Shown here piece after piece: positions 1 to 64,000 of a DNA stretch of 64,000 nt. Each line of letters starts with the position of its first letter. Within the stretch, counting starts at the first letter, position 1. Location of the stretch: contig NZ_JAENRR010000019.1 in assembly GCF_016612505.1 (NCBI RefSeq), forward strand, positions 1 to 64,000, read 5' to 3'. A program made the position numbers and the translations under genes. Under the pieces are notes generated by a model. It was not told the DNA's origin. It ran no database searches and saw nothing but the letters and a program-made list of their open reading frames with translations. The DNA comes from Carboxylicivirga marina. Its GTDB lineage: Bacteria > Bacteroidota > Bacteroidia > Bacteroidales > Marinilabiliaceae.

Positions 1-383
1 CACTTAGCATTCCCTGCAAACCCTTGTTAACTAAGAAATCCATGAGATAGGCATCTGTATTATGGGGTAACTCCAATTATTATAGTAGTTGAAGTTGTAC
101 TCATCCTTTTATAACTTTATCAGATTTTAAAAACAGCATTGATAGATAGTAAGTTTGTTCATTATGCAATTTTAAAGGAGTGAGGTGTGGGTTGAAAACA
201 TGACAAATTACACTTGCTTACAATTTTCGACTATTTTGAGCATCTTGTTTTGGTGATATATGTCATGAAGTGCTAAAAAACATATTTACACATTTCTTAA
301 GGTGCAGGATATGAGTGTTATGTGGATGTGGCAAAATTATTGAATTTTCCTTACGATTTATAATGAGGTTTTAGAAAATTATA
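1..383. other. gene-free leader region
   Basis: No supported gene or RNA is seen here. The stretch is AT-rich with stops in all frames, as expected for an intergenic region upstream of the first glutamate dehydrogenase gene. A minus-strand frame is open from position 76 to the left edge (first ATG at 43), but too few codons are visible to call a gene. Confidence 0.5.
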
Positions 384-391
384 TACTTTTG
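384..391 (+). promoter_or_regulatory. probable -7 promoter box for gdhA (first copy)
   Basis: TACTTTTG matches the Bacteroidota -7 consensus TAnnTTTG and lies 49 bases before the ATG at 441. No clean TTTG -33 element is seen at the expected spacing, so this is a partial match. Confidence 0.45.
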
Positions 392-440
392 AAACCATAA
401 TAAACAATTAATAGATCCAACATTTAATACCTTTTATAAT

Positions 441-1781
441 ATGGAAGCTAAGATGAAGGAATTCATGGACAGCGTTAGAGTTAAGAACCCTGGCGAAGAC
501 GAATTTTTGCAAGCAGTGCAAGAAGTAGTAGAAACAGTTTGGGATTTCTATCAGGAGAACCCTCACTATAAAAAAGCTAAGATACTGGAACGTATGACTG
601 AACCTGAAAGGGTAATTATGTTCCGTGTGCCTTGGGTTGATGATAGTGGCGAGGTTCAGGTAAACCGTGGTTTCCGCGTTGAGTTTAACTCAGCTATCGG
701 ACCTTATAAAGGCGGTTTGCGTTTCCACCCTAGTGTAACACTAAGTGGTCTTAAGTTTTTAGGATTTGAGCAGACATTTAAAAACAGCTTAACAACCCTT
801 CCGATGGGTGGTGGTAAAGGTGGTTCTGACTTCAATCCAAAAGGAAAATCAGATAACGAAATTATGCGTTTCTGTCAAGCTTTCATGAGCGAGTTATTCC
901 GCCATATTGGACCTAATACTGATGTGCCTGCTGGTGATATTGGTGTTGGTGGCCGCGAAATTGGATACCTGTTCGGTCAGTATAAGAAACTTCGTAACGA
1001 GTTTACAGGTGTATTAACTGGTAAGGGTGCTGAATTTGGTGGTTCATTAATTCGCCCTGAGGCAACTGGTTTTGGTACTATCTATTTCGTACGTGAAATG
1101 TTAGCTACTAAAGGCGAAACAATGGATGGCAAGACTGTATCAGTTTCAGGTTTCGGTAACGTAGCATGGGGAGCTGCTTTAAAAGCTGTTGAGTACGGTG
1201 CTAAAGTGGTAACTATCTCTGGTCCTGATGGGTATATTTACGATCCGGAAGGCATTTCAGGTGATAAGATTGATTACATGTTAGAGTTACGTGCTTCTAA
1301 CCAGGATATCGTTTCACCATATGCTGAGCGTTATCCGGAAGCTACATTCTACGCAGGTAAAAAACCTTGGGAGCAGAAAGTAGATATTGCTATTCCTTGT
1401 GCCATTCAAAATGAGTTGAATGAGGAAGATGCAAAAACTTTGATTGCAAGTGGTTGTCAGGTGATTGCTGAAGCATCTAATATGGGATGTACGGCTGAAG
1501 CGGCCTATTTAGCAACTGATAAAATTGCCTTTGCACCAGGTAAAGCAGTTAATGCTGGTGGTGTAGCTGTATCAGGTTTAGAAATGACTCAAAACAGCAT
1601 GCGTTTAAACTGGACTGAAAAAGAAGTAGACGATCGTCTGGATCAAATCATGACCAGCATTCACAATGCATGTGTTAAATATGGAACTGAGCCAAACGGC
1701 AAAGTAAATTACATCAAAGGAGCTAATATTGGCGGTTTCGTGAAAGTGGCCGATGCAATGATTGCTCAAGGTGTTGTTTAA
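441..1781 (+). CDS. gdhA: NADP-type glutamate dehydrogenase (first copy)
   Basis: This 446-residue cytoplasmic enzyme should interconvert 2-oxoglutarate plus ammonium and glutamate, with NADPH expected from the hexameric small-subunit family (about 450 residues). The substrate domain shows GPYKGGLRFHP at about 87-97, the catalytic lysine in PMGGGKGG (K126) and the catalytic aspartate in PAGDIGVGG (D166). The dinucleotide fold has GFGNVA at 237-242. The ATG at 441 gives the usual N-terminus. The gene is followed by a strong terminator and looks monocistronic. It is one of three GDH paralogues in the window. Its cofactor loop (SGPDGYI) differs from the SDSSGYI loop of the copy at 7708-9060, so cofactor preference may differ between the two; that is inference. 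Confidence 0.95.
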   Translation: MEAKMKEFMDSVRVKNPGEDEFLQAVQEVVETVWDFYQENPHYKKAKILERMTEPERVIMFRVPWVDDSGEVQVNRGFRVEFNSAIGPYKGGLRFHPSVTLSGLKFLGFEQTFKNSLTTLPMGGGKGGSDFNPKGKSDNEIMRFCQAFMSELFRHIGPNTDVPAGDIGVGGREIGYLFGQYKKLRNEFTGVLTGKGAEFGGSLIRPEATGFGTIYFVREMLATKGETMDGKTVSVSGFGNVAWGAALKAVEYGAKVVTISGPDGYIYDPEGISGDKIDYMLELRASNQDIVSPYAERYPEATFYAGKKPWEQKVDIAIPCAIQNELNEEDAKTLIASGCQVIAEASNMGCTAEAAYLATDKIAFAPGKAVNAGGVAVSGLEMTQNSMRLNWTEKEVDDRLDQIMTSIHNACVKYGTEPNGKVNYIKGANIGGFVKVADAMIAQGVV

Positions 1782-1803
1782 ATTTTTCTGGATGCAACAA
1801 TAT

Positions 1804-1833
1804 AGGCCGTCTCCTCCCCGAGACGGCCTTCTT
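1804..1833 (+). terminator. Rho-independent terminator after gdhA
   Basis: A perfect 10-bp stem (AGGCCGTCTC paired with GAGACGGCCT) closes a 6-base loop and is followed by a short T-rich run. It lies 23 bases after the gdhA stop. Confidence 0.8.
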
Positions 1834-1892
1834 GTAACTGGTGGTGTGGAAGAAATCATACTTTTTGCTGCCCGAAAATCCATAAACATTGG

Positions 1893-1900
1893 TATTTTTG
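1893..1900 (+). promoter_or_regulatory. probable -7 promoter box for tatD-ansA
   Basis: TATTTTTG fits TAnnTTTG and lies 21 bases before the GTG start at 1922. The nearest upstream TTTG (1864-1867) is spaced 25 bases away, longer than ideal. Confidence 0.45.
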
Positions 1901-1921
1901 GGCTCATAAAATTGATAAGAA

Positions 1922-2686
1922 GTGATAGATACGCATTCGCACATATATTTGTCTGATTTTGACGAGGATAGGAGTGAAGTAATTAATCGGGCAAAAGCTG
2001 TAGGGCTTGAGAAGATTTTATTACCCAATGTTGATGAGGAAACATTTGATGCTATGCATCAATTGGAAGAACAGAATGACGGGTTTTGTTATGCTATGAT
2101 GGGCATTCATCCAACTTCGATCAAGTCAAACTATCAGGAATTATTAGCTCAGGCAAAGCAACATATTAATGAACGACCGTATATAGCAATCGGCGAAATT
2201 GGTATCGATTTATATTGGGACAAAACTTTTCGTGCTGAGCAAATGAAAGCATTTGAGGAGCAAATACTATGGGCAAAAGAACTGAATTTGCCTATCGTTA
2301 TTCATTGTAGAGATGCTTTTCCGGAAGTTTTTGAAGTATTGGAAAAGCAGCTGGATGATAAGTTGATGGGGGTATTTCATAGTTTTACCGGTGATGAAGA
2401 ACAGGCTAAACGTATTTTAAGTTACAATGCCTTTATGATAGGGATTAACGGTGTGGTTACTTTTAAGAATACACACCTTCGTGAAGTAGTAAAGGAAATA
2501 CCACTAAACAAACTAGTGCTTGAGACAGACGCGCCTTATCTGGCTCCGGTGCCCAAACGGGGAAGACGTAATGAGCCTGCTTACATCGAAAGAGTCGCTG
2601 AAACAATTGCTATGGTTCACAATGTTGGTATTGATGAGGTAAAACAGCAAACAACTATTAATGCTAAAAGCTTATTTGCTTTGTAA
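1922..2686 (+). CDS. tatD: TatD family metal-dependent hydrolase/DNase
   Basis: A 254-residue TatD-type TIM-barrel hydrolase. The metal-binding pattern of the family is complete: DTHSH at 3-7 (H5, H7), the glutamate in GEIGID (E92), H128 in IHCRD, H153 in VFHSF and D203 in ETDAPY. Family members are Mg-dependent 3'-5' exonucleases or deoxyribonucleases acting in the cytoplasm. The start is GTG, because MIDTHSH is the canonical N-terminus and no upstream ATG fits. It is separated from gdhA by a terminator and is followed 6 bases later by the asparaginase gene, so the two are probably co-transcribed. The physiological substrate cannot be told from sequence. Confidence 0.92.
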   Translation: MIDTHSHIYLSDFDEDRSEVINRAKAVGLEKILLPNVDEETFDAMHQLEEQNDGFCYAMMGIHPTSIKSNYQELLAQAKQHINERPYIAIGEIGIDLYWDKTFRAEQMKAFEEQILWAKELNLPIVIHCRDAFPEVFEVLEKQLDDKLMGVFHSFTGDEEQAKRILSYNAFMIGINGVVTFKNTHLREVVKEIPLNKLVLETDAPYLAPVPKRGRRNEPAYIERVAETIAMVHNVGIDEVKQQTTINAKSLFAL

Positions 2687-2692
2687 ACATAG

Positions 2693-3727
2693 ATGAGGAT
2701 GGAAGAAAGAAAGATATTGATTATATATACTGGAGGTACTATTGGTATGGTTATCGATCCCGAAACCAATTCATTGGTGCCATTTGATTTTGAAAGTATT
2801 TCCAAGCAAGTGCCTGAATTGCGTCGATTTGACTTTCAGGTAAAGAGTATCTCTTTTGAACCCCTTATTGACTCATCCGATATGCATCCAGATATTTGGG
2901 TGAAGTTGGTTGGCATTATCGAAGAAAACTACTCTGCATATGATGGATTCGTCATTCTGCATGGTACCGATACTATGGCGTACACAGCGAGTGCATTAAG
3001 CTTTATGTTGCAGAATCTCAGAAAGCCGGTAGTACTTACAGGAAGTCAATTGCCATTGGGTACTATTCGAACAGACGGGAAAGAAAACTTGATTACGGCT
3101 CTTGAAATTGCCGCTGCTCAAAAGAATCGACAGGCTTTAGTGCCGGAGGTTTGTATTTACTTTAAAGATAAACTGTTTAGGGGTAATCGTACAACCAAAT
3201 ACAATGCAGAGCATTTTCACGCTTTTCGCGCAGATAACTACCCGCCACTTGCTGAAGCTGGAATACATTTAAAGTATAACTATCCCTATATTCGATACAC
3301 GACATTAAACGGTACTTTTAGAGTGGCCAAAAAGATGGATACCAATGTGGCACTTTTACGTATTTTCCCTGGTATTAATAAAGACGTTGTGAAGGCAGTA
3401 CTAAATGCCCCTAATATAAAAGCAGTAGTTCTTGAAACCTACGGTTCAGGTAATGCACCTACCAAACAGTGGTTCTTAGATGCTATAAAAGAAGCACTTG
3501 ATCGTGACTTAATTATCCTTAATGTTACTCAGTGTCTGGCCGGTAGCGTTGAAATGTGGCGATACGAAACCGGGGTGCACCTGTTGGAGCTGGGAGTTGT
3601 TGGAGGTTATGATATGACCACCGAAGCGGCCGTAACAAAGCTGATGTACCTTTTGGCTAATTGTTCTTCAGCCGATGAGGTAAAGAAGGCTTTGAATAAA
3701 TCGCTACAGGGGGAGATTCACGTATAG
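2693..3727 (+). CDS. ansA: L-asparaginase, type I (cytoplasmic)
   Basis: A 344-residue asparaginase that hydrolyses L-asparagine to aspartate and ammonia. The first nucleophile motif is TGGTIGM (T13, T16), the second is HGTDTM (T92, D93), and the lysine of the triad is K169 in RGNRTTK. No signal peptide is present, and length and motif spacing fit the cytoplasmic type I enzyme. A second ATG lies two codons downstream and could also be used. The gene follows tatD by 6 bases. The ammonia produced could feed the glutamate dehydrogenases nearby; that metabolic link is inference. Confidence 0.92.
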   Translation: MRMEERKILIIYTGGTIGMVIDPETNSLVPFDFESISKQVPELRRFDFQVKSISFEPLIDSSDMHPDIWVKLVGIIEENYSAYDGFVILHGTDTMAYTASALSFMLQNLRKPVVLTGSQLPLGTIRTDGKENLITALEIAAAQKNRQALVPEVCIYFKDKLFRGNRTTKYNAEHFHAFRADNYPPLAEAGIHLKYNYPYIRYTTLNGTFRVAKKMDTNVALLRIFPGINKDVVKAVLNAPNIKAVVLETYGSGNAPTKQWFLDAIKEALDRDLIILNVTQCLAGSVEMWRYETGVHLLELGVVGGYDMTTEAAVTKLMYLLANCSSADEVKKALNKSLQGEIHV

Positions 3728-3893
3728 AAATAGGGACGTCGTACTTTTATCACACTAAGTAATCTTTTAATGTTTATTATTAATATTTAGAAGATTACAA
3801 ATGTTTTATGTGTTATTTTTACAGTTCTTTTTGTGATATTATTAATGGAAGTAGTTCAATGTGTTCGCAATAATGAAAATTAACAGTTCAAAG

Positions 3894-3922
3894 TTTGTAA
3901 TTGACTTTTTTTTTGTAATTTG
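3894..3922 (+). promoter_or_regulatory. probable promoter of the exbB-exbD operon
   Basis: TTTG at 3894-3897 is followed after 18 bases by TAATTTGC at 3916-3923. The -7 element is one base shorter than TAnnTTTG but otherwise fits. The leader to the ATG at 4048 is long (about 120 bases). The rest of the interval after the asparaginase gene holds no gene. Confidence 0.5.
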
Positions 3923-4047
3923 CAACCCTGAAAAATTAAAGGGTTTGAACCTTTTTTGATACTTGATATTAAGGAAAGAAAAGGGGACAACATTAAACTA
4001 TTTTGAGTATTAACAATACTAATACAAATCAAAATTTTTAGCAGACT

Positions 4048-4860
4048 ATGAAAAAGCTATTTGCGTTTTTAGCAGTAATTGGAATGCTGAGCACAGGTGC
4101 CAATGCCGTTTATGCTCAGGAAGAAGAAAATGTAGCTGGCGAAGCTACAGAACAGGTGGCTGAAGAAACAGCACCAAGTGAAGAACCTGCAATGGTTGTT
4201 GAGGAAGAAATGGCCGAAGCACCAAAAGGTATTCACAAACAAATCAAAGCGAAATTTATCGAAGGTGGAGCCATCTTTATGAGTTTTGTATTGTTATGTC
4301 TAATCTTCGGTTTAGCATTAGCAATTGAAAGAATTATTTACTTGAACCTTGCTTCGACTAACACGAAGAAGTTGCTTCAGAACATCGAGAACGCGTTGAA
4401 CGACGGTGGTGTAGAAGCTGCTAAAGAAGTTTGTCGTAACACAAGAGGTCCTGTAGCTTCTATTTTCTACCAAGGTCTTGATCGATTCGATGAAGGTGTT
4501 GAAGTAGTTGAGAAGTCAGTTATCTCATACGGTTCAGTTCAAATGGGTCTTTTAGAAAAAGGTTTAACTTGGATTTCATTGTTTATCTCGCTTGCTCCTA
4601 TGCTTGGTTTCATGGGTACTGTAATTGGTATGATTGAAGCATTTGACAACATTCAGGCAATGGGTACTATTTCTGCAACAGCTGTAGCAGGTGGTATTAA
4701 GGTGGCGTTGATTACCACTGTATCTGGTTTGATCGTAGCTATCATCCTTCAGGTATTCTACAACTACATCGTATCTAAAATCGATGGTATTGTAAATACA
4801 ATGGAAGATGCTTCTATCTCTCTACTAGATATCTTGGTAAAATATAACATGAAAAAATAA
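4048..4860 (+). CDS. exbB: MotA/TolQ/ExbB proton-channel family protein with acidic N-terminal extension
   Basis: A 270-residue inner-membrane channel subunit of the ExbB/TolQ/MotA family, which converts proton flow into force for TonB- or Tol-type envelope work. A signal-like segment (1-23) is followed by an acidic Glu/Ala-rich stretch at about 25-58. Membrane helices are predicted at about 73-95, 172-195 and 216-238. The hallmark loop APMLGFMGTVIGM at 183-195 carries the conserved pore threonine. It is the first gene of a four-gene operon with a small membrane protein and two ExbD-like genes, the usual Bacteroidota arrangement. Whether it energises TonB or another machine is not clear from sequence. 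Confidence 0.9.
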   Translation: MKKLFAFLAVIGMLSTGANAVYAQEEENVAGEATEQVAEETAPSEEPAMVVEEEMAEAPKGIHKQIKAKFIEGGAIFMSFVLLCLIFGLALAIERIIYLNLASTNTKKLLQNIENALNDGGVEAAKEVCRNTRGPVASIFYQGLDRFDEGVEVVEKSVISYGSVQMGLLEKGLTWISLFISLAPMLGFMGTVIGMIEAFDNIQAMGTISATAVAGGIKVALITTVSGLIVAIILQVFYNYIVSKIDGIVNTMEDASISLLDILVKYNMKK

Positions 4861-4868
4861 TTGTCATT

Positions 4869-5315
4869 ATGACTAAGCTTTCAAAAATTTTAAATATTGT
4901 ATTATACCTGTTGCTAGCAGTAACCTTGGTATTTGCCGGAATGTTCTTTTTCGGTGGAGATGTACCAGGTGAGACTTACAAAACACCAGTTTTTACAGAG
5001 TCATTCTTGGACTGGGCTAAGTTGTTAATTTACATTGCAGCAGGTGTATCACTATTATTTGAAGTATTTCACCTTGTTGTTAACCCAAAGAATGCAATGC
5101 GTTCAATTATTTCAATGGGTATACTAGGGGTGATTGTATTAGTGGCTTATGCAATGTCAGATGATACACCACTTCAATTAATAGGATATAATGGTCCTGA
5201 TAATGTTCCTAGTATGTTAAACCTAGCTGGTACCATGTTATATGGAACTTATCTTCTGTTTGGAATAGTAATTTCTGCTATTCTTTATGCAGAGTTATCA
5301 CGTCTGTTTAAATAA
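4869..5315 (+). CDS. small four-helix membrane protein of the exbB-exbD operon
   Basis: A 148-residue protein with about four hydrophobic segments (near 8-28, 48-67, 75-95 and 120-145) and short loops. No catalytic motif is visible and no named family is recognised with confidence. It lies 8 bases after exbB and 45 bases before the first exbD. That fixed position between channel and ExbD subunits suggests an accessory part of the same complex. This rests on neighbours, not on sequence motifs. Confidence 0.75.
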   Translation: MTKLSKILNIVLYLLLAVTLVFAGMFFFGGDVPGETYKTPVFTESFLDWAKLLIYIAAGVSLLFEVFHLVVNPKNAMRSIISMGILGVIVLVAYAMSDDTPLQLIGYNGPDNVPSMLNLAGTMLYGTYLLFGIVISAILYAELSRLFK

Positions 5316-5360
5316 TGGCCCGGCTCCTGCATTGTTAGGAGCCAATAAATTTAATTATCT

Positions 5361-5936
5361 ATGGGTAAAAGAGAAGTACAAGAAGTTAATGCAGGGTCAA
5401 TGGCAGATATTGCTTTCTTGTTACTTATCTTCTTCTTGGTAACCACTACCATGGATACTGATACTGGTTTAGCAACACTTCTTCCACCTCCGGTAGAAGA
5501 AGAACCTGAAGATACACCGCCTGTTAAAGAGCGTAACGTATTTACAGTGCTAATTAATAGTCAGAATCAGTTGTTGGTTGAAGGTAAACCGATGGAGATA
5601 AGGGACCTAACAGAAGCAGTGAAAGAATTTATCGTTAATCCAATGGACGACGAGAACTTACCTGAAAAGAATGTCAGGGAAGTAGAATTCTTTGGTACTG
5701 TGGAAATTGGAAAGGGCATCATATCGCTTCAAAACGACCGTGATACAGAATATCAGACTTACTTAATGGTTCAGAACGAGATGTCGAGAGCTATTAATGA
5801 ACTGAGAGAGGATTTGTCCAAAAGGAAATTTGGTAAGTCTTATGATGAGTTAGAAAAGGAAGAGCAAAAAGCTGTTCGTACAATCTATCCACGTAAGATT
5901 TCTGAGGCAGAACCTAAAAATATAGGAGGAAACTAG
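5361..5936 (+). CDS. exbD: ExbD/TolR family biopolymer transport protein (first)
   Basis: A 191-residue ExbD/TolR-type protein with one membrane helix at about 14-32. The aspartate D16 in SMADIAFLLLIFFL fits the proton-relay residue of the family. The periplasmic part is longer than in classical ExbD (about 140 residues) and contains a charged segment (about 130-180). It ends one base before the next ExbD gene begins, so the two are tightly coupled. It should pair with the ExbB encoded upstream. Confidence 0.9.
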   Translation: MGKREVQEVNAGSMADIAFLLLIFFLVTTTMDTDTGLATLLPPPVEEEPEDTPPVKERNVFTVLINSQNQLLVEGKPMEIRDLTEAVKEFIVNPMDDENLPEKNVREVEFFGTVEIGKGIISLQNDRDTEYQTYLMVQNEMSRAINELREDLSKRKFGKSYDELEKEEQKAVRTIYPRKISEAEPKNIGGN

Positions 5937-5937
5937 C

Positions 5938-6411
5938 ATGGCAAAGTTCAGAAAAAAGAAGAGCGGAGGCCAACAAGCTATTAACACGGCCTCATTACCA
6001 GATATCGTTTTTATGTTGCTTTTCTTCTTTATGGTATCTACTACTATGAAGGAGGTTGACTTAAACGTTATTGTTAAGCCAGCACAAGCAACTGAATTGG
6101 TAAAGCTTGAGAAAAAAGAGTTGGTGACATTTATTTATGTAGGTGTTCCGGCTAAAAAGTATCAATCTTTATACGGTAGCGAACCACGAATTCAGTTAAA
6201 CGATCAGTTTTCAACGGTTGCCGATATTCAAAGTTACATTGCACAATCGCGTGATAACATGAGTGAAGCAAACCAGTCAAAAATGATTGTTTCAATCAAA
6301 GCTGATAAAGAATGCCCAATGGGTATCATTACTGATATCAAGCAGGCATTACGTAAGGCTGCAGCTCTGAAGCTTAATTATTCAGCTGCTGAAATGGTTG
6401 CAGACAGATAA
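5938..6411 (+). CDS. exbD: ExbD/TolR family biopolymer transport protein (second)
   Basis: A 157-residue ExbD/TolR paralogue. A basic N-terminus (KFRKKKSGG) precedes one membrane helix at about 20-36 containing D22 in LPDIVFMLLFFFMV. The periplasmic domain follows. It starts 1 base after the previous exbD stop and is preceded by AGGAGG, a strong ribosome-binding site for this phylum. It is the last gene of the operon and is followed by a terminator. Two different ExbDs per ExbB suggest a heteromeric stator. Confidence 0.9.
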   Translation: MAKFRKKKSGGQQAINTASLPDIVFMLLFFFMVSTTMKEVDLNVIVKPAQATELVKLEKKELVTFIYVGVPAKKYQSLYGSEPRIQLNDQFSTVADIQSYIAQSRDNMSEANQSKMIVSIKADKECPMGIITDIKQALRKAAALKLNYSAAEMVADR

Positions 6412-6433
6412 TTCATTTGAATTGAAATATAAG

Positions 6434-6467
6434 AAAAAGGGAAGTCGAAAGGCTTCCCTTTTTTTTT
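6434..6467 (+). terminator. Rho-independent terminator of the exbB-exbD operon
   Basis: GGGAAG and CTTCCC form a stem extended by A/T pairs, followed by a run of eight T. It lies 23 bases after the last exbD stop. Confidence 0.85.
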
Positions 6468-6588
6468 GTTTGGCATAAACGGTATGCTCTGTTTGCTCTG
6501 TAACTCATGTCAACTTCGATAGTTTGCCAAGTTCTGTTCGATGGTTTATTGAACCTCCTTAGTTCCTCCTTCGTACAATGTTCGGCAT

Positions 6589-6638
6589 AACCTCGCTCCC
6601 AGCGAGGTTGATGCGTACCAGATACGACCATGGTATCT
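6589..6638. repeat. pair of intergenic hairpins
   Basis: A perfect 9-bp inverted repeat with a 3-base loop (AACCTCGCT at 6589-6597, AGCGAGGTT at 6601-6609) is followed by a second one (AGATAC at 6620-6625, GTATCT at 6633-6638). No T-run follows, so this is not a plain terminator. It resembles dispersed palindromic (REP-like) elements, but copy number cannot be seen in this window. Confidence 0.5.
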
Positions 6639-6675
6639 AACAGGGGCGATTAATAAACGAATAAAAACTAATTCA

Positions 6676-7203
6676 TTAGCGAGTACTTGATTTTGAATAT
6701 TTTTCTTCCCAATAGGGTTTAAATCGCTCAATAATAAAGTGCTTCCAAACATTTTCTATTACTTCGGGCCATTCTTCTTTGAATTCGCCGGCACCATGTA
6801 CTTCTACTTTTAAATGTGTTGAATCATTGACTGTGGATAGGTGGTAAGTTGTGACCAAAGTAAGGGCATGACCCGCTAACCCCAATGGTCCTTCCATCCG
6901 AAGAAGTTTACCCCTGTGGGCTCCTGTTACCACAGCGTGACGAACGCCGTCACCCGATTCATCGAAAATCTCATAAAACCCACCACCAGGTTTGGCCTCA
7001 ATGTATAATTGATGCGGTTGACCCGAAAATGTATGATCCCACCAGGGGCTGATATCACCAGTCAGCTTATCGTAAACAAGTTCTGGTTTTCCGGGTAGTG
7101 TTGTTTCAATGGAAAATGAGAAGGATTGACTATGACTGTGTTGTATTAATTAGTTTTGACAAGAAAGAATCGCCAGGAAAGAAATTAGAATCAAATATTT
7201 CAT
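6676..7203 (-). pseudogene. lipoprotein-type SRPBCC-like protein gene broken by an in-frame stop
   Basis: Read on the minus strand, the frame starts at ATG 7203 with a lipoprotein signal ending in the lipobox ILSC (C15). It then meets a TAA at codon 18 (7152-7150) and continues open to 6676. The downstream part (about 158 codons) resembles a START/SRPBCC ligand-binding or AHSA1-like domain, with SPWWDHTF, EAKPGGGFYEIF and a C-terminal helix containing WPEVIENVWKHF. The frame is intact apart from this single stop, so it is either a recent nonsense mutation or a sequencing error. No ATG lies between the stop and the domain, so a shorter functional start is unlikely. The family call is by eye. 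Confidence 0.65.
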
Positions 7204-7333
7204 AGACTACATTTTAAAATAACGAGAGTTAGATGTGAAAAATTAGTCTAATTGGCTGAATGTCAATTTTAAGACACTCTAATACAACGCATTAGGCAAT
7301 AATACATCTTACAATCCTTCGCCTTGAAGAGGC

Positions 7334-7428
7334 AGTTTAAAATTAAACTGGGCTTACAGCCCGTTCTATACATCAAATAGCTTAACCAATGCGTTGCATT
7401 GGGCTTTTATATACTGCACTTTCAGTGC
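7334..7428. repeat. cluster of four palindromes (REP-like)
   Basis: Four short perfect inverted repeats occur in 95 bases. They are AGTTTAA/TTAAACT (7334-7349), GGGCT/AGCCC (7350-7362), CCAATGC/GCATTGG (7386-7402) and GCACT/AGTGC (7416-7428). Three have 3-base loops and the first has a 2-base loop. No coding potential is seen. The form fits a mobile palindromic element of the REP type known in Bacteroidota, but no partner transposase is in the window. Confidence 0.5.
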
Positions 7429-7460
7429 GACAATTAAATCGAACTCCGGTTAAAATATAT

Positions 7461-7493
7461 AAAACGCCCGATAAACCAGTTTGTTTATCGGGC
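7461..7493 (-). terminator. terminator for the second gdhA (minus strand)
   Basis: A perfect 11-bp stem (GCCCGATAAAC at 7466-7476 with GTTTATCGGGC at 7483-7493) is followed on the minus strand by a short T run. It lies about 215 bases after the gdhA stop, which places the minisatellite inside the transcript's 3' end. Confidence 0.6.
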
Positions 7494-7535
7494 ATTGTTA
7501 TTCATTATTTTACCCAGGATTCGAAGTGACAAATT

Positions 7536-7703
7536 AAGGAGTTAATATTCCCTTTTAAGGAGTACTTCTCCTCATCTAAGGCACCAATTTCCCTAGTTAA
7601 GGAGTGCTTCGTCCCATTTAAGGAGCTGATTTTCCCAACCAAGGAGTGCATCATCCCGTTTAAGGGGTGGATTTTCCTGGCCAAGGAATGGACTTACCCT
7701 GTT
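7536..7703. repeat. minisatellite, 8 units of exactly 21 bp
   Basis: The motif AAGG recurs at 7536, 7557, 7578, 7599, 7620, 7641, 7662 and 7683, an exact 21-base period. Two unit types partly alternate: AAGGAGTGCTTCGTCCC-like and AAGGAGCTGATTTTCCC-like. The period is a multiple of three, and several frames stay open across the array. On the minus strand a 49-codon frame (7654 to 7505, ATG start) carries leucine at every seventh position. No ribosome-binding site precedes it, so it is recorded as a repeat and not as a gene. Confidence 0.85.
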
Positions 7704-7707
7704 ATAT

Positions 7708-9060
7708 TTATACAGCACCTTGAGCCATCATAGCATCTGCTACTTTAACAAAACCTCCAATGTTGGCCCCATCCACGTAATTAATAAAACCATTCTCTTT
7801 GGTTCCGTATTGGCAACAGGTGGAGTGAATGCTTTGCATGATGCTTTGTAGTCGTTGATCGATCTCTTCTCGTGTCCAGTGAAGGCGCATACTATTTTGC
7901 GTCATCTCCAAACCCGATACGGCTACACCACCGGCATTGGCAGCTTTGCCCGGTCCAAATAAGATGCCTTTTTCAATAAATATCTGAATGGCTTCAGGTG
8001 TTGATGGCATATTAGCACCTTCCGAAACGCACATGCATCCATTGCCAACCAATGTGATGGCTTCTGTTTCGTTAATTTCATTTTGTGTAGCACTCGGTAG
8101 AGCAATATCTGCTTTTTCAGTCCATGGGCGTTCACCTTCTACATATTTGCAGCCATATTTATCAGCATATTCTTTAATGCGACCACGTTTGTTATTCTTC
8201 AGGTGCATCACATATTTTAATTTTTCATCATCGATGCCATCAGCATCAAATATATAACCACTTGAATCGGATAAAGTCACTACTTTTCCTCCCAGGTTGT
8301 TTACTTTTTCTACAGTAAATTGTGCGACATTGCCAGAGCCCGAAACCAGTACAGTTTTGCCCTTCAAACTCTCACCTCTGGTTTTTAGCATTTCCTGGGC
8401 AAAATACACATTGCCATATCCAGTTGCTTCGGGGCGAATAAGGCTGCCGCCCCATTTAAGTCCTTTCCCGGTAAGCACTCCTGTAAACTCATTAACAATA
8501 CGTTTGTACTGGCCATACATAAAGCCTATTTCGCGTCCCCCAACGCCGATGTCACCTGCTGGTACATCAGTATTTGGTCCAATATGTCGATATAGCTCCG
8601 TCATAAAACTCTGGCAGAAGCGCATGACTTCATTGTCCGACTTGCCCTTCGGATCAAAATCACTACCGCCTTTACCACCACCCATTGGTAAGGTTGTCAG
8701 GCTGTTTTTGAATACCTGCTCAAAGGCCAGAAACTTAAGAATGCCCAGATTAACAGTGGGATGAAAACGCAAGCCGCCCTTGTATGGACCAATAGCACTA
8801 TTCATTTCGATGCGAAAGCCTCGGTTAACTTGCATTTCGCCTTTGTCATTCACCCATGGAACGCGGAACATAATGATGCGCTCAGGTTCCACGATGCGTT
8901 CGAGTATACGCGCATGTTTGTATTTGGGGTTTTCATCTAAAAAGTGGTCAAGCGATTCAACCACTTCGTGAACGGCCTGATGGAATTCAGGTTCGGCCGG
9001 ATTCTTCGCCATCAACTCAGCCATAAATGCTGAGATGCCTAATGATGAAGTGTGTGACAT
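7708..9060 (-). CDS. gdhA: NADP-type glutamate dehydrogenase (second copy)
   Basis: A 450-residue GDH with every family hallmark: GPYKGGLRFHP at about 91-101, the catalytic lysine K130 in PMGGGKGG, the catalytic aspartate D170 in PAGDIGVGG, and a GSGNVA dinucleotide motif. The loop SDSSGYI after the second strand matches the pattern of the NADPH-specific E. coli enzyme, so this copy is the better candidate for the biosynthetic enzyme. It is transcribed divergently from the receiver/ATP-binding operon, with 263 bases between the two starts. It is closely similar to the copy at 441-1781 and far more conserved than the copy at 16634-17971. Confidence 0.95.
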   Translation of the reverse strand: MSHTSSLGISAFMAELMAKNPAEPEFHQAVHEVVESLDHFLDENPKYKHARILERIVEPERIIMFRVPWVNDKGEMQVNRGFRIEMNSAIGPYKGGLRFHPTVNLGILKFLAFEQVFKNSLTTLPMGGGKGGSDFDPKGKSDNEVMRFCQSFMTELYRHIGPNTDVPAGDIGVGGREIGFMYGQYKRIVNEFTGVLTGKGLKWGGSLIRPEATGYGNVYFAQEMLKTRGESLKGKTVLVSGSGNVAQFTVEKVNNLGGKVVTLSDSSGYIFDADGIDDEKLKYVMHLKNNKRGRIKEYADKYGCKYVEGERPWTEKADIALPSATQNEINETEAITLVGNGCMCVSEGANMPSTPEAIQIFIEKGILFGPGKAANAGGVAVSGLEMTQNSMRLHWTREEIDQRLQSIMQSIHSTCCQYGTKENGFINYVDGANIGGFVKVADAMMAQGAV

Positions 9061-9114
9061 AGTTACTGCATTTAAAGGGTTATTAATAAAGTGATATTAA
9101 CATTCGATGTTATT

Positions 9115-9122
9115 CAAATATA
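9115..9122 (-). promoter_or_regulatory. probable -7 promoter box for the second gdhA
   Basis: On the minus strand this reads TATATTTG, a full match to TAnnTTTG, 54 bases before the ATG. No perfect TTTG is seen 19-21 bases further upstream. The shared 263-base divergent region is otherwise featureless to the eye. Confidence 0.5.
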
Positions 9123-9323
9123 TGCTCCCTCTTTGCATGTTTTCTGTCAATAAATCAGGATTGGATATGGTTGCTTTTTCACGATAAAAGTTAAGAAATT
9201 TATTATCCAAACGCGATGATAAAGGCTGATAAAACCTGAATTTATTTTATTTCTAATCAGGTCGATATACAAGCACTTGAATTTCTTTTTCCGTAACTTA
9301 TAGCAATTGATGACCTCATAATC

Positions 9324-12300
9324 ATGTCAATAAATCGTCAACAAATAGGAACTTCAGAAACTGGTTCTCAACGAGTATTGAAAACTCTTGAGCAAATTAG
9401 TGAGATTATTCAGGCGGAGAATGATATCAAACATACATTAGAAGATGTCACTGCAAGCCTTATTAATGGATTCAAATATAAGGATGCAGAAGCACGAATC
9501 CGTTATAGAGAAATGGAGTTTACAAGTAGCAATTTTATGGCATCTCAGTACGGACTGACTGAACGTTTCGCAACAATTGATGGTGAGAAAGGTGTGATAG
9601 ACGTGATTTATAGAGAACAGCACCATGATTGGGATGAAGGCCCTTTTTCACGCGATGAACGCGCATTATTGAATCAACTGGCACGGCTTCTTTCAGGTTA
9701 TATTAATCGAATTGTGGCCGAGCGTAATCATTCTGAATCAATTGAGCGACTGAAGGAACTTTCCACCATTAATCGGACAACCCGAATAATTAACGAAGGT
9801 AAATCGGTTGACGATGTATTACAACAAATCGTTTTCACCTTGCCACTGGGCTGGCAATATCCAGAGTATACAGTTGCGCGCATATCTTATCGTTCAAAAG
9901 ACTATCGCAGTGACCAGTTTATAGAAACGGAGTGGGTTCAAACACAACGCTTTCAAACAAGTGATGGAGAGCTAGGTGCCATCGACGTGTTTTATATCAA
10001 AGAATTTCCATCGCTTGGTGGCGATCCATTTCTAATTGAAGAACGTGATCTGCTTATAAACTTATCGCGTTTGATAAGTGATTTTATAAATAGCCTGATT
10101 GCTGTTAAAGAAAAAAATGAGCGTCAGGAACGTGAAAAAGAACTACATGCCATCAATGAAACATCGCGCATTATAGCGCTGAATATGCCGATTAATTATA
10201 CCCTGGAACACATTGCACAGAAAATACCACTGGGAATGCAGCATCCCGATTATTCGGTGGCCCGCATAACATTTCATAAGCTTGAGTATTTAAGTAGTGG
10301 TTTTGTTGAAACGCCCTGGCTATTACGGCATCAGTTTGAAACCATCAATGGTGAAAAAGGGATGATTGAAATATATTACCTCAAAGAACTGGCTAAGACA
10401 CAAGAGGAGCTATTCTTGAACGAGGAAAATGATTTGATTAAGAATTTGTGTAATCTTATTGTTGGTTACCTAAATGGAGTGGCGGCACGAAACCTGATGG
10501 AGAAAGTTAGGCGCTCATCACGACAGGGTACCTATAAATCACAATCAATTGATAAACCAGAGAGTATACACAGCAAGCATTTGCTCCAAAACTTCATGCA
10601 TCGAAATAATGCGGTTCGCGATATTTATCACGATTTAATGCCTTTTCGGGTGAAAGAAATATTGCTTGTAGCCACATTATATGATGCTTATGCCATCGAA
10701 AATGAGGGGCGATTCACTGAACAGGTAATGGGAGGGTTTTACCAGTTGCACCTTTCTGAATTGCCGAGAGTTACAGGTGTTACTACTTATAAGGAGGCTA
10801 TTGCCAAACTGAATGAAAAGCATTTTGATTTGATAATCGTGATGGTGGGTGTAGAGAAACAATCTCCTATTGATTTGAGTCAGATGGTGAAAAAGGAGTT
10901 TCCTTATATCCCCATTTTTATGTTGCTTAATAACGATGCTGATATACCTTTTTTTGAAGCACGTCAGCGCGAATTAGGTGTATTGGATGAAATTTTTGTG
11001 TGGAATGGTGACCCAAAAGTATTTTCATCCATGGTGTTTCATCTCGAAGATAAGGTCAATGTTGAGAATGATACAGAAATAGGACTGGCACGTGTGATAT
11101 TGCTCGTAGAGGATTCAGTCCGATATTATTCAAAGTACTTACCGCTTTTATATTCAAGTGTGCTGGAGCAAACCAAACGTTTGATTGAGGATGTAAAGGA
11201 AGATGAATTATATGCCGTGCTTCGGCTTAAAGCGCGACCTAAAATATTACTGGCGCAAAACTATGAGGAGGCTCAGGAACTCTTCGAGAAGTACAAGGAA
11301 TACCTCTTGTGTTTAATATCTGATGTGGAGTTTTCAAAAGGTGGTAGGCTGGATGCCAATGCGGGTTTTGACCTGGTTAACTATGTGAAAACACAAATAA
11401 AGGATTTACCGGTAATACTGCAATCGTCAAAAATTGAATATTCGCAAGATGCTTATGAGCTTAAAACAGTATTTATCAACAAGTATTCCGAGAGTTTAAT
11501 ACAGGATATTAAAACCTTTATCAGACATTACCTGGGATTTGGCAATTTTGCGTATAAGGATGCCAATGGTCGTACTATTGCTGTAGCAAGAAATCTTAAG
11601 GAGTTTGAACGAACAATGCGTAAGGTACCTGTTGAATCCATTGTTTATCATGCACGTAAAAACCATTTCTCCCTGTGGCTGATGGCTCGTGGAGAAATAA
11701 AAATAGCCCGTCAAATTGCACCTGTTCGCATCACTGATTTTGAAGAGGCAGAATTAATACGCTCTTATCTTTTAGAGGTTATTACGCGTCACCGTGAGGA
11801 GAAGAATCAAGGAAAGGTAATCGATTTTGATGAGCTCGATACTGTCGAAGAAACTAATATTGTGAGCTTATCTGGTGGCTCATTAGGTGGTAAAGGACGC
11901 GGCTTATCGTTTATTAATACTTTGCTCTTTAATTTTGATTTTGAGGCGCACGTGCCAGGCATTAATATTCGTGCACCACGGACGACAGTAATAGGTACCG
12001 ATGAGTTTGAACTGTTTATGGAACGTAATGATTTTAGAGAACTCATTTTCCGTAACCTTACCTATCATCAGATTAAGAAAATGTTTTTAGCTGGTGACTT
12101 ATCTTTTTCACTAATTCAACGCCTCAAGCGCTTGTTGTCTATTTTTACCACACCAATTGCTGTGCGTTCATCGGGCTTATTGGAAGATAGTCAGAAACAA
12201 CCATTTGCCGGTGTGTTTGAAACATATCTCTTACCCAATAATGCCGATTCAATAGATGAACGATTAAACGAATTATGCAATGCTGTTAAGCTGGTGTTTG

Positions 12301-13538
12301 CATCAGTGTTCAGTGATACAGCTAAAGCTTTTACGGAGGCAGTTGATTTTAAAATAGAAGAGGAAAAGATGGCTGTTGTGATTCAGGAGGCAGTTGGTAA
12401 GCCGTTTGGTAAAGTGTTTTACCCACACATTAGTGGTGTGGCTCAATCCTATAATTACTATTCCTTCAGCCATATGAACCCCGAGGATGGTTTCGCGGTG
12501 TTGGCTCTTGGTTTTGGTAAATACGTAGTGGATGGAGAGAAGGCTTTGCGGTTTTGTCCGATTTATCCTGATTTGGATAATAACTCGGCTAAAGATCAAT
12601 TGAAGAATTCACAAACAGAGTTTTATGCGATTGATCTAAATATCAAAGATCTCAACCTTTTGGAAGGTGAAATGGCAGGATTAGTCCGACTTGACATTGA
12701 TGATGCTGAGATGCATGGAGCCTTAGGACATCTGGCATCGGTGTATAACCCCGACAACAATACCATTGAGGCTGGAATAGCCACGGCCGGTCCCAGAGTT
12801 CTTAACTTTGCCAATATTTTAAAGTACAATTATATACCTCTGGCACGCGCTATTGCGGTGGTGCTTGATGTAGTTAAAGAGGCGATGGGAACTCCTGTTG
12901 AAATTGAGTTTGCTGTAGATTTATCAAAAGACAGCCAGCGAAGAGCAACTTTCTACTTGCTGCAGATAAAACCGTTAATGGGAGGTGAGCAAAACTACAG
13001 TATCAATATGGATAGGGTGAATGAAGAAGAAATCATCCTTCAATCATCTCAAAGCATGGGAAATGGCAAAAACAAAACCATTACTGATATTATATATGTT
13101 GATGTCGATGCCTTTGATAAGTCAAAAACCAGAGATATGACTCTGGAGATTGAGAGTCTTAATGCAAAAATGAAAAAGGAAAAGCGCTTCTATGTTCTTA
13201 TTGGTCCGGGCCGGTGGGGAACCCGTGATCCTTTTATTGGTATTCCGGTTTCCTGGTCGCAAATATCAAATGCCAAGGTGATTGTAGAAACTGATATGAA
13301 TCATTTTCCACTGGAGGCTTCAGGTGGTTCGCACTTCTTTCATAATGTTACAACCATGCAGGTTGGCTACTGTTCAGTGGTAGATGGCGACAAGGAATCA
13401 TTTATTAAATGGGACAAGTTGACAAAAGGAAAAGAGATTGAAAAAACAACTTACTTCAGGCATGTTCGCTTTGATAAAGCTCTCGTTATCCGTCTTGATG
13501 GCAAAAAAAGAAAAGCAATTGTTACTTTAGAGAACTAA
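9324..13538 (+). CDS. GAF-like repeats - pseudo-receiver - receiver - PEP synthase ATP-binding domain protein
   Basis: A 1,404-residue soluble multidomain protein. Residues about 20-130, 147-258 and 275-385 are three copies of one sensor-like module (the last two share PEYTVARI/PDYSVARI; all share a DGE.G or NGEKG core), probably GAF-like. A receiver-like domain at about 443-570 has methionine (M507) where the phospho-aspartate belongs. A second receiver at about 590-735 has the acidic pair in LLVEDS, D667 in LISDVEF, and K720. The C-terminal half has the ATP-binding fold of PEP synthase/PPDK: GGSLGGKGRGL at 851-861 and PIAVRSSGLLEDS (R948). The swivelling phospho-histidine and PEP/pyruvate barrel domains are absent, so it cannot be a complete PEP synthase. 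It is first in an operon with a shorter paralogue and a GDH-like gene. Confidence 0.8.
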   Translation: MSINRQQIGTSETGSQRVLKTLEQISEIIQAENDIKHTLEDVTASLINGFKYKDAEARIRYREMEFTSSNFMASQYGLTERFATIDGEKGVIDVIYREQHHDWDEGPFSRDERALLNQLARLLSGYINRIVAERNHSESIERLKELSTINRTTRIINEGKSVDDVLQQIVFTLPLGWQYPEYTVARISYRSKDYRSDQFIETEWVQTQRFQTSDGELGAIDVFYIKEFPSLGGDPFLIEERDLLINLSRLISDFINSLIAVKEKNERQEREKELHAINETSRIIALNMPINYTLEHIAQKIPLGMQHPDYSVARITFHKLEYLSSGFVETPWLLRHQFETINGEKGMIEIYYLKELAKTQEELFLNEENDLIKNLCNLIVGYLNGVAARNLMEKVRRSSRQGTYKSQSIDKPESIHSKHLLQNFMHRNNAVRDIYHDLMPFRVKEILLVATLYDAYAIENEGRFTEQVMGGFYQLHLSELPRVTGVTTYKEAIAKLNEKHFDLIIVMVGVEKQSPIDLSQMVKKEFPYIPIFMLLNNDADIPFFEARQRELGVLDEIFVWNGDPKVFSSMVFHLEDKVNVENDTEIGLARVILLVEDSVRYYSKYLPLLYSSVLEQTKRLIEDVKEDELYAVLRLKARPKILLAQNYEEAQELFEKYKEYLLCLISDVEFSKGGRLDANAGFDLVNYVKTQIKDLPVILQSSKIEYSQDAYELKTVFINKYSESLIQDIKTFIRHYLGFGNFAYKDANGRTIAVARNLKEFERTMRKVPVESIVYHARKNHFSLWLMARGEIKIARQIAPVRITDFEEAELIRSYLLEVITRHREEKNQGKVIDFDELDTVEETNIVSLSGGSLGGKGRGLSFINTLLFNFDFEAHVPGINIRAPRTTVIGTDEFELFMERNDFRELIFRNLTYHQIKKMFLAGDLSFSLIQRLKRLLSIFTTPIAVRSSGLLEDSQKQPFAGVFETYLLPNNADSIDERLNELCNAVKLVFASVFSDTAKAFTEAVDFKIEEEKMAVVIQEAVGKPFGKVFYPHISGVAQSYNYYSFSHMNPEDGFAVLALGFGKYVVDGEKALRFCPIYPDLDNNSAKDQLKNSQTEFYAIDLNIKDLNLLEGEMAGLVRLDIDDAEMHGALGHLASVYNPDNNTIEAGIATAGPRVLNFANILKYNYIPLARAIAVVLDVVKEAMGTPVEIEFAVDLSKDSQRRATFYLLQIKPLMGGEQNYSINMDRVNEEEIILQSSQSMGNGKNKTITDIIYVDVDAFDKSKTRDMTLEIESLNAKMKKEKRFYVLIGPGRWGTRDPFIGIPVSWSQISNAKVIVETDMNHFPLEASGGSHFFHNVTTMQVGYCSVVDGDKESFIKWDKLTKGKEIEKTTYFRHVRFDKALVIRLDGKKRKAIVTLEN

Positions 13539-13599
13539 TTTATTCAAAACCTTACGTGCAGTAAGATGTTTTGAACTTGTAGTAAATAGTTACGAATCT

Positions 13600-16500
13600 A
13601 TGACGAAACTAACAAATATACAGCAAACCAATTATTTCTCTGAAACACCTTTTGGTCACCTGATGCAAAAGCGTATTCATAAAGTACTATTGATTTGTAG
13701 TGGTTATGATGCTTTTATGCTTGATGAAGATGGGCGCATCGATGAGCAGATTTTTAATGAGTATGTATCATTAAACCTGCGTTATCCGCCTCAGTTTATC
13801 CATGTTGAAACATCAGAAGAAGCTTTGCAAGTGCTCGGATATGAGCAGATTGATTTGGTGATTACCATGCTAAGTATCGGAGGTATGGATCCATTCTCAA
13901 TGGCTAAAAGAGTGAAGGAATCATATGGTGAAACACCAATTGTTGTATTAACGCCATTTTCACGTGAGGTATCGGTGCGTATGAGTCGCGAAGATACGAG
14001 TGCCATTGATTATGTATTTTGCTGGTTAGGCAACGCCGATATTATGCTCGCCATTATTAAGCTCATTGAAGATGAGATGAACGTGGAACACGATGTTGAA
14101 GAAGTGGGTGTGCAAACTATCTTACTGGTAGAAGATTCTGTTCGTTTCTATTCAAGTTATTTGCCATTGATCTATCGTATCATTCTTAAGCAGGCCAAGA
14201 AATTTATGGATGAAGGCCTGAATGAGCATCAAAAGATGATGCGAATGCGCGGACGTCCTAAGATTTTATTGGCACGTACCTATGAAGAGGCTGTTGAATT
14301 GTACGAGAAATATGAGGAGAATCTTTTGGGTATTATTTCGGATGTATCCTACAATAAAGATGGGGTGAAAGATACCGAAGCAGGCATTAAACTGGCCAGG
14401 CACGTCAAGGGACGGAACAAATACATGCCTTTCTTATTGCAATCGTCCAACCGTAGTCTGGAGCCCGTAGCTAAGGAATTAAAAGTAGCTTTTTTGTTTA
14501 AACATTCATCATCACTGTTACGGCGATTAAAGCATTTTATTAATAAATACCTGGCATTTGGGGACTTTGTTTTTGTCGATCCTAAAAGTGGCCAGGAAGT
14601 AGGACGGGTAAGTAACTTAAAGGAACTGCAAGAGAAGTTATTTCAAATACCAGATGAATCGCTTTTTTATCACTTTCAGCGCGATCATGTGTCCAAATGG
14701 CTAAATGCCAGAGCCCTGTTTGCAGTGGCCGAGGTCATAAAATATTTGAAAGTTGAGGATTTCAAGGACTTGGAAGCCACCAAGCGGTTTTTATTTGATA
14801 CAATTGCTAATTTCCGATATAGTAAGGCTCGTGGTATTATTGCCAAGTTTTATCGCGAAAAATTTGATGAATACCTCACTTTTACGCGTATTGGCGAAGG
14901 TACAATTGGTGGTAAGGCACGAGGATTGGCATTTTTGAATCTGCTCATTAAAAAGTACAATGCTTTTCATTCGATAGATAATGTGGTTGTGACCATCCCA
15001 CGTACGGTGGTTTTAAGTACTGATGTGTTTGATGAGTTTATGGAGGTAAATGAATTGTATCCATTGGCTTTGTCAGAAGTTTCAGATGAAGAAATATTGG
15101 ATGTCTTCGTTAAGGCTCACTTACCGGAGCGTATTCATGGTGATTTATTTAAGTTTATATCTATTGCCAAGGGACCTATTGCTGTTCGTTCGTCCAGTGT
15201 ATTAGAGGATAGTCACTACCAGCCATTTGCAGGCATTTACTCGACCTACATGATTGCCAATAGTGGCGAGGAAAATATTGTGCTTGAGCAATTGAGTAAC
15301 GCCATTAAGTGTGTATACGCGTCAGCTTTTTATAATTCGAGCAAGCGATACATGGAAGCTACCATGAATGTGATTGATGAAGAGCGTATGGGTATTGTTT
15401 TACAGGAAGTGGTGGGACAAGAGCACGATGGTGTTTTTTATCCAACGATATCGGGTGTTGGGCGTTCAGTTAATTTTTACCCCATAGAGCCTGAGAAAGC
15501 AGAAGATGGAACTGTAAATGTGGCCATGGGGCTCGGAAAACATATTGTTGAAGGTAGTGCATCATTGCGATTTTCTCCAAAGTATCCGCAGAAGATCCTG
15601 CAGCTATCAAGTACTGATATGGCAGTTCGTGAAACACAAAAGAATTTCTTTGCACTCGATTTAAAGTCGTCAAGTTTTGTGCCTTCAGTGAATGACTCCA
15701 TTAATATTATGAAACTGGATTTGAAAACGGCCGAGCAACACGGTACTCTTCGTTGGCTAGGTTCGGTATATGACTATAATAATCACATGATTCGTGATGG
15801 CTTAATGGCTAAAGGCCTGCGACTTGTCACCTTTGCGAATGTGTTAAAATACGATGCATTTCCTTTGGCTCCTATTATTGAAAAGGTGCTGGAGATTGGG
15901 CAGAAAGAGATGAATCAACCGGTAGAGGTGGAGTTTGCAGTTGATTTGCAGGTGCCGAAAGGTGAACCACCAGTGTTTTATCTGCTGCAAATACGTCCGA
16001 TTGTAGATTCCAAAGAGTCAATTGTCGAGAAGTTGGAAGAGATTAAACCAGAAGAAACATTAGTTCATTCAAAGTCTGCTTTAGGTAATGGTGTTATCGA
16101 CGATGTTGAGGATGTGATTTATATTAAAACCAGTACATTTAATCCCGCCAATAACACCAAGCTTGTGCCAATTATTGAACAATTAAATGCGCCGTTTCAT
16201 ACCAATGATAAGTCTTATATTTTAATAGGTCCTGGCAGATGGGGCTCGCAGGATTCGTGGTTAGGTGTACCTGTTAAATGGACCCAAATATCAGCTGCTC
16301 GCCTAATTGTTGAAATGGGGCTCGAAAACTATCGTGTTGATCCAAGTCAGGGAACGCATTTTTTTCAAAACTTAACCAGTTTAAGAGTTGGGTATTTTAC
16401 AGTAACACCATCCATCGGAGATGGTTATGTTGATATGGATTACCTGGATAGCTTGCCGGCTGTATATGAAGATGAGTTCGTTCGCCATGTTAAATTACCG

Positions 16501-16611
16501 GTACAGTCAAGTGTTAAAATAGATGGGCAAAAAGGGATTGGAGTGGTGATGTCTTCGGATAAAGTAAGCAATGCGTCCGGTGATGATGATTCAGATTTTA
16601 ATCTGCATTAA
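13600..16611 (+). CDS. pseudo-receiver - receiver - PEP synthase ATP-binding domain protein
   Basis: A 1,003-residue paralogue of the preceding protein without the three N-terminal sensor modules. The first receiver-like domain (about 27-160) has M90 in place of the phospho-aspartate. The second (about 172-315) looks competent, with LLVEDS at 175-180, D248 in IISDVSY and K301. The PEP synthase/PPDK-type ATP-binding domain begins at GTIGGKARGL (434-443) and includes PIAVRSSSVLEDS (R530). A conserved tail holds GPGRWGS, also present in the paralogue. No phospho-histidine swivel domain is present. It starts 61 bases after its neighbour and ends 22 bases before the divergent GDH gene, so the three are probably one operon. 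A regulatory phosphotransfer role is inferred. Confidence 0.8.
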   Translation: MTKLTNIQQTNYFSETPFGHLMQKRIHKVLLICSGYDAFMLDEDGRIDEQIFNEYVSLNLRYPPQFIHVETSEEALQVLGYEQIDLVITMLSIGGMDPFSMAKRVKESYGETPIVVLTPFSREVSVRMSREDTSAIDYVFCWLGNADIMLAIIKLIEDEMNVEHDVEEVGVQTILLVEDSVRFYSSYLPLIYRIILKQAKKFMDEGLNEHQKMMRMRGRPKILLARTYEEAVELYEKYEENLLGIISDVSYNKDGVKDTEAGIKLARHVKGRNKYMPFLLQSSNRSLEPVAKELKVAFLFKHSSSLLRRLKHFINKYLAFGDFVFVDPKSGQEVGRVSNLKELQEKLFQIPDESLFYHFQRDHVSKWLNARALFAVAEVIKYLKVEDFKDLEATKRFLFDTIANFRYSKARGIIAKFYREKFDEYLTFTRIGEGTIGGKARGLAFLNLLIKKYNAFHSIDNVVVTIPRTVVLSTDVFDEFMEVNELYPLALSEVSDEEILDVFVKAHLPERIHGDLFKFISIAKGPIAVRSSSVLEDSHYQPFAGIYSTYMIANSGEENIVLEQLSNAIKCVYASAFYNSSKRYMEATMNVIDEERMGIVLQEVVGQEHDGVFYPTISGVGRSVNFYPIEPEKAEDGTVNVAMGLGKHIVEGSASLRFSPKYPQKILQLSSTDMAVRETQKNFFALDLKSSSFVPSVNDSINIMKLDLKTAEQHGTLRWLGSVYDYNNHMIRDGLMAKGLRLVTFANVLKYDAFPLAPIIEKVLEIGQKEMNQPVEVEFAVDLQVPKGEPPVFYLLQIRPIVDSKESIVEKLEEIKPEETLVHSKSALGNGVIDDVEDVIYIKTSTFNPANNTKLVPIIEQLNAPFHTNDKSYILIGPGRWGSQDSWLGVPVKWTQISAARLIVEMGLENYRVDPSQGTHFFQNLTSLRVGYFTVTPSIGDGYVDMDYLDSLPAVYEDEFVRHVKLPVQSSVKIDGQKGIGVVMSSDKVSNASGDDDSDFNLH

Positions 16612-16633
16612 TTAACCTGAAAAACAGAACGCT

Positions 16634-17971
16634 ATGAATATCGAAAAATTCCTTTTAGAATTAGAAAAAAGCAATTTAAGCGAACCTGAATTTACGCAGA
16701 ATGTTAGGGTGTTTTTAGCTTCTGTTCAAAATTATATATGTGATGATTTCAGGTTAGACAGTGCGGCGGTCATTGCACGCCTGTGCGAGCCCGATAAAGT
16801 CTTTATGTTTAAGGTGCCATGGATCAATGATGAAGGGAAAGTGATTGTTAGCCGTGGTTATCGTGTGCAATATAACAATGCATTAGGACCGTATAAAGGT
16901 GGACTTCGTTTTCACCCGGGAATAACCTTAGGAACAATTAAAATGTTAGCATTTGAGCAGGTGTTCAAAAACAGCTTGTCTTCATTACCATTGGGAGGTG
17001 CTATGGGAGGTGCTAATTTTGATCCTAAAGGAAAATCGGACGCAGAGGTGATGCGTTTTTGTCAAAGTTATATGCTGCAGCTATGGGATTTGCTTGGTGA
17101 TGATGTGGATATTCTAGGTGGTGATGTGGGAGTTGGTAGTCGCGAAATTGGCTATCTGTTTGGTATGTACAAAAAGCTTAGTCATCAGCACAATGGCACT
17201 TTTACAGGTAAAGCACCGTATTGGGGTGGAACGCGTTTAAAAGGCGAATCTAATGGGTATGGTGTGGTGTACTATTTAAAGTCGCTATTAAAAAGACACA
17301 ATGATAGCCTGGATGGAAAAAGGATTGCTGTTTCCGGATTTGGCAATTTGGCTTATGGAGTTATAAAAAAAGCAACAGCATTAGGTGCAAAAGTTATTTC
17401 CATCTCTGGTCCTGATGGGTATATACACGATCCGGATGGCATCAACGGGGATAAATTAGAGTATCTTTTAGAATTACGTGCTACCTCACAGGATTTGGTT
17501 CGTCCATTCTCAATGGAATTTCCGGGAACAATGTATTATGAAGGAAAGAAACCGTGGGAGCTTGAATGTGATATAGCCATTCCATGTGCTATTCAAAACG
17601 AAATTGATTCAACAGAAGTGCAGCAGTTGCTCAAGACTAAATGTATGTACATGATTGAAGGAGCCGATCAGGCATGCACTGCTGATGCTGTACAGGAGAT
17701 ATATAATAGCGATCTGGTTTATGTGCCGAGCAAGGCAGCAAATGTTGGAAGTGTGGCCATCTCAAGCCTTGAACTGGCACAGAACAATATGAAAGTATAT
17801 TGGTCGGATTCAGAAATTGAAACGCGACTGCAAGATATTATGGAGCGAACCTATAATCTGTGCCGTAAGTATGGGCAAGACCAAAAGGGTAAAGTAAATT
17901 ATTTACAAGGCGCTAATATTGCCTCTTTTAACCGGGTGGTTGAAGCAATGATTGATCAAGGGGTGGTATAA
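16634..17971 (+). CDS. glutamate dehydrogenase-like protein lacking the catalytic lysine
   Basis: A 445-residue member of the GDH family, full length but divergent. It keeps GPYKGGLRFHP (about 85-95), K112 in FKNSL, the catalytic-site aspartate (D164 in LGGDVGVG) and the GFGNLA dinucleotide motif (235-240). The catalytic lysine of PMGGGKGG is replaced: here the segment reads PLGGAMGG, with M124 at that place (codon ATG at 17003-17005). The RPEATG segment of active copies is LKGESNG, and NAGGVAVSG is NVGSVAISS. Loss of this lysine abolishes normal activity in studied GDHs, so a changed reaction or a regulatory, ligand-sensing role is likely. It is the third gene of the receiver/ATP-binding operon. 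Confidence 0.85.
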   Translation: MNIEKFLLELEKSNLSEPEFTQNVRVFLASVQNYICDDFRLDSAAVIARLCEPDKVFMFKVPWINDEGKVIVSRGYRVQYNNALGPYKGGLRFHPGITLGTIKMLAFEQVFKNSLSSLPLGGAMGGANFDPKGKSDAEVMRFCQSYMLQLWDLLGDDVDILGGDVGVGSREIGYLFGMYKKLSHQHNGTFTGKAPYWGGTRLKGESNGYGVVYYLKSLLKRHNDSLDGKRIAVSGFGNLAYGVIKKATALGAKVISISGPDGYIHDPDGINGDKLEYLLELRATSQDLVRPFSMEFPGTMYYEGKKPWELECDIAIPCAIQNEIDSTEVQQLLKTKCMYMIEGADQACTADAVQEIYNSDLVYVPSKAANVGSVAISSLELAQNNMKVYWSDSEIETRLQDIMERTYNLCRKYGQDQKGKVNYLQGANIASFNRVVEAMIDQGVV

Positions 17972-17972
17972 A

Positions 17973-17998
17973 AAAAGACCAACATGCGTCGGTCTTTT
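17973..17998. terminator. bidirectional terminator between convergent genes
   Basis: AAAAGACC and GGTCTTTT form an 8-bp stem around a 10-base loop, with A and T runs on the two sides. It can serve both the GDH-like gene and the minus-strand gene ending at 18019. Confidence 0.6.
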
Positions 17999-18018
17999 AA
18001 TAATGGTTTGTACATCTT

Positions 18019-18495
18019 TTATTCACTCTTTGTAGGCACAATTAATGGCATGCCTTCGTGCAATGAAGCCGAAATATGCGTATAGATATAAGCGTCTATT
18101 TGATAAAACTGGGCTGCAACCTTAATGCTTAGCTGTTTTTTTAGCGTTTTATAATATTTGTAACGAAGACTAATTCTTTTCTTGTTAATCTTGACCCCTA
18201 GTTTTACTTTGTCATCCAGCTCATCTTCTGTGAGTTCGCCGCCTTTTTCAATTAATGATTTTAGAAAATCAATACGCTGATTACTTAAGGGCTTAAGCTC
18301 ATTTTCATATTCATCATAAATAGACCAGAATGTCTCTGCTTCACTAGTTGATAATTCCATATTTTGAGCAAAGAAGACCTTTACCTCTGATTTTAAGATG
18401 GAGCCTATCAATCCAATTTCCTGATCCGTAGCTTGAGCTGACGAGTTTAAAAATACACCTATGCACAAGGCTGTAGCAAATAAAAACTTTTTCAT
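18019..18495 (-). CDS. secreted helical protein of unknown function
   Basis: A 158-residue protein with a clear signal peptide (cleavage near NSSAQA, about residue 22). The rest is predicted all-helical and charged, with motifs such as LSTSEAETFWSIYDEYE (about 48-64) and LTEDELDD. The pattern recalls periplasmic Spy/CpxP-like small helical proteins, but no diagnostic motif is certain, so no function is assigned. It is transcribed towards the GDH-like gene, with a shared terminator between them, and is divergent from the lipoprotein gene at 18643. Confidence 0.75.
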   Translation of the reverse strand: MKKFLFATALCIGVFLNSSAQATDQEIGLIGSILKSEVKVFFAQNMELSTSEAETFWSIYDEYENELKPLSNQRIDFLKSLIEKGGELTEDELDDKVKLGVKINKKRISLRYKYYKTLKKQLSIKVAAQFYQIDAYIYTHISASLHEGMPLIVPTKSE

Positions 18496-18556
18496 AGTTT
18501 AATGTTAATTGATAAATTAGATTCGTATTTCAAACAATAAAGCTAAATGATTGTTT

Positions 18557-18564
18557 TATATTTG
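18557..18564 (+). promoter_or_regulatory. probable -7 box for the DUF4136-like/barrel gene pair
   Basis: TATATTTG is a full match to TAnnTTTG and lies 78 bases before the ATG at 18643. No convincing TTTG is placed 19-21 bases upstream. Confidence 0.45.
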
Positions 18565-18642
18565 AATTATAAATGAAGCGTTTTATTGATAATAGCTCGT
18601 CTGTGAACGAGTTATTTATTTTTAACCCCTAATTAAATACTT

Positions 18643-19263
18643 ATGAAAACAAAAGTGAGTTACTTAATCGCTATTGGTCTGCTTACCATAATGTATTCCT
18701 GCTACCCTGGAGGAGCAGAATACGTTGATGAATTGGATACCTCCATATCGAAGTACAGTCCTGATTATTTTGATGAACCATTGACAGGTAAATATTACTA
18801 TCTGCCCGATGAGATATTGCATATTAAAGATGGGGAAGAAGTAGAAGATCCTGATCGTACACATGACGATGCCATACTGGCACAGGTAAATCAGCATTTA
18901 CTTGATCTTGGAATGCAGGAGGCTGTTGCAGGTATAGATACTTCTATAGCCATCGCTATTTCGGCCATTGAGCAAAATAATTCAGGAGCAGCCTGGATTC
19001 CCGGTGGTGGATGGTGGGGCGGTTGGTATCCATGGTATCCCGGATGGGGATGGGGTGGATATTATCCTTGGTATCCTGTTTACTATAACTACAAAACAGG
19101 TAGTGTTCTAATTGAAATGGCAGATTATGAGTTAAAAGAAACCGAAGAGCCTCCTTTGATTTATTTTGGTGCTCTTGATGGTTTGTTGCAAGGTAGTGAT
19201 GCCTATATAGGAGATCGACTTGAGAGAGGAATAGATGAATTATTCAGTCAAGCTCCCTTTTAA
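18643..19263 (+). CDS. DUF4136-like lipoprotein with Trp/Tyr/Pro/Gly-rich tract
   Basis: A 206-residue lipoprotein with signal and lipobox ending MYSC (C20). The body resembles Bacteroidota DUF4136-type proteins: an N-terminal segment ending in a 'directed' hydrophobic strand, then a C-terminal RLERGIDELFSQAPF segment typical of the family's last helix. Between them, residues 118-150 form a low-complexity tract containing 8 tryptophans and 8 tyrosines. The function is unknown; it is exported and probably anchored in a membrane. The gene lies 31 bases upstream of a small barrel gene and shares its promoter. Confidence 0.75.
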   Translation: MKTKVSYLIAIGLLTIMYSCYPGGAEYVDELDTSISKYSPDYFDEPLTGKYYYLPDEILHIKDGEEVEDPDRTHDDAILAQVNQHLLDLGMQEAVAGIDTSIAIAISAIEQNNSGAAWIPGGGWWGGWYPWYPGWGWGGYYPWYPVYYNYKTGSVLIEMADYELKETEEPPLIYFGALDGLLQGSDAYIGDRLERGIDELFSQAPF

Positions 19264-19294
19264 CTAACATTTACCTCATTAAAAATTGTAGAAA

Positions 19295-19906
19295 ATGAAA
19301 TTACTAAAGTATATATTCATAGTTGCACTTACAGTAGTGGGTTTAGAGGTAAGTGCGCAGTCAAAAACCAATGCCTTTTATGGTATGGCTATGCCAGCAG
19401 GCGATACCAAAGATTATGTTGATCCAACAAGCTTTAGAGGTGCTAATATTGAATTCGAACGACTTGTTAGACCAAATATTGGTGTTGGTATTTTAGTTGG
19501 ATGGAATACCTTTTATGAAGCAAAAGACCGTGCGACTTATAGTCTTGATAATATTGAAGGAGAAGCTAATGGTGCAATAACAAGTAATCAATACCGTTAT
19601 TTAAATGCCATACCAATTCAGCTTACGGGAAAGTATTATTTAGGAAGTGATGATGCTATTATAAGACCGTTTATTGGTTTGGCAGGTGGTACTTATTATA
19701 TGGAACAGCGGACAGATAATGGTTTATTCTCGACTTCATACAAAGGGTGGACCTGGTCAGTAGCTCCAAAAGCAGGAATATTGGTACCACTTAGTTATAA
19801 TGCCAGCTTGGCTCTAAGTGTCGATTATAGTACATCCTTTAAAACTTCGGATTTGGGACAACAAAACTGGCTTGGTATTAATGTCGGTTTTAGCTGGGAC
19901 TATTAA
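19295..19906 (+). CDS. small outer-membrane beta-barrel protein
   Basis: A 203-residue protein with a signal peptide (cleavage after about residue 21, VSAQS). Alternating beta-strand pattern and a C-terminal aromatic residue (GINVGFSWDY) fit an OmpA/OmpW-like 8-stranded barrel of the porin-like outer-membrane family. Paired glycine-rich strands such as RPFIGLAGGTYYM and APKAGILVPL are visible. No ligand can be inferred. It is co-transcribed with the upstream lipoprotein and followed by a terminator. Confidence 0.8.
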   Translation: MKLLKYIFIVALTVVGLEVSAQSKTNAFYGMAMPAGDTKDYVDPTSFRGANIEFERLVRPNIGVGILVGWNTFYEAKDRATYSLDNIEGEANGAITSNQYRYLNAIPIQLTGKYYLGSDDAIIRPFIGLAGGTYYMEQRTDNGLFSTSYKGWTWSVAPKAGILVPLSYNASLALSVDYSTSFKTSDLGQQNWLGINVGFSWDY

Positions 19907-19925
19907 AATCATTTCTTGATATAAC

Positions 19926-19964
19926 AAAAAAGCGAGTCGTAATTTAACGGCTCGCTTTTTTTTT
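19926..19964 (+). terminator. Rho-independent terminator
   Basis: A stem of AAAAAAGCGAG (19926-19936) with CTCGCTTTTTT (19951-19961), extended inward by a C-G pair, and a T run. It ends the lipoprotein/barrel pair. Confidence 0.85.
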
Positions 19965-20301
19965 GTTAATTCTCAGCATAAAAGAAGAGGTTGCACGGGG
20001 CAACCTCTATACACACAGGAATTGTTGGGAGGAAAATAACTCTCATAACGGTGTCAAAGGTCTTCTTTTAGGCCAACTAGCTAGTTACCTCTTTGTTATT
20101 TATAGATTAAATAAAGATTATCAAGTGATATTGGAACATCAATGCCAAAGTGGCACTGATTTTTCTACACTTAAGTCAAATTGACATGCGTTAAGTGTAA
20201 GAGACTGACAATCTGACTCATACCTCCTATTGGCATCATCATTGAACTACTGGGTGCAGAACTTAAAACAATTAAAAACTTAAATAATAGGAGATTTTAA
20301 C
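19965..20301. other. gene-free leader of hsp20 with a hairpin and two sigma-54-like near-matches
   Basis: A perfect 8-bp hairpin lies at 19988-20008 (GAGGTTGC/GCAACCTC). TGGCAC at 20151 with TTTTC at 20161, and TGGCA at 20231 with TTGA at 20242, each come within one base of the sigma-54 -24/-12 core (GG and GC). Neither is a full match. A 73-codon frame at 19963-20184 crosses the hairpin and is not credible. Confidence 0.4.
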
Positions 20302-20742
20302 ATGAGACTAGTAAGATTTAACAACAGGTACCCGCAAACAGGAAGTTTACTGAATCACTTCTTTGGAAATGAATTATTACATGATTCTGACTTTTTAAAA
20401 GGCGGTCAGCATTTTAATACGCCAAAGGTGAACATTCAGGAATCGGATGACACATTTAGTATTGAAGTTGCAGCTCCCGGGTTTGATAAAAATGATTTTA
20501 ATGTGGAGTTGGAAAATAATGTTTTGACCATTGAAGTGTCTAAGGAGGAGAAAAAAGAAGAAAAGAACTACTCTCACTATGAGTTTAGCTATGGTTCGTT
20601 TAAGCGTTCATTTACCCTGCCAAAGGATAAAGTGAAAGAGTCTGGTATTTTAGCAAAGTACGAGAACGGTATTTTAAATATCGAGATTCCTAAAAAGGAT
20701 GAAGCTAAACCGAAACCAAAGCGATTAATTGAAATTGCTTAA
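20302..20742 (+). CDS. small heat shock protein, Hsp20/alpha-crystallin family
   Basis: A 146-residue small heat shock protein. The alpha-crystallin domain spans about 34-135, opening with KVNIQESDDTFSIEVAAPGF and holding the conserved beta-strand AKYENGILNIEIPKK near its end (112-126). The N-terminal arm is short (about 30 residues). These proteins form oligomers and hold unfolding proteins for ATP-dependent chaperones. A strong ribosome-binding site (AATAGGAGA) precedes the ATG. The gene stands alone between two terminators, with a long untranslated leader that may hold stress control. Confidence 0.95.
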   Translation: MRLVRFNNRYPQTGSLLNHFFGNELLHDSDFLKGGQHFNTPKVNIQESDDTFSIEVAAPGFDKNDFNVELENNVLTIEVSKEEKKEEKNYSHYEFSYGSFKRSFTLPKDKVKESGILAKYENGILNIEIPKKDEAKPKPKRLIEIA

Positions 20743-20774
20743 TGTTTCAGAGAATACTTTTCATAATGATGTGA

Positions 20775-20806
20775 TAGGGGCTGCCATGTTGGTGGCCCTT
20801 TTTTTT
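20775..20806 (+). terminator. Rho-independent terminator of hsp20
   Basis: An imperfect G/C-rich stem (AGGGGCTGCC with GGTGGCCCT) is followed by eight T, 32 bases after the hsp20 stop. Confidence 0.7.
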
Positions 20807-20887
20807 GTAGGTGTTCAATAGTGTGAACTTGCCCTGATCGTTATCCTGCTAAAAACACATGGACAGAAATGTAATGCATGATAACGA

Positions 20888-21943
20888 TTAATACAGTCGT
20901 CTCTTTTTGCGTGTATACTTTCCACCTACACTATTGAGTGGGTTGGCGCTTTCGCTGCAAGGCACAGCAGGGCGTCTTCCTCCCGAACGCATTCGCGTAC
21001 GTTGATTAAATTCAAATATAAGAGATAGTTCATGAGCTCCTGCGGTAGACCATCCCAAGCTGCCAATGGTTATATCGTAACTATAGCCAACTCTGATTGG
21101 CCCCAGATCATAAGCCAACAAGGCAATGATGGCATCTTGATTAACAGCAGCGCTTTTATCAACTTTATTAATGAGTGGAAGACCGCGATACCAAACTCCA
21201 ATCTCAAGAGGTGAATTGTGCCAGTATAAACCTAAATCCAATTGGTCAAATTCGGCCTGACGCTGATAACGAAAACTTGTAGAGAAGGCTCTGTTGGTTT
21301 TTCCGCGTCTGCGCTCACGCCAGATATTCATGCCGCCAAAAACGGTGTATTTAAGTTCAGCTTTTGACTCTTCATTCAAAAAAGTATAATTAGGTTTAGC
21401 CAGATGGTCAACAGTAAAACCTACCCAATACTTTGGTGAGTATAAAAATACCGAACTGGCTAAGTCGATGTAATGAACCTGTTCATTGGATAATCGATTA
21501 TATGCCCCTGTTGAGCCTCCGCTAATTGGTGGCTGATCAGGAAAAATAGCTTTTGAAAAATCAACGGCTTTATTACCATAAGCAAACTGAACCGCTGGAA
21601 TAATTTGCCAATAATCGGATATAATAAGGTTGTAAGAATATTGAAAGGCAGCATTGGTGGTTGTTAGTCCGGCACTTCCTGCCTTATCTTGCATCAGATA
21701 AAAACCAATACCACTATTAAATGAAGGGAAGAAATTATCAAATGAAATAGCATAAGTCGAAAAGGCATTAGATACTTCGGGCCACTGATTGCGATAGTTG
21801 ACAATTAACCGACCACCATCGGTTGCGCCTGCTAATGACGGACTTAAATACAGTGGGTTGGCATAGAATTGTGAGAAATGTGGATCCTGTGCTTTGGTAA
21901 TCACTGTCGATAACAGCAATAATATGTATAGTGCTTTTTTCAT
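20888..21943 (-). CDS. PorP/SprF family T9SS-associated outer-membrane protein
   Basis: A 351-residue PorP/SprF-family protein. A signal peptide (cleavage after KAQ, about residue 19) leads into the family's typical start DPHFSQFYANPLYLSPSLAG. An outer-membrane beta-barrel follows, with family strands such as GIGFYLMQDKAGSAGL and SFRYQRQ. SprF-type proteins assist secretion or surface attachment of the large adhesin made by the gene just before them. Here that is the PKD protein: its stop and this start overlap in TAATG at 21945-21941, a sign of translational coupling. The C-terminal tail is basic (KYTRKKRRLY). Confidence 0.9.
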   Translation of the reverse strand: MKKALYILLLLSTVITKAQDPHFSQFYANPLYLSPSLAGATDGGRLIVNYRNQWPEVSNAFSTYAISFDNFFPSFNSGIGFYLMQDKAGSAGLTTTNAAFQYSYNLIISDYWQIIPAVQFAYGNKAVDFSKAIFPDQPPISGGSTGAYNRLSNEQVHYIDLASSVFLYSPKYWVGFTVDHLAKPNYTFLNEESKAELKYTVFGGMNIWRERRRGKTNRAFSTSFRYQRQAEFDQLDLGLYWHNSPLEIGVWYRGLPLINKVDKSAAVNQDAIIALLAYDLGPIRVGYSYDITIGSLGWSTAGAHELSLIFEFNQRTRMRSGGRRPAVPCSESANPLNSVGGKYTRKKRRLY

Positions 21944-24900
21944 TACCTAAATAGTGTTACATCACCAGTTTTAATTTCAATATTACCGTTTGAATAACGG
22001 CACTTTACTTTCCAGATATATACGCCACCTGCACATATTTTATCACGATGATAGCCATCCCAGCCGATATTAATATCCTGACTTTCAAATATCATTTCGC
22101 CCCATCGCGTGTAAATTCTTAACTCATATTCAACTATACCTTCATGTACAAATGGATAAAACACAAAGTTATCAGAGGAACCTGGTTTGTAATATCCGCC
22201 TGATGAGCCAGCTGGATTTGGTGTAAAAGCATTCGGAAAACTGATGCTTCCGGCTTCTTCGGCAATAACCGCTTCCCGAATGACGAATTCATCAGAACAG
22301 CCTTGGTCGTTTGTTGCCAGTAGGGATGCATCATAAACACCAGCCTCTTCATACTGATATTGTATCGAATGCTCAGTTGAACTTTGACCATCACCAAAGT
22401 TCCATAAATAGCTGGTCGCACCTTCCGACAGGTTAATAAATGAAACTGTCTCAGGTAGTTTTACCAGGGTTGGTCTGACTTCAAAATTAGCCAAGGGTTT
22501 CTCATATACCCATACTTCTACCTTATCCGACTCAATAAGTCCACCTGGTCCTTCGGCCATGAGTTTAACTTTATATTTGCCAGATGTATGATACGTATGT
22601 TTGGGCTCTTTTTCAGATGAAACATTACCATCACCAAAATCCCAAAAATAGTTATGTGCATCGATGGTATTGTTGTAAAATTGCACATCGAGTGGCGGAC
22701 AACCTTCAGCATCGGGACCATAATCTATAGCTGGTAAGGTTGGGTAAATGGTGACGAGTTGCATCAACGAATCGGCACAATGCTCCCCATTCACTTTAAG
22801 CCATACTTCATACTCTCCGGATACAGCGTAGGTATGTGTGCCAGGATTTTTGGTGTCGTTGGATTGAGTGTCACCAAAATGCCAGTTGTAGTTCCAGTTG
22901 CTGCCTTTTGTTAAGTTTTCAATATAGATTGTTGACTCAGGCATTTGTAATTCAGTTGGATTAATGGTGTATTCGGGTACTGGACGACGGTGAACAGTCG
23001 CGCTTGTGTATGTGGTGTCGCTACAACCGTATGATGATTCTGCAATCATTTGCACTTCATAATTCTGATCAGTCAGAGTGCTGTTAATGTATTCATTATG
23101 TCCGTTAAACGCACTCGATGTATTTCCATCTCCAAAATCCCAGCTAAACTGGTTAGCTCCAATTGAGTTGTTAAGCAGGCTTTCGAAATAGGGTGTACAG
23201 CCAGCAGCGCCATCGGAAATAGAAGCAGTTACTTTTGGAAATACATTTAAATGATGTGTACTCGAATCCTTACAGCCATATGCATTCTCAACCAATAGGC
23301 TTGGGGAGAAAGAAATAGGAGCCAGTTCTGGATTGCTATAAGTATGCGATATGTCAGAAGAACCATTTTCTTCTGACATTTCGCCATTATCAAAATACCA
23401 GGTGCTTGTGTTGGCACCAGATGAATGGTTAGACAGTAAAACATTTAGTGGTGAACATCCTTCGTTGTCTGATAACTCAAAAGCACAGGTTGGTGAAGGC
23501 AGAACTTTTATGCTTGACTCTGAGGAATCGCGGCAACCAAAGGCTGAACTTGTGTGTAGCTTAATTGTATATTCTTTAGGTTCGGAGTTGGTGTTTTCAA
23601 AAAGATGTGTTGCAATATTGGCGCCATCGAGTGTTTGGCCATTACCAAAATCCCAATGGTAAGAGTAAGCGCCAGGTTCGGCCAACATATCTACTTTCAA
23701 TGGATGACAGCCTTCTTGCGGCGATGTTTCGAAGTTATATTTCACCAAAGGATAAACCGTTATAAATTTATCTAAGGTATCGCGACAACCATAATTATTA
23801 CTGGCAATTAATTCGATATTAAATGATTGAACGTAATGCTCTTTGTTAACAAATGTATGGCTCGTATTTTCTGTTATGGCGCTCTCTCCATCACCAAAAT
23901 TCCATCCGTACGAATTGGCACCTTCCGATTGATTGATGAAATCTATTTCGTGAGGGCTACAGGCTGGTTCTTCATCATTATTGAACTGTGCAATTGGTGT
24001 TGGTAATACGTTAATTGAAAATTGGCCAGTATCTACACACCCAAAACTATTTGAAGCTATCAGCTCTATGTTATAATCGACCGGTTCAAAAGTGTTGTTT
24101 GTAAATGTGTGTTCTGGTGCTTCTTTGTTGGAGATAAAACCATCACCAAAATCCCAAAAATATGTTTCAGAATTGGCTGAAGTATTATCGAAAGAAACAA
24201 CAGCAGGACTACAAATACCTGAATTAAAAGGCCCAATACTTGCATTGGGAACAGGGTAGAAATCTATTGTTACAACATCTTCAGAGATACAGCCATTGTT
24301 ATCTTCAACCCATTGGAATTCATACTTATCGGGAGCAGAAACACTTACTGATGTTAAGGAAAGTGAAGCATCATCAAATGAGGCTGTTCCTCCGCCAGAA
24401 AGTTGTAACCATGTTCCTGTACCAATGCTGGGTGTGGCTATTAGCTCGTACTTGAGTGCGCAAGTGTCGGCATCTTCCATAACCGTTGGTTGCGGGATTT
24501 CAATAAAAGATATGGTAACTTCATCAACATCAACACAACCATTATTTTCCTCCGACCAGGCAAACACATAGTCTCCATATTGATCAACGGTAACCAGTGT
24601 GTTAGGCTCGTTTATATCATCAAAACTAACAGAGCCAGCACCTGTTGTGAGACTCCATTGGCCAGCACCTACATTAGGTACTGCTTGTAATGTATAGCTT
24701 AAGCCGCATGCATTATCGTTGGCTCCAGCCTGGCTTGCAGGTTGCTCATGCACATATACATATACGCTGTCGATATCTTCACAGCCATAAGAGTCGCGTA
24801 CCATGTATTGATATTTGTACACGCCCGGGCTTGTTGAGTTGAAAACTGGGTTTTCGATGTCAGTGGCCGAAAGCAGATCGCTTCTGTCGCCACTCCATTC

Positions 24901-26331
24901 GTGAAAAACAAATGTGCCTGAACCGCCACTTGGATTCGGATTTAATGTTTGAGTCAACCCCGAGCATAAGGTTATTTCTTTATTCAAAAACTGAATGCTG
25001 ACAGAATCTACGCCAATTGTAATATTTTGCTCATCGTAGCAACCATTGTTGTCGGTAACACGATAAGTTAATACATAAGTACCTTCGTCAACCGTTTCGA
25101 ATATTGGATTATCAATAGTTGTGTTGTTCAGTGGGCTTGTATCTCCCTGCCAAAGATGTGTGTATGGGAGTTGTCCTTGAGTTGGATTACCATCTATTGG
25201 TAATTGGGTTCCAGGGCATAAATGAGCTTCAGGTCCCAGTGAAATATTCGCTTCAGGGGAGTCTAATACAGTAATTGAAACGGTTCCTGTGGCACTGCAA
25301 CTATTTCCATCCTCGACATAATAGCTGATTATGTGCGTGCCGGGTCCAGCATCACTTGGTGAGAATTCACCTGCCCATTCATCCGTGATTCCATCGCCCG
25401 ACCACTGCCCGCCAGGAGTAGCTGGAGTTAAGGTGATAGGATTGTCATTTTCACAGAATGGGCCCACGGGCGTTATACTTCCATCAGGATCGTCAACGAT
25501 TAAAACTATTGCTGTGGTACTAACTGGATCGTACCCCTGGTCATAAGGGTTACAATAGTTCCAGTTATTTAAAGTGATCTCAAACTCATCGCCCACCGCT
25601 CTGTCATTAGGTACGAATATTGGCATTGCTTCATTCCATGGGGCTGTTGGTGCTAATATTGGTTCTGAGGTAACATCAATTGAGCCGGAAAAGGGGTAAG
25701 TTCGAACTGATCCATTGACTCTGGCGTTATCGATAAAATTACCAGCTCCACTGTTGGTGCCGTATATCCATTGAATCCACCTTTTGTGGTCATTAGGTAA
25801 ATCATTTTCATCAGGCGGAACACAGTTCCACTGGCTGTTGTCCATAAAGGTAACACTGCCACTATTGCCTACGCATATTGGATATACCCGAGGGTCAATT
25901 GAGATTTCACCACCATTCTTATCATCCATATCCCATACAGTAACAATTTGTTCCTGCATGGTGCTGGTACATACTACACCATCAACTACAAGTGCAACGG
26001 TGGGGTGATAATTGCACTCATCGCCACCTATAGGATATATATGATTAAGAGAAACGGTCCACTCTGCTAGGCTAACATCAGTGAGTGTAGCATCAATAGT
26101 TTCAAGAGCAGTGCCATCATTCCAGTCAAACTGCATTTGTACATTACCTGTACCGCCATCGTTGACGCCCCTGTAAACGACGTCCCACGTTACCGATACT
26201 GGTGCGCAAAGTTTGTCTGGTATAATATCATTAGCTTTCGAGGTAATATTGCACGTTTGTGCATAGCCACGAATACTAACAACAACCGACAACACTATTA
26301 AAATTGCTTTAATTTTACCGTCCATAAGCAT
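21943..26331 (-). CDS. large PKD-domain surface protein with type B T9SS sorting domain
   Basis: A 1,462-residue secreted protein. The signal peptide spans 1-25 (SIRGYAQ). The N-terminal part is Cys-containing Ig-like modules such as the GTGTWLQLSGGGTASF repeats. The second half has at least eight PKD modules, marked by the repeated Y.W.FGDG motif (for example YFWDFGDG, YGWNFGDG, FSWDFGDG, YLWNFGDG). The last about 95 residues are the gliding-motility-associated C-terminal domain: FPNAFTPN, YTRWGEMIFES, GWDGYHRDK and GGVYIWKV. This domain directs T9SS secretion with SprF/PorP partners. The SprF-like gene overlaps its stop. A predicted adhesin or cell-surface protein; the ligand is unknown. 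Confidence 0.92.
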   Translation of the reverse strand: MLMDGKIKAILIVLSVVVSIRGYAQTCNITSKANDIIPDKLCAPVSVTWDVVYRGVNDGGTGNVQMQFDWNDGTALETIDATLTDVSLAEWTVSLNHIYPIGGDECNYHPTVALVVDGVVCTSTMQEQIVTVWDMDDKNGGEISIDPRVYPICVGNSGSVTFMDNSQWNCVPPDENDLPNDHKRWIQWIYGTNSGAGNFIDNARVNGSVRTYPFSGSIDVTSEPILAPTAPWNEAMPIFVPNDRAVGDEFEITLNNWNYCNPYDQGYDPVSTTAIVLIVDDPDGSITPVGPFCENDNPITLTPATPGGQWSGDGITDEWAGEFSPSDAGPGTHIISYYVEDGNSCSATGTVSITVLDSPEANISLGPEAHLCPGTQLPIDGNPTQGQLPYTHLWQGDTSPLNNTTIDNPIFETVDEGTYVLTYRVTDNNGCYDEQNITIGVDSVSIQFLNKEITLCSGLTQTLNPNPSGGSGTFVFHEWSGDRSDLLSATDIENPVFNSTSPGVYKYQYMVRDSYGCEDIDSVYVYVHEQPASQAGANDNACGLSYTLQAVPNVGAGQWSLTTGAGSVSFDDINEPNTLVTVDQYGDYVFAWSEENNGCVDVDEVTISFIEIPQPTVMEDADTCALKYELIATPSIGTGTWLQLSGGGTASFDDASLSLTSVSVSAPDKYEFQWVEDNNGCISEDVVTIDFYPVPNASIGPFNSGICSPAVVSFDNTSANSETYFWDFGDGFISNKEAPEHTFTNNTFEPVDYNIELIASNSFGCVDTGQFSINVLPTPIAQFNNDEEPACSPHEIDFINQSEGANSYGWNFGDGESAITENTSHTFVNKEHYVQSFNIELIASNNYGCRDTLDKFITVYPLVKYNFETSPQEGCHPLKVDMLAEPGAYSYHWDFGNGQTLDGANIATHLFENTNSEPKEYTIKLHTSSAFGCRDSSESSIKVLPSPTCAFELSDNEGCSPLNVLLSNHSSGANTSTWYFDNGEMSEENGSSDISHTYSNPELAPISFSPSLLVENAYGCKDSSTHHLNVFPKVTASISDGAAGCTPYFESLLNNSIGANQFSWDFGDGNTSSAFNGHNEYINSTLTDQNYEVQMIAESSYGCSDTTYTSATVHRRPVPEYTINPTELQMPESTIYIENLTKGSNWNYNWHFGDTQSNDTKNPGTHTYAVSGEYEVWLKVNGEHCADSLMQLVTIYPTLPAIDYGPDAEGCPPLDVQFYNNTIDAHNYFWDFGDGNVSSEKEPKHTYHTSGKYKVKLMAEGPGGLIESDKVEVWVYEKPLANFEVRPTLVKLPETVSFINLSEGATSYLWNFGDGQSSTEHSIQYQYEEAGVYDASLLATNDQGCSDEFVIREAVIAEEAGSISFPNAFTPNPAGSSGGYYKPGSSDNFVFYPFVHEGIVEYELRIYTRWGEMIFESQDINIGWDGYHRDKICAGGVYIWKVKCRYSNGNIEIKTGDVTLFR

Positions 26332-26637
26332 TTTTAATCCAAGTTGACCTGTTATATTATTAGTTAACAGGAATATGTTATTTTATTGTTCTATTACGAT
26401 TTATATCATTATTTATTGCACTGATTTATATCACGCATTGGATGGTTTTGGTCAAAAGGTGAGTTTAATCATTTTTTTTCTTCGAAAGTGTTCCAAAATT
26501 TACATTTCTGAATTCAAGAATTACTCCCTGAGAATTCCAATATTGCTATTGACTTACTGTCGGTACTACGCATTCATTTGCATTTAGGTTCCGATAAATG
26601 GCAACTTTTTCAGAAACAAACTAAAAGGAAATCAACA

Positions 26638-27549
26638 ATGATGAATAAATTAATTGCAAGAACACTACCTTATTTTCCGAAGAAATTCGTGTGGATTTTT
26701 TCAAAGAAATACATTGCAGGTGAGACGATTGATGAAGCGGTATTAGCTTCAAAGCAACTGAATGAAAAAAACATGATGATAACTGTTGATCTCCTTGGTG
26801 AATTTATTACCAATATGGATCAGGCGCGTGCTAATAAGGATGAATATCTGCAGATTATTGAGCGTTTTGAGAAGGAAAAAATCGATGGTAACTATTCTTT
26901 AAAACCGACGAGCTTTGGATTGTTGTTAGATAAGGAGTTATCCTGCCAATATATACGTGAGATTGTGGAAAAGGCTGCCTCATATGGCAATTTTGTCCGT
27001 GTCGATATGGAAGACTCTAAATGTGTTGATCTTGAATTAGAATTATTCCGAAAGTTAAAGGCTGAATTTCCCAAACATGTGGGCTTGGTATTTCAGGCGT
27101 ATTTGCGCCGTACTTTAACTGACCTTGAAGATTTAATGGATATACATACCGAAGAAACACCGATTAATTACCGTTTGTGTAAAGGTATTTATGTTGAGCC
27201 AAAAGAGATTGCTTTTAAAGATTATCATGAAGTAAATGAGCACTACCTTAAGGACCTGGAGTATCTACTAAAGAATAAAGTATATGTAGGTATTGCAACA
27301 CACGATCGTAAGCTGGTTGAAGGGGCCATTAAAATTATTGAAGAAAACAATATTCCTCAGGAACAGTTTGAGTTTCAGATGTTATATGGTGTAACACCGG
27401 AATTACGAAGTGAAATATTGAAGAAGGGTTTTAAAATGAGAGTGTATGTGCCTTATGGGAAGGATTGGTTTGGATATAGTACACGTCGTTTAAAAGAAAA
27501 TCCAAAGATGGCCAACCACATTATTAAATCGTTATTTATAAAGGGGTAA
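26638..27549 (+). CDS. proline dehydrogenase (monofunctional)
   Basis: A 303-residue FAD-dependent proline dehydrogenase that oxidises proline to pyrroline-5-carboxylate. Family motifs are RVDMEDS (121-127), YRLCKGIYVEP (178-188), ATHD (220-223), EFQMLYGV (245-252) and the substrate-site segment RVYVPYGKDWFGYSTRRLKEN (starting at 268, with both arginines). The frame is open upstream to a TTG at 26578, but the ATG at 26638 (or 26641) has a good AAAGGAA ribosome-binding site, and MNKLIARTLPYFP is the expected start. No P5C dehydrogenase gene is nearby. The product leads to glutamate and thus to the GDH enzymes. Confidence 0.93.
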   Translation: MMNKLIARTLPYFPKKFVWIFSKKYIAGETIDEAVLASKQLNEKNMMITVDLLGEFITNMDQARANKDEYLQIIERFEKEKIDGNYSLKPTSFGLLLDKELSCQYIREIVEKAASYGNFVRVDMEDSKCVDLELELFRKLKAEFPKHVGLVFQAYLRRTLTDLEDLMDIHTEETPINYRLCKGIYVEPKEIAFKDYHEVNEHYLKDLEYLLKNKVYVGIATHDRKLVEGAIKIIEENNIPQEQFEFQMLYGVTPELRSEILKKGFKMRVYVPYGKDWFGYSTRRLKENPKMANHIIKSLFIKG

Positions 27550-27570
27550 TTCTACTAATATAATATTGAC

Positions 27571-27603
27571 AATGGCATCCAGAGCAATAGATGCCATTTT
27601 TTG
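27571..27603. terminator. Rho-independent terminator after proline dehydrogenase
   Basis: A perfect 9-bp stem (AATGGCATC with GATGCCATT), a 10-base loop and a T run. It lies between two convergent genes and may act for both. Confidence 0.8.
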
Positions 27604-27619
27604 TTTATGTGCGTTGCGA

Positions 27620-28915
27620 CTACTGTTTGAAGATTCCCAGTTTCTTATAGAATACACTTTGAAAAAGCCCACGACCCAACATAAAGCAGTTCATAGCTAA
27701 CCATAAAGCATGATTGCCAATGCTTTCTTTCATGGAGTAAAAAAGCAAGAAGAAAATAACTGTTGCAAGGAGCATGGTGTTGCGCATTAATCGCGAAGCT
27801 GTGGCGCCAATATAAATACCATCCCATATAAATGACGAAAAACCTGTAATTGGTAAAATTATTAGCCAGGGCAAATAGGTTTGAGCGGTATTCATCACAT
27901 CTGGCTGGTTTGTAAATAACATTAGTATGTACTTTCCGCCGATACCGTATATGCCTATAAATACTAATGCGAAAAAGGCTCCCCAAGCAAATAAATACTT
28001 GACGGTTCTCTTAACTTCCTTAATATTTCGGCTCCCTGTAAATTTTCCAACCAATGCTTCAGCGGCATAGGCAAATCCATCGAGGAAATAGGAGAATAAA
28101 AATAGGAACTGTAATAAGGCACTGTTGGCCGCCAGTATTAAGTCGCCAGTGCCCGCCGATTTGGAGGTGAAGAAGGTAAAGACGACAATGATGCACAAGG
28201 TGCGTAAGAAAATGTCACTACTGACATTCAGAAAACTCAATAAGCCTGTCTTATCTAGTATATCTTTAAAACTAAATTCAGATAAAATGTAGCGGTATTT
28301 TTTTAAGAAAAGTGCGATGGAAAGAGCAAATCCAACAATGTTAGCGATAACAGAGCCAAGTGCCACACCTTCCACTTTCATTCCTAATATTTTAACAAAG
28401 AAAAATGAAGATAGGATATTCACCGCATTAATCGTTATTGAAATAATCATTGGGTAGATGGCATTCTGCATGCCTAAAAACCAGCCATTAATTACCATTA
28501 GTGATATGGCAAGGGGGGCAGCCCATATTCTTACGTAAAAATAATCGGCAGCTAATGCCTTTACTTCCTGACTACCTTCCAGAATATTAAGACTGAGAGA
28601 AACCACACCTTTTTGTAGAAGCAACAATAGTAATCCTGCACTCATCGCTAAAAACAAGCCTCTGAAAAGCATCATGGCCATCTCTTTTTTGCTGTCTCGT
28701 CCAAAGGCCTGAGCTGCCATGCCACTTAAGCTCATTCTTAAAAAGGCGAAACCCCAGTAGACGAAATTGAAAATAACACCACCCAGAGCAACGGCTCCCA
28801 TAAATACAGAGGAATCCTGGTAGCCCATCAGGTGCATGTCAACCATGCCCAGAAGCGGAACGGTCAGGTTGGTTAATATATTCGGAATGGCAAGCTTAAG
28901 TATGTCTTTATTCAT
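27620..28915 (-). CDS. MATE family efflux transporter (DinF-like)
   Basis: A 431-residue inner-membrane protein with about 12 hydrophobic segments in two homologous halves. The N-terminal half has family features such as LAIPNILTNLTVPLLGMVD (6-24) and later GMAAQAFGR. MATE proteins extrude organic cations or drugs using a sodium or proton gradient; the substrate here is unknown. The gene faces the proline dehydrogenase gene. Its 5' side faces the sodB promoter, and a reverse-strand TATTTTTG at 29027-29020 could be its -7 box. Confidence 0.9.
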   Translation of the reverse strand: MNKDILKLAIPNILTNLTVPLLGMVDMHLMGYQDSSVFMGAVALGGVIFNFVYWGFAFLRMSLSGMAAQAFGRDSKKEMAMMLFRGLFLAMSAGLLLLLLQKGVVSLSLNILEGSQEVKALAADYFYVRIWAAPLAISLMVINGWFLGMQNAIYPMIISITINAVNILSSFFFVKILGMKVEGVALGSVIANIVGFALSIALFLKKYRYILSEFSFKDILDKTGLLSFLNVSSDIFLRTLCIIVVFTFFTSKSAGTGDLILAANSALLQFLFLFSYFLDGFAYAAEALVGKFTGSRNIKEVKRTVKYLFAWGAFFALVFIGIYGIGGKYILMLFTNQPDVMNTAQTYLPWLIILPITGFSSFIWDGIYIGATASRLMRNTMLLATVIFFLLFYSMKESIGNHALWLAMNCFMLGRGLFQSVFYKKLGIFKQ

Positions 28916-29019
28916 AGTGTGAGAACTCTGAGGACGAAGATAGTTTTATTTGGTGAAAATAAGAATGAGAATAAAAGGCTAATAACTAAGCTGTTTAAAA
29001 GAAATATCAAAATAAAAGA

Positions 29020-29027
29020 CAAAAATA
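29020..29027 (-). promoter_or_regulatory. possible -7 box for the MATE transporter gene
   Basis: On the minus strand this reads TATTTTTG (TAnnTTTG), about 105 bases before the ATG at 28915. It lies just beside the sodB promoter on the other strand. Confidence 0.35.
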
Positions 29028-29038
29028 TCCTTATTTTA

Positions 29039-29070
29039 TTTGGACTAATTCCAAATAGTTTTTAGATTTG
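29039..29070 (+). promoter_or_regulatory. promoter of the first superoxide dismutase gene
   Basis: TTTG at 29039-29042, a 20-base spacer, and TAGATTTG at 29063-29070 give a full Bacteroidota promoter. The TTG at 29068, the start of the longest open frame, lies inside the -7 box, so translation must begin further down, at the ATG at 29110. Confidence 0.75.
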
Positions 29071-29109
29071 AATCGTTATTATAATTTTAAACCTAGTAAC
29101 TACAATAAT

Positions 29110-29712
29110 ATGGCATTCGAATTACCAAAACTTGAATATGCATACGACGCATTAGAACCGCATATCGATGCGCGTACAATGGAAATACATTATACAAAGC
29201 ACCACGCAGCATACACTAATAATTTAAATGCAGCTTTTGAAGGAAGTGACTTAGCAGGAAAAAGTATTGAGGATATTTTAGCGAATATTTCTCAACACTC
29301 GGTTGCGATTCGTAACAATGGCGGTGGTTTTTATAATCATAATTTATTTTGGACAGTGATGTCTCCAAATGGAGGTGGCGCACCTAATGGTGAATTAGCA
29401 GAAGCAATAACTAAGGCTTTTGGCTCATTTGATGCCTTTAAAGATACATTCAATAAAGCCGCAGCAACGCGTTTCGGCTCAGGCTGGGCGTGGTTGGTAA
29501 AGCAGGCTGATGGTTCATTAGCTGTTACGTCATCGGCCAACCAGGATAATCCACTAATGGATATTGCTGATGTAAAAGGAACTCCAATTTTAGGATTGGA
29601 TGTATGGGAGCATGCTTATTACTTACACTATCAAAATAGACGTCCTGACTATATTGGCGCGTTCTGGAATGTTGTCAATTGGGACGAAGTAACAAGACGT
29701 TTTAAAGTTTAG
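29110..29712 (+). CDS. superoxide dismutase, Mn-type features
   Basis: A 200-residue Fe/Mn superoxide dismutase that converts superoxide to oxygen and hydrogen peroxide. Metal ligands are H27, H77, D164 and H168 (in DVWEHAYY). Position 145 is glutamine in SANQD, and the helix segment is GGGFYNH. This pair (Gly in the first helix segment, Gln at the later position) is the pattern of Mn enzymes, though many Bacteroidota enzymes are cambialistic. The ATG at 29110 is chosen because the longer frame from 29068 would start within the promoter's -7 box. A terminator and a second, Fe-type SOD gene follow. Confidence 0.92.
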
Positions 29713-29733
29713 TTTGTTCATTTTGTCTGGGAA

Positions 29734-29766
29734 AAAAAGGGGATTCAAACGTGAATTCCCTTTTTG
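29734..29766 (+). terminator. Rho-independent terminator after the first SOD gene
   Basis: GGGGATTC and GAATTCCC pair (one G-T wobble) around an AAACGT loop, flanked by A and T runs. Confidence 0.8.
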
Positions 29767-29790
29767 TTTTTTTATTAATTAGTCAAAACA

Positions 29791-29798
29791 TAACTTTG
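29791..29798 (+). promoter_or_regulatory. probable -7 box for the second SOD gene
   Basis: TAACTTTG is a full TAnnTTTG match, 44 bases before the ATG at 29843. The nearest TTTG (29763-29766) is 24 bases upstream. The separate promoter suggests independent control of the two SODs. Confidence 0.5.
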
Positions 29799-29842
29799 GT
29801 GAGTTTGTTTAATTCGCAGACAAATATTTAAAACGAACAGAT

Positions 29843-30418
29843 ATGAACTTTGAATTACCAAAATTGCCGTATGCGTTAGATGCACTTGAGCCTGTTATCT
29901 CGAAGAAAACCATGGACTTTCACTATGGAAAGCACCATCAGGCCTATGTTAATAACTTAAATAAGCTGGTTAAAGGAACTGAGTTTGAAAATGCCGATTT
30001 AGAAACAATAGTGAAAAAGTCAGAAGGTGGCATTTTCAATAACGGAGCTCAGGTTTGGAATCATACATTCTACTTTATGTCTTTCAAACCTAATGGAGGA
30101 GGCGTGCCAACAGGTGCACTGGCTGAAGCTATCAATTCTTCATTTGGTTCATTCGATAAATTTAAAGAAGAGTTTTCGGCAGCAGCAGCTACTGTATTTG
30201 GTTCGGGGTGGGCCTGGTTGGTTAAAAAAGCTGATGGTTCACTGGCTATCGTTAAAGAAAGTAATGCGGGTAACCCATTACGTGATGGCTTAACGCCAAT
30301 TTTAACCTGTGATGTTTGGGAGCATGCTTACTATCTTGATAAGCAAAATCTTCGTCCAAAATATATTCAGGAGTTCTTTGATATTCTTGACTGGGACCTT
30401 GTGTCGGCAAGATACTAA
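29843..30418 (+). CDS. sodB: superoxide dismutase, Fe-type features
   Basis: A 191-residue Fe/Mn-family superoxide dismutase. Metal ligands are H27, H74, D157 and H161. The active-site glutamine is Q70, in NNGAQVWNH, and position 142 is alanine in SNAGNP. This is the reverse of the neighbouring SOD and matches the classic Fe-enzyme pattern of E. coli SodB. It is shorter than its neighbour by nine residues. It has its own promoter and terminator. Having both metal types side by side suggests switching according to iron or oxygen supply; that is inference. Confidence 0.92.
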   Translation: MNFELPKLPYALDALEPVISKKTMDFHYGKHHQAYVNNLNKLVKGTEFENADLETIVKKSEGGIFNNGAQVWNHTFYFMSFKPNGGGVPTGALAEAINSSFGSFDKFKEEFSAAAATVFGSGWAWLVKKADGSLAIVKESNAGNPLRDGLTPILTCDVWEHAYYLDKQNLRPKYIQEFFDILDWDLVSARY

Positions 30419-30441
30419 TACCTGTAATTTAAAACGATTAT

Positions 30442-30487
30442 AAGCGAGACTTGAAAACAAATTTTGTATATTAAGTCTCGCTTTTTT
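30442..30487 (+). terminator. Rho-independent terminator after the Fe-type SOD gene
   Basis: A perfect 11-bp stem (AAGCGAGACTT at 30442-30452 with AAGTCTCGCTT at 30473-30483), a 20-base loop, and a T run. Confidence 0.85.
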
Positions 30488-30520
30488 GTACCCTATAAAC
30501 AATAACTAAAAATTGATTTT

Positions 30521-31084
30521 ATGCTTAAAGATTTAATTCTTAAGAATCGGAGTTACAGACGGTTCTATCAAGATGAAGTGATTGAGATGGAAACATTACA
30601 TGAGCTCGTCGATCTAGCTCGTCTGTCACCTTCAGCACGTAACGCCCAGCCCTTAAAATATTTTTTATCTAATACACCTGAGCTAAATGATAAGATATTT
30701 CCACACTTATCGTGGGCCGGCTATTTAAAAGATTGGCAAGGGCCAGATAAAGGAGAACAGCCTGCAGCTTACATCGTAGTTCTTAATGATACCGATATTT
30801 CAGCCAATTATTTTTGTGATGATGGTATTGCATCTCAAAGCATATTGTTAGGTGCTGTTGAAAAAGGATTAGGCGGTTGTATTATTGGTTCGTTAAATCG
30901 TTTACAGTTACAACGAGAACTACGTTTGTCTGATAATTTAAAAATAGTGCACATTATTGCTATTGGTAAACCGAAAGAAGAAGTTCAGATTGAAGAAATG
31001 AATGAAGGCAATATTAAGTATTGGCGCGATGTTCAAAAAGTCCATCATGTTCCAAAGCGTGAGCTGAAAAATATTATTGTTTAA
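30521..31084 (+). CDS. nitroreductase family protein
   Basis: A 187-residue FMN-binding nitroreductase-type protein. The N-terminal signature (ILKNRSYRRFYQDEVIEM, 7-24) and LARLSPSARNAQPLKYF (33-49) carry the arginine and serine residues that bind FMN phosphate. The segment GLGGCIIGSLNR (116-127) fits the C-terminal flavin contacts. Such enzymes reduce nitro compounds, quinones or flavins with NAD(P)H in the cytoplasm; the true substrate is not evident. It stands between two terminators. Confidence 0.9.
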   Translation: MLKDLILKNRSYRRFYQDEVIEMETLHELVDLARLSPSARNAQPLKYFLSNTPELNDKIFPHLSWAGYLKDWQGPDKGEQPAAYIVVLNDTDISANYFCDDGIASQSILLGAVEKGLGGCIIGSLNRLQLQRELRLSDNLKIVHIIAIGKPKEEVQIEEMNEGNIKYWRDVQKVHHVPKRELKNIIV

Positions 31085-31104
31085 GCCTTATATTATGTAA
31101 TTGT

Positions 31105-31137
31105 AAAGCCCGGTACTCAATTGTATCGGGCTTTTTC
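31105..31137 (+). terminator. Rho-independent terminator after the nitroreductase gene
   Basis: AAAGCCCG (31105-31112) pairs with CGGGCTTT (31127-31134), extended inward by GTAC/GTA, followed by a T run. Confidence 0.85.
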
Positions 31138-31218
31138 TTTTGATTCATTTCCAACCAAATAGTAGTCTGGTTTGTTGTATGTAATGTAGTTGTTTTTTGT
31201 TCATCATAAACTTAAGCC

Positions 31219-31938
31219 ATGCGAATTCAATACCTGATTGCCTTAGTTGTGTTTTTAGTGCCAATCACTTTATTCTCACAAATAAATAAAACAGATTCGG
31301 TACGTATTACTGGTGTAGTATTTGAGCAGGATAGCCTCAATACTCTTCCGTATTCACGTTTTAATTTGGATGCAAAGAGCTTTGCTTCTGATGAAAAAGG
31401 ACAGTTTTCATTTTGGGCACAACAAGGCGAGGTTGTCAGGTTCTCGCACATGGGTTTTAAAGATACTTACATTCAGGTCGATGATTCACTCAAGCATAAG
31501 AACTACATGTTGGGTGTTTTTCTTACACGCGATACATTTCTTATTAGTGAGGTAATTGTGATGCCTCGATACGAGAATATTGCTTTGCAGGCTAAGACCA
31601 TGCCTTTAGTGATTACACCTGAGCAAGCTTATGCTACAAATAATATTCGTTCATCAACTCATCAGGCGCTTACACAAACGCCCATCCGTATGGATGCAGA
31701 AATGAACCACCGTATGGTGCTGCAAGAACGAACCTGGAGCACGGTTTATAAAACACAGATTCCTCCAGGAAAAACCATTGGGGTAAGCTCAGAAAATATG
31801 GCACAAATGCGTTTGTTTATTCCACAAAATGAGCAACGCATTCAAGAGATTACGCTTCAGCCGCTTAATCGTAATGAGTTGGACCTAATTCTGAGAATTT
31901 ATGAGCAGCAACAAGCTAAAAATGTGCCTGTCGAATAA
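31219..31938 (+). CDS. secreted protein with carboxypeptidase-regulatory-like domain
   Basis: A 239-residue exported protein. A signal peptide (about 1-20, ITLFSQ) precedes a carboxypeptidase D regulatory-like beta-sandwich at about 27-110, with VRITGVVFEQDSLNTLPYS and the typical FSHMGFKDTYIQV strand. The remaining part has no recognised motif. This domain is common at the N-terminus of Bacteroidota TonB-dependent receptors and surface proteins, but no receptor barrel follows. It is preceded by a terminator, and folE lies 103 bases downstream with no terminator between them. Confidence 0.75.
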   Translation: MRIQYLIALVVFLVPITLFSQINKTDSVRITGVVFEQDSLNTLPYSRFNLDAKSFASDEKGQFSFWAQQGEVVRFSHMGFKDTYIQVDDSLKHKNYMLGVFLTRDTFLISEVIVMPRYENIALQAKTMPLVITPEQAYATNNIRSSTHQALTQTPIRMDAEMNHRMVLQERTWSTVYKTQIPPGKTIGVSSENMAQMRLFIPQNEQRIQEITLQPLNRNELDLILRIYEQQQAKNVPVE

Positions 31939-32041
31939 CATATATTTATAATGCTACAAAATCAGATAAATATCAGTAATAATTTAAAAGAAAATAATCA
32001 CTTTTGCATTCCCAAAAGTTTGTTCGATCAAAAGCAATACA

Positions 32042-32665
32042 ATGGAATTTACATTAAATGGAAATAAAGGATATACGAAAGTTGAATCATACGATGATGA
32101 AACAACTAAAGAATTATCCGACAACTATCATAAAATAATTGAAACATTGGGTGAAGACCCTAATCGTGAAGGTCTTGAAAAAACACCACTGAGGGTGGCC
32201 AAGGCCATGCAGTTTCTGACCCAGGGTTATCATATGGATCCTGAGGAGATTATTAAGTCGGCCATGTTTCGTGAAGATTATCGACAAATGGTTGTGGTGA
32301 AGGATATTGAGTTGTATTCTATGTGTGAGCATCATATGCTTCCTTTTTTTGGCAAAGCACATGTCGCTTATATTCCACGTCACCATATAACTGGTTTAAG
32401 TAAGTTGGCACGCGTAGTTGAAGCTTTTGCTCGTCGTTTGCAGGTCCAGGAACGTTTAACCACACAGATTAAAGATTGTATTCAAAATACGCTTAACCCT
32501 TTAGGTGTAGCAGTTGTGATTGAAGCACAACATATGTGTATGCAGATGCGAGGGGTTCAGAAGCAGCACTCAGTTACTACGACCTCTGATTTTACAGGTG
32601 CTTTTCAGAAGAACCTGGCGACAAGAGAAGAGTTTATGAAGATAATTAGCTCAGGACTTCATTAG
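32042..32665 (+). CDS. folE: GTP cyclohydrolase I
   Basis: A 207-residue GTP cyclohydrolase I, which makes 7,8-dihydroneopterin triphosphate for folate and pterin or queuosine synthesis. The zinc ligands fit C95, H98 and C166, in [10 protein letters not shown] and [10 protein letters not shown]. Other conserved parts are [19 protein letters not shown] and [19 protein letters not shown]. The N-terminus is slightly extended. A TAnnTTTG-like box (CACTTTTG, 31999-32006, one mismatch) lies 35 bases before the ATG. The gene ends with a strong bidirectional terminator. Confidence 0.95.
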
Positions 32666-32684
32666 GAGTTGCCCGAGTAAAAGA

Positions 32685-32727
32685 ATAAATAAAATGGCCA
32701 TCGTTTATCGATGGCCATTTTATTTAT
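32685..32727. terminator. bidirectional terminator between folE and the convergent barrel gene
   Basis: A 19-bp perfect inverted repeat (32685-32703 with 32709-32727) centred on GGCCATCG/CGATGGCC has AT-rich arms and a 5-base loop. It can serve both strands. Confidence 0.85.
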
Positions 32728-32742
32728 AGTGTTATCTATGAT

Positions 32743-33324
32743 TTAGAAAAACAAGACAGCTCCAATCTGCAGGTATTCTGTTTTAGAGTCTGAATCTTCA
32801 ATAATATCTACCAAACCCCAATTGTATTTGGCCTCAATACCAAATTTTAAAACTTTTACACCTAGGCCTAAGTGCATACCCGCATCAAAAGTAGAAACGT
32901 CCATGCCGTCAACTTCTTGGCCATTGACTTCAAATTTACCAGCGACTTTAATAGCTCCGCTTACTCCTCCTAAACCGTATACTGGACCTAGTTTTACACG
33001 AAGGGCAATGGGGATGTTAATATAATGAAGTTTGAGTTCGCCGACTATATCTTCATTAAATAGCTCTAATAAATTCTTTTTCCCATTTACCTGATAATAT
33101 TCAATACCAGAATCAAGCTTTAAAATACTTACGCCAATGTTATTGCTCTTAAAGAAGCCGGCATAGAAGCCGTTTGAATCATCTGATAAGTCAACACCGT
33201 CAATAGCGATAAAACTACTTTGCCATCCTGCGCGTATTCCTTTTCCATCCGGACCTTCGCCTTTTACATTTGATGTAAAGCCTAGCATGGCAATTGCCAG
33301 GCAGATAAATAATACTCGTTTCAT
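32743..33324 (-). CDS. outer-membrane beta-barrel protein
   Basis: A 193-residue exported protein. The frame opens at a TTG (33333), but the ATG three codons later gives the normal signal peptide MKRVLFICLAIAMLGFTS and is taken as the start. The rest alternates short beta strands, with barrel-like segments such as INIPIALRVKLGPVYGLGGV, GMHLGLGVKVLKFGIEAKY and an aromatic C-terminus (LFF). This fits the PorT-like/OMP_b-brl family common in Bacteroidota. A similarly built gene lies upstream on the same strand; the two are separated by 181 bases. Confidence 0.8.
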   Translation of the reverse strand: MKRVLFICLAIAMLGFTSNVKGEGPDGKGIRAGWQSSFIAIDGVDLSDDSNGFYAGFFKSNNIGVSILKLDSGIEYYQVNGKKNLLELFNEDIVGELKLHYINIPIALRVKLGPVYGLGGVSGAIKVAGKFEVNGQEVDGMDVSTFDAGMHLGLGVKVLKFGIEAKYNWGLVDIIEDSDSKTEYLQIGAVLFF

Positions 33325-33505
33325 AGTTATCAAATTAAGTTGATTATTAATAATTCTTCAATATAATCAATCAAATGTCGAAAGTAAAGAGACTAAGGTG
33401 TTCATTTGCTATATTTTACTCAATAGATAGCTAAAAAGAAAGGCCAGACTTATTAAAGCCTGACCTGCTAGATTTGGGTATCTCGTTGTTTAGAACATAT
33501 ATGTC

Positions 33506-34114
33506 TTAGATGCCAAATAGCTTAAATCCTAATGAAAAAGTTAATACATCAGTTTTTTGACCAATATCTACTTTTGAAATATCCTTCATTCCCCATTCGT
33601 AACGAACATCTGCTGTAAGTCTCCAGAATTCTAATCCGGCACCAGCCTGGAAAGTCCAGTTAGCAGTTTCAACATCATCGTATCCTGGTAAATCGGTTTT
33701 TGTTTGAGCATTAAAAGATGCAACCGGACCAGCAACACCATATATACTTGCCACCTTTAAATCAAGCAAGCGAAGGTTGACTAATAGTGGAATGTCCCAG
33801 GTATGAAATGTTATTTTTTCGTTTGCGTTGACTATCTGATCAAGCTCTTGAGTCATGTAAGATATATCACTTTGCTTCTTAGCATAGTACAATTCAGGCT
33901 GAAAAGTAAGGTTGCCAATAAGCCTTAACCTACCATACGCACCAAACAAAAAGCCGCTATTTGCTTCGTTTTTAATAGTTTCTCCATCTGGTATATCACT
34001 AAGGTTTATCTTTGTTGAGTTAAAGCCTGTTTTTAAGCCAATGGCGATGCGATCTTGAGCTGAAAGTGTACTTACTACTAAGGTAATGGCAATAAGTATA
34101 ATTGCTTTTTTCAT
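33506..34114 (-). CDS. outer-membrane beta-barrel protein
   Basis: A 202-residue exported protein with a signal peptide (cleavage after LSAQ, about 20). Strand motifs IAIGLKTGFNST, FQPELYYAKKQSD and IPLLVNLRLL are those of the PorT-like outer-membrane barrel family. It ends in LGFKLFGI. It resembles the neighbour at 32743-33324 in size and design and may be an old duplicate. No substrate or partner can be inferred. Confidence 0.8.
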   Translation of the reverse strand: MKKAIILIAITLVVSTLSAQDRIAIGLKTGFNSTKINLSDIPDGETIKNEANSGFLFGAYGRLRLIGNLTFQPELYYAKKQSDISYMTQELDQIVNANEKITFHTWDIPLLVNLRLLDLKVASIYGVAGPVASFNAQTKTDLPGYDDVETANWTFQAGAGLEFWRLTADVRYEWGMKDISKVDIGQKTDVLTFSLGFKLFGI

Positions 34115-34254
34115 TTTATAGGTTTTTAATAATTATCAAGTTAGTTCATAAGTATGACACCTGTTGAAAGAACTACACTTATGAAGTTTTTTGTAAGGAT
34201 TCATATTAAATGACGACTGATGTGATAAAGGTTGAATTATCAAGTAATTATACT

Positions 34255-34833
34255 ATGAAAAAAATATTAGTTTTTTTAAGTGTATTCCTGTTTATGGTAA
34301 GCAATGTTAAAGCCCAGGAAGGTATCGGTATTAATGAAAAGGCCCCATTATTTAAAGCAGAAGATCAGAATGGGCTAACGATTGATTTATCAAAGGAACT
34401 CGAAAAGGGGAAGGTTGTGTTGATGTTTTATCGTGGACAGTGGTGTCCTTATTGTAATCGTTATATGGCAGCATTGCAAGATTCCATTCATTTGATCAAA
34501 GATAAAGGTGCCCAGGTTATTGCTGTTACACCCGAACGGCATGAGGAAATTGATAAAACAATAGAAAAGTCAGGAGCAAGTTTTTCCGTTATCTATGATG
34601 AAGGACACCAGATAATGGATAATTACAAGGTGACTTTTACCATGAGTAAAACAAAGTTTACAGCTTATACCGCCTATGGAATTAATGTTAATAAAGCCAG
34701 TGGTAATGATGATAGAGCTTTGCCTGTACCAGCAACCTATATAATCTCAAAGGACGGCGTTGTAATTCATCGTCATTTTGATACAAATTATAAAAGCAGA
34801 ATGACAATTAAGGAAATACTGAACTATCTTTAA
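34255..34833 (+). CDS. exported peroxiredoxin/thioredoxin-fold protein (AhpC/TSA type)
   Basis: A 192-residue thioredoxin-fold protein. The frame is open from an ATG at 34210, but the ATG at 34255 starts a normal signal peptide (MKKILVFLSVFLFMVSNVKAQ), so that start is chosen. The redox-active motif is QWCPYC, at about 62-67, after GKVVLMFYRG. A peroxiredoxin-like body follows (VIAVTPERHEEIDKT, then VPATYIISKDGVVIHRHF). It is likely a periplasmic thiol peroxidase or disulfide-handling protein. Its TTAA end is shared with the stop of the opposite gene. Confidence 0.85.
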   Translation: MKKILVFLSVFLFMVSNVKAQEGIGINEKAPLFKAEDQNGLTIDLSKELEKGKVVLMFYRGQWCPYCNRYMAALQDSIHLIKDKGAQVIAVTPERHEEIDKTIEKSGASFSVIYDEGHQIMDNYKVTFTMSKTKFTAYTAYGINVNKASGNDDRALPVPATYIISKDGVVIHRHFDTNYKSRMTIKEILNYL

Positions 34834-35288
34834 GATGATTGTTGTTTTGTACGATATTGCTCATCAAGTTCAAGAACCAGGTAATTTGTGTTATTAATAA
34901 AGAGGATGAGTGATGTTGACTCAGGATCGCCTTCATAATGGCTTACCTTTTTGATTAAGGTTATCATGTAATAATCCCAGTCAGTTTCGCAGCAGTTAGA
35001 TGAGCAATTTGTATTGGTGAAATTAATGGTGCCATCTAAATCAGCAGAGTAAGCACCTCCACATGAATGCGTTGATAAATGCAAGCTAAAGGCATCTTGC
35101 TTGGGAAAAGAAATTTTAACAGGGTTTTGCTCTTTTGTATCAGAAAATGGAAAATCAGGAGTGTTGACCTCGTTGACTGAATACGAATATTTAAAATGAT
35201 TTTTTTGCGTTATATAAGTTGTTGGATCGCAACTTAGAAGCAGAACTGTGCAAATAAACAAAAAGGTCTTGGAGGTTGAGCTTAGCAT
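34830..35288 (-). CDS. lipoprotein of unknown function
   Basis: A 152-residue lipoprotein. The longer frame from 35342 would add a hydrophobic tail; the ATG at 35288 gives a clean signal with lipobox LLLSC (C20), so it is preferred. The mature part has a Cys-rich middle (HSCGG and NCSSNCCETD), suggesting disulfides, and no known domain. Its stop codon overlaps that of the convergent peroxiredoxin-like gene (TTAA at 34830-34833), so no terminator fits between them. Confidence 0.7.
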   Translation of the reverse strand: MLSSTSKTFLFICTVLLLSCDPTTYITQKNHFKYSYSVNEVNTPDFPFSDTKEQNPVKISFPKQDAFSLHLSTHSCGGAYSADLDGTINFTNTNCSSNCCETDWDYYMITLIKKVSHYEGDPESTSLILFINNTNYLVLELDEQYRTKQQSS

Positions 35289-35351
35289 GTTTAGGTTTTT
35301 GTATATATAGACAGTTGCAAATATAAACGGTTGCTTCAACAATGTAAATAA

Positions 35352-36659
35352 TTATTTTTCAGGAGGTGTAAATCGAAGTTTTAATTTAATTGAATCCTCC
35401 ACGGGGAAGCCTTTGTCAGTTGCTGGTTGCCAGTTGACACCATTGCGAATAGCTCGAATAGTTTCAATGGAATAGTTTTCGCCAGGACTTCGTTTTATTT
35501 CAATATTTTTGATGTCGCCACGATGGTTGATGCTAATGATCAGTACCACATGTTCTTTTTTGCCTGTGCCATTTTTGGGATACCTGAGATTTTCCTCAAT
35601 TTTCTCAATGTAATTATCAAGTCCGCCAATTGGACTTGCATGGATGAATTCTTCTACTTTTTTCTTTTCATCATCCGACGCTTCAATGGTTATAACTTCA
35701 CTGAGAGTAGCGTATTCCTCTTCCAGTAAAAAGTTGATTGAATCTCTCGTTAAGGCTGTCGTTTCCTGAGGCATAAAGCCTGCATAACTTACATTAACAG
35801 GCCTGGAAGAATCACTTGCGGGAATGTACATTTGATAATGCCCTTCATTATTGGCAATGGTGCCCAGCTCGGTGCCTTGTAGTTGAATGCTTGCACCAGG
35901 TAACGGTTTATTGTTTTTATCTGCGACTTTGCCTCTAATAACCATCAATTCGTCTGATTTTGATTTGCTGGCATAGCCTCTTATTTTTCCGCCTTCAAGT
36001 GTGCCGTAGTCTACGCTCATTACTTCTTGTTCAACTCTGCTTATACTGCTTCTGGAGTTTGGTATCTGAAGCCTTAGTTCTTCTTCTCTGTCAATTTCAA
36101 ATTCTTTTTTAGTTGTTAATGGTTGCGAAAGATTATTCCGTTTTGTACTTATTATATCTTCTTTATTATCAGGAGTAACACTTGTTGATGGAGGTTCACT
36201 TGCACTATACACAATATCAGCTTCGGCATTATCACCTTTTTCAGCTCTGATATCTGCTGGTTGTGTTTGCTCCTCCAATTGTTTCTTTAAAATTGGCTCA
36301 TCAATTGGTAGTGTGCTTTCCGAAACCATTACAGGGTTATTGGGTAAGAAAAGCCAGAGTGTACTTATTATGCCAAAAAACATAATAACGGATGCTGCAG
36401 CATAAAAAACAGGGCGTTTCCATTGTTTTCGTTTTTGCCTTGTAATCTTTGTGCTTAAAATGTTTAAATCTTCAGATAGGGTATTGTCATTCAGTGAGGC
36501 TAAACCTTCTAGTGCATCGGCTTCAAAATCATCATTCAGCAGATTGCGCTCAAAGTTATGTGCTTCTTTTGTCGACATCTCTTTATTCAGATATCGCAAG
36601 AAGTCACTTGAGTTGTGATTAGCCTTATGTTGTTTTTTATTCTTCACCGTATGATTCAA
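35352..36659 (-). CDS. membrane anti-sigma-like protein with carboxypeptidase-regulatory and TonB C-terminal domains
   Basis: A 435-residue inner-membrane protein. The N-terminal cytoplasmic region (1-80) has the anti-sigma-like pattern NHNSSDFLRYLNKEMSTKEAHNFERN. One membrane helix lies at about 83-104. A periplasmic linker is followed by a carboxypeptidase-regulatory-like domain (VIRGKVADKNNKPLPGASI, about 240-300) and a TonB-type C-terminal domain (about 345-432, with NLRYPKNG and a VNWQPATDKGFPVEDS core). It overlaps the sigma gene by 23 bases. Fusing an anti-sigma head to a TonB-like tail suggests surface signalling that senses transport state; that is inference. Confidence 0.85.
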   Translation of the reverse strand: MNHTVKNKKQHKANHNSSDFLRYLNKEMSTKEAHNFERNLLNDDFEADALEGLASLNDNTLSEDLNILSTKITRQKRKQWKRPVFYAAASVIMFFGIISTLWLFLPNNPVMVSESTLPIDEPILKKQLEEQTQPADIRAEKGDNAEADIVYSASEPPSTSVTPDNKEDIISTKRNNLSQPLTTKKEFEIDREEELRLQIPNSRSSISRVEQEVMSVDYGTLEGGKIRGYASKSKSDELMVIRGKVADKNNKPLPGASIQLQGTELGTIANNEGHYQMYIPASDSSRPVNVSYAGFMPQETTALTRDSINFLLEEEYATLSEVITIEASDDEKKKVEEFIHASPIGGLDNYIEKIEENLRYPKNGTGKKEHVVLIISINHRGDIKNIEIKRSPGENYSIETIRAIRNGVNWQPATDKGFPVEDSIKLKLRFTPPEK

Positions 36660-37227
36660 TACATAGTTTTAAATTCCGCTTTCCGTTTTGAATATAACTC
36701 TTAACTTTTTTGATGTCGAGTTGTAAATTATTACTAATCTCTTGATAGCAAAGTTCTTTAAAATAAAACAATTCAATGCAGGCTCGTTGATGTTCTCTTA
36801 ATTTATTAAGGCATTCCTGCAATCGCTTATCCATTTCTTCGGGCTCCCAAGCTTCATTAGTATGATGCATATTTGCCGCTGTTTCCATAAATGACAGCTC
36901 ATTTTTCTCAAATTCTTTGACTTTTTTAATCTGCGATTGCTGACTTCTTAATTGCATTAAGCAAAAATTCTTAGTCACCACATATAGCCAGGGTTTAAAA
37001 TTATCCACTTGTTTAGTTAGAAGTTCTTTGCCTAACTTCTCATAAACTTCTATTACCGCGTCTTGTGCATCTTCTCGGTTCTTAAGGTATTTCAAGCAAA
37101 CACCATAAACTAAGTGCATGTATTTTTCAAACAGCACTCCAAGTATGTCAATATTCCCCGATTGCTGAAATTCATTCAACAATTCCTCATCGCTTTTCTC
37201 CTTGTTTTTAAACCACTTAATTGTCAT
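36637..37227 (-). CDS. ECF RNA polymerase sigma factor
   Basis: A 196-residue sigma-70 family protein of the ECF type. Region 2 lies at about 32-66 (LFEKYMHLVYGVCLKYLKN, DAQDAVIEVYEKL). Region 4 lies at about 138-187, a helix-turn-helix with RACIELFYFKELCYQEISNN and VKSYIQNGKRNLK. There is no region 1 or 3. The downstream gene overlaps it and is its likely anti-sigma factor. The divergent vWA gene lies 109 bases away and is a natural first target, though no promoter motif for it could be made out. Confidence 0.92.
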   Translation of the reverse strand: MTIKWFKNKEKSDEELLNEFQQSGNIDILGVLFEKYMHLVYGVCLKYLKNREDAQDAVIEVYEKLGKELLTKQVDNFKPWLYVVTKNFCLMQLRSQQSQIKKVKEFEKNELSFMETAANMHHTNEAWEPEEMDKRLQECLNKLREHQRACIELFYFKELCYQEISNNLQLDIKKVKSYIQNGKRNLKLCIESYGEE

Positions 37228-37336
37228 GTATTGCTTTGTAGAACTTAAAAGTAGAAAAATATTTAAAAACTTTTATGGAATCCAACATCCTCTCGCATCT
37301 CAATAGCAAAGAGTTTACATTTAAAACCTTACTAAC

Positions 37337-39241
37337 ATGAAAAAGTTAAGAGTATTATTTATTGTATTGATGACTGTGTTAACTGCTAATATTGAGGCAC
37401 AAACACGGACTGTGACTGGAGTAATTACTGATGAGCAAGGGTCTGCGATTCCAGGTGTTTCTATTATTAGTAGAATCACTAATCAGTCAGCAATTTCTGA
37501 CGTGCATGGTAAGTACGCCATTAAAGTATCAGGAAATAACGATGTACTGCGTTTTGCTTTTATCGGTATGAAAGCTGTTGAGGTGAAGGTAGAGTATAAA
37601 TCCAAAGTGGATGTCACGATGGAAGCTGATGTTTGTGAAATGGAAGAAGTTGTGGTTGTTGGGTATGGAGTTCAGCGAAAAATGAGCATCAGCGGTGCAG
37701 TTTCAGGTGTTAAAATCAGGGGTAACAAAAGCCGAAAGCGAAGAGATAAAGCACAAAATAGTCAGGTTGCCTATTTGTCGCCGCCGAATTACGTTCATGA
37801 GTGTAGTAATGAAAATTACGCGACTATTTCAGAGAATGGATATAAAGAAGCTGTTAAACAACCGCTTTCAACGTTCTCAGTTGATGTTGACCGGGCATCG
37901 TATGCCAATGTGCGCCGTTTTTTAAATAATGGACAATTGCCACCACATGATGCAGTGCGTATTGAAGAGATGATCAATTATTTTGATTACGACTATCGTG
38001 AACCAGATGGTGATCATCCTTTTGGAGTGAAATCCGAAATGGCAGAATGTCCTTGGAATGACGAACATTATTTGCTCAAAGTTGGCCTTAAAGGTCAGGA
38101 AATTGATAAGGATAATTTACCTCCTTCTAATCTTGTTTTCTTAATTGATGTATCAGGTTCGATGAGTAGTTACAATAAATTGCCTTTGTTGAAATCTTCA
38201 TTTCGATTATTAGTGAATGAACTAAGGCCCGAAGATTATGTGTCTATGGTTGTGTATGCCGGAGCAGCTGGCGTAGTTCTTGAACCAACATCAGGTGAAA
38301 ATAAACAAGAGATATTGGCTGCATTGGACAAGCTCGAATCTGGCGGTTCTACGGCAGGTGGAGCTGGCTTGAAGCGAGCTTATGAATTGGCCAAAAAGAA
38401 TTATCAGAAACATGCTAATAATCGAATTATATTGGCGACTGATGGTGATTTTAATGTAGGCTTCCGATCCAACGAAGCAATGGAAGATTTGGTTGCTAAA
38501 GAGCGTGATAGTGGTATATACATGACCGTTCTGGGTTTTGGTATGGGTAACTATAAAGATGATCGAATGGAGGTTATAGCCAATAAAGGAAATGGCAACT
38601 ATGCTTACATTGATAACCTACAGGAGGCACAGAAAATATTAGTAAGTGAGTTTGGAGGTACTTTATTTACTATTGCTAAAGATGTGAAGTTTCAGATAGA
38701 ATTTAACCCTGCAAAAGTGTTAGGCTATCGTTTGATAGGTTATGAAAATCGTTTATTAAATGATGAGGACTTTAATGATGATAGCAAGGATGCAGGTGAA
38801 ATAGGCGCTGGTCATACTGTAACTGCTTTGTATGAAATAATACCAGTAGGTGCGCGTGATGGCAAAAAATGGGTGAAAAAGGTTGATAAGCTAAAGTACC
38901 AGCAAACGCACGAACCTAAATTATCATTATCAGATGAATGGCTCACTTTGAAATTACGATACAAAAAACCAGATGCCAAAGAGAGTGTTTTGATAACGCA
39001 AACGCTTAAGGGTAAGATGAAGACATACAAAAACGCAAGTGAGGACTTTCGATTTGCTGCTTCTGTTGCTGGTTTTGGAATGCTGTTACGCGAATCGCCA
39101 TATATGGGTGATATCAATTATAAGCGTATTTCAGATATGGCATCATTGTCAAAAGGTAAAGATGAAGAAGGCTATAAGGCCGAAATGCTTCGCTTAATTA
39201 ATATTGCTGAATCGTTGAATGCCAGTATGGCAAGTAGATAG
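37337..39241 (+). CDS. von Willebrand factor A protein with carboxypeptidase-regulatory domain and SusC-like motif
   Basis: A 634-residue exported protein. A signal peptide (1-21) is followed by a carboxypeptidase-regulatory-like domain (about 23-97), then EEVVVVGYGVQRKMSISGAV (103-122), a motif typical of the SusC-type TonB-dependent receptor plug. A vWF-type N-terminal segment lies at about 178-216, and the A domain from about 262 has the MIDAS motif DVSGS (271-275). A C-terminal DUF3520-type region completes a YfbK-like protein. Such proteins bind metal and partner proteins at the cell envelope. The carboxypeptidase-like plus plug-linker front joined to a vWA body is a domain swap, since no receptor barrel is present. 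Confidence 0.9.
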   Translation: MKKLRVLFIVLMTVLTANIEAQTRTVTGVITDEQGSAIPGVSIISRITNQSAISDVHGKYAIKVSGNNDVLRFAFIGMKAVEVKVEYKSKVDVTMEADVCEMEEVVVVGYGVQRKMSISGAVSGVKIRGNKSRKRRDKAQNSQVAYLSPPNYVHECSNENYATISENGYKEAVKQPLSTFSVDVDRASYANVRRFLNNGQLPPHDAVRIEEMINYFDYDYREPDGDHPFGVKSEMAECPWNDEHYLLKVGLKGQEIDKDNLPPSNLVFLIDVSGSMSSYNKLPLLKSSFRLLVNELRPEDYVSMVVYAGAAGVVLEPTSGENKQEILAALDKLESGGSTAGGAGLKRAYELAKKNYQKHANNRIILATDGDFNVGFRSNEAMEDLVAKERDSGIYMTVLGFGMGNYKDDRMEVIANKGNGNYAYIDNLQEAQKILVSEFGGTLFTIAKDVKFQIEFNPAKVLGYRLIGYENRLLNDEDFNDDSKDAGEIGAGHTVTALYEIIPVGARDGKKWVKKVDKLKYQQTHEPKLSLSDEWLTLKLRYKKPDAKESVLITQTLKGKMKTYKNASEDFRFAASVAGFGMLLRESPYMGDINYKRISDMASLSKGKDEEGYKAEMLRLINIAESLNASMASR

Positions 39242-39272
39242 GCATATGAGATGGTAATACATTGGTGTTCTG

Positions 39273-39303
39273 TTTGGAAAAATAGAACCCTTCTGTATTT
39301 TTG
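39273..39303 (+). promoter_or_regulatory. promoter of the six-helix membrane protein gene
   Basis: TTTG at 39273-39276, a 19-base spacer and TATTTTTG at 39296-39303 make a perfect Bacteroidota promoter, 31 bases before the ATG at 39335. Confidence 0.75.
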
Positions 39304-39334
39304 TAGCCATCTATAACGAGATTAAACAAAAAGA

Positions 39335-39859
39335 ATGGAAGCAACTGAGTATTTAGCATTTTTGCCTTTATTGATTTATGGTATAGCTCTGGCTGATTTG
39401 TTTGGTGAATGGAAGCGTTTGCTTGAACCCAAAGGCGTGTTTATCCCTTATTTGCTTTTTACGGTATTACTAACCGAAACGGCTGTTTATAATGTTTTTG
39501 CTTATGCTGAACTGGTTGGAGATCTTCAAAACCTGCATTATTACGATTATCTGGTAAAGTTGCTTCCGCCATTCTTGTTTATGCTGACGGTTAATGTGTT
39601 TACACCGGAGCAAGGCGATAACACGAAAACCTACTTCATGAAGCAAATGCCAAACTTCTTCTCAATGTTATCAGCTTTTATGGCCACACATTTCTTTTAC
39701 GATTTTGGCGAAGATCAGTTGACGGTTATATTACGTGCTTTTGGTGTTGTGTTGGTACTCGGTGCTGGTTTTTCCAGAAAGATATGGATGAGTTATTTGG
39801 TGGTTGCTTTTTGGTTTATCTCCATCTATTTCAGAGCTGGTTTTACCATTAACCTATAG
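39335..39859 (+). CDS. integral membrane protein of unknown function
   Basis: A 174-residue protein with about five to six hydrophobic segments (near 5-22, 35-57, 72-87, 106-122, 128-143 and 150-166) and short loops. The positive loop residues are sparse, and no catalytic motif is visible. No family is recognised. It has its own promoter and is not clearly linked to neighbours. A hairpin at 39874-39898 follows. Confidence 0.7.
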   Translation: MEATEYLAFLPLLIYGIALADLFGEWKRLLEPKGVFIPYLLFTVLLTETAVYNVFAYAELVGDLQNLHYYDYLVKLLPPFLFMLTVNVFTPEQGDNTKTYFMKQMPNFFSMLSAFMATHFFYDFGEDQLTVILRAFGVVLVLGAGFSRKIWMSYLVVAFWFISIYFRAGFTINL

Positions 39860-39864
39860 GATGG

Positions 39865-39898
39865 ATAAAAAAAAGCGTTCTCCGATAAAGAGAACGCT
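39865..39898 (-). terminator. terminator of the aroB-aroA operon (minus strand)
   Basis: A perfect 9-bp stem (AGCGTTCTC at 39874-39882 with GAGAACGCT at 39890-39898) is followed on the minus strand by a run of eight T (A run at 39867-39874). It lies 35 bases after the aroA stop. Confidence 0.75.
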
Positions 39899-39932
39899 GT
39901 ATTGAATGCGATTTAATTTCTTTGTTTAAGGC

Positions 39933-41177
39933 TTAATCTTTAGTTTGTAATTCTTGATGTTCATAACCTGCCTGAGCAATGTCTTGCCAATAGTTTGGGT
40001 ACGATTTGGTAATCACCATCGGGTTATCGATAAGTAAATTCGGGAACTTAATAACAGCAGGTGCAAAAGCCATTGCCATACGATGATCTTTATAGGTGTC
40101 AATTACAATTGGCTCTTCTGAAGAAATAGTTTCTTTTTCGCCATTCCAGCTTAAGTCATCAACATCATTTGTTGATAATTTATAGCCCATTTTTTTGAGC
40201 TCATTTATTAAGGCGGTAATACGATCTGTTTCTTTTATTTTAAGTGTTTGCAGGCCGGTAAAATGAAATGGTTTATCCATTAAACAGCAGGTGACCGCTA
40301 AAGTTTGAGCTAAATCTGGCTCATTAATAAAGTTATAGGTAAACTTTTTAGCTTTAGTCCCAATATTACTTAAGAATGTGCCTTTTTGTGAGAATTTCGT
40401 TTTGACACCAAGTACCTCAAACATGGCCTTAATATTTGAGTCGCCTTGCAAACTTATTTTCTTTAATCCCTTAAGGTTAATGCTTAATTCGGGATTTAGT
40501 GCTGCTATTTCATACCAATAACTGGCTGCACTCCAATCTGATTCAGCTGTTGCAACTTTTGGTTGATAGTGTCCTTCTGGAACGGTAATTACATTGTCTT
40601 TCCAATGGCTCTCAACACCAAAATCCTTCATTAGTGCTAGGGTCATTTCAAGATATGGCAGCGAAATAATATCACCTGTTAAAGTAAGTTTTAGTCCGTT
40701 TTCAATTGTTGGGGCAATCATTAATAGGGCTGAAATATATTGGCTGCTAACGTTTCCGGGAAGTTCGAGTTCGCCCCCTTCAAGGTTGCTGCCAAATATG
40801 CGTAATGGAGGATATCCTTCTTTTTCGATATATTCAATTTTAGCACCCAACTGGTTTAAAGCATCAACCAATGTTTTAATTGGCCGCTCTTTCATGCGCG
40901 ATGAACCAGTTAACACCCATTCGCCAACAATCTTCGATAAAAAAGCCGTTAAAAAACGCATAGAAGTGCCAGCAGCTCCAACATCAAATGTAGTGCTGTT
41001 TGAGTTTAAAACCCCCAGCATGGCTTTAGTGTCATCACTGTCAGATAAGTTTTTAATCTCGTATGGACTGTAACTTAAAGCATTAAGTAATAATAAGCGG
41101 TTACTTATGCTTTTTGATGATGGCAATTGTATTTGTATATCTCCTGAAACCTTATTGTGTGCTAATTTATATTGCAT
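39933..41177 (-). CDS. aroA: 3-phosphoshikimate 1-carboxyvinyltransferase (EPSP synthase)
   Basis: A 414-residue EPSP synthase, the sixth step of the shikimate pathway, joining shikimate 3-phosphate and PEP. Motifs are LPSSKSISNRLLLLNALS (18-35, PEP/S3P lysine and serines), GAAGTSMRF, GSSRMKERPI (the conserved arginines) and DTYKDHRMAMAF near the C-terminus. The N-terminus is close to the usual start. aroB is upstream on the same strand, 72 bases away. The length is a little short of the E. coli enzyme (427 residues). Confidence 0.95.
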   Translation of the reverse strand: MQYKLAHNKVSGDIQIQLPSSKSISNRLLLLNALSYSPYEIKNLSDSDDTKAMLGVLNSNSTTFDVGAAGTSMRFLTAFLSKIVGEWVLTGSSRMKERPIKTLVDALNQLGAKIEYIEKEGYPPLRIFGSNLEGGELELPGNVSSQYISALLMIAPTIENGLKLTLTGDIISLPYLEMTLALMKDFGVESHWKDNVITVPEGHYQPKVATAESDWSAASYWYEIAALNPELSINLKGLKKISLQGDSNIKAMFEVLGVKTKFSQKGTFLSNIGTKAKKFTYNFINEPDLAQTLAVTCCLMDKPFHFTGLQTLKIKETDRITALINELKKMGYKLSTNDVDDLSWNGEKETISSEEPIVIDTYKDHRMAMAFAPAVIKFPNLLIDNPMVITKSYPNYWQDIAQAGYEHQELQTKD

Positions 41178-41249
41178 GGCAAGTGATTGTTAATGTGTTA
41201 AAAGCGAATGTTCACTTTATCTCTGAATGGACTGGTTTAGCTTACAGTG

Positions 41250-42320
41250 TTATTTGATGTTACAGTAAAAATGTAAGGAATCAAATATTTCATCTTTACT
41301 GGCCTGACAATTAATTTGAATTTTCCCGATTTCCTCTAATAGTGTAAAGTTAATGCGGTTTGAATCATTCTTCTTGTCATGCGTCATTAGGCGATAAAGC
41401 TCGTCAAAGTGATCTTTTGTAAACTCAAAATGACCAAATATGCTTTCTAACTGATTGGCTATGGACATTACCTGTGGCATTGGAAAGCCAAGGCGTATGT
41501 GCGATAAATATAATTCGCAAATCATTCCAAAGGCTACTGCGTACCCATGTAAAACAGCACGATTTTCGTGCATGGCCAAACTTTCAAAGGCATGACCAAA
41601 AGTATGGCCAAAGTTCAGCGCCTTGCGAATATGGTTTTCTAAAGGATCATTCTGTACAAAGTGATCCTTTATACGAATCGAATCTGCAACGAGCTCTTTA
41701 AGTTGTGAGTAGTCCGGATTGAAAATGTCAAAATCCTTTAGCTGATCCCATCTGTCGGCTGAATAAATAAAGGCATGTTTAATCATCTCGGCAAAGCCCG
41801 ATACGATGTTTTCCTTGTCTAAAGTATCTAAAAAACTGGTTTCAATAAGAACTGCAGTAGCCTGGTTAAAAACACCTACTTCATTTTTAAAGCCTTCGAA
41901 ATTGATGCCGGTTTTCCCACCTATAGATGCATCAACTTGTGCCAGTAAAGTCGTTGGTATGTTTATAAATTGTATTCCTCTTTTGAATGTTGATGCTGCA
42001 AATCCGCCTAAATCACAAGGCATGCCACCGCCAAGGGTGATAAGTAGTGATTTTCTATCGGCACCGCCATGGCTTAATAGATGCCACACTTTTGCTAATG
42101 TCTCAACACCTTTATTGTGATCTCCTGAGGGTATAATAACAGTTCGTTCAGGTGATAAGCCCACAACCTCTTTGATTTTCGGATAGCACATCTCATAGGC
42201 TGTTTCATCTGATAGAAGAAAGACCTTGTCGTGTGGAAAGCCACTGATGAAATACTCAATATCTTTCTTTAAATCTTCAGCAATGAAAACATTCGACTCT
42301 TTAGATAATAAGGGAAACAT
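41250..42320 (-). CDS. aroB: 3-dehydroquinate synthase
   Basis: A 356-residue 3-dehydroquinate synthase, the second step of the shikimate pathway, NAD- and zinc-dependent. The NAD-binding glycine motif is TLGGGMPCDLGGFAAS, and the long conserved run IPTTLLAQVDASIGGKTGIN follows. The zinc-binding site shows GFAEMIKHAFI and LNFGHTFGHAFE. The GGG-MPCD-LGG segment differs from the common GGGVIGDLTG form, but all catalytic motifs are intact. It lies upstream of aroA and is probably co-transcribed with it. Confidence 0.95.
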   Translation of the reverse strand: MFPLLSKESNVFIAEDLKKDIEYFISGFPHDKVFLLSDETAYEMCYPKIKEVVGLSPERTVIIPSGDHNKGVETLAKVWHLLSHGGADRKSLLITLGGGMPCDLGGFAASTFKRGIQFINIPTTLLAQVDASIGGKTGINFEGFKNEVGVFNQATAVLIETSFLDTLDKENIVSGFAEMIKHAFIYSADRWDQLKDFDIFNPDYSQLKELVADSIRIKDHFVQNDPLENHIRKALNFGHTFGHAFESLAMHENRAVLHGYAVAFGMICELYLSHIRLGFPMPQVMSIANQLESIFGHFEFTKDHFDELYRLMTHDKKNDSNRINFTLLEEIGKIQINCQASKDEIFDSLHFYCNIK

Positions 42321-42408
42321 TCTTAAAATTTAATGATAAAACAAGCTACCTGTAACAAATGTATGAGTTGGGTATCAAATCAATTTTTGTGTTTTGCTTT
42401 GATGCATG

Positions 42409-42416
42409 CAAAAATA
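42409..42416 (-). promoter_or_regulatory. probable -7 box for aroB-aroA
   Basis: On the minus strand this reads TATTTTTG, a full TAnnTTTG match, 89 bases before the aroB start. A clean TTTG at the expected -33 place is not seen. Confidence 0.45.
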
Positions 42417-42546
42417 GTTATTTTTAGCAATTGAAACGATGTTTTTACTTGTCTTTACCTAAAAGTATTAAACTGTGAGTTTAGATAGGTGATAAATGTC
42501 ATATTGTAAGCTGAGCATCTGTTTTATTCATTCAAGTTAATTAAAA

Positions 42547-43011
42547 ATGACCATCAAGTTTGACAATAAAAATAGGGCAAAAAGAATAAGTACAACATTA
42601 CGAATTATTGTAATGATTGCTATTGTGGCAATTGGGGCTAATTATTTGTGGTTTGAAACCCGTGATAAAACCATTGAGATGTTGTTGTGGATATTTCTAA
42701 TTGCCATTGTAGTACTGTATTACATTGGGGGTTTTTGTTATGTTGAAGTTGAGGGTGATCAGTCCAAACTGGATGTGAAATATTATAATTTGTTTCCTTT
42801 TTGGCGCGAATACAAACGTATTATGATTCCTGTCGATCGAATTAAATATGTTAAAGTACGAGGTGGATTAGGTATTGTTGGTGCAGGTTTATTAATTTGT
42901 GGTAGAATTAAAGGAAGAATAGCTATGTTTCCGACTGTGGGCTTAAGTGCTGTTGATAAAAAGCAACTTATCGAACTCAGGAGGTACGCAGCAATTGTTT
43001 CCAAGGCTTAA
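42547..43011 (+). CDS. membrane protein with PH-like domain
   Basis: A 154-residue protein with two membrane helices (about 17-37 and 43-63) followed by a beta-rich domain of about 85 residues (YVEVEGDQSKLDVKYYNLFPF, then RIKYVKVRGGLG and MFPTVG). The layout resembles bacterial PH-domain (YdbS/YdbT-like) membrane proteins. No catalytic residues are visible and the function is unknown. It lies 20 bases before the next gene and probably shares its transcript. Confidence 0.7.
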   Translation: MTIKFDNKNRAKRISTTLRIIVMIAIVAIGANYLWFETRDKTIEMLLWIFLIAIVVLYYIGGFCYVEVEGDQSKLDVKYYNLFPFWREYKRIMIPVDRIKYVKVRGGLGIVGAGLLICGRIKGRIAMFPTVGLSAVDKKQLIELRRYAAIVSKA

Positions 43012-43031
43012 ACAAAAAAAATGTTGCACTA

Positions 43032-43640
43032 ATGCGAAGTGTTTTAATAGTAATAGTGTTGTTGTGTAACTGCTACCTTTTATCTGCGCAGTTTAGTAAT
43101 TCAGACTGGTATATAAGTCCGAAAATATCTTTTGCTGACTTTAGTGATCGGCACGATTGGGATGGATACAGCATTAAAAAAGTGCCTCCAATTTCTATTG
43201 CAGCTGAAAAAGGACTTGCTGATTTTTTAAGCGTAGGTGGTTTAGTAGGTTATAGTCGCGATGAATATCAGAATGATACGCTTGCTGCTAACGTTCATAT
43301 CTATTCTGACCTGGTTTTGGGAGGCAATGCCAATGTGCATTTTGCCGGCTGGATTGAAGAATGGACTGATTACAAGGTTTTTCTTGGCGATTGGGATTTT
43401 TACGCTGGTTTAAGTCTGCTTTTTAAATGGAATAGAGCGGAGGATAATATTTATTACCCTGTGGGGATAGATAATATTCAAACCGAAACATCAAAATCTT
43501 TTGATATCAAGATTAGACCCTTAGTGGGGGTGCGCTATTTTGTAACCGATAACTTTTGTATGTTACTCGAAGTTGGTAATGGTAATATAGGTGTTGTTAC
43601 TACTGGTATTACTTTCAGAATACCCCAGAACAATTATTGA
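43032..43640 (+). CDS. exported beta-strand-rich protein, possible outer-membrane barrel
   Basis: A 202-residue protein with a signal peptide (about 1-21, CYLLSAQ). Alternating strands, several WYISPKISFADF- and YSRD-like segments, and the ending VTTGITFRIPQNNY suggest an 8-stranded barrel of the kind common in Bacteroidota. The C-terminal residue is tyrosine. No family motif is certain. It follows the PH-like membrane gene by 20 bases. Confidence 0.7.
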   Translation: MRSVLIVIVLLCNCYLLSAQFSNSDWYISPKISFADFSDRHDWDGYSIKKVPPISIAAEKGLADFLSVGGLVGYSRDEYQNDTLAANVHIYSDLVLGGNANVHFAGWIEEWTDYKVFLGDWDFYAGLSLLFKWNRAEDNIYYPVGIDNIQTETSKSFDIKIRPLVGVRYFVTDNFCMLLEVGNGNIGVVTTGITFRIPQNNY

Positions 43641-43676
43641 TCCTCTCAGGCTAGCTTGACAACAATCGACCCTTAT

Positions 43677-43768
43677 AAGGAACTATAGCAGTCATAGGTA
43701 AGGGATGATGATGGTATAGCGTAAGGAATATCATCGGTCAAGCATAAGGAACTGGCGTTGTCAATTAT
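43677..43768. repeat. tandem repeat, 4 units of exactly 23 bp
   Basis: AAGG recurs at 43677, 43700, 43723 and 43746, giving four 23-base units with a shared head AAGGAA or AAGGGA and a tail near GGTCA-AGC. A fifth, worn unit may follow at 43769. The period is not a multiple of three, so it is not coding. Confidence 0.8.
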
Positions 43769-44197
43769 TTGGGATGATTTGCTTTCATATGTTGGAACTC
43801 TGCTTTGATTTTAAAGTAAGGTGGTGCTTTGATACAAGTAACATCACACTTTTTGGGAAGCATGCTGTTACTTCATAAAAAGTTGCCTTATACTTTTGTG
43901 AAAGTTAGGTGTTACTTTTTCTCAAGTATGACTAAGCTTTTATACTTCCGTCTTCCGTCATAAAACAATCTGTGTTTAATCTGCGCCATCTGCTGTTTCA
44001 AACAAAATCCGTTATGGAAATGGCGACTTGCGAACAAGCAGCGTTTGATTGTTGAACTTCATCCTACCGCCTTCGATGGCATACTTTCCCATTTTTTCTT
44101 TAAAAGGGAAACATTATTAACATGTTGTGAATTCTTGATGCTTTTCTGACTTGACTAAGTTGGGATAATTTTGGAGTGTTGATAACTATTTAAGTGA

Positions 44198-44232
44198 TTT
44201 GCTAGCTTAAGTCATATTTTTTTCTACTTTAG
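44198..44232 (+). promoter_or_regulatory. possible dprA promoter
   Basis: TTTG at 44198-44201 and TACTTTAG at 44225-44232 (seven of eight to TAnnTTTG) are spaced 23 bases apart, just before the TTG start at 44255. The spacer is long and the match is partial. Confidence 0.3.
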
Positions 44233-44254
44233 TATCTGATAATCAAACCTTACA

Positions 44255-45364
44255 TTGTCTGATCGCTTAAAATATCAAATTGGCATAAGCCTGATAAAAG
44301 GTATAGGACCTAAATTAGCGCGAAACCTTGTTGCTTATGTTGGCGATGAGCAGGCTGTTTTCTCTCAAAGTTTAAGAGCTCTTTCAAAAATTCCGGGTAT
44401 TGGTAATGGATTGGCAGGTGGCATTAAGTCGTCTGATGTTCTTGACAGGGCAGAACAAGAGTTAGAATTTATAGAGAAGCACGGTATCCAAACTCTTTAT
44501 TTTGCAGATGATAATTATCCTAAACGTTTGTCGTTTTGTGATGATGCACCAATCGTTTTATATACCAAAGGAGCTTCTAATCTGGATGCAAGCAAAGTTC
44601 TGGCAGTTGTTGGAACCCGCAAAGCATCTGATGATGCTCGTATTAATTGTGAGAAGTTAATTGAAGGTATTGCGAACCGTCATCCGGGCACTGTGGTCGT
44701 TAGTGGATTAGCCTATGGTATTGATGTGTGCGCGCATCAGGCAGCCTTAAAATTTGGTTTGCCAACCTATGGCGTGATGGCACATGGCTTAGATCGTATT
44801 TACCCTTCGTTGCATCGTAATGTGGCTAAAGATATGTTGTCAGAAGGTGGCTTGATAACAGAATTTACATCGGGTACTAAACCAGATAGGCCTAATTTTG
44901 TTAGACGTAATCGTATTGTGGCAGGATTGGCAGATGCCTTAGTGATGGTAGAGTCGGGGATTAAAGGGGGCGCGATTATAACCTCACGTATTGCAGAGTC
45001 ATACAATCGTGATGTAATGGCATTTCCGGGAAAAGCCAATGATGAACTGTCGAAAGGGGGCAACTATTTGATAAAAAGAAATATAGCGGCATTGATTGAA
45101 GGTGTTGAAGATTTGGAATATTCACTGGGTTGGGAAAGTGAAGGAAAGGTAGATGCATTGCAGTCATCCTTGTTTCAGTCATTTAATACGAAAGAAGAAG
45201 AAGTGCTGTATAATACAATTGTTGAAAATAAAGAACTAACAGCTAATGAGCTGTGTGTGAAAAGTGGACTGCCTGTGAGTAAAGTCAGTGCCACCATGTT
45301 ATCTTTGGAGTTTGCAGGATTGGTCAAGTGCTTGCCGGGTAATGCATTTAGGTTGGTGAGATAG
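44255..45364 (+). CDS. dprA: DNA processing protein DprA (Smf)
   Basis: A 369-residue DprA/Smf protein that loads RecA on incoming single-stranded DNA during natural transformation. The N-terminus carries a helix-hairpin-helix pair (GIGPKLARN, IPGIGNGLAG; about 15-60). The Rossmann-like core has VVSGLAYGIDVCAHQAAL (148-165) and GVMAHGLDRIYPSLHRN. A C-terminal winged helix lies at about 310-365. The start is TTG, because no ATG fits between it and the upstream in-frame stop at 44240. Its presence hints at DNA uptake, but no other competence gene is visible. Confidence 0.93.
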   Translation: MSDRLKYQIGISLIKGIGPKLARNLVAYVGDEQAVFSQSLRALSKIPGIGNGLAGGIKSSDVLDRAEQELEFIEKHGIQTLYFADDNYPKRLSFCDDAPIVLYTKGASNLDASKVLAVVGTRKASDDARINCEKLIEGIANRHPGTVVVSGLAYGIDVCAHQAALKFGLPTYGVMAHGLDRIYPSLHRNVAKDMLSEGGLITEFTSGTKPDRPNFVRRNRIVAGLADALVMVESGIKGGAIITSRIAESYNRDVMAFPGKANDELSKGGNYLIKRNIAALIEGVEDLEYSLGWESEGKVDALQSSLFQSFNTKEEEVLYNTIVENKELTANELCVKSGLPVSKVSATMLSLEFAGLVKCLPGNAFRLVR

Positions 45365-45553
45365 TTGAAGTACGAAAGGTAGAGGGCAGCGTTGAGAGGT
45401 GAGAAATGTTACTGTGAGCAGTTTTGAGGGTGAGTAGTAGTGAAAACGACCCTTTTTTGTAAATCTTCAGTCAGAAAATCTTTTAGCAAATAGGGTTTTA
45501 CCTATATATGAGCTGTAAAATAAAAATGTGGATAGAAGTAGGAACAAAAATGA

Positions 45554-45561
45554 TATTTTTG
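45554..45561 (+). promoter_or_regulatory. probable -7 box for the giant adhesin gene
   Basis: TATTTTTGC matches TAnnTTTG(C), 57 bases before the ATG at 45619. A weak TGTG lies 23 bases upstream. The 254-base gap after dprA holds no other gene. Confidence 0.5.
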
Positions 45562-45618
45562 CGTAAGTAAAACCGAGTGCACAAGGAGAGTAAATATATA
45601 TAAAATAAGTTAGGGGAT

Positions 45619-48600
45619 ATGGGCGTAAATACCCAAGCGTTAGGAAAGTTAAGGCTTATAGGAAGGATTGCATCATTGATGTTAATCCTTAGTTTGTTGG
45701 TAGGAGTTGAAGCGATAGGCCAGGCCAATGTGAATGTTTGTCAGAATGGGGTTGTTCGATTAGCAGATTATCTAACACTAGATGCATATGTTGTGGATGA
45801 TAATGGGGATCTTAATGGGGCTCCTAATGGTCACCTGGAAAAGGGTTATTGGAGTAATACCGCCGGATTAACTTTCTCAAACATTAATGATCCGAATGCT
45901 ATTATCAGTGGTTTTGAAGGATATAGCTTTGGGGATACCTTTACTTTGACTTGGTATCATGGACCTGATCAAACTTACGATATAACTATAGAATTAACTA
46001 ATATCGTATCTCCCGAATTTGAGTTGCGAAATGAAGCTAATACCACAAATGCTGTTTTGTTTTGCCCTAATGGAACGCCCAATTCATATACCTTCAATGT
46101 TGTAGAGGTTCCTGAACCAGGCACCGCTACCATTAACGCAGTGGATTATGTGCTTCTCCATAATGACGGTACGCAAAATGAAATTACAGGTGCGACAAAT
46201 CCAGAAACTATTAATCTAAATGCAGGAAATATTGGGTATCAGAACGAAGATATATTCTTTGCTCTTGTTGAAAGTGGTTCATGTCTTGATATTACAACGA
46301 ATAGAATTCAATTGGCTGAAGTAGATGCTGTTGCTGTTCAAATTCAGGGTGGAGGATCAGCATGTGATCCTGATGTCTTTGATGGAACTAATGTGCTGGA
46401 AGTATTACCATATGATCCGGGTAATTTTCAATTTGAATGGTTTTACGATAGTGATGCTGATCATAATAGTGGAAATGAATTTTCTATTGGCATTGATAAT
46501 ACCTATACCCTAACAGGAGCCGACTCGCCTGGTTACTATTACGTTGATGTTAGTGGAGATTGTGATAATAACGGTACCCCGGAATTAATTGTCAGGACAG
46601 CTGATGTTTATATCAGCAATGTGCCCTTACCACCAGTGAGTATTATTGATAATCCTTATGGTTCAGGTGTTTTTGGCATGTGTTTTACAGGAACGACTGC
46701 CATTAATCTGACTACAGAACTTGATGGTACAGTACCGGCGGGTATTACAGCACAATACAATTGGTTTCAGAATGGCCAGTTAATGTTTGAGAGTACAGGT
46801 TCTACATTTCCATTAAACAGTGATGAAAGCACTGCTGGCTATAATGCTTTTGGGCAATTTGTTGTTGAGATTTACAATGTGGATAACCCGGAGTGTGTTA
46901 GTGTCTCTGAACCGGTACAGGTCAATATTGTAAATGCACCGCTTGCTTATAATGTAACAGGTACTGATATATGTAAATTAGCAACTTCAACAACATCTAT
47001 TAACATTGGTGTGGATAACAGTGAACCAGGTGTCAGGTACTTGTTATTACATAATGGAGTGGAAATAGAGTATGTTGATCGCAGTAGTACCGGATCTTTT
47101 ATTTTCCCGACTGCAGTTAGTGCTTTTGGAACTTACACCGTAATTGCGCAATCAGGTACTTGCGCTGATGTGAGCATGACAGGTCAGGTTTCTATTTATC
47201 AGCAACCGTCTGTTTTCGATGTTAGCATACTCGAAGCTCAGCCGCATTGTGAAGGTACTAATTATACATTTGAGGTTTCAGGCTCAGAGACTAATGTGAT
47301 TTATCGCCTTTTTAACGGAGCCACAGAAGTAGCTTCTCATATTGGAGATGGTAATCCCTTTAGTATTCCTAATATCTCAGCAAGTGGTACCTATTCATTG
47401 ATTGGGTATTCAGCCATAGGTTCTTGTTCAACAACAATGAACCCTACTACAAGCATGACCATCAATGCTCTGCCAATACTATACAATGTCACGGGAGCAG
47501 ATGTTTGCGAAGGTATAACTGTTGATATAAGTTTAAGCGCAACAGAAGCTGGTGTAAGCTACTCATTATATGTTGATAATGGAGTTGGAAATACACTTGT
47601 TACTTCTCAAGTAGGTAGTGCCAATTTTACTGGAGTAAGTGCTGTTGGTACTTATACTATTTTGGCTACTAATACCATAACAGGATGTGAGCGTTGGATG
47701 GATGGTGATGTAATTATTGATGCAGCACTTACCGATGTTTCGTTTCTTGCTGTTAGCCCTGGTTACGTATGTGGTACTGGTAATATCACAATACCGGTTG
47801 GAGAGAAAGATGTATTATATACTTTGCATATCGATATTGGTGGTGGAGCCATTCCGGACGCTAAATACCCTCCTATTCTGGGGAATGGCACAAATTCAGT
47901 GTCATTTAGCGGATTAAATGAAATTGCTAGTTATACCATTTTAGCAGAAAGAGGTACGTGTTCCCAGTTCTTGAGTGATGAACTGATTATTGAGCAGCAG
48001 CCTATTAATCAGAATGTGACCTATCCGGTGAGCGCCTATTGTCAGGGTTTTCCTGGTGTACCAATAAATATTGAAACTACTGAGTTAGGTATTAATTACT
48101 TCTTGGTTGATGATGCAGGAAATGAGGTAGACTTCGTTACAGGTGACGGTAACCCAAGAAGTTTTGCCAATGTAACAGAAGGATTATATTCAGTTGAAGC
48201 ACGAACTTCGAGTTTAGGGTGTAATTTAATTATCGAAGATAACATTAACATCGTAGAGTTTGCCCTTGAAGCGGTTAATCCAAACATACCATCTGATTTA
48301 TGTATTGATGATGGTCCGCAGCTTTTTACAGGGATGCCTAATCCTGGTCTTTCTCCTTCAACAACAGGTGAATACAAATTAATTGGCGCTGTAGGATTTG
48401 CTAGTCCACACAATATTAATATTTCCGCCGGTACCCTTTCTTTTGATCCAGCCGATGGTGCAGCAGGTACTTATATTATAGATTACTATTATACCGACAA
48501 TAATGGTTGTTTGCAGGAATTAAAGGGAAATGCCTTAACCATACATGATTTAAATAACGGGGTACTAAACATCGTAAGTTCGATACCTGCTGAACCCTGT

Positions 48601-51600
48601 CAGGATGATAATACTGGTTATCCTTTAGTAGGTCAGTTAAATGGTTCGCCTGTGTCAGGTGTATTTTCATGTTCTACGCCTGCTGCTATTATATTAGATA
48701 GCGGTTCTTATAAGTTTAACCCATCTTTGGCTGGTAATGGGACACACACCATCTTCTTTGATTATACAGATCCAGTTACCAATTGTACAGGCTCGACCAG
48801 TATTATTGTTAATGTAGGTATACCAATTAGTATTGTTGGTTTAGCGAACGAATATTGTGCCAACGATAATACTGATTACCCATTACGCGGATACATTGAT
48901 GGGGTGCTGCCTCCAGCCACTGTTGATAATTCGACTTTTGAAATTATAGATCCTGGTAATAATACATTGGCATCCGGTATTGTTAATAATACACAAAACT
49001 TCAATGCCAACCAATTAGTGACTTCAAATGGAGGAACCACAGGTGTGTATAAAGTGATATATCGCTACTATAGTGGATCTTGTTTAAATGAATTAATTCA
49101 GGAAATAACCATCACTAAGGCTCCTGATGCCTGGTTTACTTTTCCTAAAGATACAGACGGCGATGAAATTGATAAGTTCTGTATAAACCATGGGGGTGTT
49201 GAGTTAACAGCTGTTGATCCGGATATTGCGAATTATTCTTCACAGTTCTCGTTAAACGGTTCTATCATTGGAACTGGATTTAATACACTTACAAGCACAC
49301 TTAACCTATTTCCTTCTGATAATACGATTACCCATCGCGTGGATAATAACGGTTGTATTGAAACAGTTACCAGAACTTTTTCCGTAAGTGAGCCGAACGA
49401 ATCTATTATCGGCTTATGCAGTGCGTATTTTGAAAGTGATGCATCTTTTACGATTTCAGCCAGTGAGCTTGAACAGAGTGTGGGTGTAGCTTCATTTGAG
49501 ATGTTTGCCAGTGATGGTAGTAATGTTAACTGGTTAAATGATAACGGTGATAATACAGCAACGATCGATCCAGATGGTCATGTTGGTACAAATTACCGCG
49601 TTGTGATGACTTTTGTGAGTACAGGTAATGGCTGTGAGCAGGTGGTTGAAGGGGCCTTTGATATTTATCCACAACTGGACTTCTTAGGTATTTTCGATGG
49701 CGATAAAATTTGTAATACTTCAGGAATCATTACATTAACAGGTGTTTCAATGCCAGCTGGTGCTACAGCTTCATTTACTGCCATTGCCGGTTTAAGCAAT
49801 ACGGTTAATGGTGTGGCTACGATTGATCCTTCAGCTATGAGTATTGGGATCAATACTTTGGAATATATCTTAACAGGGGCTGATGGTTGTACGCATACAA
49901 TCAGTAAACAAATCGAAATTATAGAGACACCTTCTGTTTTATTTGATGTGATGGGGGGTGGAGTGTATTGCAGTCAGGCAACTGTAGCTGGTCAGACTAT
50001 TGGTTTAAACGGATCGTCACCAGGTGTTTCTTATGAATTGTTGTTGAATGGTGGTAGCCTATCAATTCCTGCAACGTTTGTTGGAACAGGCAACTCATTT
50101 AATTTTACTGTTGATAATACACAAGGTGGTGCAGAGCGTTTGTTTACCGAAGAAGGAAATTATACAATAATAGCCAACATGGGAGGCTGTGCTGCTGTAA
50201 TGAATGGCAGTGCAGATATTATCATTTACGAACTTGGTATAACTTTAGTTGATGTCACAGACGTGAGTTGCTTTGGAGGTTCTGACGGAACCATCACTGT
50301 AGATGGTTTTGGTGGTAGTGGAAACTATGAATATTCCATTGATGGTACAAACTGGCAAAGTTCTACTGTGATATCTGGCCTAGCTACAGGCGATAATCAA
50401 ATTTCAATACGCGATCTTGATGTACCTGCTGCTAAGTGTTCGGAACATATTAATATATTAACCGTTACTATCGGGGAGCCTTTATCAGTACTCAATGCAA
50501 ATATCGTGTCAACAACGAATGTTGGTTGCACGCCATGTACGGCAGGTGTTGACTGTGAAGGAAGTGCCACCATCTCTATTTCCGGGGGAACACCTGATGG
50601 AACATTGCCTGATGGCTATACGATTATTTGGTCGACAGGTGGAACAGCCTTAACAGAAACGGGTATGCCGGTTGGCAACCACAGCGTAACAGTGACAGAT
50701 GCGAATGGCTGTTCTACAACGATTGGTGTAACAATCGATAGTAATGCTCCACTGACTCTTGCAGAAGCTGCCGACCCAGCATTACATAATGATAATGTTT
50801 GTCACGCTGGAGTTGAAGGTTCTTACACAGTAACTGCAACAGGAGGATCTGGTGTCTATGAATTTTCATTAACTGATCCGGCAACGACAGCTGAAGTTTG
50901 GCTACCAGCAAATGTTGGCACAGATGGCTATCGAGTAAATGGACTGTCAGCTGGAACTTATAACATTTGGGTACGCGATGCGGATCCCTTATATAATAGA
51001 TGTATCACACAGCTTGCTGCTCCGGTAGTGATTACAGAACCAGCTGCCTTAACTTTAGTGGAAGAATCACAGGTAGGAATTACATGCAATGGTGCTAAGG
51101 ATGGTAGTTTTATTGTGAGGGCTGCGAATGCTGCTTCCGGAACTTATGAATTTACAACAGATGATCCGGCTGTCGTAGCTGTACCAATTTGGAATCCTGC
51201 TAACAATGGAGTAGATGGTTATGAATTAGCACTACAAGGTGCAGGAAACTATACCGTTTATGTCCGCGATTTGGCTAATCCAACTTGTGGCTATGTTTCT
51301 GTTGATGTGATACTTATAGATGTTTCAGCCTTAAGTTATTCATTGGTTGAGCATTCGAATGTATCGTGTAATGCGGGTAATAATGGGCGATTGGAAGTTT
51401 TAGCTCAAGGAGGGAGTGGTAATTATGTTTATCAATGGTCCAATAACAGTGGAGTTGTAATTTCTAACGATGTTTTCATAGAAAATCTGGATGTTGCGAA
51501 TGGTCCTTATGAATTAACTATCACTGATGTGCCAAATTCTTGTGGACCTGTTATTCAAACTTTTACTATTACGGAACCTGCTGTTTTGGATGTTAATACT

Positions 51601-54600
51601 GTTAGCATCACCGATGCAGATTGTGCCGGTCAGGCGACTGGTACTATTGAAGTAGATGTCGTGGGAGGAGCTGAACCTTATAACATTAGTTGGTCAAATG
51701 GAGTTGCGAATGTGGAAACCATCTCTGGATTAGCACCTGGTAACTATACAATTACTGTTGTTGATGATAATGAATGTAGCTATAATAATGTCGCGGCACC
51801 ATATGTAATAGCTCAGCTTGATCCAATTACTTTAGAAATTCCAACTGTTGTTACCAACAATATATGTAACGGAGAAAGTAATGGAAGCATCTCTGTAAAA
51901 GTTGATGGCGGTTCTGGCGATTATCAATTCAGACTGGAAGGTCCTGTAATTATTGACTGGGCGAATTCAAGTTCAGCCACTATGGATGATTTTACTTTTA
52001 CCGGCTTGATAGAAGGCAATTATAATTTGAAAGTTCGTGATGCCAATAATATCAACTGTGAATACCTGGTCGGTACTTATGCTCTTGTTGACCCTGCTCC
52101 AATTAGTTTAGTGTTAACGACTCTTTCAGATATCACTTGTTTTGGAGGAAATGATGGTTCAATAACGATCACTGCATCAGGTGGTTCTGGTACATATCAG
52201 TTTAATGTAGATAACGGCGGATATAATGCAGGTGATAATGCTGCAATATTTACAATAAATGGTTTAAGTGCAGGTAATCATACTATCTGGGTAAGAGACT
52301 CAAAAGCAATAGGTTGTGATTATCAGCTGCTCCCAATCATAACGCTCACACAACCTGAAGTTTTAGATTTGACAATTTCTTCATTTACGAATGCTTCTTG
52401 TAATGGTGAGTTGGATGGCGAAGTCGTTCTTTCAGCCACAGGAGGAAGTGGTAATTATGATTACTCTAAAGATGGTGGATTAACTTGGGATGCCGGTTTA
52501 GGGGCAATTCATACATATAGTAACTTAAGTGCTGGTGCATATGTTTTTCAGGTGAGAGACAGAGATGCTGTTGCTTGCGCTGTCGATACTGAAACGCATA
52601 CACTTACGCAACCAACTGATTTCGCAACGACTTGTGTCACAACAGATGTTCAGTGTTTTGGAGAAGCGACGGGTCAATTAGCATTAACCACTGTTGGTGG
52701 TGTTGGTCCATTTGAGTATAGTATCGATGGAGGTACTAGTTGGCAAGCATCACCTATTACTGCATTGTCATCTGGTACATATGTTATTGATGTAAAAGAT
52801 TTAGGAACTGGTTGTGAGAAAAGTAACCAGATAGCAGTTGCTGATGCTACTATTAATGAACTGGCAAATGCTGCCATAACTATTGGAGCTGAAAGCATTA
52901 CACCTGTAACGTGCAACGGTGGTACCGATGGAATTATTAATCTTCAAGGAAATGTAAGCGGTGGAGACGTTGCTCCAGCCGGTGATTACTTATTTACCTG
53001 GTATAGAAAAGGGACACCTGATATTATTCATGATCAAGGTTATGGAATGGATCAGGTAACTAATTTATCACTAGGTACTTATTGCGTGATTGTTGAAGAT
53101 GACAATGGCTGTACTGTGACTTCTTCAGATTATGTAGTTGCAGAACCATCTGCATGGAACGTAGCTTATACGCCGACTAACTTAACAAAATACAATGGCG
53201 GAGATGGCTCTATAAATGTACACACATGCAGTGGCAGCAATGGAGGCTATTCAATTACTTGGGAGCAACAAGACGGGACACCACTTCCTGCCTTTGATAA
53301 TATTTGGAATGTAACAAACTTTGATGCTGGTACATATCGATTTACGATAACAGATAGTAAAGGGTGTACTTATACAAGTATTGACATAACTTTAAGTCAG
53401 CCATTTGAATTTACCGTAACTGATCCAACAACGACCAGTACTAATATTACTTGTTACGGCTTAAATGATGGTGTAATTATTATCGAGATAATTCAAGGTA
53501 ATGGCGATTACACGATTGATATTGTTGGTACTCTTGAAAAAGGTGGTACTCCTTATACTAATAATTTCAATCAGAATACCAATACGTTTGTGATTACTGA
53601 TCTGGAAGCTGGTTCCTATTATATTGAATTAACGGATAACATTTCTTCGGAAATCTTTATTTCAACGGTTGTTTTAGCACAACCAGATGAATTGACTATT
53701 GTACCTGTACCAACAGATATTATTTGTTATGGTGAAAATAATGGTGCACTATCAGTTGAACTTTCAGGTCACATTGACGGAGGAACTGTCTCGTGGACAG
53801 CTGATAACGGATACGCAGTAGGTCCTGAAAGTATTTTAACTGCAACATCAAACTATTCTAAAACTAATTTACAAGCAGGTACTTACACTGTTACTGTTAC
53901 CAATGGTAATGGATGTCCGTCAGTGCAAGCTGTAGATATTATTATAAGTGAACCGAGTGATTGGAATGTAACAACCTTTGTTACACCAGTTACAACCTTT
54001 GGGCATAATGATGGTACGGTAGAAGTTGATTTTCCACCTACTGGTAATACGGCGCCTTACACTATCGTTTGGGATAATGATCCAACTCTAACTTCATGGT
54101 GGAGAAGTGGTTTATCAGCAGGCGATTATCAGTTTACTATAACGGATGCAACAGGTCTTTGTAAGTACACTGATATTTTAACCGTTACTGAACCGGATCA
54201 ATTGCTGATCAACTTGGAAGGTGTTGATGCGACTTGCTATGATTTCAATAATGGTAGTATTGGAGTTGATATTATTTCAGGTAATGCTGATTATCAGATA
54301 GAACTGACTGGTAATGACTATGAAGGGAATTCAGTTAACCAGATAATTAATGGTCTGGTTAAGGGTAACTATATGTTTACCGATCTTAAATCCGGAAACT
54401 ATGATGTTATCGTTACCGATGCTGCCGGACAGACTTTAAGTAAGTCAGTTACAATAAACCAATTTGCACAATTGGATGTTGCAGTAACTTCCTCGCAGAA
54501 TATAATATGCCATGGTGGTAATGATGGTGAAATTGAGGTTGAAACCGTAGGCTACGCCATTGATGAAGCAAACTCAACCATTAACTGGACACGTACTGTA

Positions 54601-57600
54601 CCATTTGGGTGGTCTGCTACTGGTTCGGTAGCAACCGAAAAACAGCAAACAGGTTTAGTGGCTGGAACATATACGATTAATGTACAGAATGAGTTTGGGT
54701 GTATGAGTAATCCATTGGTCATCACACTGACTCAACCTGATGCTATTAGTGCCAGTCATGCTCTTACACATGTTTCAACAAGTGGGGCAACTGACGGACG
54801 CATTCTGATAAATAATGTTGAAAATGCCATTGGTGCTTATTCAGTGAGCTGGTATAAGGATGGTGTTTTAACAGGAGTAACAGGTGCTGATAATACCAAC
54901 ATCGGAGCCGGCACCTATTATTATGTGATTGAAGATACTAATGGATGTACGTATACCAGTTTGGATATTATTATCACCGAACCGGGAGCGTTAGTAGTCA
55001 GCGTAACAGATACAGATATTAATTGTTATGGTGCTGAAAATGGAATGATTACAGTTAATATTACCTCTGGTAATGCTCCATATTCCGTAAGTCTTAACGG
55101 TGTGCCTGATGATGGTACTGCTTTTGTAGAACAAAACGAAACGCTGACAACCAGTGAGTTCACTGGCTTGAAGCCAGGTGTTTATCAGGTGACTGTGACA
55201 GATAATGCCTCTCAAACTTTTATAGAATCTTCTATAACAATCACACAAAACCCAGAAACTACGATTACACCGACACTGTCGGATATTACATGCCATGGTG
55301 GTGTCAATGGTAGAATTGAGATTGCTTTGGGTGGTCATGAAGATGGTTCGGAGACATGGCAGGTCATTAACCCTAATAGTGCTCCTGTACCTACAACAAC
55401 GATTGCTGCCGGAGCAGATGCTACTATACCAGGTAACTATCAGGTAATTGTAACGAATCAGGATGGATGTACAATTACAGAAACCTATACGATTACTGAG
55501 CCTTCGGCCTGGGATGTTCACCATACTGTTACTCATGTGTCTCCAACCGGCAATAACAACGGTGAAATTAACATTGATGTCTTAACAGGTAATACACCTG
55601 ATAGTTCTAAACCTGAGGATTATACGATTATATGGACAGGTCCTGTTGGTGCTACTTTAGTCAACGACCAACGCCTGCAAACAGGATTACCGGCCGGTAC
55701 GTATACCTATCGTATTGAGGATGCCAATGGCTGCATTTATGATTCAGGAGATATAATTCTTTCTGAACCAGACGCATTAACTGCTAATATAACTGAATCA
55801 GATGTTGATATTCAGTGTTATGGTGATGCCTTAGGTGAAATTGCTGTTTATATTCTTAGCGGAAATGAGCCATATATGGTTCAGTTAACAGGCGATGAAT
55901 ACGATGGTAATTTATTTAGTGATAGTCAAACAATAGCGAACAATACTGGAAGTTACCTTTGGGATAACTTAAAAGCTGGCGATTACCAGATTCAGATTAC
56001 TGACAATGCTGGTAATAGCTTTAGCCAGGCGGCTATTATTCTTAATCAACCTGTTCAGAATATTATTAATGAGAGCATTACGCACTTAACATGTTATTCA
56101 GGTGATCAAGGTGCAGGCGAAATATCGATTCAACTCAATCGATATTTTTTAGCAGGTGACGAGGTGATATGGTCAGGACCAAATGGCATAATTAACAGTG
56201 AAACACTTTCTTTAGGAAGTGATATTGCTAAGCTCAATGTTTATACCGGAGGTGATTATACTTATACATTTATTGATGCCAACGGATGTACTGTTTCAAA
56301 TACAATAACTATAAATGAGCCTGATGCTTTTAATATTGACTGGGCCGTTTCTGATGTAACTGTTTATGGAAATAATGATGGAGTTATTGATGTGCATACA
56401 GTAGAAGGTAGTAATGGAATTCCATATTCGATCAGCTGGGCTGATGATGCCAGTATTAGTGATTTCTTAAGAAATGATCTGGTAGGCGGAACTTATTCAT
56501 TCACCATTACGGATACACCAACGGGTTGTGATACAACGATTACTGATGTGATTGTCAATCAGCCAAATCCTTTAATTGTTGCAGTTACTACACGTGATGC
56601 TGTTTGTTTTGGAGAAGCCAATGGTGAAGTTCAGGTTGAGTTCAGCTCGCATAATGGTGGTTATTATTATCAAATAACCGGAAACCAGGATGATGGTGTA
56701 ACTTATGACTCCGAACGTATTGACCCTGCTTCAGTGAATAGTACGGTAAATAGCCTTAAGGCCGGCACCTATACCATTGATGCTTATGATAGTAAAGGTA
56801 CGCATTATCACCAGGCTGGTATACGTATTGAGCAGGAAGCAGAAATAAGCTTGTCCGGAAGTATAAAAGATATTTCGTGTTATGGTGAGGCTGATGGTCG
56901 TGTGATTGTGACGCTAGATGGTCGTGCACCTGTATCGACTGATCATATTGTTTGGAGTGGCTCCAAAGGAACATTTGTGAGTGGTGCATTGCACGATGGA
57001 ACAACTTATACAAATAATGTACTCGATCCAATTGCAACAAGTGAAACTTTCACGGTTACAGTAACCAGTGAACAAGGTTGTGTGTATACCAATACCTATG
57101 TTGTTAATGAGCCTGATGAGTTGCATATTTCTATTGATGATATCAAGGATGTGACATGTTCGGGTGGCAATGACGGGCAAATTGTGACCAGCGTAAGTGG
57201 TCGATTAGCAGCTGCCTACCGTTACGACTGGTATCTGCATGACGGTACAGCATATCAGGATTATGAATTAGATGGTACTGCTACTATTAGTGGTTTATCT
57301 GGAGGTGATTACCGTTTGGTAGTAACCAGTCTTGTTGATAATTGTACTGTAGAAGAAGCTGGTATTATTGTTAACGATGGTAATACTATAACAATCACTG
57401 AAGATTTGACGCACATTAGCACTTGTGTTGGCGATAACAGTGGAATCATCTCTGTTAATGTTGCAGGTGGAATCGCTCCATATACTGTAACTCTTAACGG
57501 ACAAGGTGCAAAAACTGGTGATGGCACGGAAGCTTTAAACTTTAGCGAGTTATTTGCAGGAACTTATGTGATTGAAGTATTTGATGCCAGAGGAGCTAGT

Positions 57601-60600
57601 TGTGCTGTTTCAACTAAAACGGTAACTATACTTGAGCCTTCTCAAGCATTAAGCGTGATAAATATTGCTCATGATATTAACTGTGATCCTGCTGATGTCA
57701 CAAGCGGTAGCTTCTCATTCGGTATTACCGGAGGTATTCTTGCAGGCGGTAATTACAATTACCAGATAGCACTACCAGAGGCAAGCTTGTCATATCCAAT
57801 TAGTGTAGCTAATGGAACTGTGAAAACAGAAATCTTTAATAATCTGGAGGCAGGCACTTATAATCTGTCCATCCTTGATTTGAATTCCACAGATCCTGCT
57901 AAATGTTCATTCGAGTATCAGTTTACGTTAGAACATATTGTTATTACCAACGATCCGCTTGTTAATACAACTTGTGATGGTATTAATAATGGTGCCATTA
58001 CTGGTATTACTATTGATGGAACATCCGGGGATTATTCCTATGCCTGGACTAGTACTGATGGAGGTATAGGCATTGATAATAGTTCCTTGAATCAGTATGG
58101 TCTTTCTGTAGGTAATTACGTATTAACGATAACTGATAATGTCAGAGGCTGTTCAGTCATTAAAGAGTTTATAGTTGATGTTGAAAATGCCTTCTCATTC
58201 ACACCTCAAATCAATGATGTGAGTTGTAATGGTGCCAGCGATGGAGCTATTACACTTGAGTTGAATGGTACAGCCATTAACCCAACATACCAATGGACTG
58301 GCCCTGGCATTTCTGTACCAAATGTGCAAAATCAGCTTGATCTTGTTGCAGGAAATTACACGGTTCGAATGACAACCGTTATTGATGGGGTTACGTGTCA
58401 GTTAGATGCTGATTATACCCTTTTTGAACCTGAAGCCATTAGCTTTGACACTCGCTATGACTACACCAACTGTGAACCTTTCGAAAGAACATTAGTGGTT
58501 GAAAATGTTAATGGAGGAACAGGAGCTTATACCTATAGTTGGGATGGTCCGGCCTTTACTCCAGCAGCGATTGCAGCTCCTGGATATCCAACGTCTGTGT
58601 TAATTGAACAGGGAGGTGTCTATACTATCACTGTACGTGATGAAAATAATTGTGAGTTAAGCAGGACTTTAACTGTTTCTGATGAGATAGTTATTAATCC
58701 GGTCGTTAATTCGGTAACTTGTAATGGTGGAGCGAATGGTTCTATAGTGTTAAATGTGAGTGGAGGAAGCGGACTTTATACATTTAGCTGGACTGGTCCT
58801 TCTGTATTTACATCCACGGACCGAAATATTGATAATCTATATGCCGGCACTTACACAGTTACAATCACCGATCAAATTGAAAGCGATGGAACTGGAAGTT
58901 GTAGCAAAACATTTGATATCGTGGTTGAAGAGCCTCAAGCAATTGTCATTGATCCAACCGTCATACATACGTCTTGTTTCGGATTAAGCGATGGTCAGAT
59001 TGAAATTGAAGTATCCGGAGGCGAAGGACCTTATACTTATAGCTGGTCTCCAGTGATTGGTAGCAACCAGATTACTAATAAAGATCAATATGAACTGCCT
59101 GCTGATACTTATACCGTTACTGTAACTGATGCCAATTATTGTGTGGCAACAGCTAATATTGATGTGTTACAGGATGCAGAAATTATCTTGACGACAGATA
59201 TCACAGAAACAATATGTGATGGTACTGGCGGAGCAATTGATTTAACGGTTGTTGGTGGTTCAGGAGCAGGATTCTCATACGATTGGAGCTCTACTGATGG
59301 TACGGGGCTGGTTCAGGGCGTTGAAGACCAGACGAACTTAACAGGAGGAACTTATACAGTTGTTGTTTCAGACTTAGGAGATGGACGTAGCTGTACAGCC
59401 AGCACTACTTTTACCATAACTGATGGTATTGAAATACTTAATGAAGACATCACGCCTGTTTCATGTTCTGGTAATGATGACGGAAGCATCTCTTACGATG
59501 TATTTGGAGGTGATGGAAATTATATATTTGACTGGAATGTCAAATCCGGTGATGCCACACGTATTGTTGTCGGAGCACAAAACCAGAGTGGTTTAAGTGA
59601 AGGTGAATACGAAGTAACCATTACAGATGGAAGAACTGATGCGGGTGGAACCGACTGTTCGATGACACATTCTTTCATAATCAATGCATCAACCGGCTTA
59701 AGTGTTAATGTAGCCGCCTTTGACTCTAAGATATGTTTCGGAGAGCCTGGCGGAAGATTAGAAGCTTCAGTGGCCGGTGGCTCAGGTGATTATTCATATT
59801 ATTGGAATGGTGCTTTGGGAACTGCCATACATGATAACCTGGTACAGGGTATTTATGGTTTACGAGTTGTTGACAATGCGTTAGGCTGTGATTTCGTTCA
59901 GTCTTATGAAGTGAAAGGACCGGCAGCGCCTTTAACGATTGATAATATTGATATTATCGATGTGCTTTGTCATGGTGCTGCTACTGGTGAAATTAAAGTT
60001 ATTGCTTCTGGTGGTGTATTGCCAACATCGGGTGACTATATCTATACATGGACAAGTGGTACAACTGTGGCCACAGGTTCTAATCCGACCGGACTAATGG
60101 CAGGTATCTATAACCTAACCATTGAAGATGCCAATGAGTGCACTCTTACCACAGGCGATATTGAAATTAAAGAGCCCGTATCATACATTAAAGTGGATAA
60201 CCCACAAGTGACTGATGTGACAGTTCCAGGTGGTTCTAATGGTGAAATTCAAGTTGATGTTTATGACGGTATTGCGCCTCGTTCAATAGAGTGGTTTGAT
60301 GAATCAGATGTTTCTATTGGCACAAATAATCCAATAACTGGAATAAGTGCAGGAACCTATCGTGTAGTAGCCACTGATGCCAACGGATGTACATCTGAAT
60401 TATCAGGTATCAGAGTTGTAGAACCAGGCGAAGCACTCGGTTTTGAGAAGGTAGTTCATCAAATAAGTCCATGTAATGGTGAGAATAATGGTGAGATACA
60501 CATTACACGTGTTTACGGTGGTTTTGCTATAGCAGGTTTGAATTATCGCATTCAGTTGTCAGGACCAGGTGTGAACCTGGATATTAACGATACGAAAGCT

Positions 60601-63600
60601 GATTTAGTTGATTTAGCTCCTGGTACCTATCAGGTGACAGTAACAGATAATGTTTTAAACACTTATCAGGAAAATATTGAGATTAAAGAGCCGGCAGAAC
60701 TAACGCTGTCAACTGTTAAAGTTAATGATGTAGATTGCTTTGGTTCTTCATCTGGAGAAATTAGAGTAACTATTGGAGGTGGTACACCTAATGCATCCGG
60801 CTATTACCATGTAGAAATTACAAGCGCAACAGGTTATTTTGCAGAGGCAGAAGAACCGGCTGGCACGTTTAGCTTTATCAACTTACCAGCTGGGGAATAT
60901 ACGGTTACAGTATTTGATTATGCCGAGGAACTGGATACAAAAGTACCGGATCGTAATAACTGTTATAAATCTGACTTCACCTTAATTTCAGAACCAGCAG
61001 CTGTTGTAGAATTAAGCTCAGTAAGTGGCTCCGATGCAATTTGTTTAGGAGATGACTATCAGTTAGCCATTACTACTTCCAATTGGGATTTTGCTGATGG
61101 TAACTTGCGAGTTGTACTCTATGATGATTTTACAGCGACAGAATATACTGTTGATAAAACACCGTTTGAAATTACAGTAAGCCCTGAAACGAGCCGTACT
61201 TATGAATTGACAAAGGTTTATAAGCCTGGTAATGCGTCATGTGATTTGGGTATGGTGGTTGATGGTCATGTTCAGTTGGCTGTTAATGAGTTACCAACGG
61301 CTAATATCACCGGACCGGATCAGGTATGTGAAGATGGTTCGGTTCAGTTATCGGTTAATTTTACCGGAGCTGGTCCATTCACGTATATATGGCAGGATAT
61401 CAATAATGGTACCTCTGGAACTGAAACTGGAATTAACACCTATAGTGCAACTTTCAGTGACACTCCAGCTGCTGACGCCAGTTATCAGGTTATTAGTGTA
61501 AGTGATAATTATGGCTGCGCAAACTCCGGTTTTGGTCAGGTTGATGTAATGATTAACAACAAACCAAGTGTAAGCTTAATCGGCAGCAGAGATATCTGTG
61601 AAGGCGAAGAAGCAACCTTGCTACTGGAGTTTAGCCAGGGTGCACAACCATATACTGTTATATTTGAAGCTAACGGCGAGGAAGTTACATTGAATGTAAC
61701 ACCAGATGCCTTATCTCAATATGCATGGAGAGTCACTCCTGTTGTTTCGACCACTTATGTTATTACCTCGGTTATTGATGCCAATGGTTGCGAAATGGAT
61801 ATTGTTGTTCAACCTTCAGCGACTATTACTGTCAATCACGCACCTGGGCAATTATCTGCCATTAAAGTGGATGAAAGTGACAATGAAGCTGGTGTATGTC
61901 AGGGAGCAATAGGAGTAAGTTATTCTGTTGAAGCTGTATCTTATGCTACGGGAGGTTATGACTGGACGGCTCCTGCAGGTGCAACAATACGGACAGGAGA
62001 TGGCAGTACCTCGGTAACATTGGATTTTGATGCTGATTTTGACGGTGGATATCTTACTGTTTATGCATCGAATGATTGTGGTATTAGTCCGGTTCAGCAA
62101 TATTGGATAACAGCTAAACCTATACCTGATGCAATAATAACTGCGCCAGTAGGACCAGAAAGTATTTGTGAATTAGAGAGCGGACTTGTATATACGATTG
62201 ATCCGGTTGATAATGCCAGTTATTACGAATGGCATTTGCCTGCAGGATTCATTCCTGTAGGGAATACAGACGGAACTTCTATTGAAGTGATGATCGATCC
62301 GAATTATCCAAGTACAACAGGTGCTATCAGTGTAACACCATGGAACGATTGTGGTGTCGGCACGACTTCTCCGGAATTAACAGTAACTGTTTACCCATTA
62401 CCACTTGCATATGCGGGTAATGATGAGCAAGTTTGTTCAGATATGTTTGTATTACAGGCGGCTCCTCTACAAGCTAATGAATCAGGTAGATGGACTGTTA
62501 TTAAAGGCTCTGGTCAAATAAGTGATGCAACAAATCCAAATGCAACTGTATCGGTTTTATCTTATGGCGAGGATAATCAGAATACTTTTGTTTGGGCTGT
62601 TCAAAATACAGTTTCAGGGTGTGAAACAAGTGATACCGTAAATATCTATAACAATGAATTAGCAATTGCAGCTACAGCCATTCAACGCGTAGTCTGTAAC
62701 GGTACTGCTGTAGTTAATGGTACTGCAGTACCGGAAGGCACAGCAGGTAGCTGGTTTTTTATTACCGGAAACGGTGCAATTGAATCGGCTAATGCAGCAA
62801 CATCTAATATCTCTCTCCTGGATGCAGGTCTTAATGTGCTCAGATGGAGTGTAACTAAAAATGGTTGTATTAGTTCTGCAGATGTTGAACTTGTTAATGA
62901 TGAACCATCAGATGCGATTATATTAAATGGTTCTGACATTAACATTTGTACAGATAATATCACCCTTAATGCTGTTGTTCCTGTTGAAGGAGAAGGTTTA
63001 TGGTCCTTGGTGAGTGGCGCAGGTGTCATAGCATCTGTCAATTCTGCCACAACACTCGTATCCGGAATGCAAAATGGAGAAAATATATTCCGTTATACCG
63101 TTACTAAAAATTCATGCACTAAATACGCTGAAATAAGAATTTTCAATAGCATGTTAGATGTTGACGCTGGTTCTGATAAGACGACATGTAGTGACACCTA
63201 TACATTGGATGCTACGCCAACGAATCCATCGGTTGGTATAACCGGACAATGGTCGATTATTGATGGGTTCGGAGAGTTCAATGATGGTACCAATGCTATT
63301 ACCACAATTACTAATCTAGGCAGGGGCGAAAATACCTTGCGCTGGACCTTAACTCAAAATGGCTGTGCTAGTTTTAATGAAGTAATTATTACAAATAACT
63401 CTGCTACACAAGCTACCGTTGGTACACGACAGGAAGTATGTGCCTATGAAACTGTATTAACCGGTAATATGCCTTCAGCAGCATTTAATGAAACAGGTTT
63501 CTGGTCTGTTATTGAGGGGTCTGGAGTATTCGATGATCTATCCGCCCATGATACACGTGTTAGTGGATTAGCACATGGCTTAAATGTCTTCAGATGGACT

Positions 63601-64000
63601 ATTCAGCATCATGATTGTTCTGCTTTTGCAGATATTGAAATTTACAACAAACATGTTGATGTTTATGCTGGTAAAGACACGATTATTTGTGGTAAAACAG
63701 CCATGTTAAATGCTAGTGTTCCAAATTCATATGATGATGGTATGTGGACGCTTATTGCTGGTGTAGGTGGTGCAACGATTAGGCCTGGTGATGAACAAAG
63801 TCCAACAGCTTTAGTTGGGGCTCTTGATTATGGTAGTAATGGTTTTGTTTGGACTATCACACATAATGGCTGTACCTCTTCAGATGAAGTTTATGTCATT
63901 AATGATAACCCGTACTATGTCGATTCACATGGTAATAAGAGGGAAGTATCAGCTGGTGATCCGATATTTGTTAATGGTACAACTGCTGTTATGGTGGCTG
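45619..64000 (+). CDS. giant secreted SprB-like adhesin, partial (runs past the right edge)
   Basis: One open frame of 6,127 complete codons with no stop; the C-terminus lies outside the window. The ATG at 45619 is the first after the in-frame stop at 45601. A signal peptide follows (hydrophobic core LMLILSLLVGVEAIGQA). Codons up to about 50240 encode Ig-like modules. From about 50245 to 61000 there are about 41 modules of about 88 residues with the SprB-repeat pattern DV.C.G..DG.I.V...GG...Y.Y.W, mostly ending ...AG.Y...V.D..GC. From about 62430 on, a second module type appears (C...L.A..P...G.WS...G.G). SprB-type proteins are moved at the cell surface for gliding or adhesion and secreted by T9SS. 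A C-terminal sorting domain and a SprF partner are expected beyond the window. Confidence 0.92.
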   Translation, partial: MGVNTQALGKLRLIGRIASLMLILSLLVGVEAIGQANVNVCQNGVVRLADYLTLDAYVVDDNGDLNGAPNGHLEKGYWSNTAGLTFSNINDPNAIISGFEGYSFGDTFTLTWYHGPDQTYDITIELTNIVSPEFELRNEANTTNAVLFCPNGTPNSYTFNVVEVPEPGTATINAVDYVLLHNDGTQNEITGATNPETINLNAGNIGYQNEDIFFALVESGSCLDITTNRIQLAEVDAVAVQIQGGGSACDPDVFDGTNVLEVLPYDPGNFQFEWFYDSDADHNSGNEFSIGIDNTYTLTGADSPGYYYVDVSGDCDNNGTPELIVRTADVYISNVPLPPVSIIDNPYGSGVFGMCFTGTTAINLTTELDGTVPAGITAQYNWFQNGQLMFESTGSTFPLNSDESTAGYNAFGQFVVEIYNVDNPECVSVSEPVQVNIVNAPLAYNVTGTDICKLATSTTSINIGVDNSEPGVRYLLLHNGVEIEYVDRSSTGSFIFPTAVSAFGTYTVIAQSGTCADVSMTGQVSIYQQPSVFDVSILEAQPHCEGTNYTFEVSGSETNVIYRLFNGATEVASHIGDGNPFSIPNISASGTYSLIGYSAIGSCSTTMNPTTSMTINALPILYNVTGADVCEGITVDISLSATEAGVSYSLYVDNGVGNTLVTSQVGSANFTGVSAVGTYTILATNTITGCERWMDGDVIIDAALTDVSFLAVSPGYVCGTGNITIPVGEKDVLYTLHIDIGGGAIPDAKYPPILGNGTNSVSFSGLNEIASYTILAERGTCSQFLSDELIIEQQPINQNVTYPVSAYCQGFPGVPINIETTELGINYFLVDDAGNEVDFVTGDGNPRSFANVTEGLYSVEARTSSLGCNLIIEDNINIVEFALEAVNPNIPSDLCIDDGPQLFTGMPNPGLSPSTTGEYKLIGAVGFASPHNINISAGTLSFDPADGAAGTYIIDYYYTDNNGCLQELKGNALTIHDLNNGVLNIVSSIPAEPCQDDNTGYPLVGQLNGSPVSGVFSCSTPAAIILDSGSYKFNPSLAGNGTHTIFFDYTDPVTNCTGSTSIIVNVGIPISIVGLANEYCANDNTDYPLRGYIDGVLPPATVDNSTFEIIDPGNNTLASGIVNNTQNFNANQLVTSNGGTTGVYKVIYRYYSGSCLNELIQEITITKAPDAWFTFPKDTDGDEIDKFCINHGGVELTAVDPDIANYSSQFSLNGSIIGTGFNTLTSTLNLFPSDNTITHRVDNNGCIETVTRTFSVSEPNESIIGLCSAYFESDASFTISASELEQSVGVASFEMFASDGSNVNWLNDNGDNTATIDPDGHVGTNYRVVMTFVSTGNGCEQVVEGAFDIYPQLDFLGIFDGDKICNTSGIITLTGVSMPAGATASFTAIAGLSNTVNGVATIDPSAMSIGINTLEYILTGADGCTHTISKQIEIIETPSVLFDVMGGGVYCSQATVAGQTIGLNGSSPGVSYELLLNGGSLSIPATFVGTGNSFNFTVDNTQGGAERLFTEEGNYTIIANMGGCAAVMNGSADIIIYELGITLVDVTDVSCFGGSDGTITVDGFGGSGNYEYSIDGTNWQSSTVISGLATGDNQISIRDLDVPAAKCSEHINILTVTIGEPLSVLNANIVSTTNVGCTPCTAGVDCEGSATISISGGTPDGTLPDGYTIIWSTGGTALTETGMPVGNHSVTVTDANGCSTTIGVTIDSNAPLTLAEAADPALHNDNVCHAGVEGSYTVTATGGSGVYEFSLTDPATTAEVWLPANVGTDGYRVNGLSAGTYNIWVRDADPLYNRCITQLAAPVVITEPAALTLVEESQVGITCNGAKDGSFIVRAANAASGTYEFTTDDPAVVAVPIWNPANNGVDGYELALQGAGNYTVYVRDLANPTCGYVSVDVILIDVSALSYSLVEHSNVSCNAGNNGRLEVLAQGGSGNYVYQWSNNSGVVISNDVFIENLDVANGPYELTITDVPNSCGPVIQTFTITEPAVLDVNTVSITDADCAGQATGTIEVDVVGGAEPYNISWSNGVANVETISGLAPGNYTITVVDDNECSYNNVAAPYVIAQLDPITLEIPTVVTNNICNGESNGSISVKVDGGSGDYQFRLEGPVIIDWANSSSATMDDFTFTGLIEGNYNLKVRDANNINCEYLVGTYALVDPAPISLVLTTLSDITCFGGNDGSITITASGGSGTYQFNVDNGGYNAGDNAAIFTINGLSAGNHTIWVRDSKAIGCDYQLLPIITLTQPEVLDLTISSFTNASCNGELDGEVVLSATGGSGNYDYSKDGGLTWDAGLGAIHTYSNLSAGAYVFQVRDRDAVACAVDTETHTLTQPTDFATTCVTTDVQCFGEATGQLALTTVGGVGPFEYSIDGGTSWQASPITALSSGTYVIDVKDLGTGCEKSNQIAVADATINELANAAITIGAESITPVTCNGGTDGIINLQGNVSGGDVAPAGDYLFTWYRKGTPDIIHDQGYGMDQVTNLSLGTYCVIVEDDNGCTVTSSDYVVAEPSAWNVAYTPTNLTKYNGGDGSINVHTCSGSNGGYSITWEQQDGTPLPAFDNIWNVTNFDAGTYRFTITDSKGCTYTSIDITLSQPFEFTVTDPTTTSTNITCYGLNDGVIIIEIIQGNGDYTIDIVGTLEKGGTPYTNNFNQNTNTFVITDLEAGSYYIELTDNISSEIFISTVVLAQPDELTIVPVPTDIICYGENNGALSVELSGHIDGGTVSWTADNGYAVGPESILTATSNYSKTNLQAGTYTVTVTNGNGCPSVQAVDIIISEPSDWNVTTFVTPVTTFGHNDGTVEVDFPPTGNTAPYTIVWDNDPTLTSWWRSGLSAGDYQFTITDATGLCKYTDILTVTEPDQLLINLEGVDATCYDFNNGSIGVDIISGNADYQIELTGNDYEGNSVNQIINGLVKGNYMFTDLKSGNYDVIVTDAAGQTLSKSVTINQFAQLDVAVTSSQNIICHGGNDGEIEVETVGYAIDEANSTINWTRTVPFGWSATGSVATEKQQTGLVAGTYTINVQNEFGCMSNPLVITLTQPDAISASHALTHVSTSGATDGRILINNVENAIGAYSVSWYKDGVLTGVTGADNTNIGAGTYYYVIEDTNGCTYTSLDIIITEPGALVVSVTDTDINCYGAENGMITVNITSGNAPYSVSLNGVPDDGTAFVEQNETLTTSEFTGLKPGVYQVTVTDNASQTFIESSITITQNPETTITPTLSDITCHGGVNGRIEIALGGHEDGSETWQVINPNSAPVPTTTIAAGADATIPGNYQVIVTNQDGCTITETYTITEPSAWDVHHTVTHVSPTGNNNGEINIDVLTGNTPDSSKPEDYTIIWTGPVGATLVNDQRLQTGLPAGTYTYRIEDANGCIYDSGDIILSEPDALTANITESDVDIQCYGDALGEIAVYILSGNEPYMVQLTGDEYDGNLFSDSQTIANNTGSYLWDNLKAGDYQIQITDNAGNSFSQAAIILNQPVQNIINESITHLTCYSGDQGAGEISIQLNRYFLAGDEVIWSGPNGIINSETLSLGSDIAKLNVYTGGDYTYTFIDANGCTVSNTITINEPDAFNIDWAVSDVTVYGNNDGVIDVHTVEGSNGIPYSISWADDASISDFLRNDLVGGTYSFTITDTPTGCDTTITDVIVNQPNPLIVAVTTRDAVCFGEANGEVQVEFSSHNGGYYYQITGNQDDGVTYDSERIDPASVNSTVNSLKAGTYTIDAYDSKGTHYHQAGIRIEQEAEISLSGSIKDISCYGEADGRVIVTLDGRAPVSTDHIVWSGSKGTFVSGALHDGTTYTNNVLDPIATSETFTVTVTSEQGCVYTNTYVVNEPDELHISIDDIKDVTCSGGNDGQIVTSVSGRLAAAYRYDWYLHDGTAYQDYELDGTATISGLSGGDYRLVVTSLVDNCTVEEAGIIVNDGNTITITEDLTHISTCVGDNSGIISVNVAGGIAPYTVTLNGQGAKTGDGTEALNFSELFAGTYVIEVFDARGASCAVSTKTVTILEPSQALSVINIAHDINCDPADVTSGSFSFGITGGILAGGNYNYQIALPEASLSYPISVANGTVKTEIFNNLEAGTYNLSILDLNSTDPAKCSFEYQFTLEHIVITNDPLVNTTCDGINNGAITGITIDGTSGDYSYAWTSTDGGIGIDNSSLNQYGLSVGNYVLTITDNVRGCSVIKEFIVDVENAFSFTPQINDVSCNGASDGAITLELNGTAINPTYQWTGPGISVPNVQNQLDLVAGNYTVRMTTVIDGVTCQLDADYTLFEPEAISFDTRYDYTNCEPFERTLVVENVNGGTGAYTYSWDGPAFTPAAIAAPGYPTSVLIEQGGVYTITVRDENNCELSRTLTVSDEIVINPVVNSVTCNGGANGSIVLNVSGGSGLYTFSWTGPSVFTSTDRNIDNLYAGTYTVTITDQIESDGTGSCSKTFDIVVEEPQAIVIDPTVIHTSCFGLSDGQIEIEVSGGEGPYTYSWSPVIGSNQITNKDQYELPADTYTVTVTDANYCVATANIDVLQDAEIILTTDITETICDGTGGAIDLTVVGGSGAGFSYDWSSTDGTGLVQGVEDQTNLTGGTYTVVVSDLGDGRSCTASTTFTITDGIEILNEDITPVSCSGNDDGSISYDVFGGDGNYIFDWNVKSGDATRIVVGAQNQSGLSEGEYEVTITDGRTDAGGTDCSMTHSFIINASTGLSVNVAAFDSKICFGEPGGRLEASVAGGSGDYSYYWNGALGTAIHDNLVQGIYGLRVVDNALGCDFVQSYEVKGPAAPLTIDNIDIIDVLCHGAATGEIKVIASGGVLPTSGDYIYTWTSGTTVATGSNPTGLMAGIYNLTIEDANECTLTTGDIEIKEPVSYIKVDNPQVTDVTVPGGSNGEIQVDVYDGIAPRSIEWFDESDVSIGTNNPITGISAGTYRVVATDANGCTSELSGIRVVEPGEALGFEKVVHQISPCNGENNGEIHITRVYGGFAIAGLNYRIQLSGPGVNLDINDTKADLVDLAPGTYQVTVTDNVLNTYQENIEIKEPAELTLSTVKVNDVDCFGSSSGEIRVTIGGGTPNASGYYHVEITSATGYFAEAEEPAGTFSFINLPAGEYTVTVFDYAEELDTKVPDRNNCYKSDFTLISEPAAVVELSSVSGSDAICLGDDYQLAITTSNWDFADGNLRVVLYDDFTATEYTVDKTPFEITVSPETSRTYELTKVYKPGNASCDLGMVVDGHVQLAVNELPTANITGPDQVCEDGSVQLSVNFTGAGPFTYIWQDINNGTSGTETGINTYSATFSDTPAADASYQVISVSDNYGCANSGFGQVDVMINNKPSVSLIGSRDICEGEEATLLLEFSQGAQPYTVIFEANGEEVTLNVTPDALSQYAWRVTPVVSTTYVITSVIDANGCEMDIVVQPSATITVNHAPGQLSAIKVDESDNEAGVCQGAIGVSYSVEAVSYATGGYDWTAPAGATIRTGDGSTSVTLDFDADFDGGYLTVYASNDCGISPVQQYWITAKPIPDAIITAPVGPESICELESGLVYTIDPVDNASYYEWHLPAGFIPVGNTDGTSIEVMIDPNYPSTTGAISVTPWNDCGVGTTSPELTVTVYPLPLAYAGNDEQVCSDMFVLQAAPLQANESGRWTVIKGSGQISDATNPNATVSVLSYGEDNQNTFVWAVQNTVSGCETSDTVNIYNNELAIAATAIQRVVCNGTAVVNGTAVPEGTAGSWFFITGNGAIESANAATSNISLLDAGLNVLRWSVTKNGCISSADVELVNDEPSDAIILNGSDINICTDNITLNAVVPVEGEGLWSLVSGAGVIASVNSATTLVSGMQNGENIFRYTVTKNSCTKYAEIRIFNSMLDVDAGSDKTTCSDTYTLDATPTNPSVGITGQWSIIDGFGEFNDGTNAITTITNLGRGENTLRWTLTQNGCASFNEVIITNNSATQATVGTRQEVCAYETVLTGNMPSAAFNETGFWSVIEGSGVFDDLSAHDTRVSGLAHGLNVFRWTIQHHDCSAFADIEIYNKHVDVYAGKDTIICGKTAMLNASVPNSYDDGMWTLIAGVGGATIRPGDEQSPTALVGALDYGSNGFVWTITHNGCTSSDEVYVINDNPYYVDSHGNKREVSAGDPIFVNGTTAVMVA
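50245..61000 (+). repeat. array of about 41 SprB modules inside the giant protein
   Basis: Module starts (the C.G..NG.I core) recur roughly every 240-285 bases, for example near 50269, 51367, 52138, 52654, 53455, 54510, 55294, 56880, 57425, 58723, 59464 and 60475. Modules are diverged at DNA level, so they are old repeats and not a recent expansion. From 53.1 to 57.1 kb modules follow a strict three-module order. Confidence 0.85.
62430..63900 (+). repeat. second repeat type in the giant protein
   Basis: About six modules of about 80-85 residues share the pattern C....L.A..P...G.W....G.G......TN.N..V..L..G.N.FRWT...NGC. They begin near 62433, 62670, 62946, 63180, 63420 and 63690. They differ from the SprB modules and resemble Ig-like modules often found before T9SS sorting domains. 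Confidence 0.75.

Follow-up and report, generated by a model that had tools for sequence, protein, structure and literature searches.

The window, meaning the whole 64,000-nucleotide stretch of the Carboxylicivirga marina contig that was analysed, contains three open reading frames (ORFs) arranged head to tail on the forward strand: P1 (9324..13538, 1404 aa), P2 (13600..16611, 1003 aa) and P3 (16634..17971, 445 aa). The intergenic gaps are 61 bp between P1 and P2 and 22 bp between P2 and P3, and the ORF coordinates agree with the three-gene arrangement given in a preliminary description of this DNA. An intact glutamate dehydrogenase (GDH) of 450 aa, GDHA (7708..9060, reverse strand), is divergent from P1, as that description had also stated, and is NADP-specific by NCBIfam (PRK09414, E 2.5e-231, over the cut-off). 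The third GDH of the window, GDH1 (441..1781, forward strand), is absent from the earlier description and is intact, as judged from the ORF and its residues, with the loop GGGKGG. The arrangement of the locus is not due to chance, because gene order and residues are preserved in full-length homologues across genera.

P1 and P2 share a pseudo-receiver, a receiver, a PPDK_N ATP-grasp domain and a C-terminal domain with a conserved histidine. At its N-terminus, P1 is extended by three repeats, each about 110-140 aa long (9378..10472, forward strand; aa 19-127, 141-277 and 268-383). The repeats appear GAF-like by eye only, and Pfam does not call them GAF at E<=1. All three are matched by the N-terminus of a protein of locus L067; a nucleotidyltransferase partner of the L067 kind was not found in the genome of C. 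marina, where the P1 repeats are the sole match.

The receivers are recognised by the Pfam Response_reg family under the curated cut-off in P1 (9.3e-5) and P2 (2.2e-5), and above it in the Spirochaete locus L216. The presence of receiver domains had been proposed before, and it stands for the second receiver (REC2) of each protein, which has the full residue set, whereas the first (REC1) lacks the phospho-Asp in both and is a pseudo-receiver. In P2, REC1 occupies approximately 13672..14103 and REC2 approximately 14110..14604 of the forward strand. Among the 38 aligned rows with residues there, Asp is missing from REC1 at aligned positions 89 and 90. The acidic pair, phospho-Asp, Ser/Thr and Lys of REC2 (E178, D179, D248, S282 and K301 in P2) are each found in 38/38 rows with a residue. 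The whole-protein AF2 model of P2 has a pLDDT of 84 and a pTM of 0.78, and the receiver part is matched in Foldseek by PleD and PorX. PleD contains tandem receivers, one of which is degenerate. The outputs of PleD and PorX are GGDEF or PglZ domains, from which the ATP-grasp domain of P1 and P2 differs.

The fusion of receivers to the ATP-binding domain of PPDK and PEP synthase is confirmed by Pfam and by the residues. PPDK_N is matched with E 1.8e-38 in P1 (11880..12992) and 1.1e-38 in P2 (14902..16053), both on the forward strand. The K/R/E/Q residues common to PEP synthase and PPDK, which are K439, R530, E778 and Q797 in P2, were mapped by alignment to PEP synthase and from PPDK numbering, and are invariant in 46/46 rows. 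Their invariance suggests that P1 and P2 bind ATP. The ATP-grasp profile aligns poorly with PPDK in hhalign; its best relatives are rifampin phosphotransferase, HpeI and PEP synthase, and the fold is matched by 5hv1 (E 1.6e-12) and 9goj (E 3.3e-9) in Foldseek. Unlike PEP synthase and PPDK, P1 and P2 lack the swivel PF00391 and the PEP barrel PF02896, and neither domain was found in P1, P2 or P3 at E<=1, in keeping with the earlier claim. The sole PF00391 match in the genome is a true PPDK encoded elsewhere (C155), so there is no swivel partner in trans.

P1 and P2 both end in a domain of about 170 residues with an invariant His. In P1 it lies approximately at 12999..13523 of the forward strand (GPGRWG...SHFF), with a homologous stretch in locus L002. 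In P2 it lies at 16021..16569 of the same strand, is modelled with a pLDDT of 91, and carries His920 (codon 16357-16359), which is present in 46/46 rows and which the model puts at the beginning of a helix flanked by two strands. The domain was not recognised among PDB sequences, its 54 members scanned gave no convincing match in Pfam, and its model has no Foldseek match at E<=0.001. Its position and invariant His resemble those of the swivel PF00391, but homology was not detected. Against PPDK swivels, hhalign returned E 0.3 and left the histidines out of register (a weak test, PPDK-dominated and of low diversity), and the C-terminal portion of the P2 profile scored an insignificant -2.8 bits in HMMER against a stretch of rifampin phosphotransferase. 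An assignment as a PF00391 swivel, suggested by eye from the motif, is unsupported by profile-profile, Pfam, PDB and Foldseek comparisons. That the domain is not a recognisable swivel able to act as phosphate acceptor counts against control of GDH by these proteins. As a conserved domain unrecognised in the libraries used, it is part of the value of the operon.

These features bear on the alternative that P1 and P2 are metabolic small-molecule dikinases of the PEP-synthase or rifampin-phosphotransferase type. The ATP-grasp domain would phosphorylate the His of the C-terminal domain, taken as a very diverged swivel, and the phosphate would go on to a metabolite from the breakdown of glutamate or amino acids; GDH would then be linked through its pathway, and the receivers would serve for control. 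The invariant ATP-grasp residues, the nearest relatives of this domain, the location of the C-terminal domain after it, as with the swivel of PEP synthase, and the helix-start position of the invariant His are all in favour. In the rifampin phosphotransferase and HpeHI dikinases, as described in passages of PMC12167813, the ATP-grasp fold, which in HpeI is alone on its chain, is accompanied by a GGXXXH swivel and a substrate domain, either in cis or in HpeH. P1 and P2 show no recognisable swivel or substrate domain and carry receivers ahead of the ATP-grasp domain. The out-of-register His, the failure of Pfam and Foldseek to match the C-terminal domain, the missing PEP barrel and the want of a separate swivel protein in the genome count against the dikinase alternative, which is unlikely.

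P2-type genes are repeatedly found near GDH genes. For the 43 P2 orthologues of the own family (>=60% identity), a GDH lies within 6 kb in 27 and within 11 kb in 31; one more is 20 kb away from a GDH, and the contigs of the other 11 yielded none, two of the genomes concerned having no GDH match. In other families of the phylum, a GDH adjoins the P2-type gene in 16/20 fetched regions and is absent from the remaining 4/20. Across the order, a listed GDH lies no more than 5 kb away in at least 31/107 places (>=44% identity), against about 0.4% expected. The order-wide linkage is far from universal, which counts against GDH control, as do the four regions without a GDH and the third P1/P2 paralogue encoded elsewhere in the same genome (C142), which has no adjoining GDH (locus L084). 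Eight Spirochaete loci were retrieved by their GDH; in all of them a P2-type gene points away from it divergently, and in four one ORF separates the two genes. A second GDH type (30-35% identity) is also adjoined by PPDK_N genes (loci L266, L270, L278, L279 and L281). The pairing that is wide and conserved, in both Bacteroidota and Spirochaetota, is that of a P2-type gene with an intact GDH. The three-gene order, for which a search across Bacteroidota had been suggested earlier, was observed in the own family only.

P3 is full length and contains both ELFV_dehydrog domains by Pfam, but Met124 (codon 17003-17005) replaces the catalytic Lys, as had been noticed before, and Asp164 is kept. Its loop reads GGAMGG and holds no substitute Lys, in contrast to the GG(G/K)KGG-type loop, with Lys, of two PDB GDHs, GDH1 and GDHA. 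A tblastn survey found the catalytic Lys in 173/185 distinct GDH stretches and Met in all the other 12. Within the P3 clade, 11/11 genes have Met and keep the Asp, and each is the next GDH behind P2; P3-type GDHs do not, then, mostly occur apart from P1/P2-type genes. The loss of the Lys suggests that P3 is non-catalytic. P3 is under purifying selection, with a dN/dS of 0.019 against 0.017 for P2 in the same, single unsaturated close pair. In the tree, the sister of P3 is a P2-linked GDH of another family (support 100/96, one sister sequence), and a smaller tree, read unrooted, has the same split (92/95). An origin of P3 as a recent copy of GDH1 is unsupported by this grouping.

A second Lys-to-Met lineage belongs to another family and comprises G191 and G325 (locus L193). 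These GDHs are 73% identical to each other and therefore are not the sequence error of one genome. Neither has a P2-type gene in the fetched stretch, and the genome of G191 has one on another contig. Of the Lys-to-Met GDHs, whose co-occurrence with the operon genes had been proposed as a check, those of the P3 clade lie behind P2, and these two do not adjoin a P2-type gene, which counts against GDH control. The tie of the Lys-to-Met change to the operon is weaker for it, and the change itself is more likely a functional state.

P3 is accessory: it is present in 5/9 genomes of the genus, and P1 and P2 occur without it in the other four, which counts against GDH control. Compared within the same genomes, P3 shows 62-75% identity and GDH1 88-93%, P3 being the less conserved of the two. 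Both observations would suit a drifting duplicate, with the genes mere neighbours in a nitrogen-metabolism region. The low dN/dS (one pair), the fixed Met of the clade and a P2-GDH linkage that recurs in two phyla and several arrangements argue against this and make it improbable. The least probable alternative, that P3 is an amino-acid dehydrogenase with altered substrate or chemistry and not a pseudoenzyme, would fit the second Lys-to-Met lineage, as changed instead of absent activity, and the retention of the aligned K113, D165 and S380 in 7/7 and K89 in 6/7 sequences, which we take to be GDH substrate-site residues, but it is opposed by the loss, with no other Lys in the loop, of a residue so widely kept in the GDHs surveyed and in two solved relatives.

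The preferred reading, to which we give a probability of about one half, is that P1 and P2 act on GDH as ATP-grasp proteins gated by their receivers, and that P3 is a GDH subunit without catalytic function, of the kind seen in Thermus. It is favoured because of the repeated P2-GDH linkage, the invariant residues, the selection on P3, its P2-linked sister and the Thermus precedent. In passages of PMC9570180, the catalytically inactive homologue of the Thermus thermophilus GdhA/GdhB pair is a regulatory subunit of a hetero-hexamer, the inactive subunit serving for leucine, and an inactive homologue of a nucleotide-binding enzyme is proposed as the nucleotide (AMP) sensor of the active GDH. That sensor is an APRT homologue, whereas the neighbours here are receiver/ATP-grasp fusions, and any complex with a GDH is a prediction.

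In the preferred reading, REC2 would be phosphorylated by a histidine kinase signal, which would open or close the ATP-grasp domain with its presumed ATP. The ATP-grasp domain might then hand phosphate on, by way of the C-terminal His domain, to a GDH or a ligand; alternatively, P1 and P2 might report the adenylate state by direct binding to GDH. P3 would mix into GDH hexamers or dock P2, so that the active GDH1 and GDHA respond to the signal. The anatomy, the residue states, the selection on P3 and the recurrent P2-GDH linkage are observed; physical binding, phosphotransfer, the direction of the effect and the control of flux are all what we infer from these parts. A narrower version, a receiver-gated PEP-synthase-type phosphotransferase that phosphorylates GDH through the C-terminal His domain, with the pseudo-GDH docking or sensing in one lineage, is rather doubtful; if true, it would be a two-component output not previously described and a control of GDH spread over Bacteroidota and Spirochaetota. 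The regulatory, GDH-linked character proposed in the preliminary description is retained, with its regulatory look, its tie to GDH and a P3 that is non-catalytic by residue; the sensing of pyruvate is without support.

A search of the open-licence PMC literature for the P1/P2 family, its connection with GDH and pseudo-GDHs gave no publication dealing with the family, and the passages of PMC10364804 concern SelO neighbourhoods. The operon points to an undescribed control of nitrogen metabolism. GDH is a meeting point of carbon and nitrogen metabolism, and GDH control, if true, would assign a role to a family easily mistaken for PEP synthase through its ATP-grasp domain and would provide a testable signal path from histidine kinase to GDH in two phyla. 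A natural experiment is offered by near relatives that have or lack the pseudo-GDH, and by a second Lys-to-Met lineage outside such an operon.

The receiver/ATP-grasp genes P1 (1404 residues) and P2 (1003 residues) and the glutamate dehydrogenase (GDH)-like gene P3 (445 residues) were read from their ORFs as lying head to tail on the forward strand (9324-17971), with the intact GDH gene GDHA (7708-9060) divergent from them. A third, likewise intact GDH is encoded by GDH1 (441-1781), so that an 18-kb part of the window holds the three GDH genes GDH1, GDHA and P3. The closest named relatives of P3 and GDHA belong to Carboxylicivirga and other Marinilabiliaceae. The interval between GDH1 and GDHA (1922-6411) holds ORFs that look, by eye, like a nuclease of the TatD type, an asparaginase, one ExbB-like and two ExbD-like proteins; in several genomes of the family, ORFs matching these in size are found again in the stretch from GDH1 to P2. 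A scan of 9000-18700 returned eight terminator sites versus 6.6 in shuffled sequences, hence no excess, and 24 promoter-like sites, fewer than the 30.5 of the shuffles, so that neither count bears on transcription.

P2-like receiver/ATP-grasp proteins (P2-type, paralogues included) are encoded in 58 of the 60 Marinilabiliaceae genomes and 130 of the 149 Bacteroidales genomes (E<=1e-100), as well as in 20 of the 118 Bacteroidota genomes (E<=1e-30). Of the 43 P2 orthologues in the family, 11 have a GDH no more than 2 kb away, a number that rises to 27 for 6 kb and to 31 for 11 kb. For the 107 P2 places in the order, at least 25 are within 1 kb and at least 31 within 5 kb of a listed GDH, about 0.4% being expected by chance, and at least 36 share a contig with one. 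The 43 lower-identity places of the order are mostly P1-like and include a fragment and the third P1/P2 paralogue of C. marina; at least 13 are within 5 kb of a GDH and at least 16 on the same contig. This third paralogue (993 residues; contig 142, positions 9078-12059 of fetched locus L084) has no adjoining GDH. Many other Bacteroidales loci in the named GDH set have no nearby P2-type gene, some owing to contig ends.

The pair extends to other families of the phylum, where 16 of the 20 genomes with a match supplied 20 regions (G051 and G070 were left out). A GDH is found beside the P2-type gene in 16 of these regions, with one intervening ORF in L267; none was found in L262, L272, L275 and L280 by an ORF-based count, which could miss a GDH. 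Genome G107 (locus L083), retrieved apart from these 20 regions, shows the order GDHA-P2-GDH1. In L278 and L279 a second GDH type (30-35% identity) adjoins a 580-residue receiver-less PPDK_N protein and another of 1063 residues. The GDH cluster of L268 includes a 1060-residue PPDK_N protein (4808-7987) ending in a nucleotidyltransferase domain, which we take to be GlnD/GlnE-like. In the Spirochaetes the P2-type gene is divergent from GDH in all eight loci; these were collected by a GDH query, and the linkage is hence seen from the GDH side.

P3 is an accessory gene. Its clade is represented in seven of the 60 family genomes, C. marina counted, and in five of nine Carboxylicivirga genomes; P1 and P2 are present in all nine, on two contigs in G319. 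No P3-clade gene outside Marinilabiliaceae appears among the matches listed for the 149 order genomes. That the GDH-like gene mostly occurs apart from the other two, which the preliminary description named as a refutation, is contradicted by the named loci: in each of the 10, P2 comes before P3 with both on one strand, and P1 precedes P2 in nine, the exception being L184, whose contig starts at P2. The P2-P3 gap is 11-185 bp in nine loci and 793 bp, with a 148-residue ORF, in L190; in L182, P1 is split into two pieces.

The loss of the catalytic lysine, claimed in the preliminary description, is borne out throughout the clade. Methionine replaces it in 7/7 members of a first set and in 10/10 of the named loci (L182-L191), that is, in all 11 genes once the sets are pooled and overlaps removed. 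Searching the complete set of 312 fetched loci by tblastn, with one stretch counted per distinct 90-residue core, gave 185 GDH stretches: 172 with the catalytic Lys and Asp, one with Lys and Glu, and 12 with Met and Asp. The last comprise 10 of the P3 clade (one core is common to two genes) and those of G191 and G325. All 12 rows of P3 (11 genes) group as a single clade (100/100) in the larger tree, sister to the G262 gene (100/96). Purifying selection acts on P3: dN/dS between C. mesophila and C. sediminis is 0.019 (0.017 for P2 in the same pair); another P3 pair gives 0.114 at dS 1.9, and the remaining pairs are too saturated to yield a value. The sole Lys and Glu stretch is the P2-linked GDH of G262 (L078:7883-9220), in which the catalytic Asp is replaced and Lys retained; the two other GDHs of this genome keep Asp. 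This replacement may be a further way in which a GDH next to P2 is weakened.

The Met GDHs of G191 (L291:15359-16702) and G325 (L193:10001-11335) come from another Bacteroidales family and share 73% identity; four relatives from the same family retain Lys (L295-L298). No P2-type gene lies near either within the roughly 20 kb fetched, and the P2-type gene of G191 is on a different contig from its Met GDH. Since the G191 gene is separate from the P3 clade in a smaller tree, the Lys-to-Met replacement probably arose at least twice.

Pfam matches PPDK_N in both P1 and P2 and neither PF00391 nor PF02896 at E<=1, in agreement with the proposal of a PPDK/PEP-synthase ATP-binding domain devoid of phospho-histidine swivel and PEP barrel. 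In a 46-row alignment, from which the ATP-grasp and receiver residues were counted, K439, R530, E778 and Q797 are invariant; these are presumably the counterparts of the PEP-synthase K, R, E and Q, a matching that rests in part on an alignment to PEP synthase. The receivers described for both large proteins hold in part: REC2, the second of the tandem, keeps E178, D179, D248, S282 and K301 in 38/38 rows (the remaining eight have no residue there), and REC1, the first, lacks an Asp at the phosphorylation position. DUF5752 matches the linker ahead of the ATP-grasp in P1 (residues 755-828, 11586-11807; E 4.1e-6) and P2 (E 0.012). The P1 N-terminus consists of three repeats, shared with a small nucleotidyltransferase-domain protein encoded between P1 and P2 in L067 (7197-8045). 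The AlphaFold2 model of P2 (mean pLDDT 84, pTM 0.78) has rifampin phosphotransferase, HpeI, PPDK and PleD as top Foldseek matches.

C-terminal to the ATP-grasp, where PEP synthase carries its swivel, P1 and P2 hold a domain of about 170 residues with the signature GR.G, D, S.G.HFF, Y, invariant in 54 rows (G72, R73, G75, D78, S109, G111, H113, F114, F115 and Y125 of the C-terminal fragment). It is best described as a conserved, unrecognised domain: the 54 members gave nothing convincing in Pfam (best E 0.016), PDB sequences gave no match (best E 0.038), and the fragment model (pLDDT 91, pTM 0.90) had no Foldseek match at E<=0.001 (best 0.014). Profile comparison with swivels detected no homology. 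In the P2 model the His starts a helix between two strands, and the domain is a candidate phosphate acceptor.

The recurrence of the P2-type/GDH pair suggests that the receiver/ATP-grasp protein concerns GDH, and the anatomy of P1 and P2 points to a phosphorylation signal that would enter at REC2, with a module that uses or binds ATP as its readout; P2 could be either kinase or sensor. A study of Thermus GDH (PMC9570180) reports that an inactive GDH can serve as regulatory subunit and proposes a nucleotide-binding enzyme homologue as AMP sensor. Recurring pair, anatomy and precedent together favor regulation of GDH by P1 and P2 with P3 as non-catalytic subunit, to which, the mechanism being inferred, we give a probability of about one half. 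The nucleotidyltransferase proteins of L268 and L067 may possibly exert a second covalent control of GDH. The families of most parts and regulatory GDH subunits are already known; the combination of receiver/ATP-grasp proteins with GDH and pseudo-GDH was not found in the open-licence literature searched and, to that extent, is new. The linkage over two phyla, the fixed pseudo-GDH and the unrecognised domain would be unexpected to workers in the field and lend themselves to direct testing.

Elsewhere in the window, which lies on contig 110 of the 5.65-Mb genome, two neighbouring genes (29068-30418; 214 and 191 residues) are superoxide dismutase-like by eye. An open frame exceeding 6100 codons (45619-64000) leaves the window at its end and probably encodes a giant surface protein.
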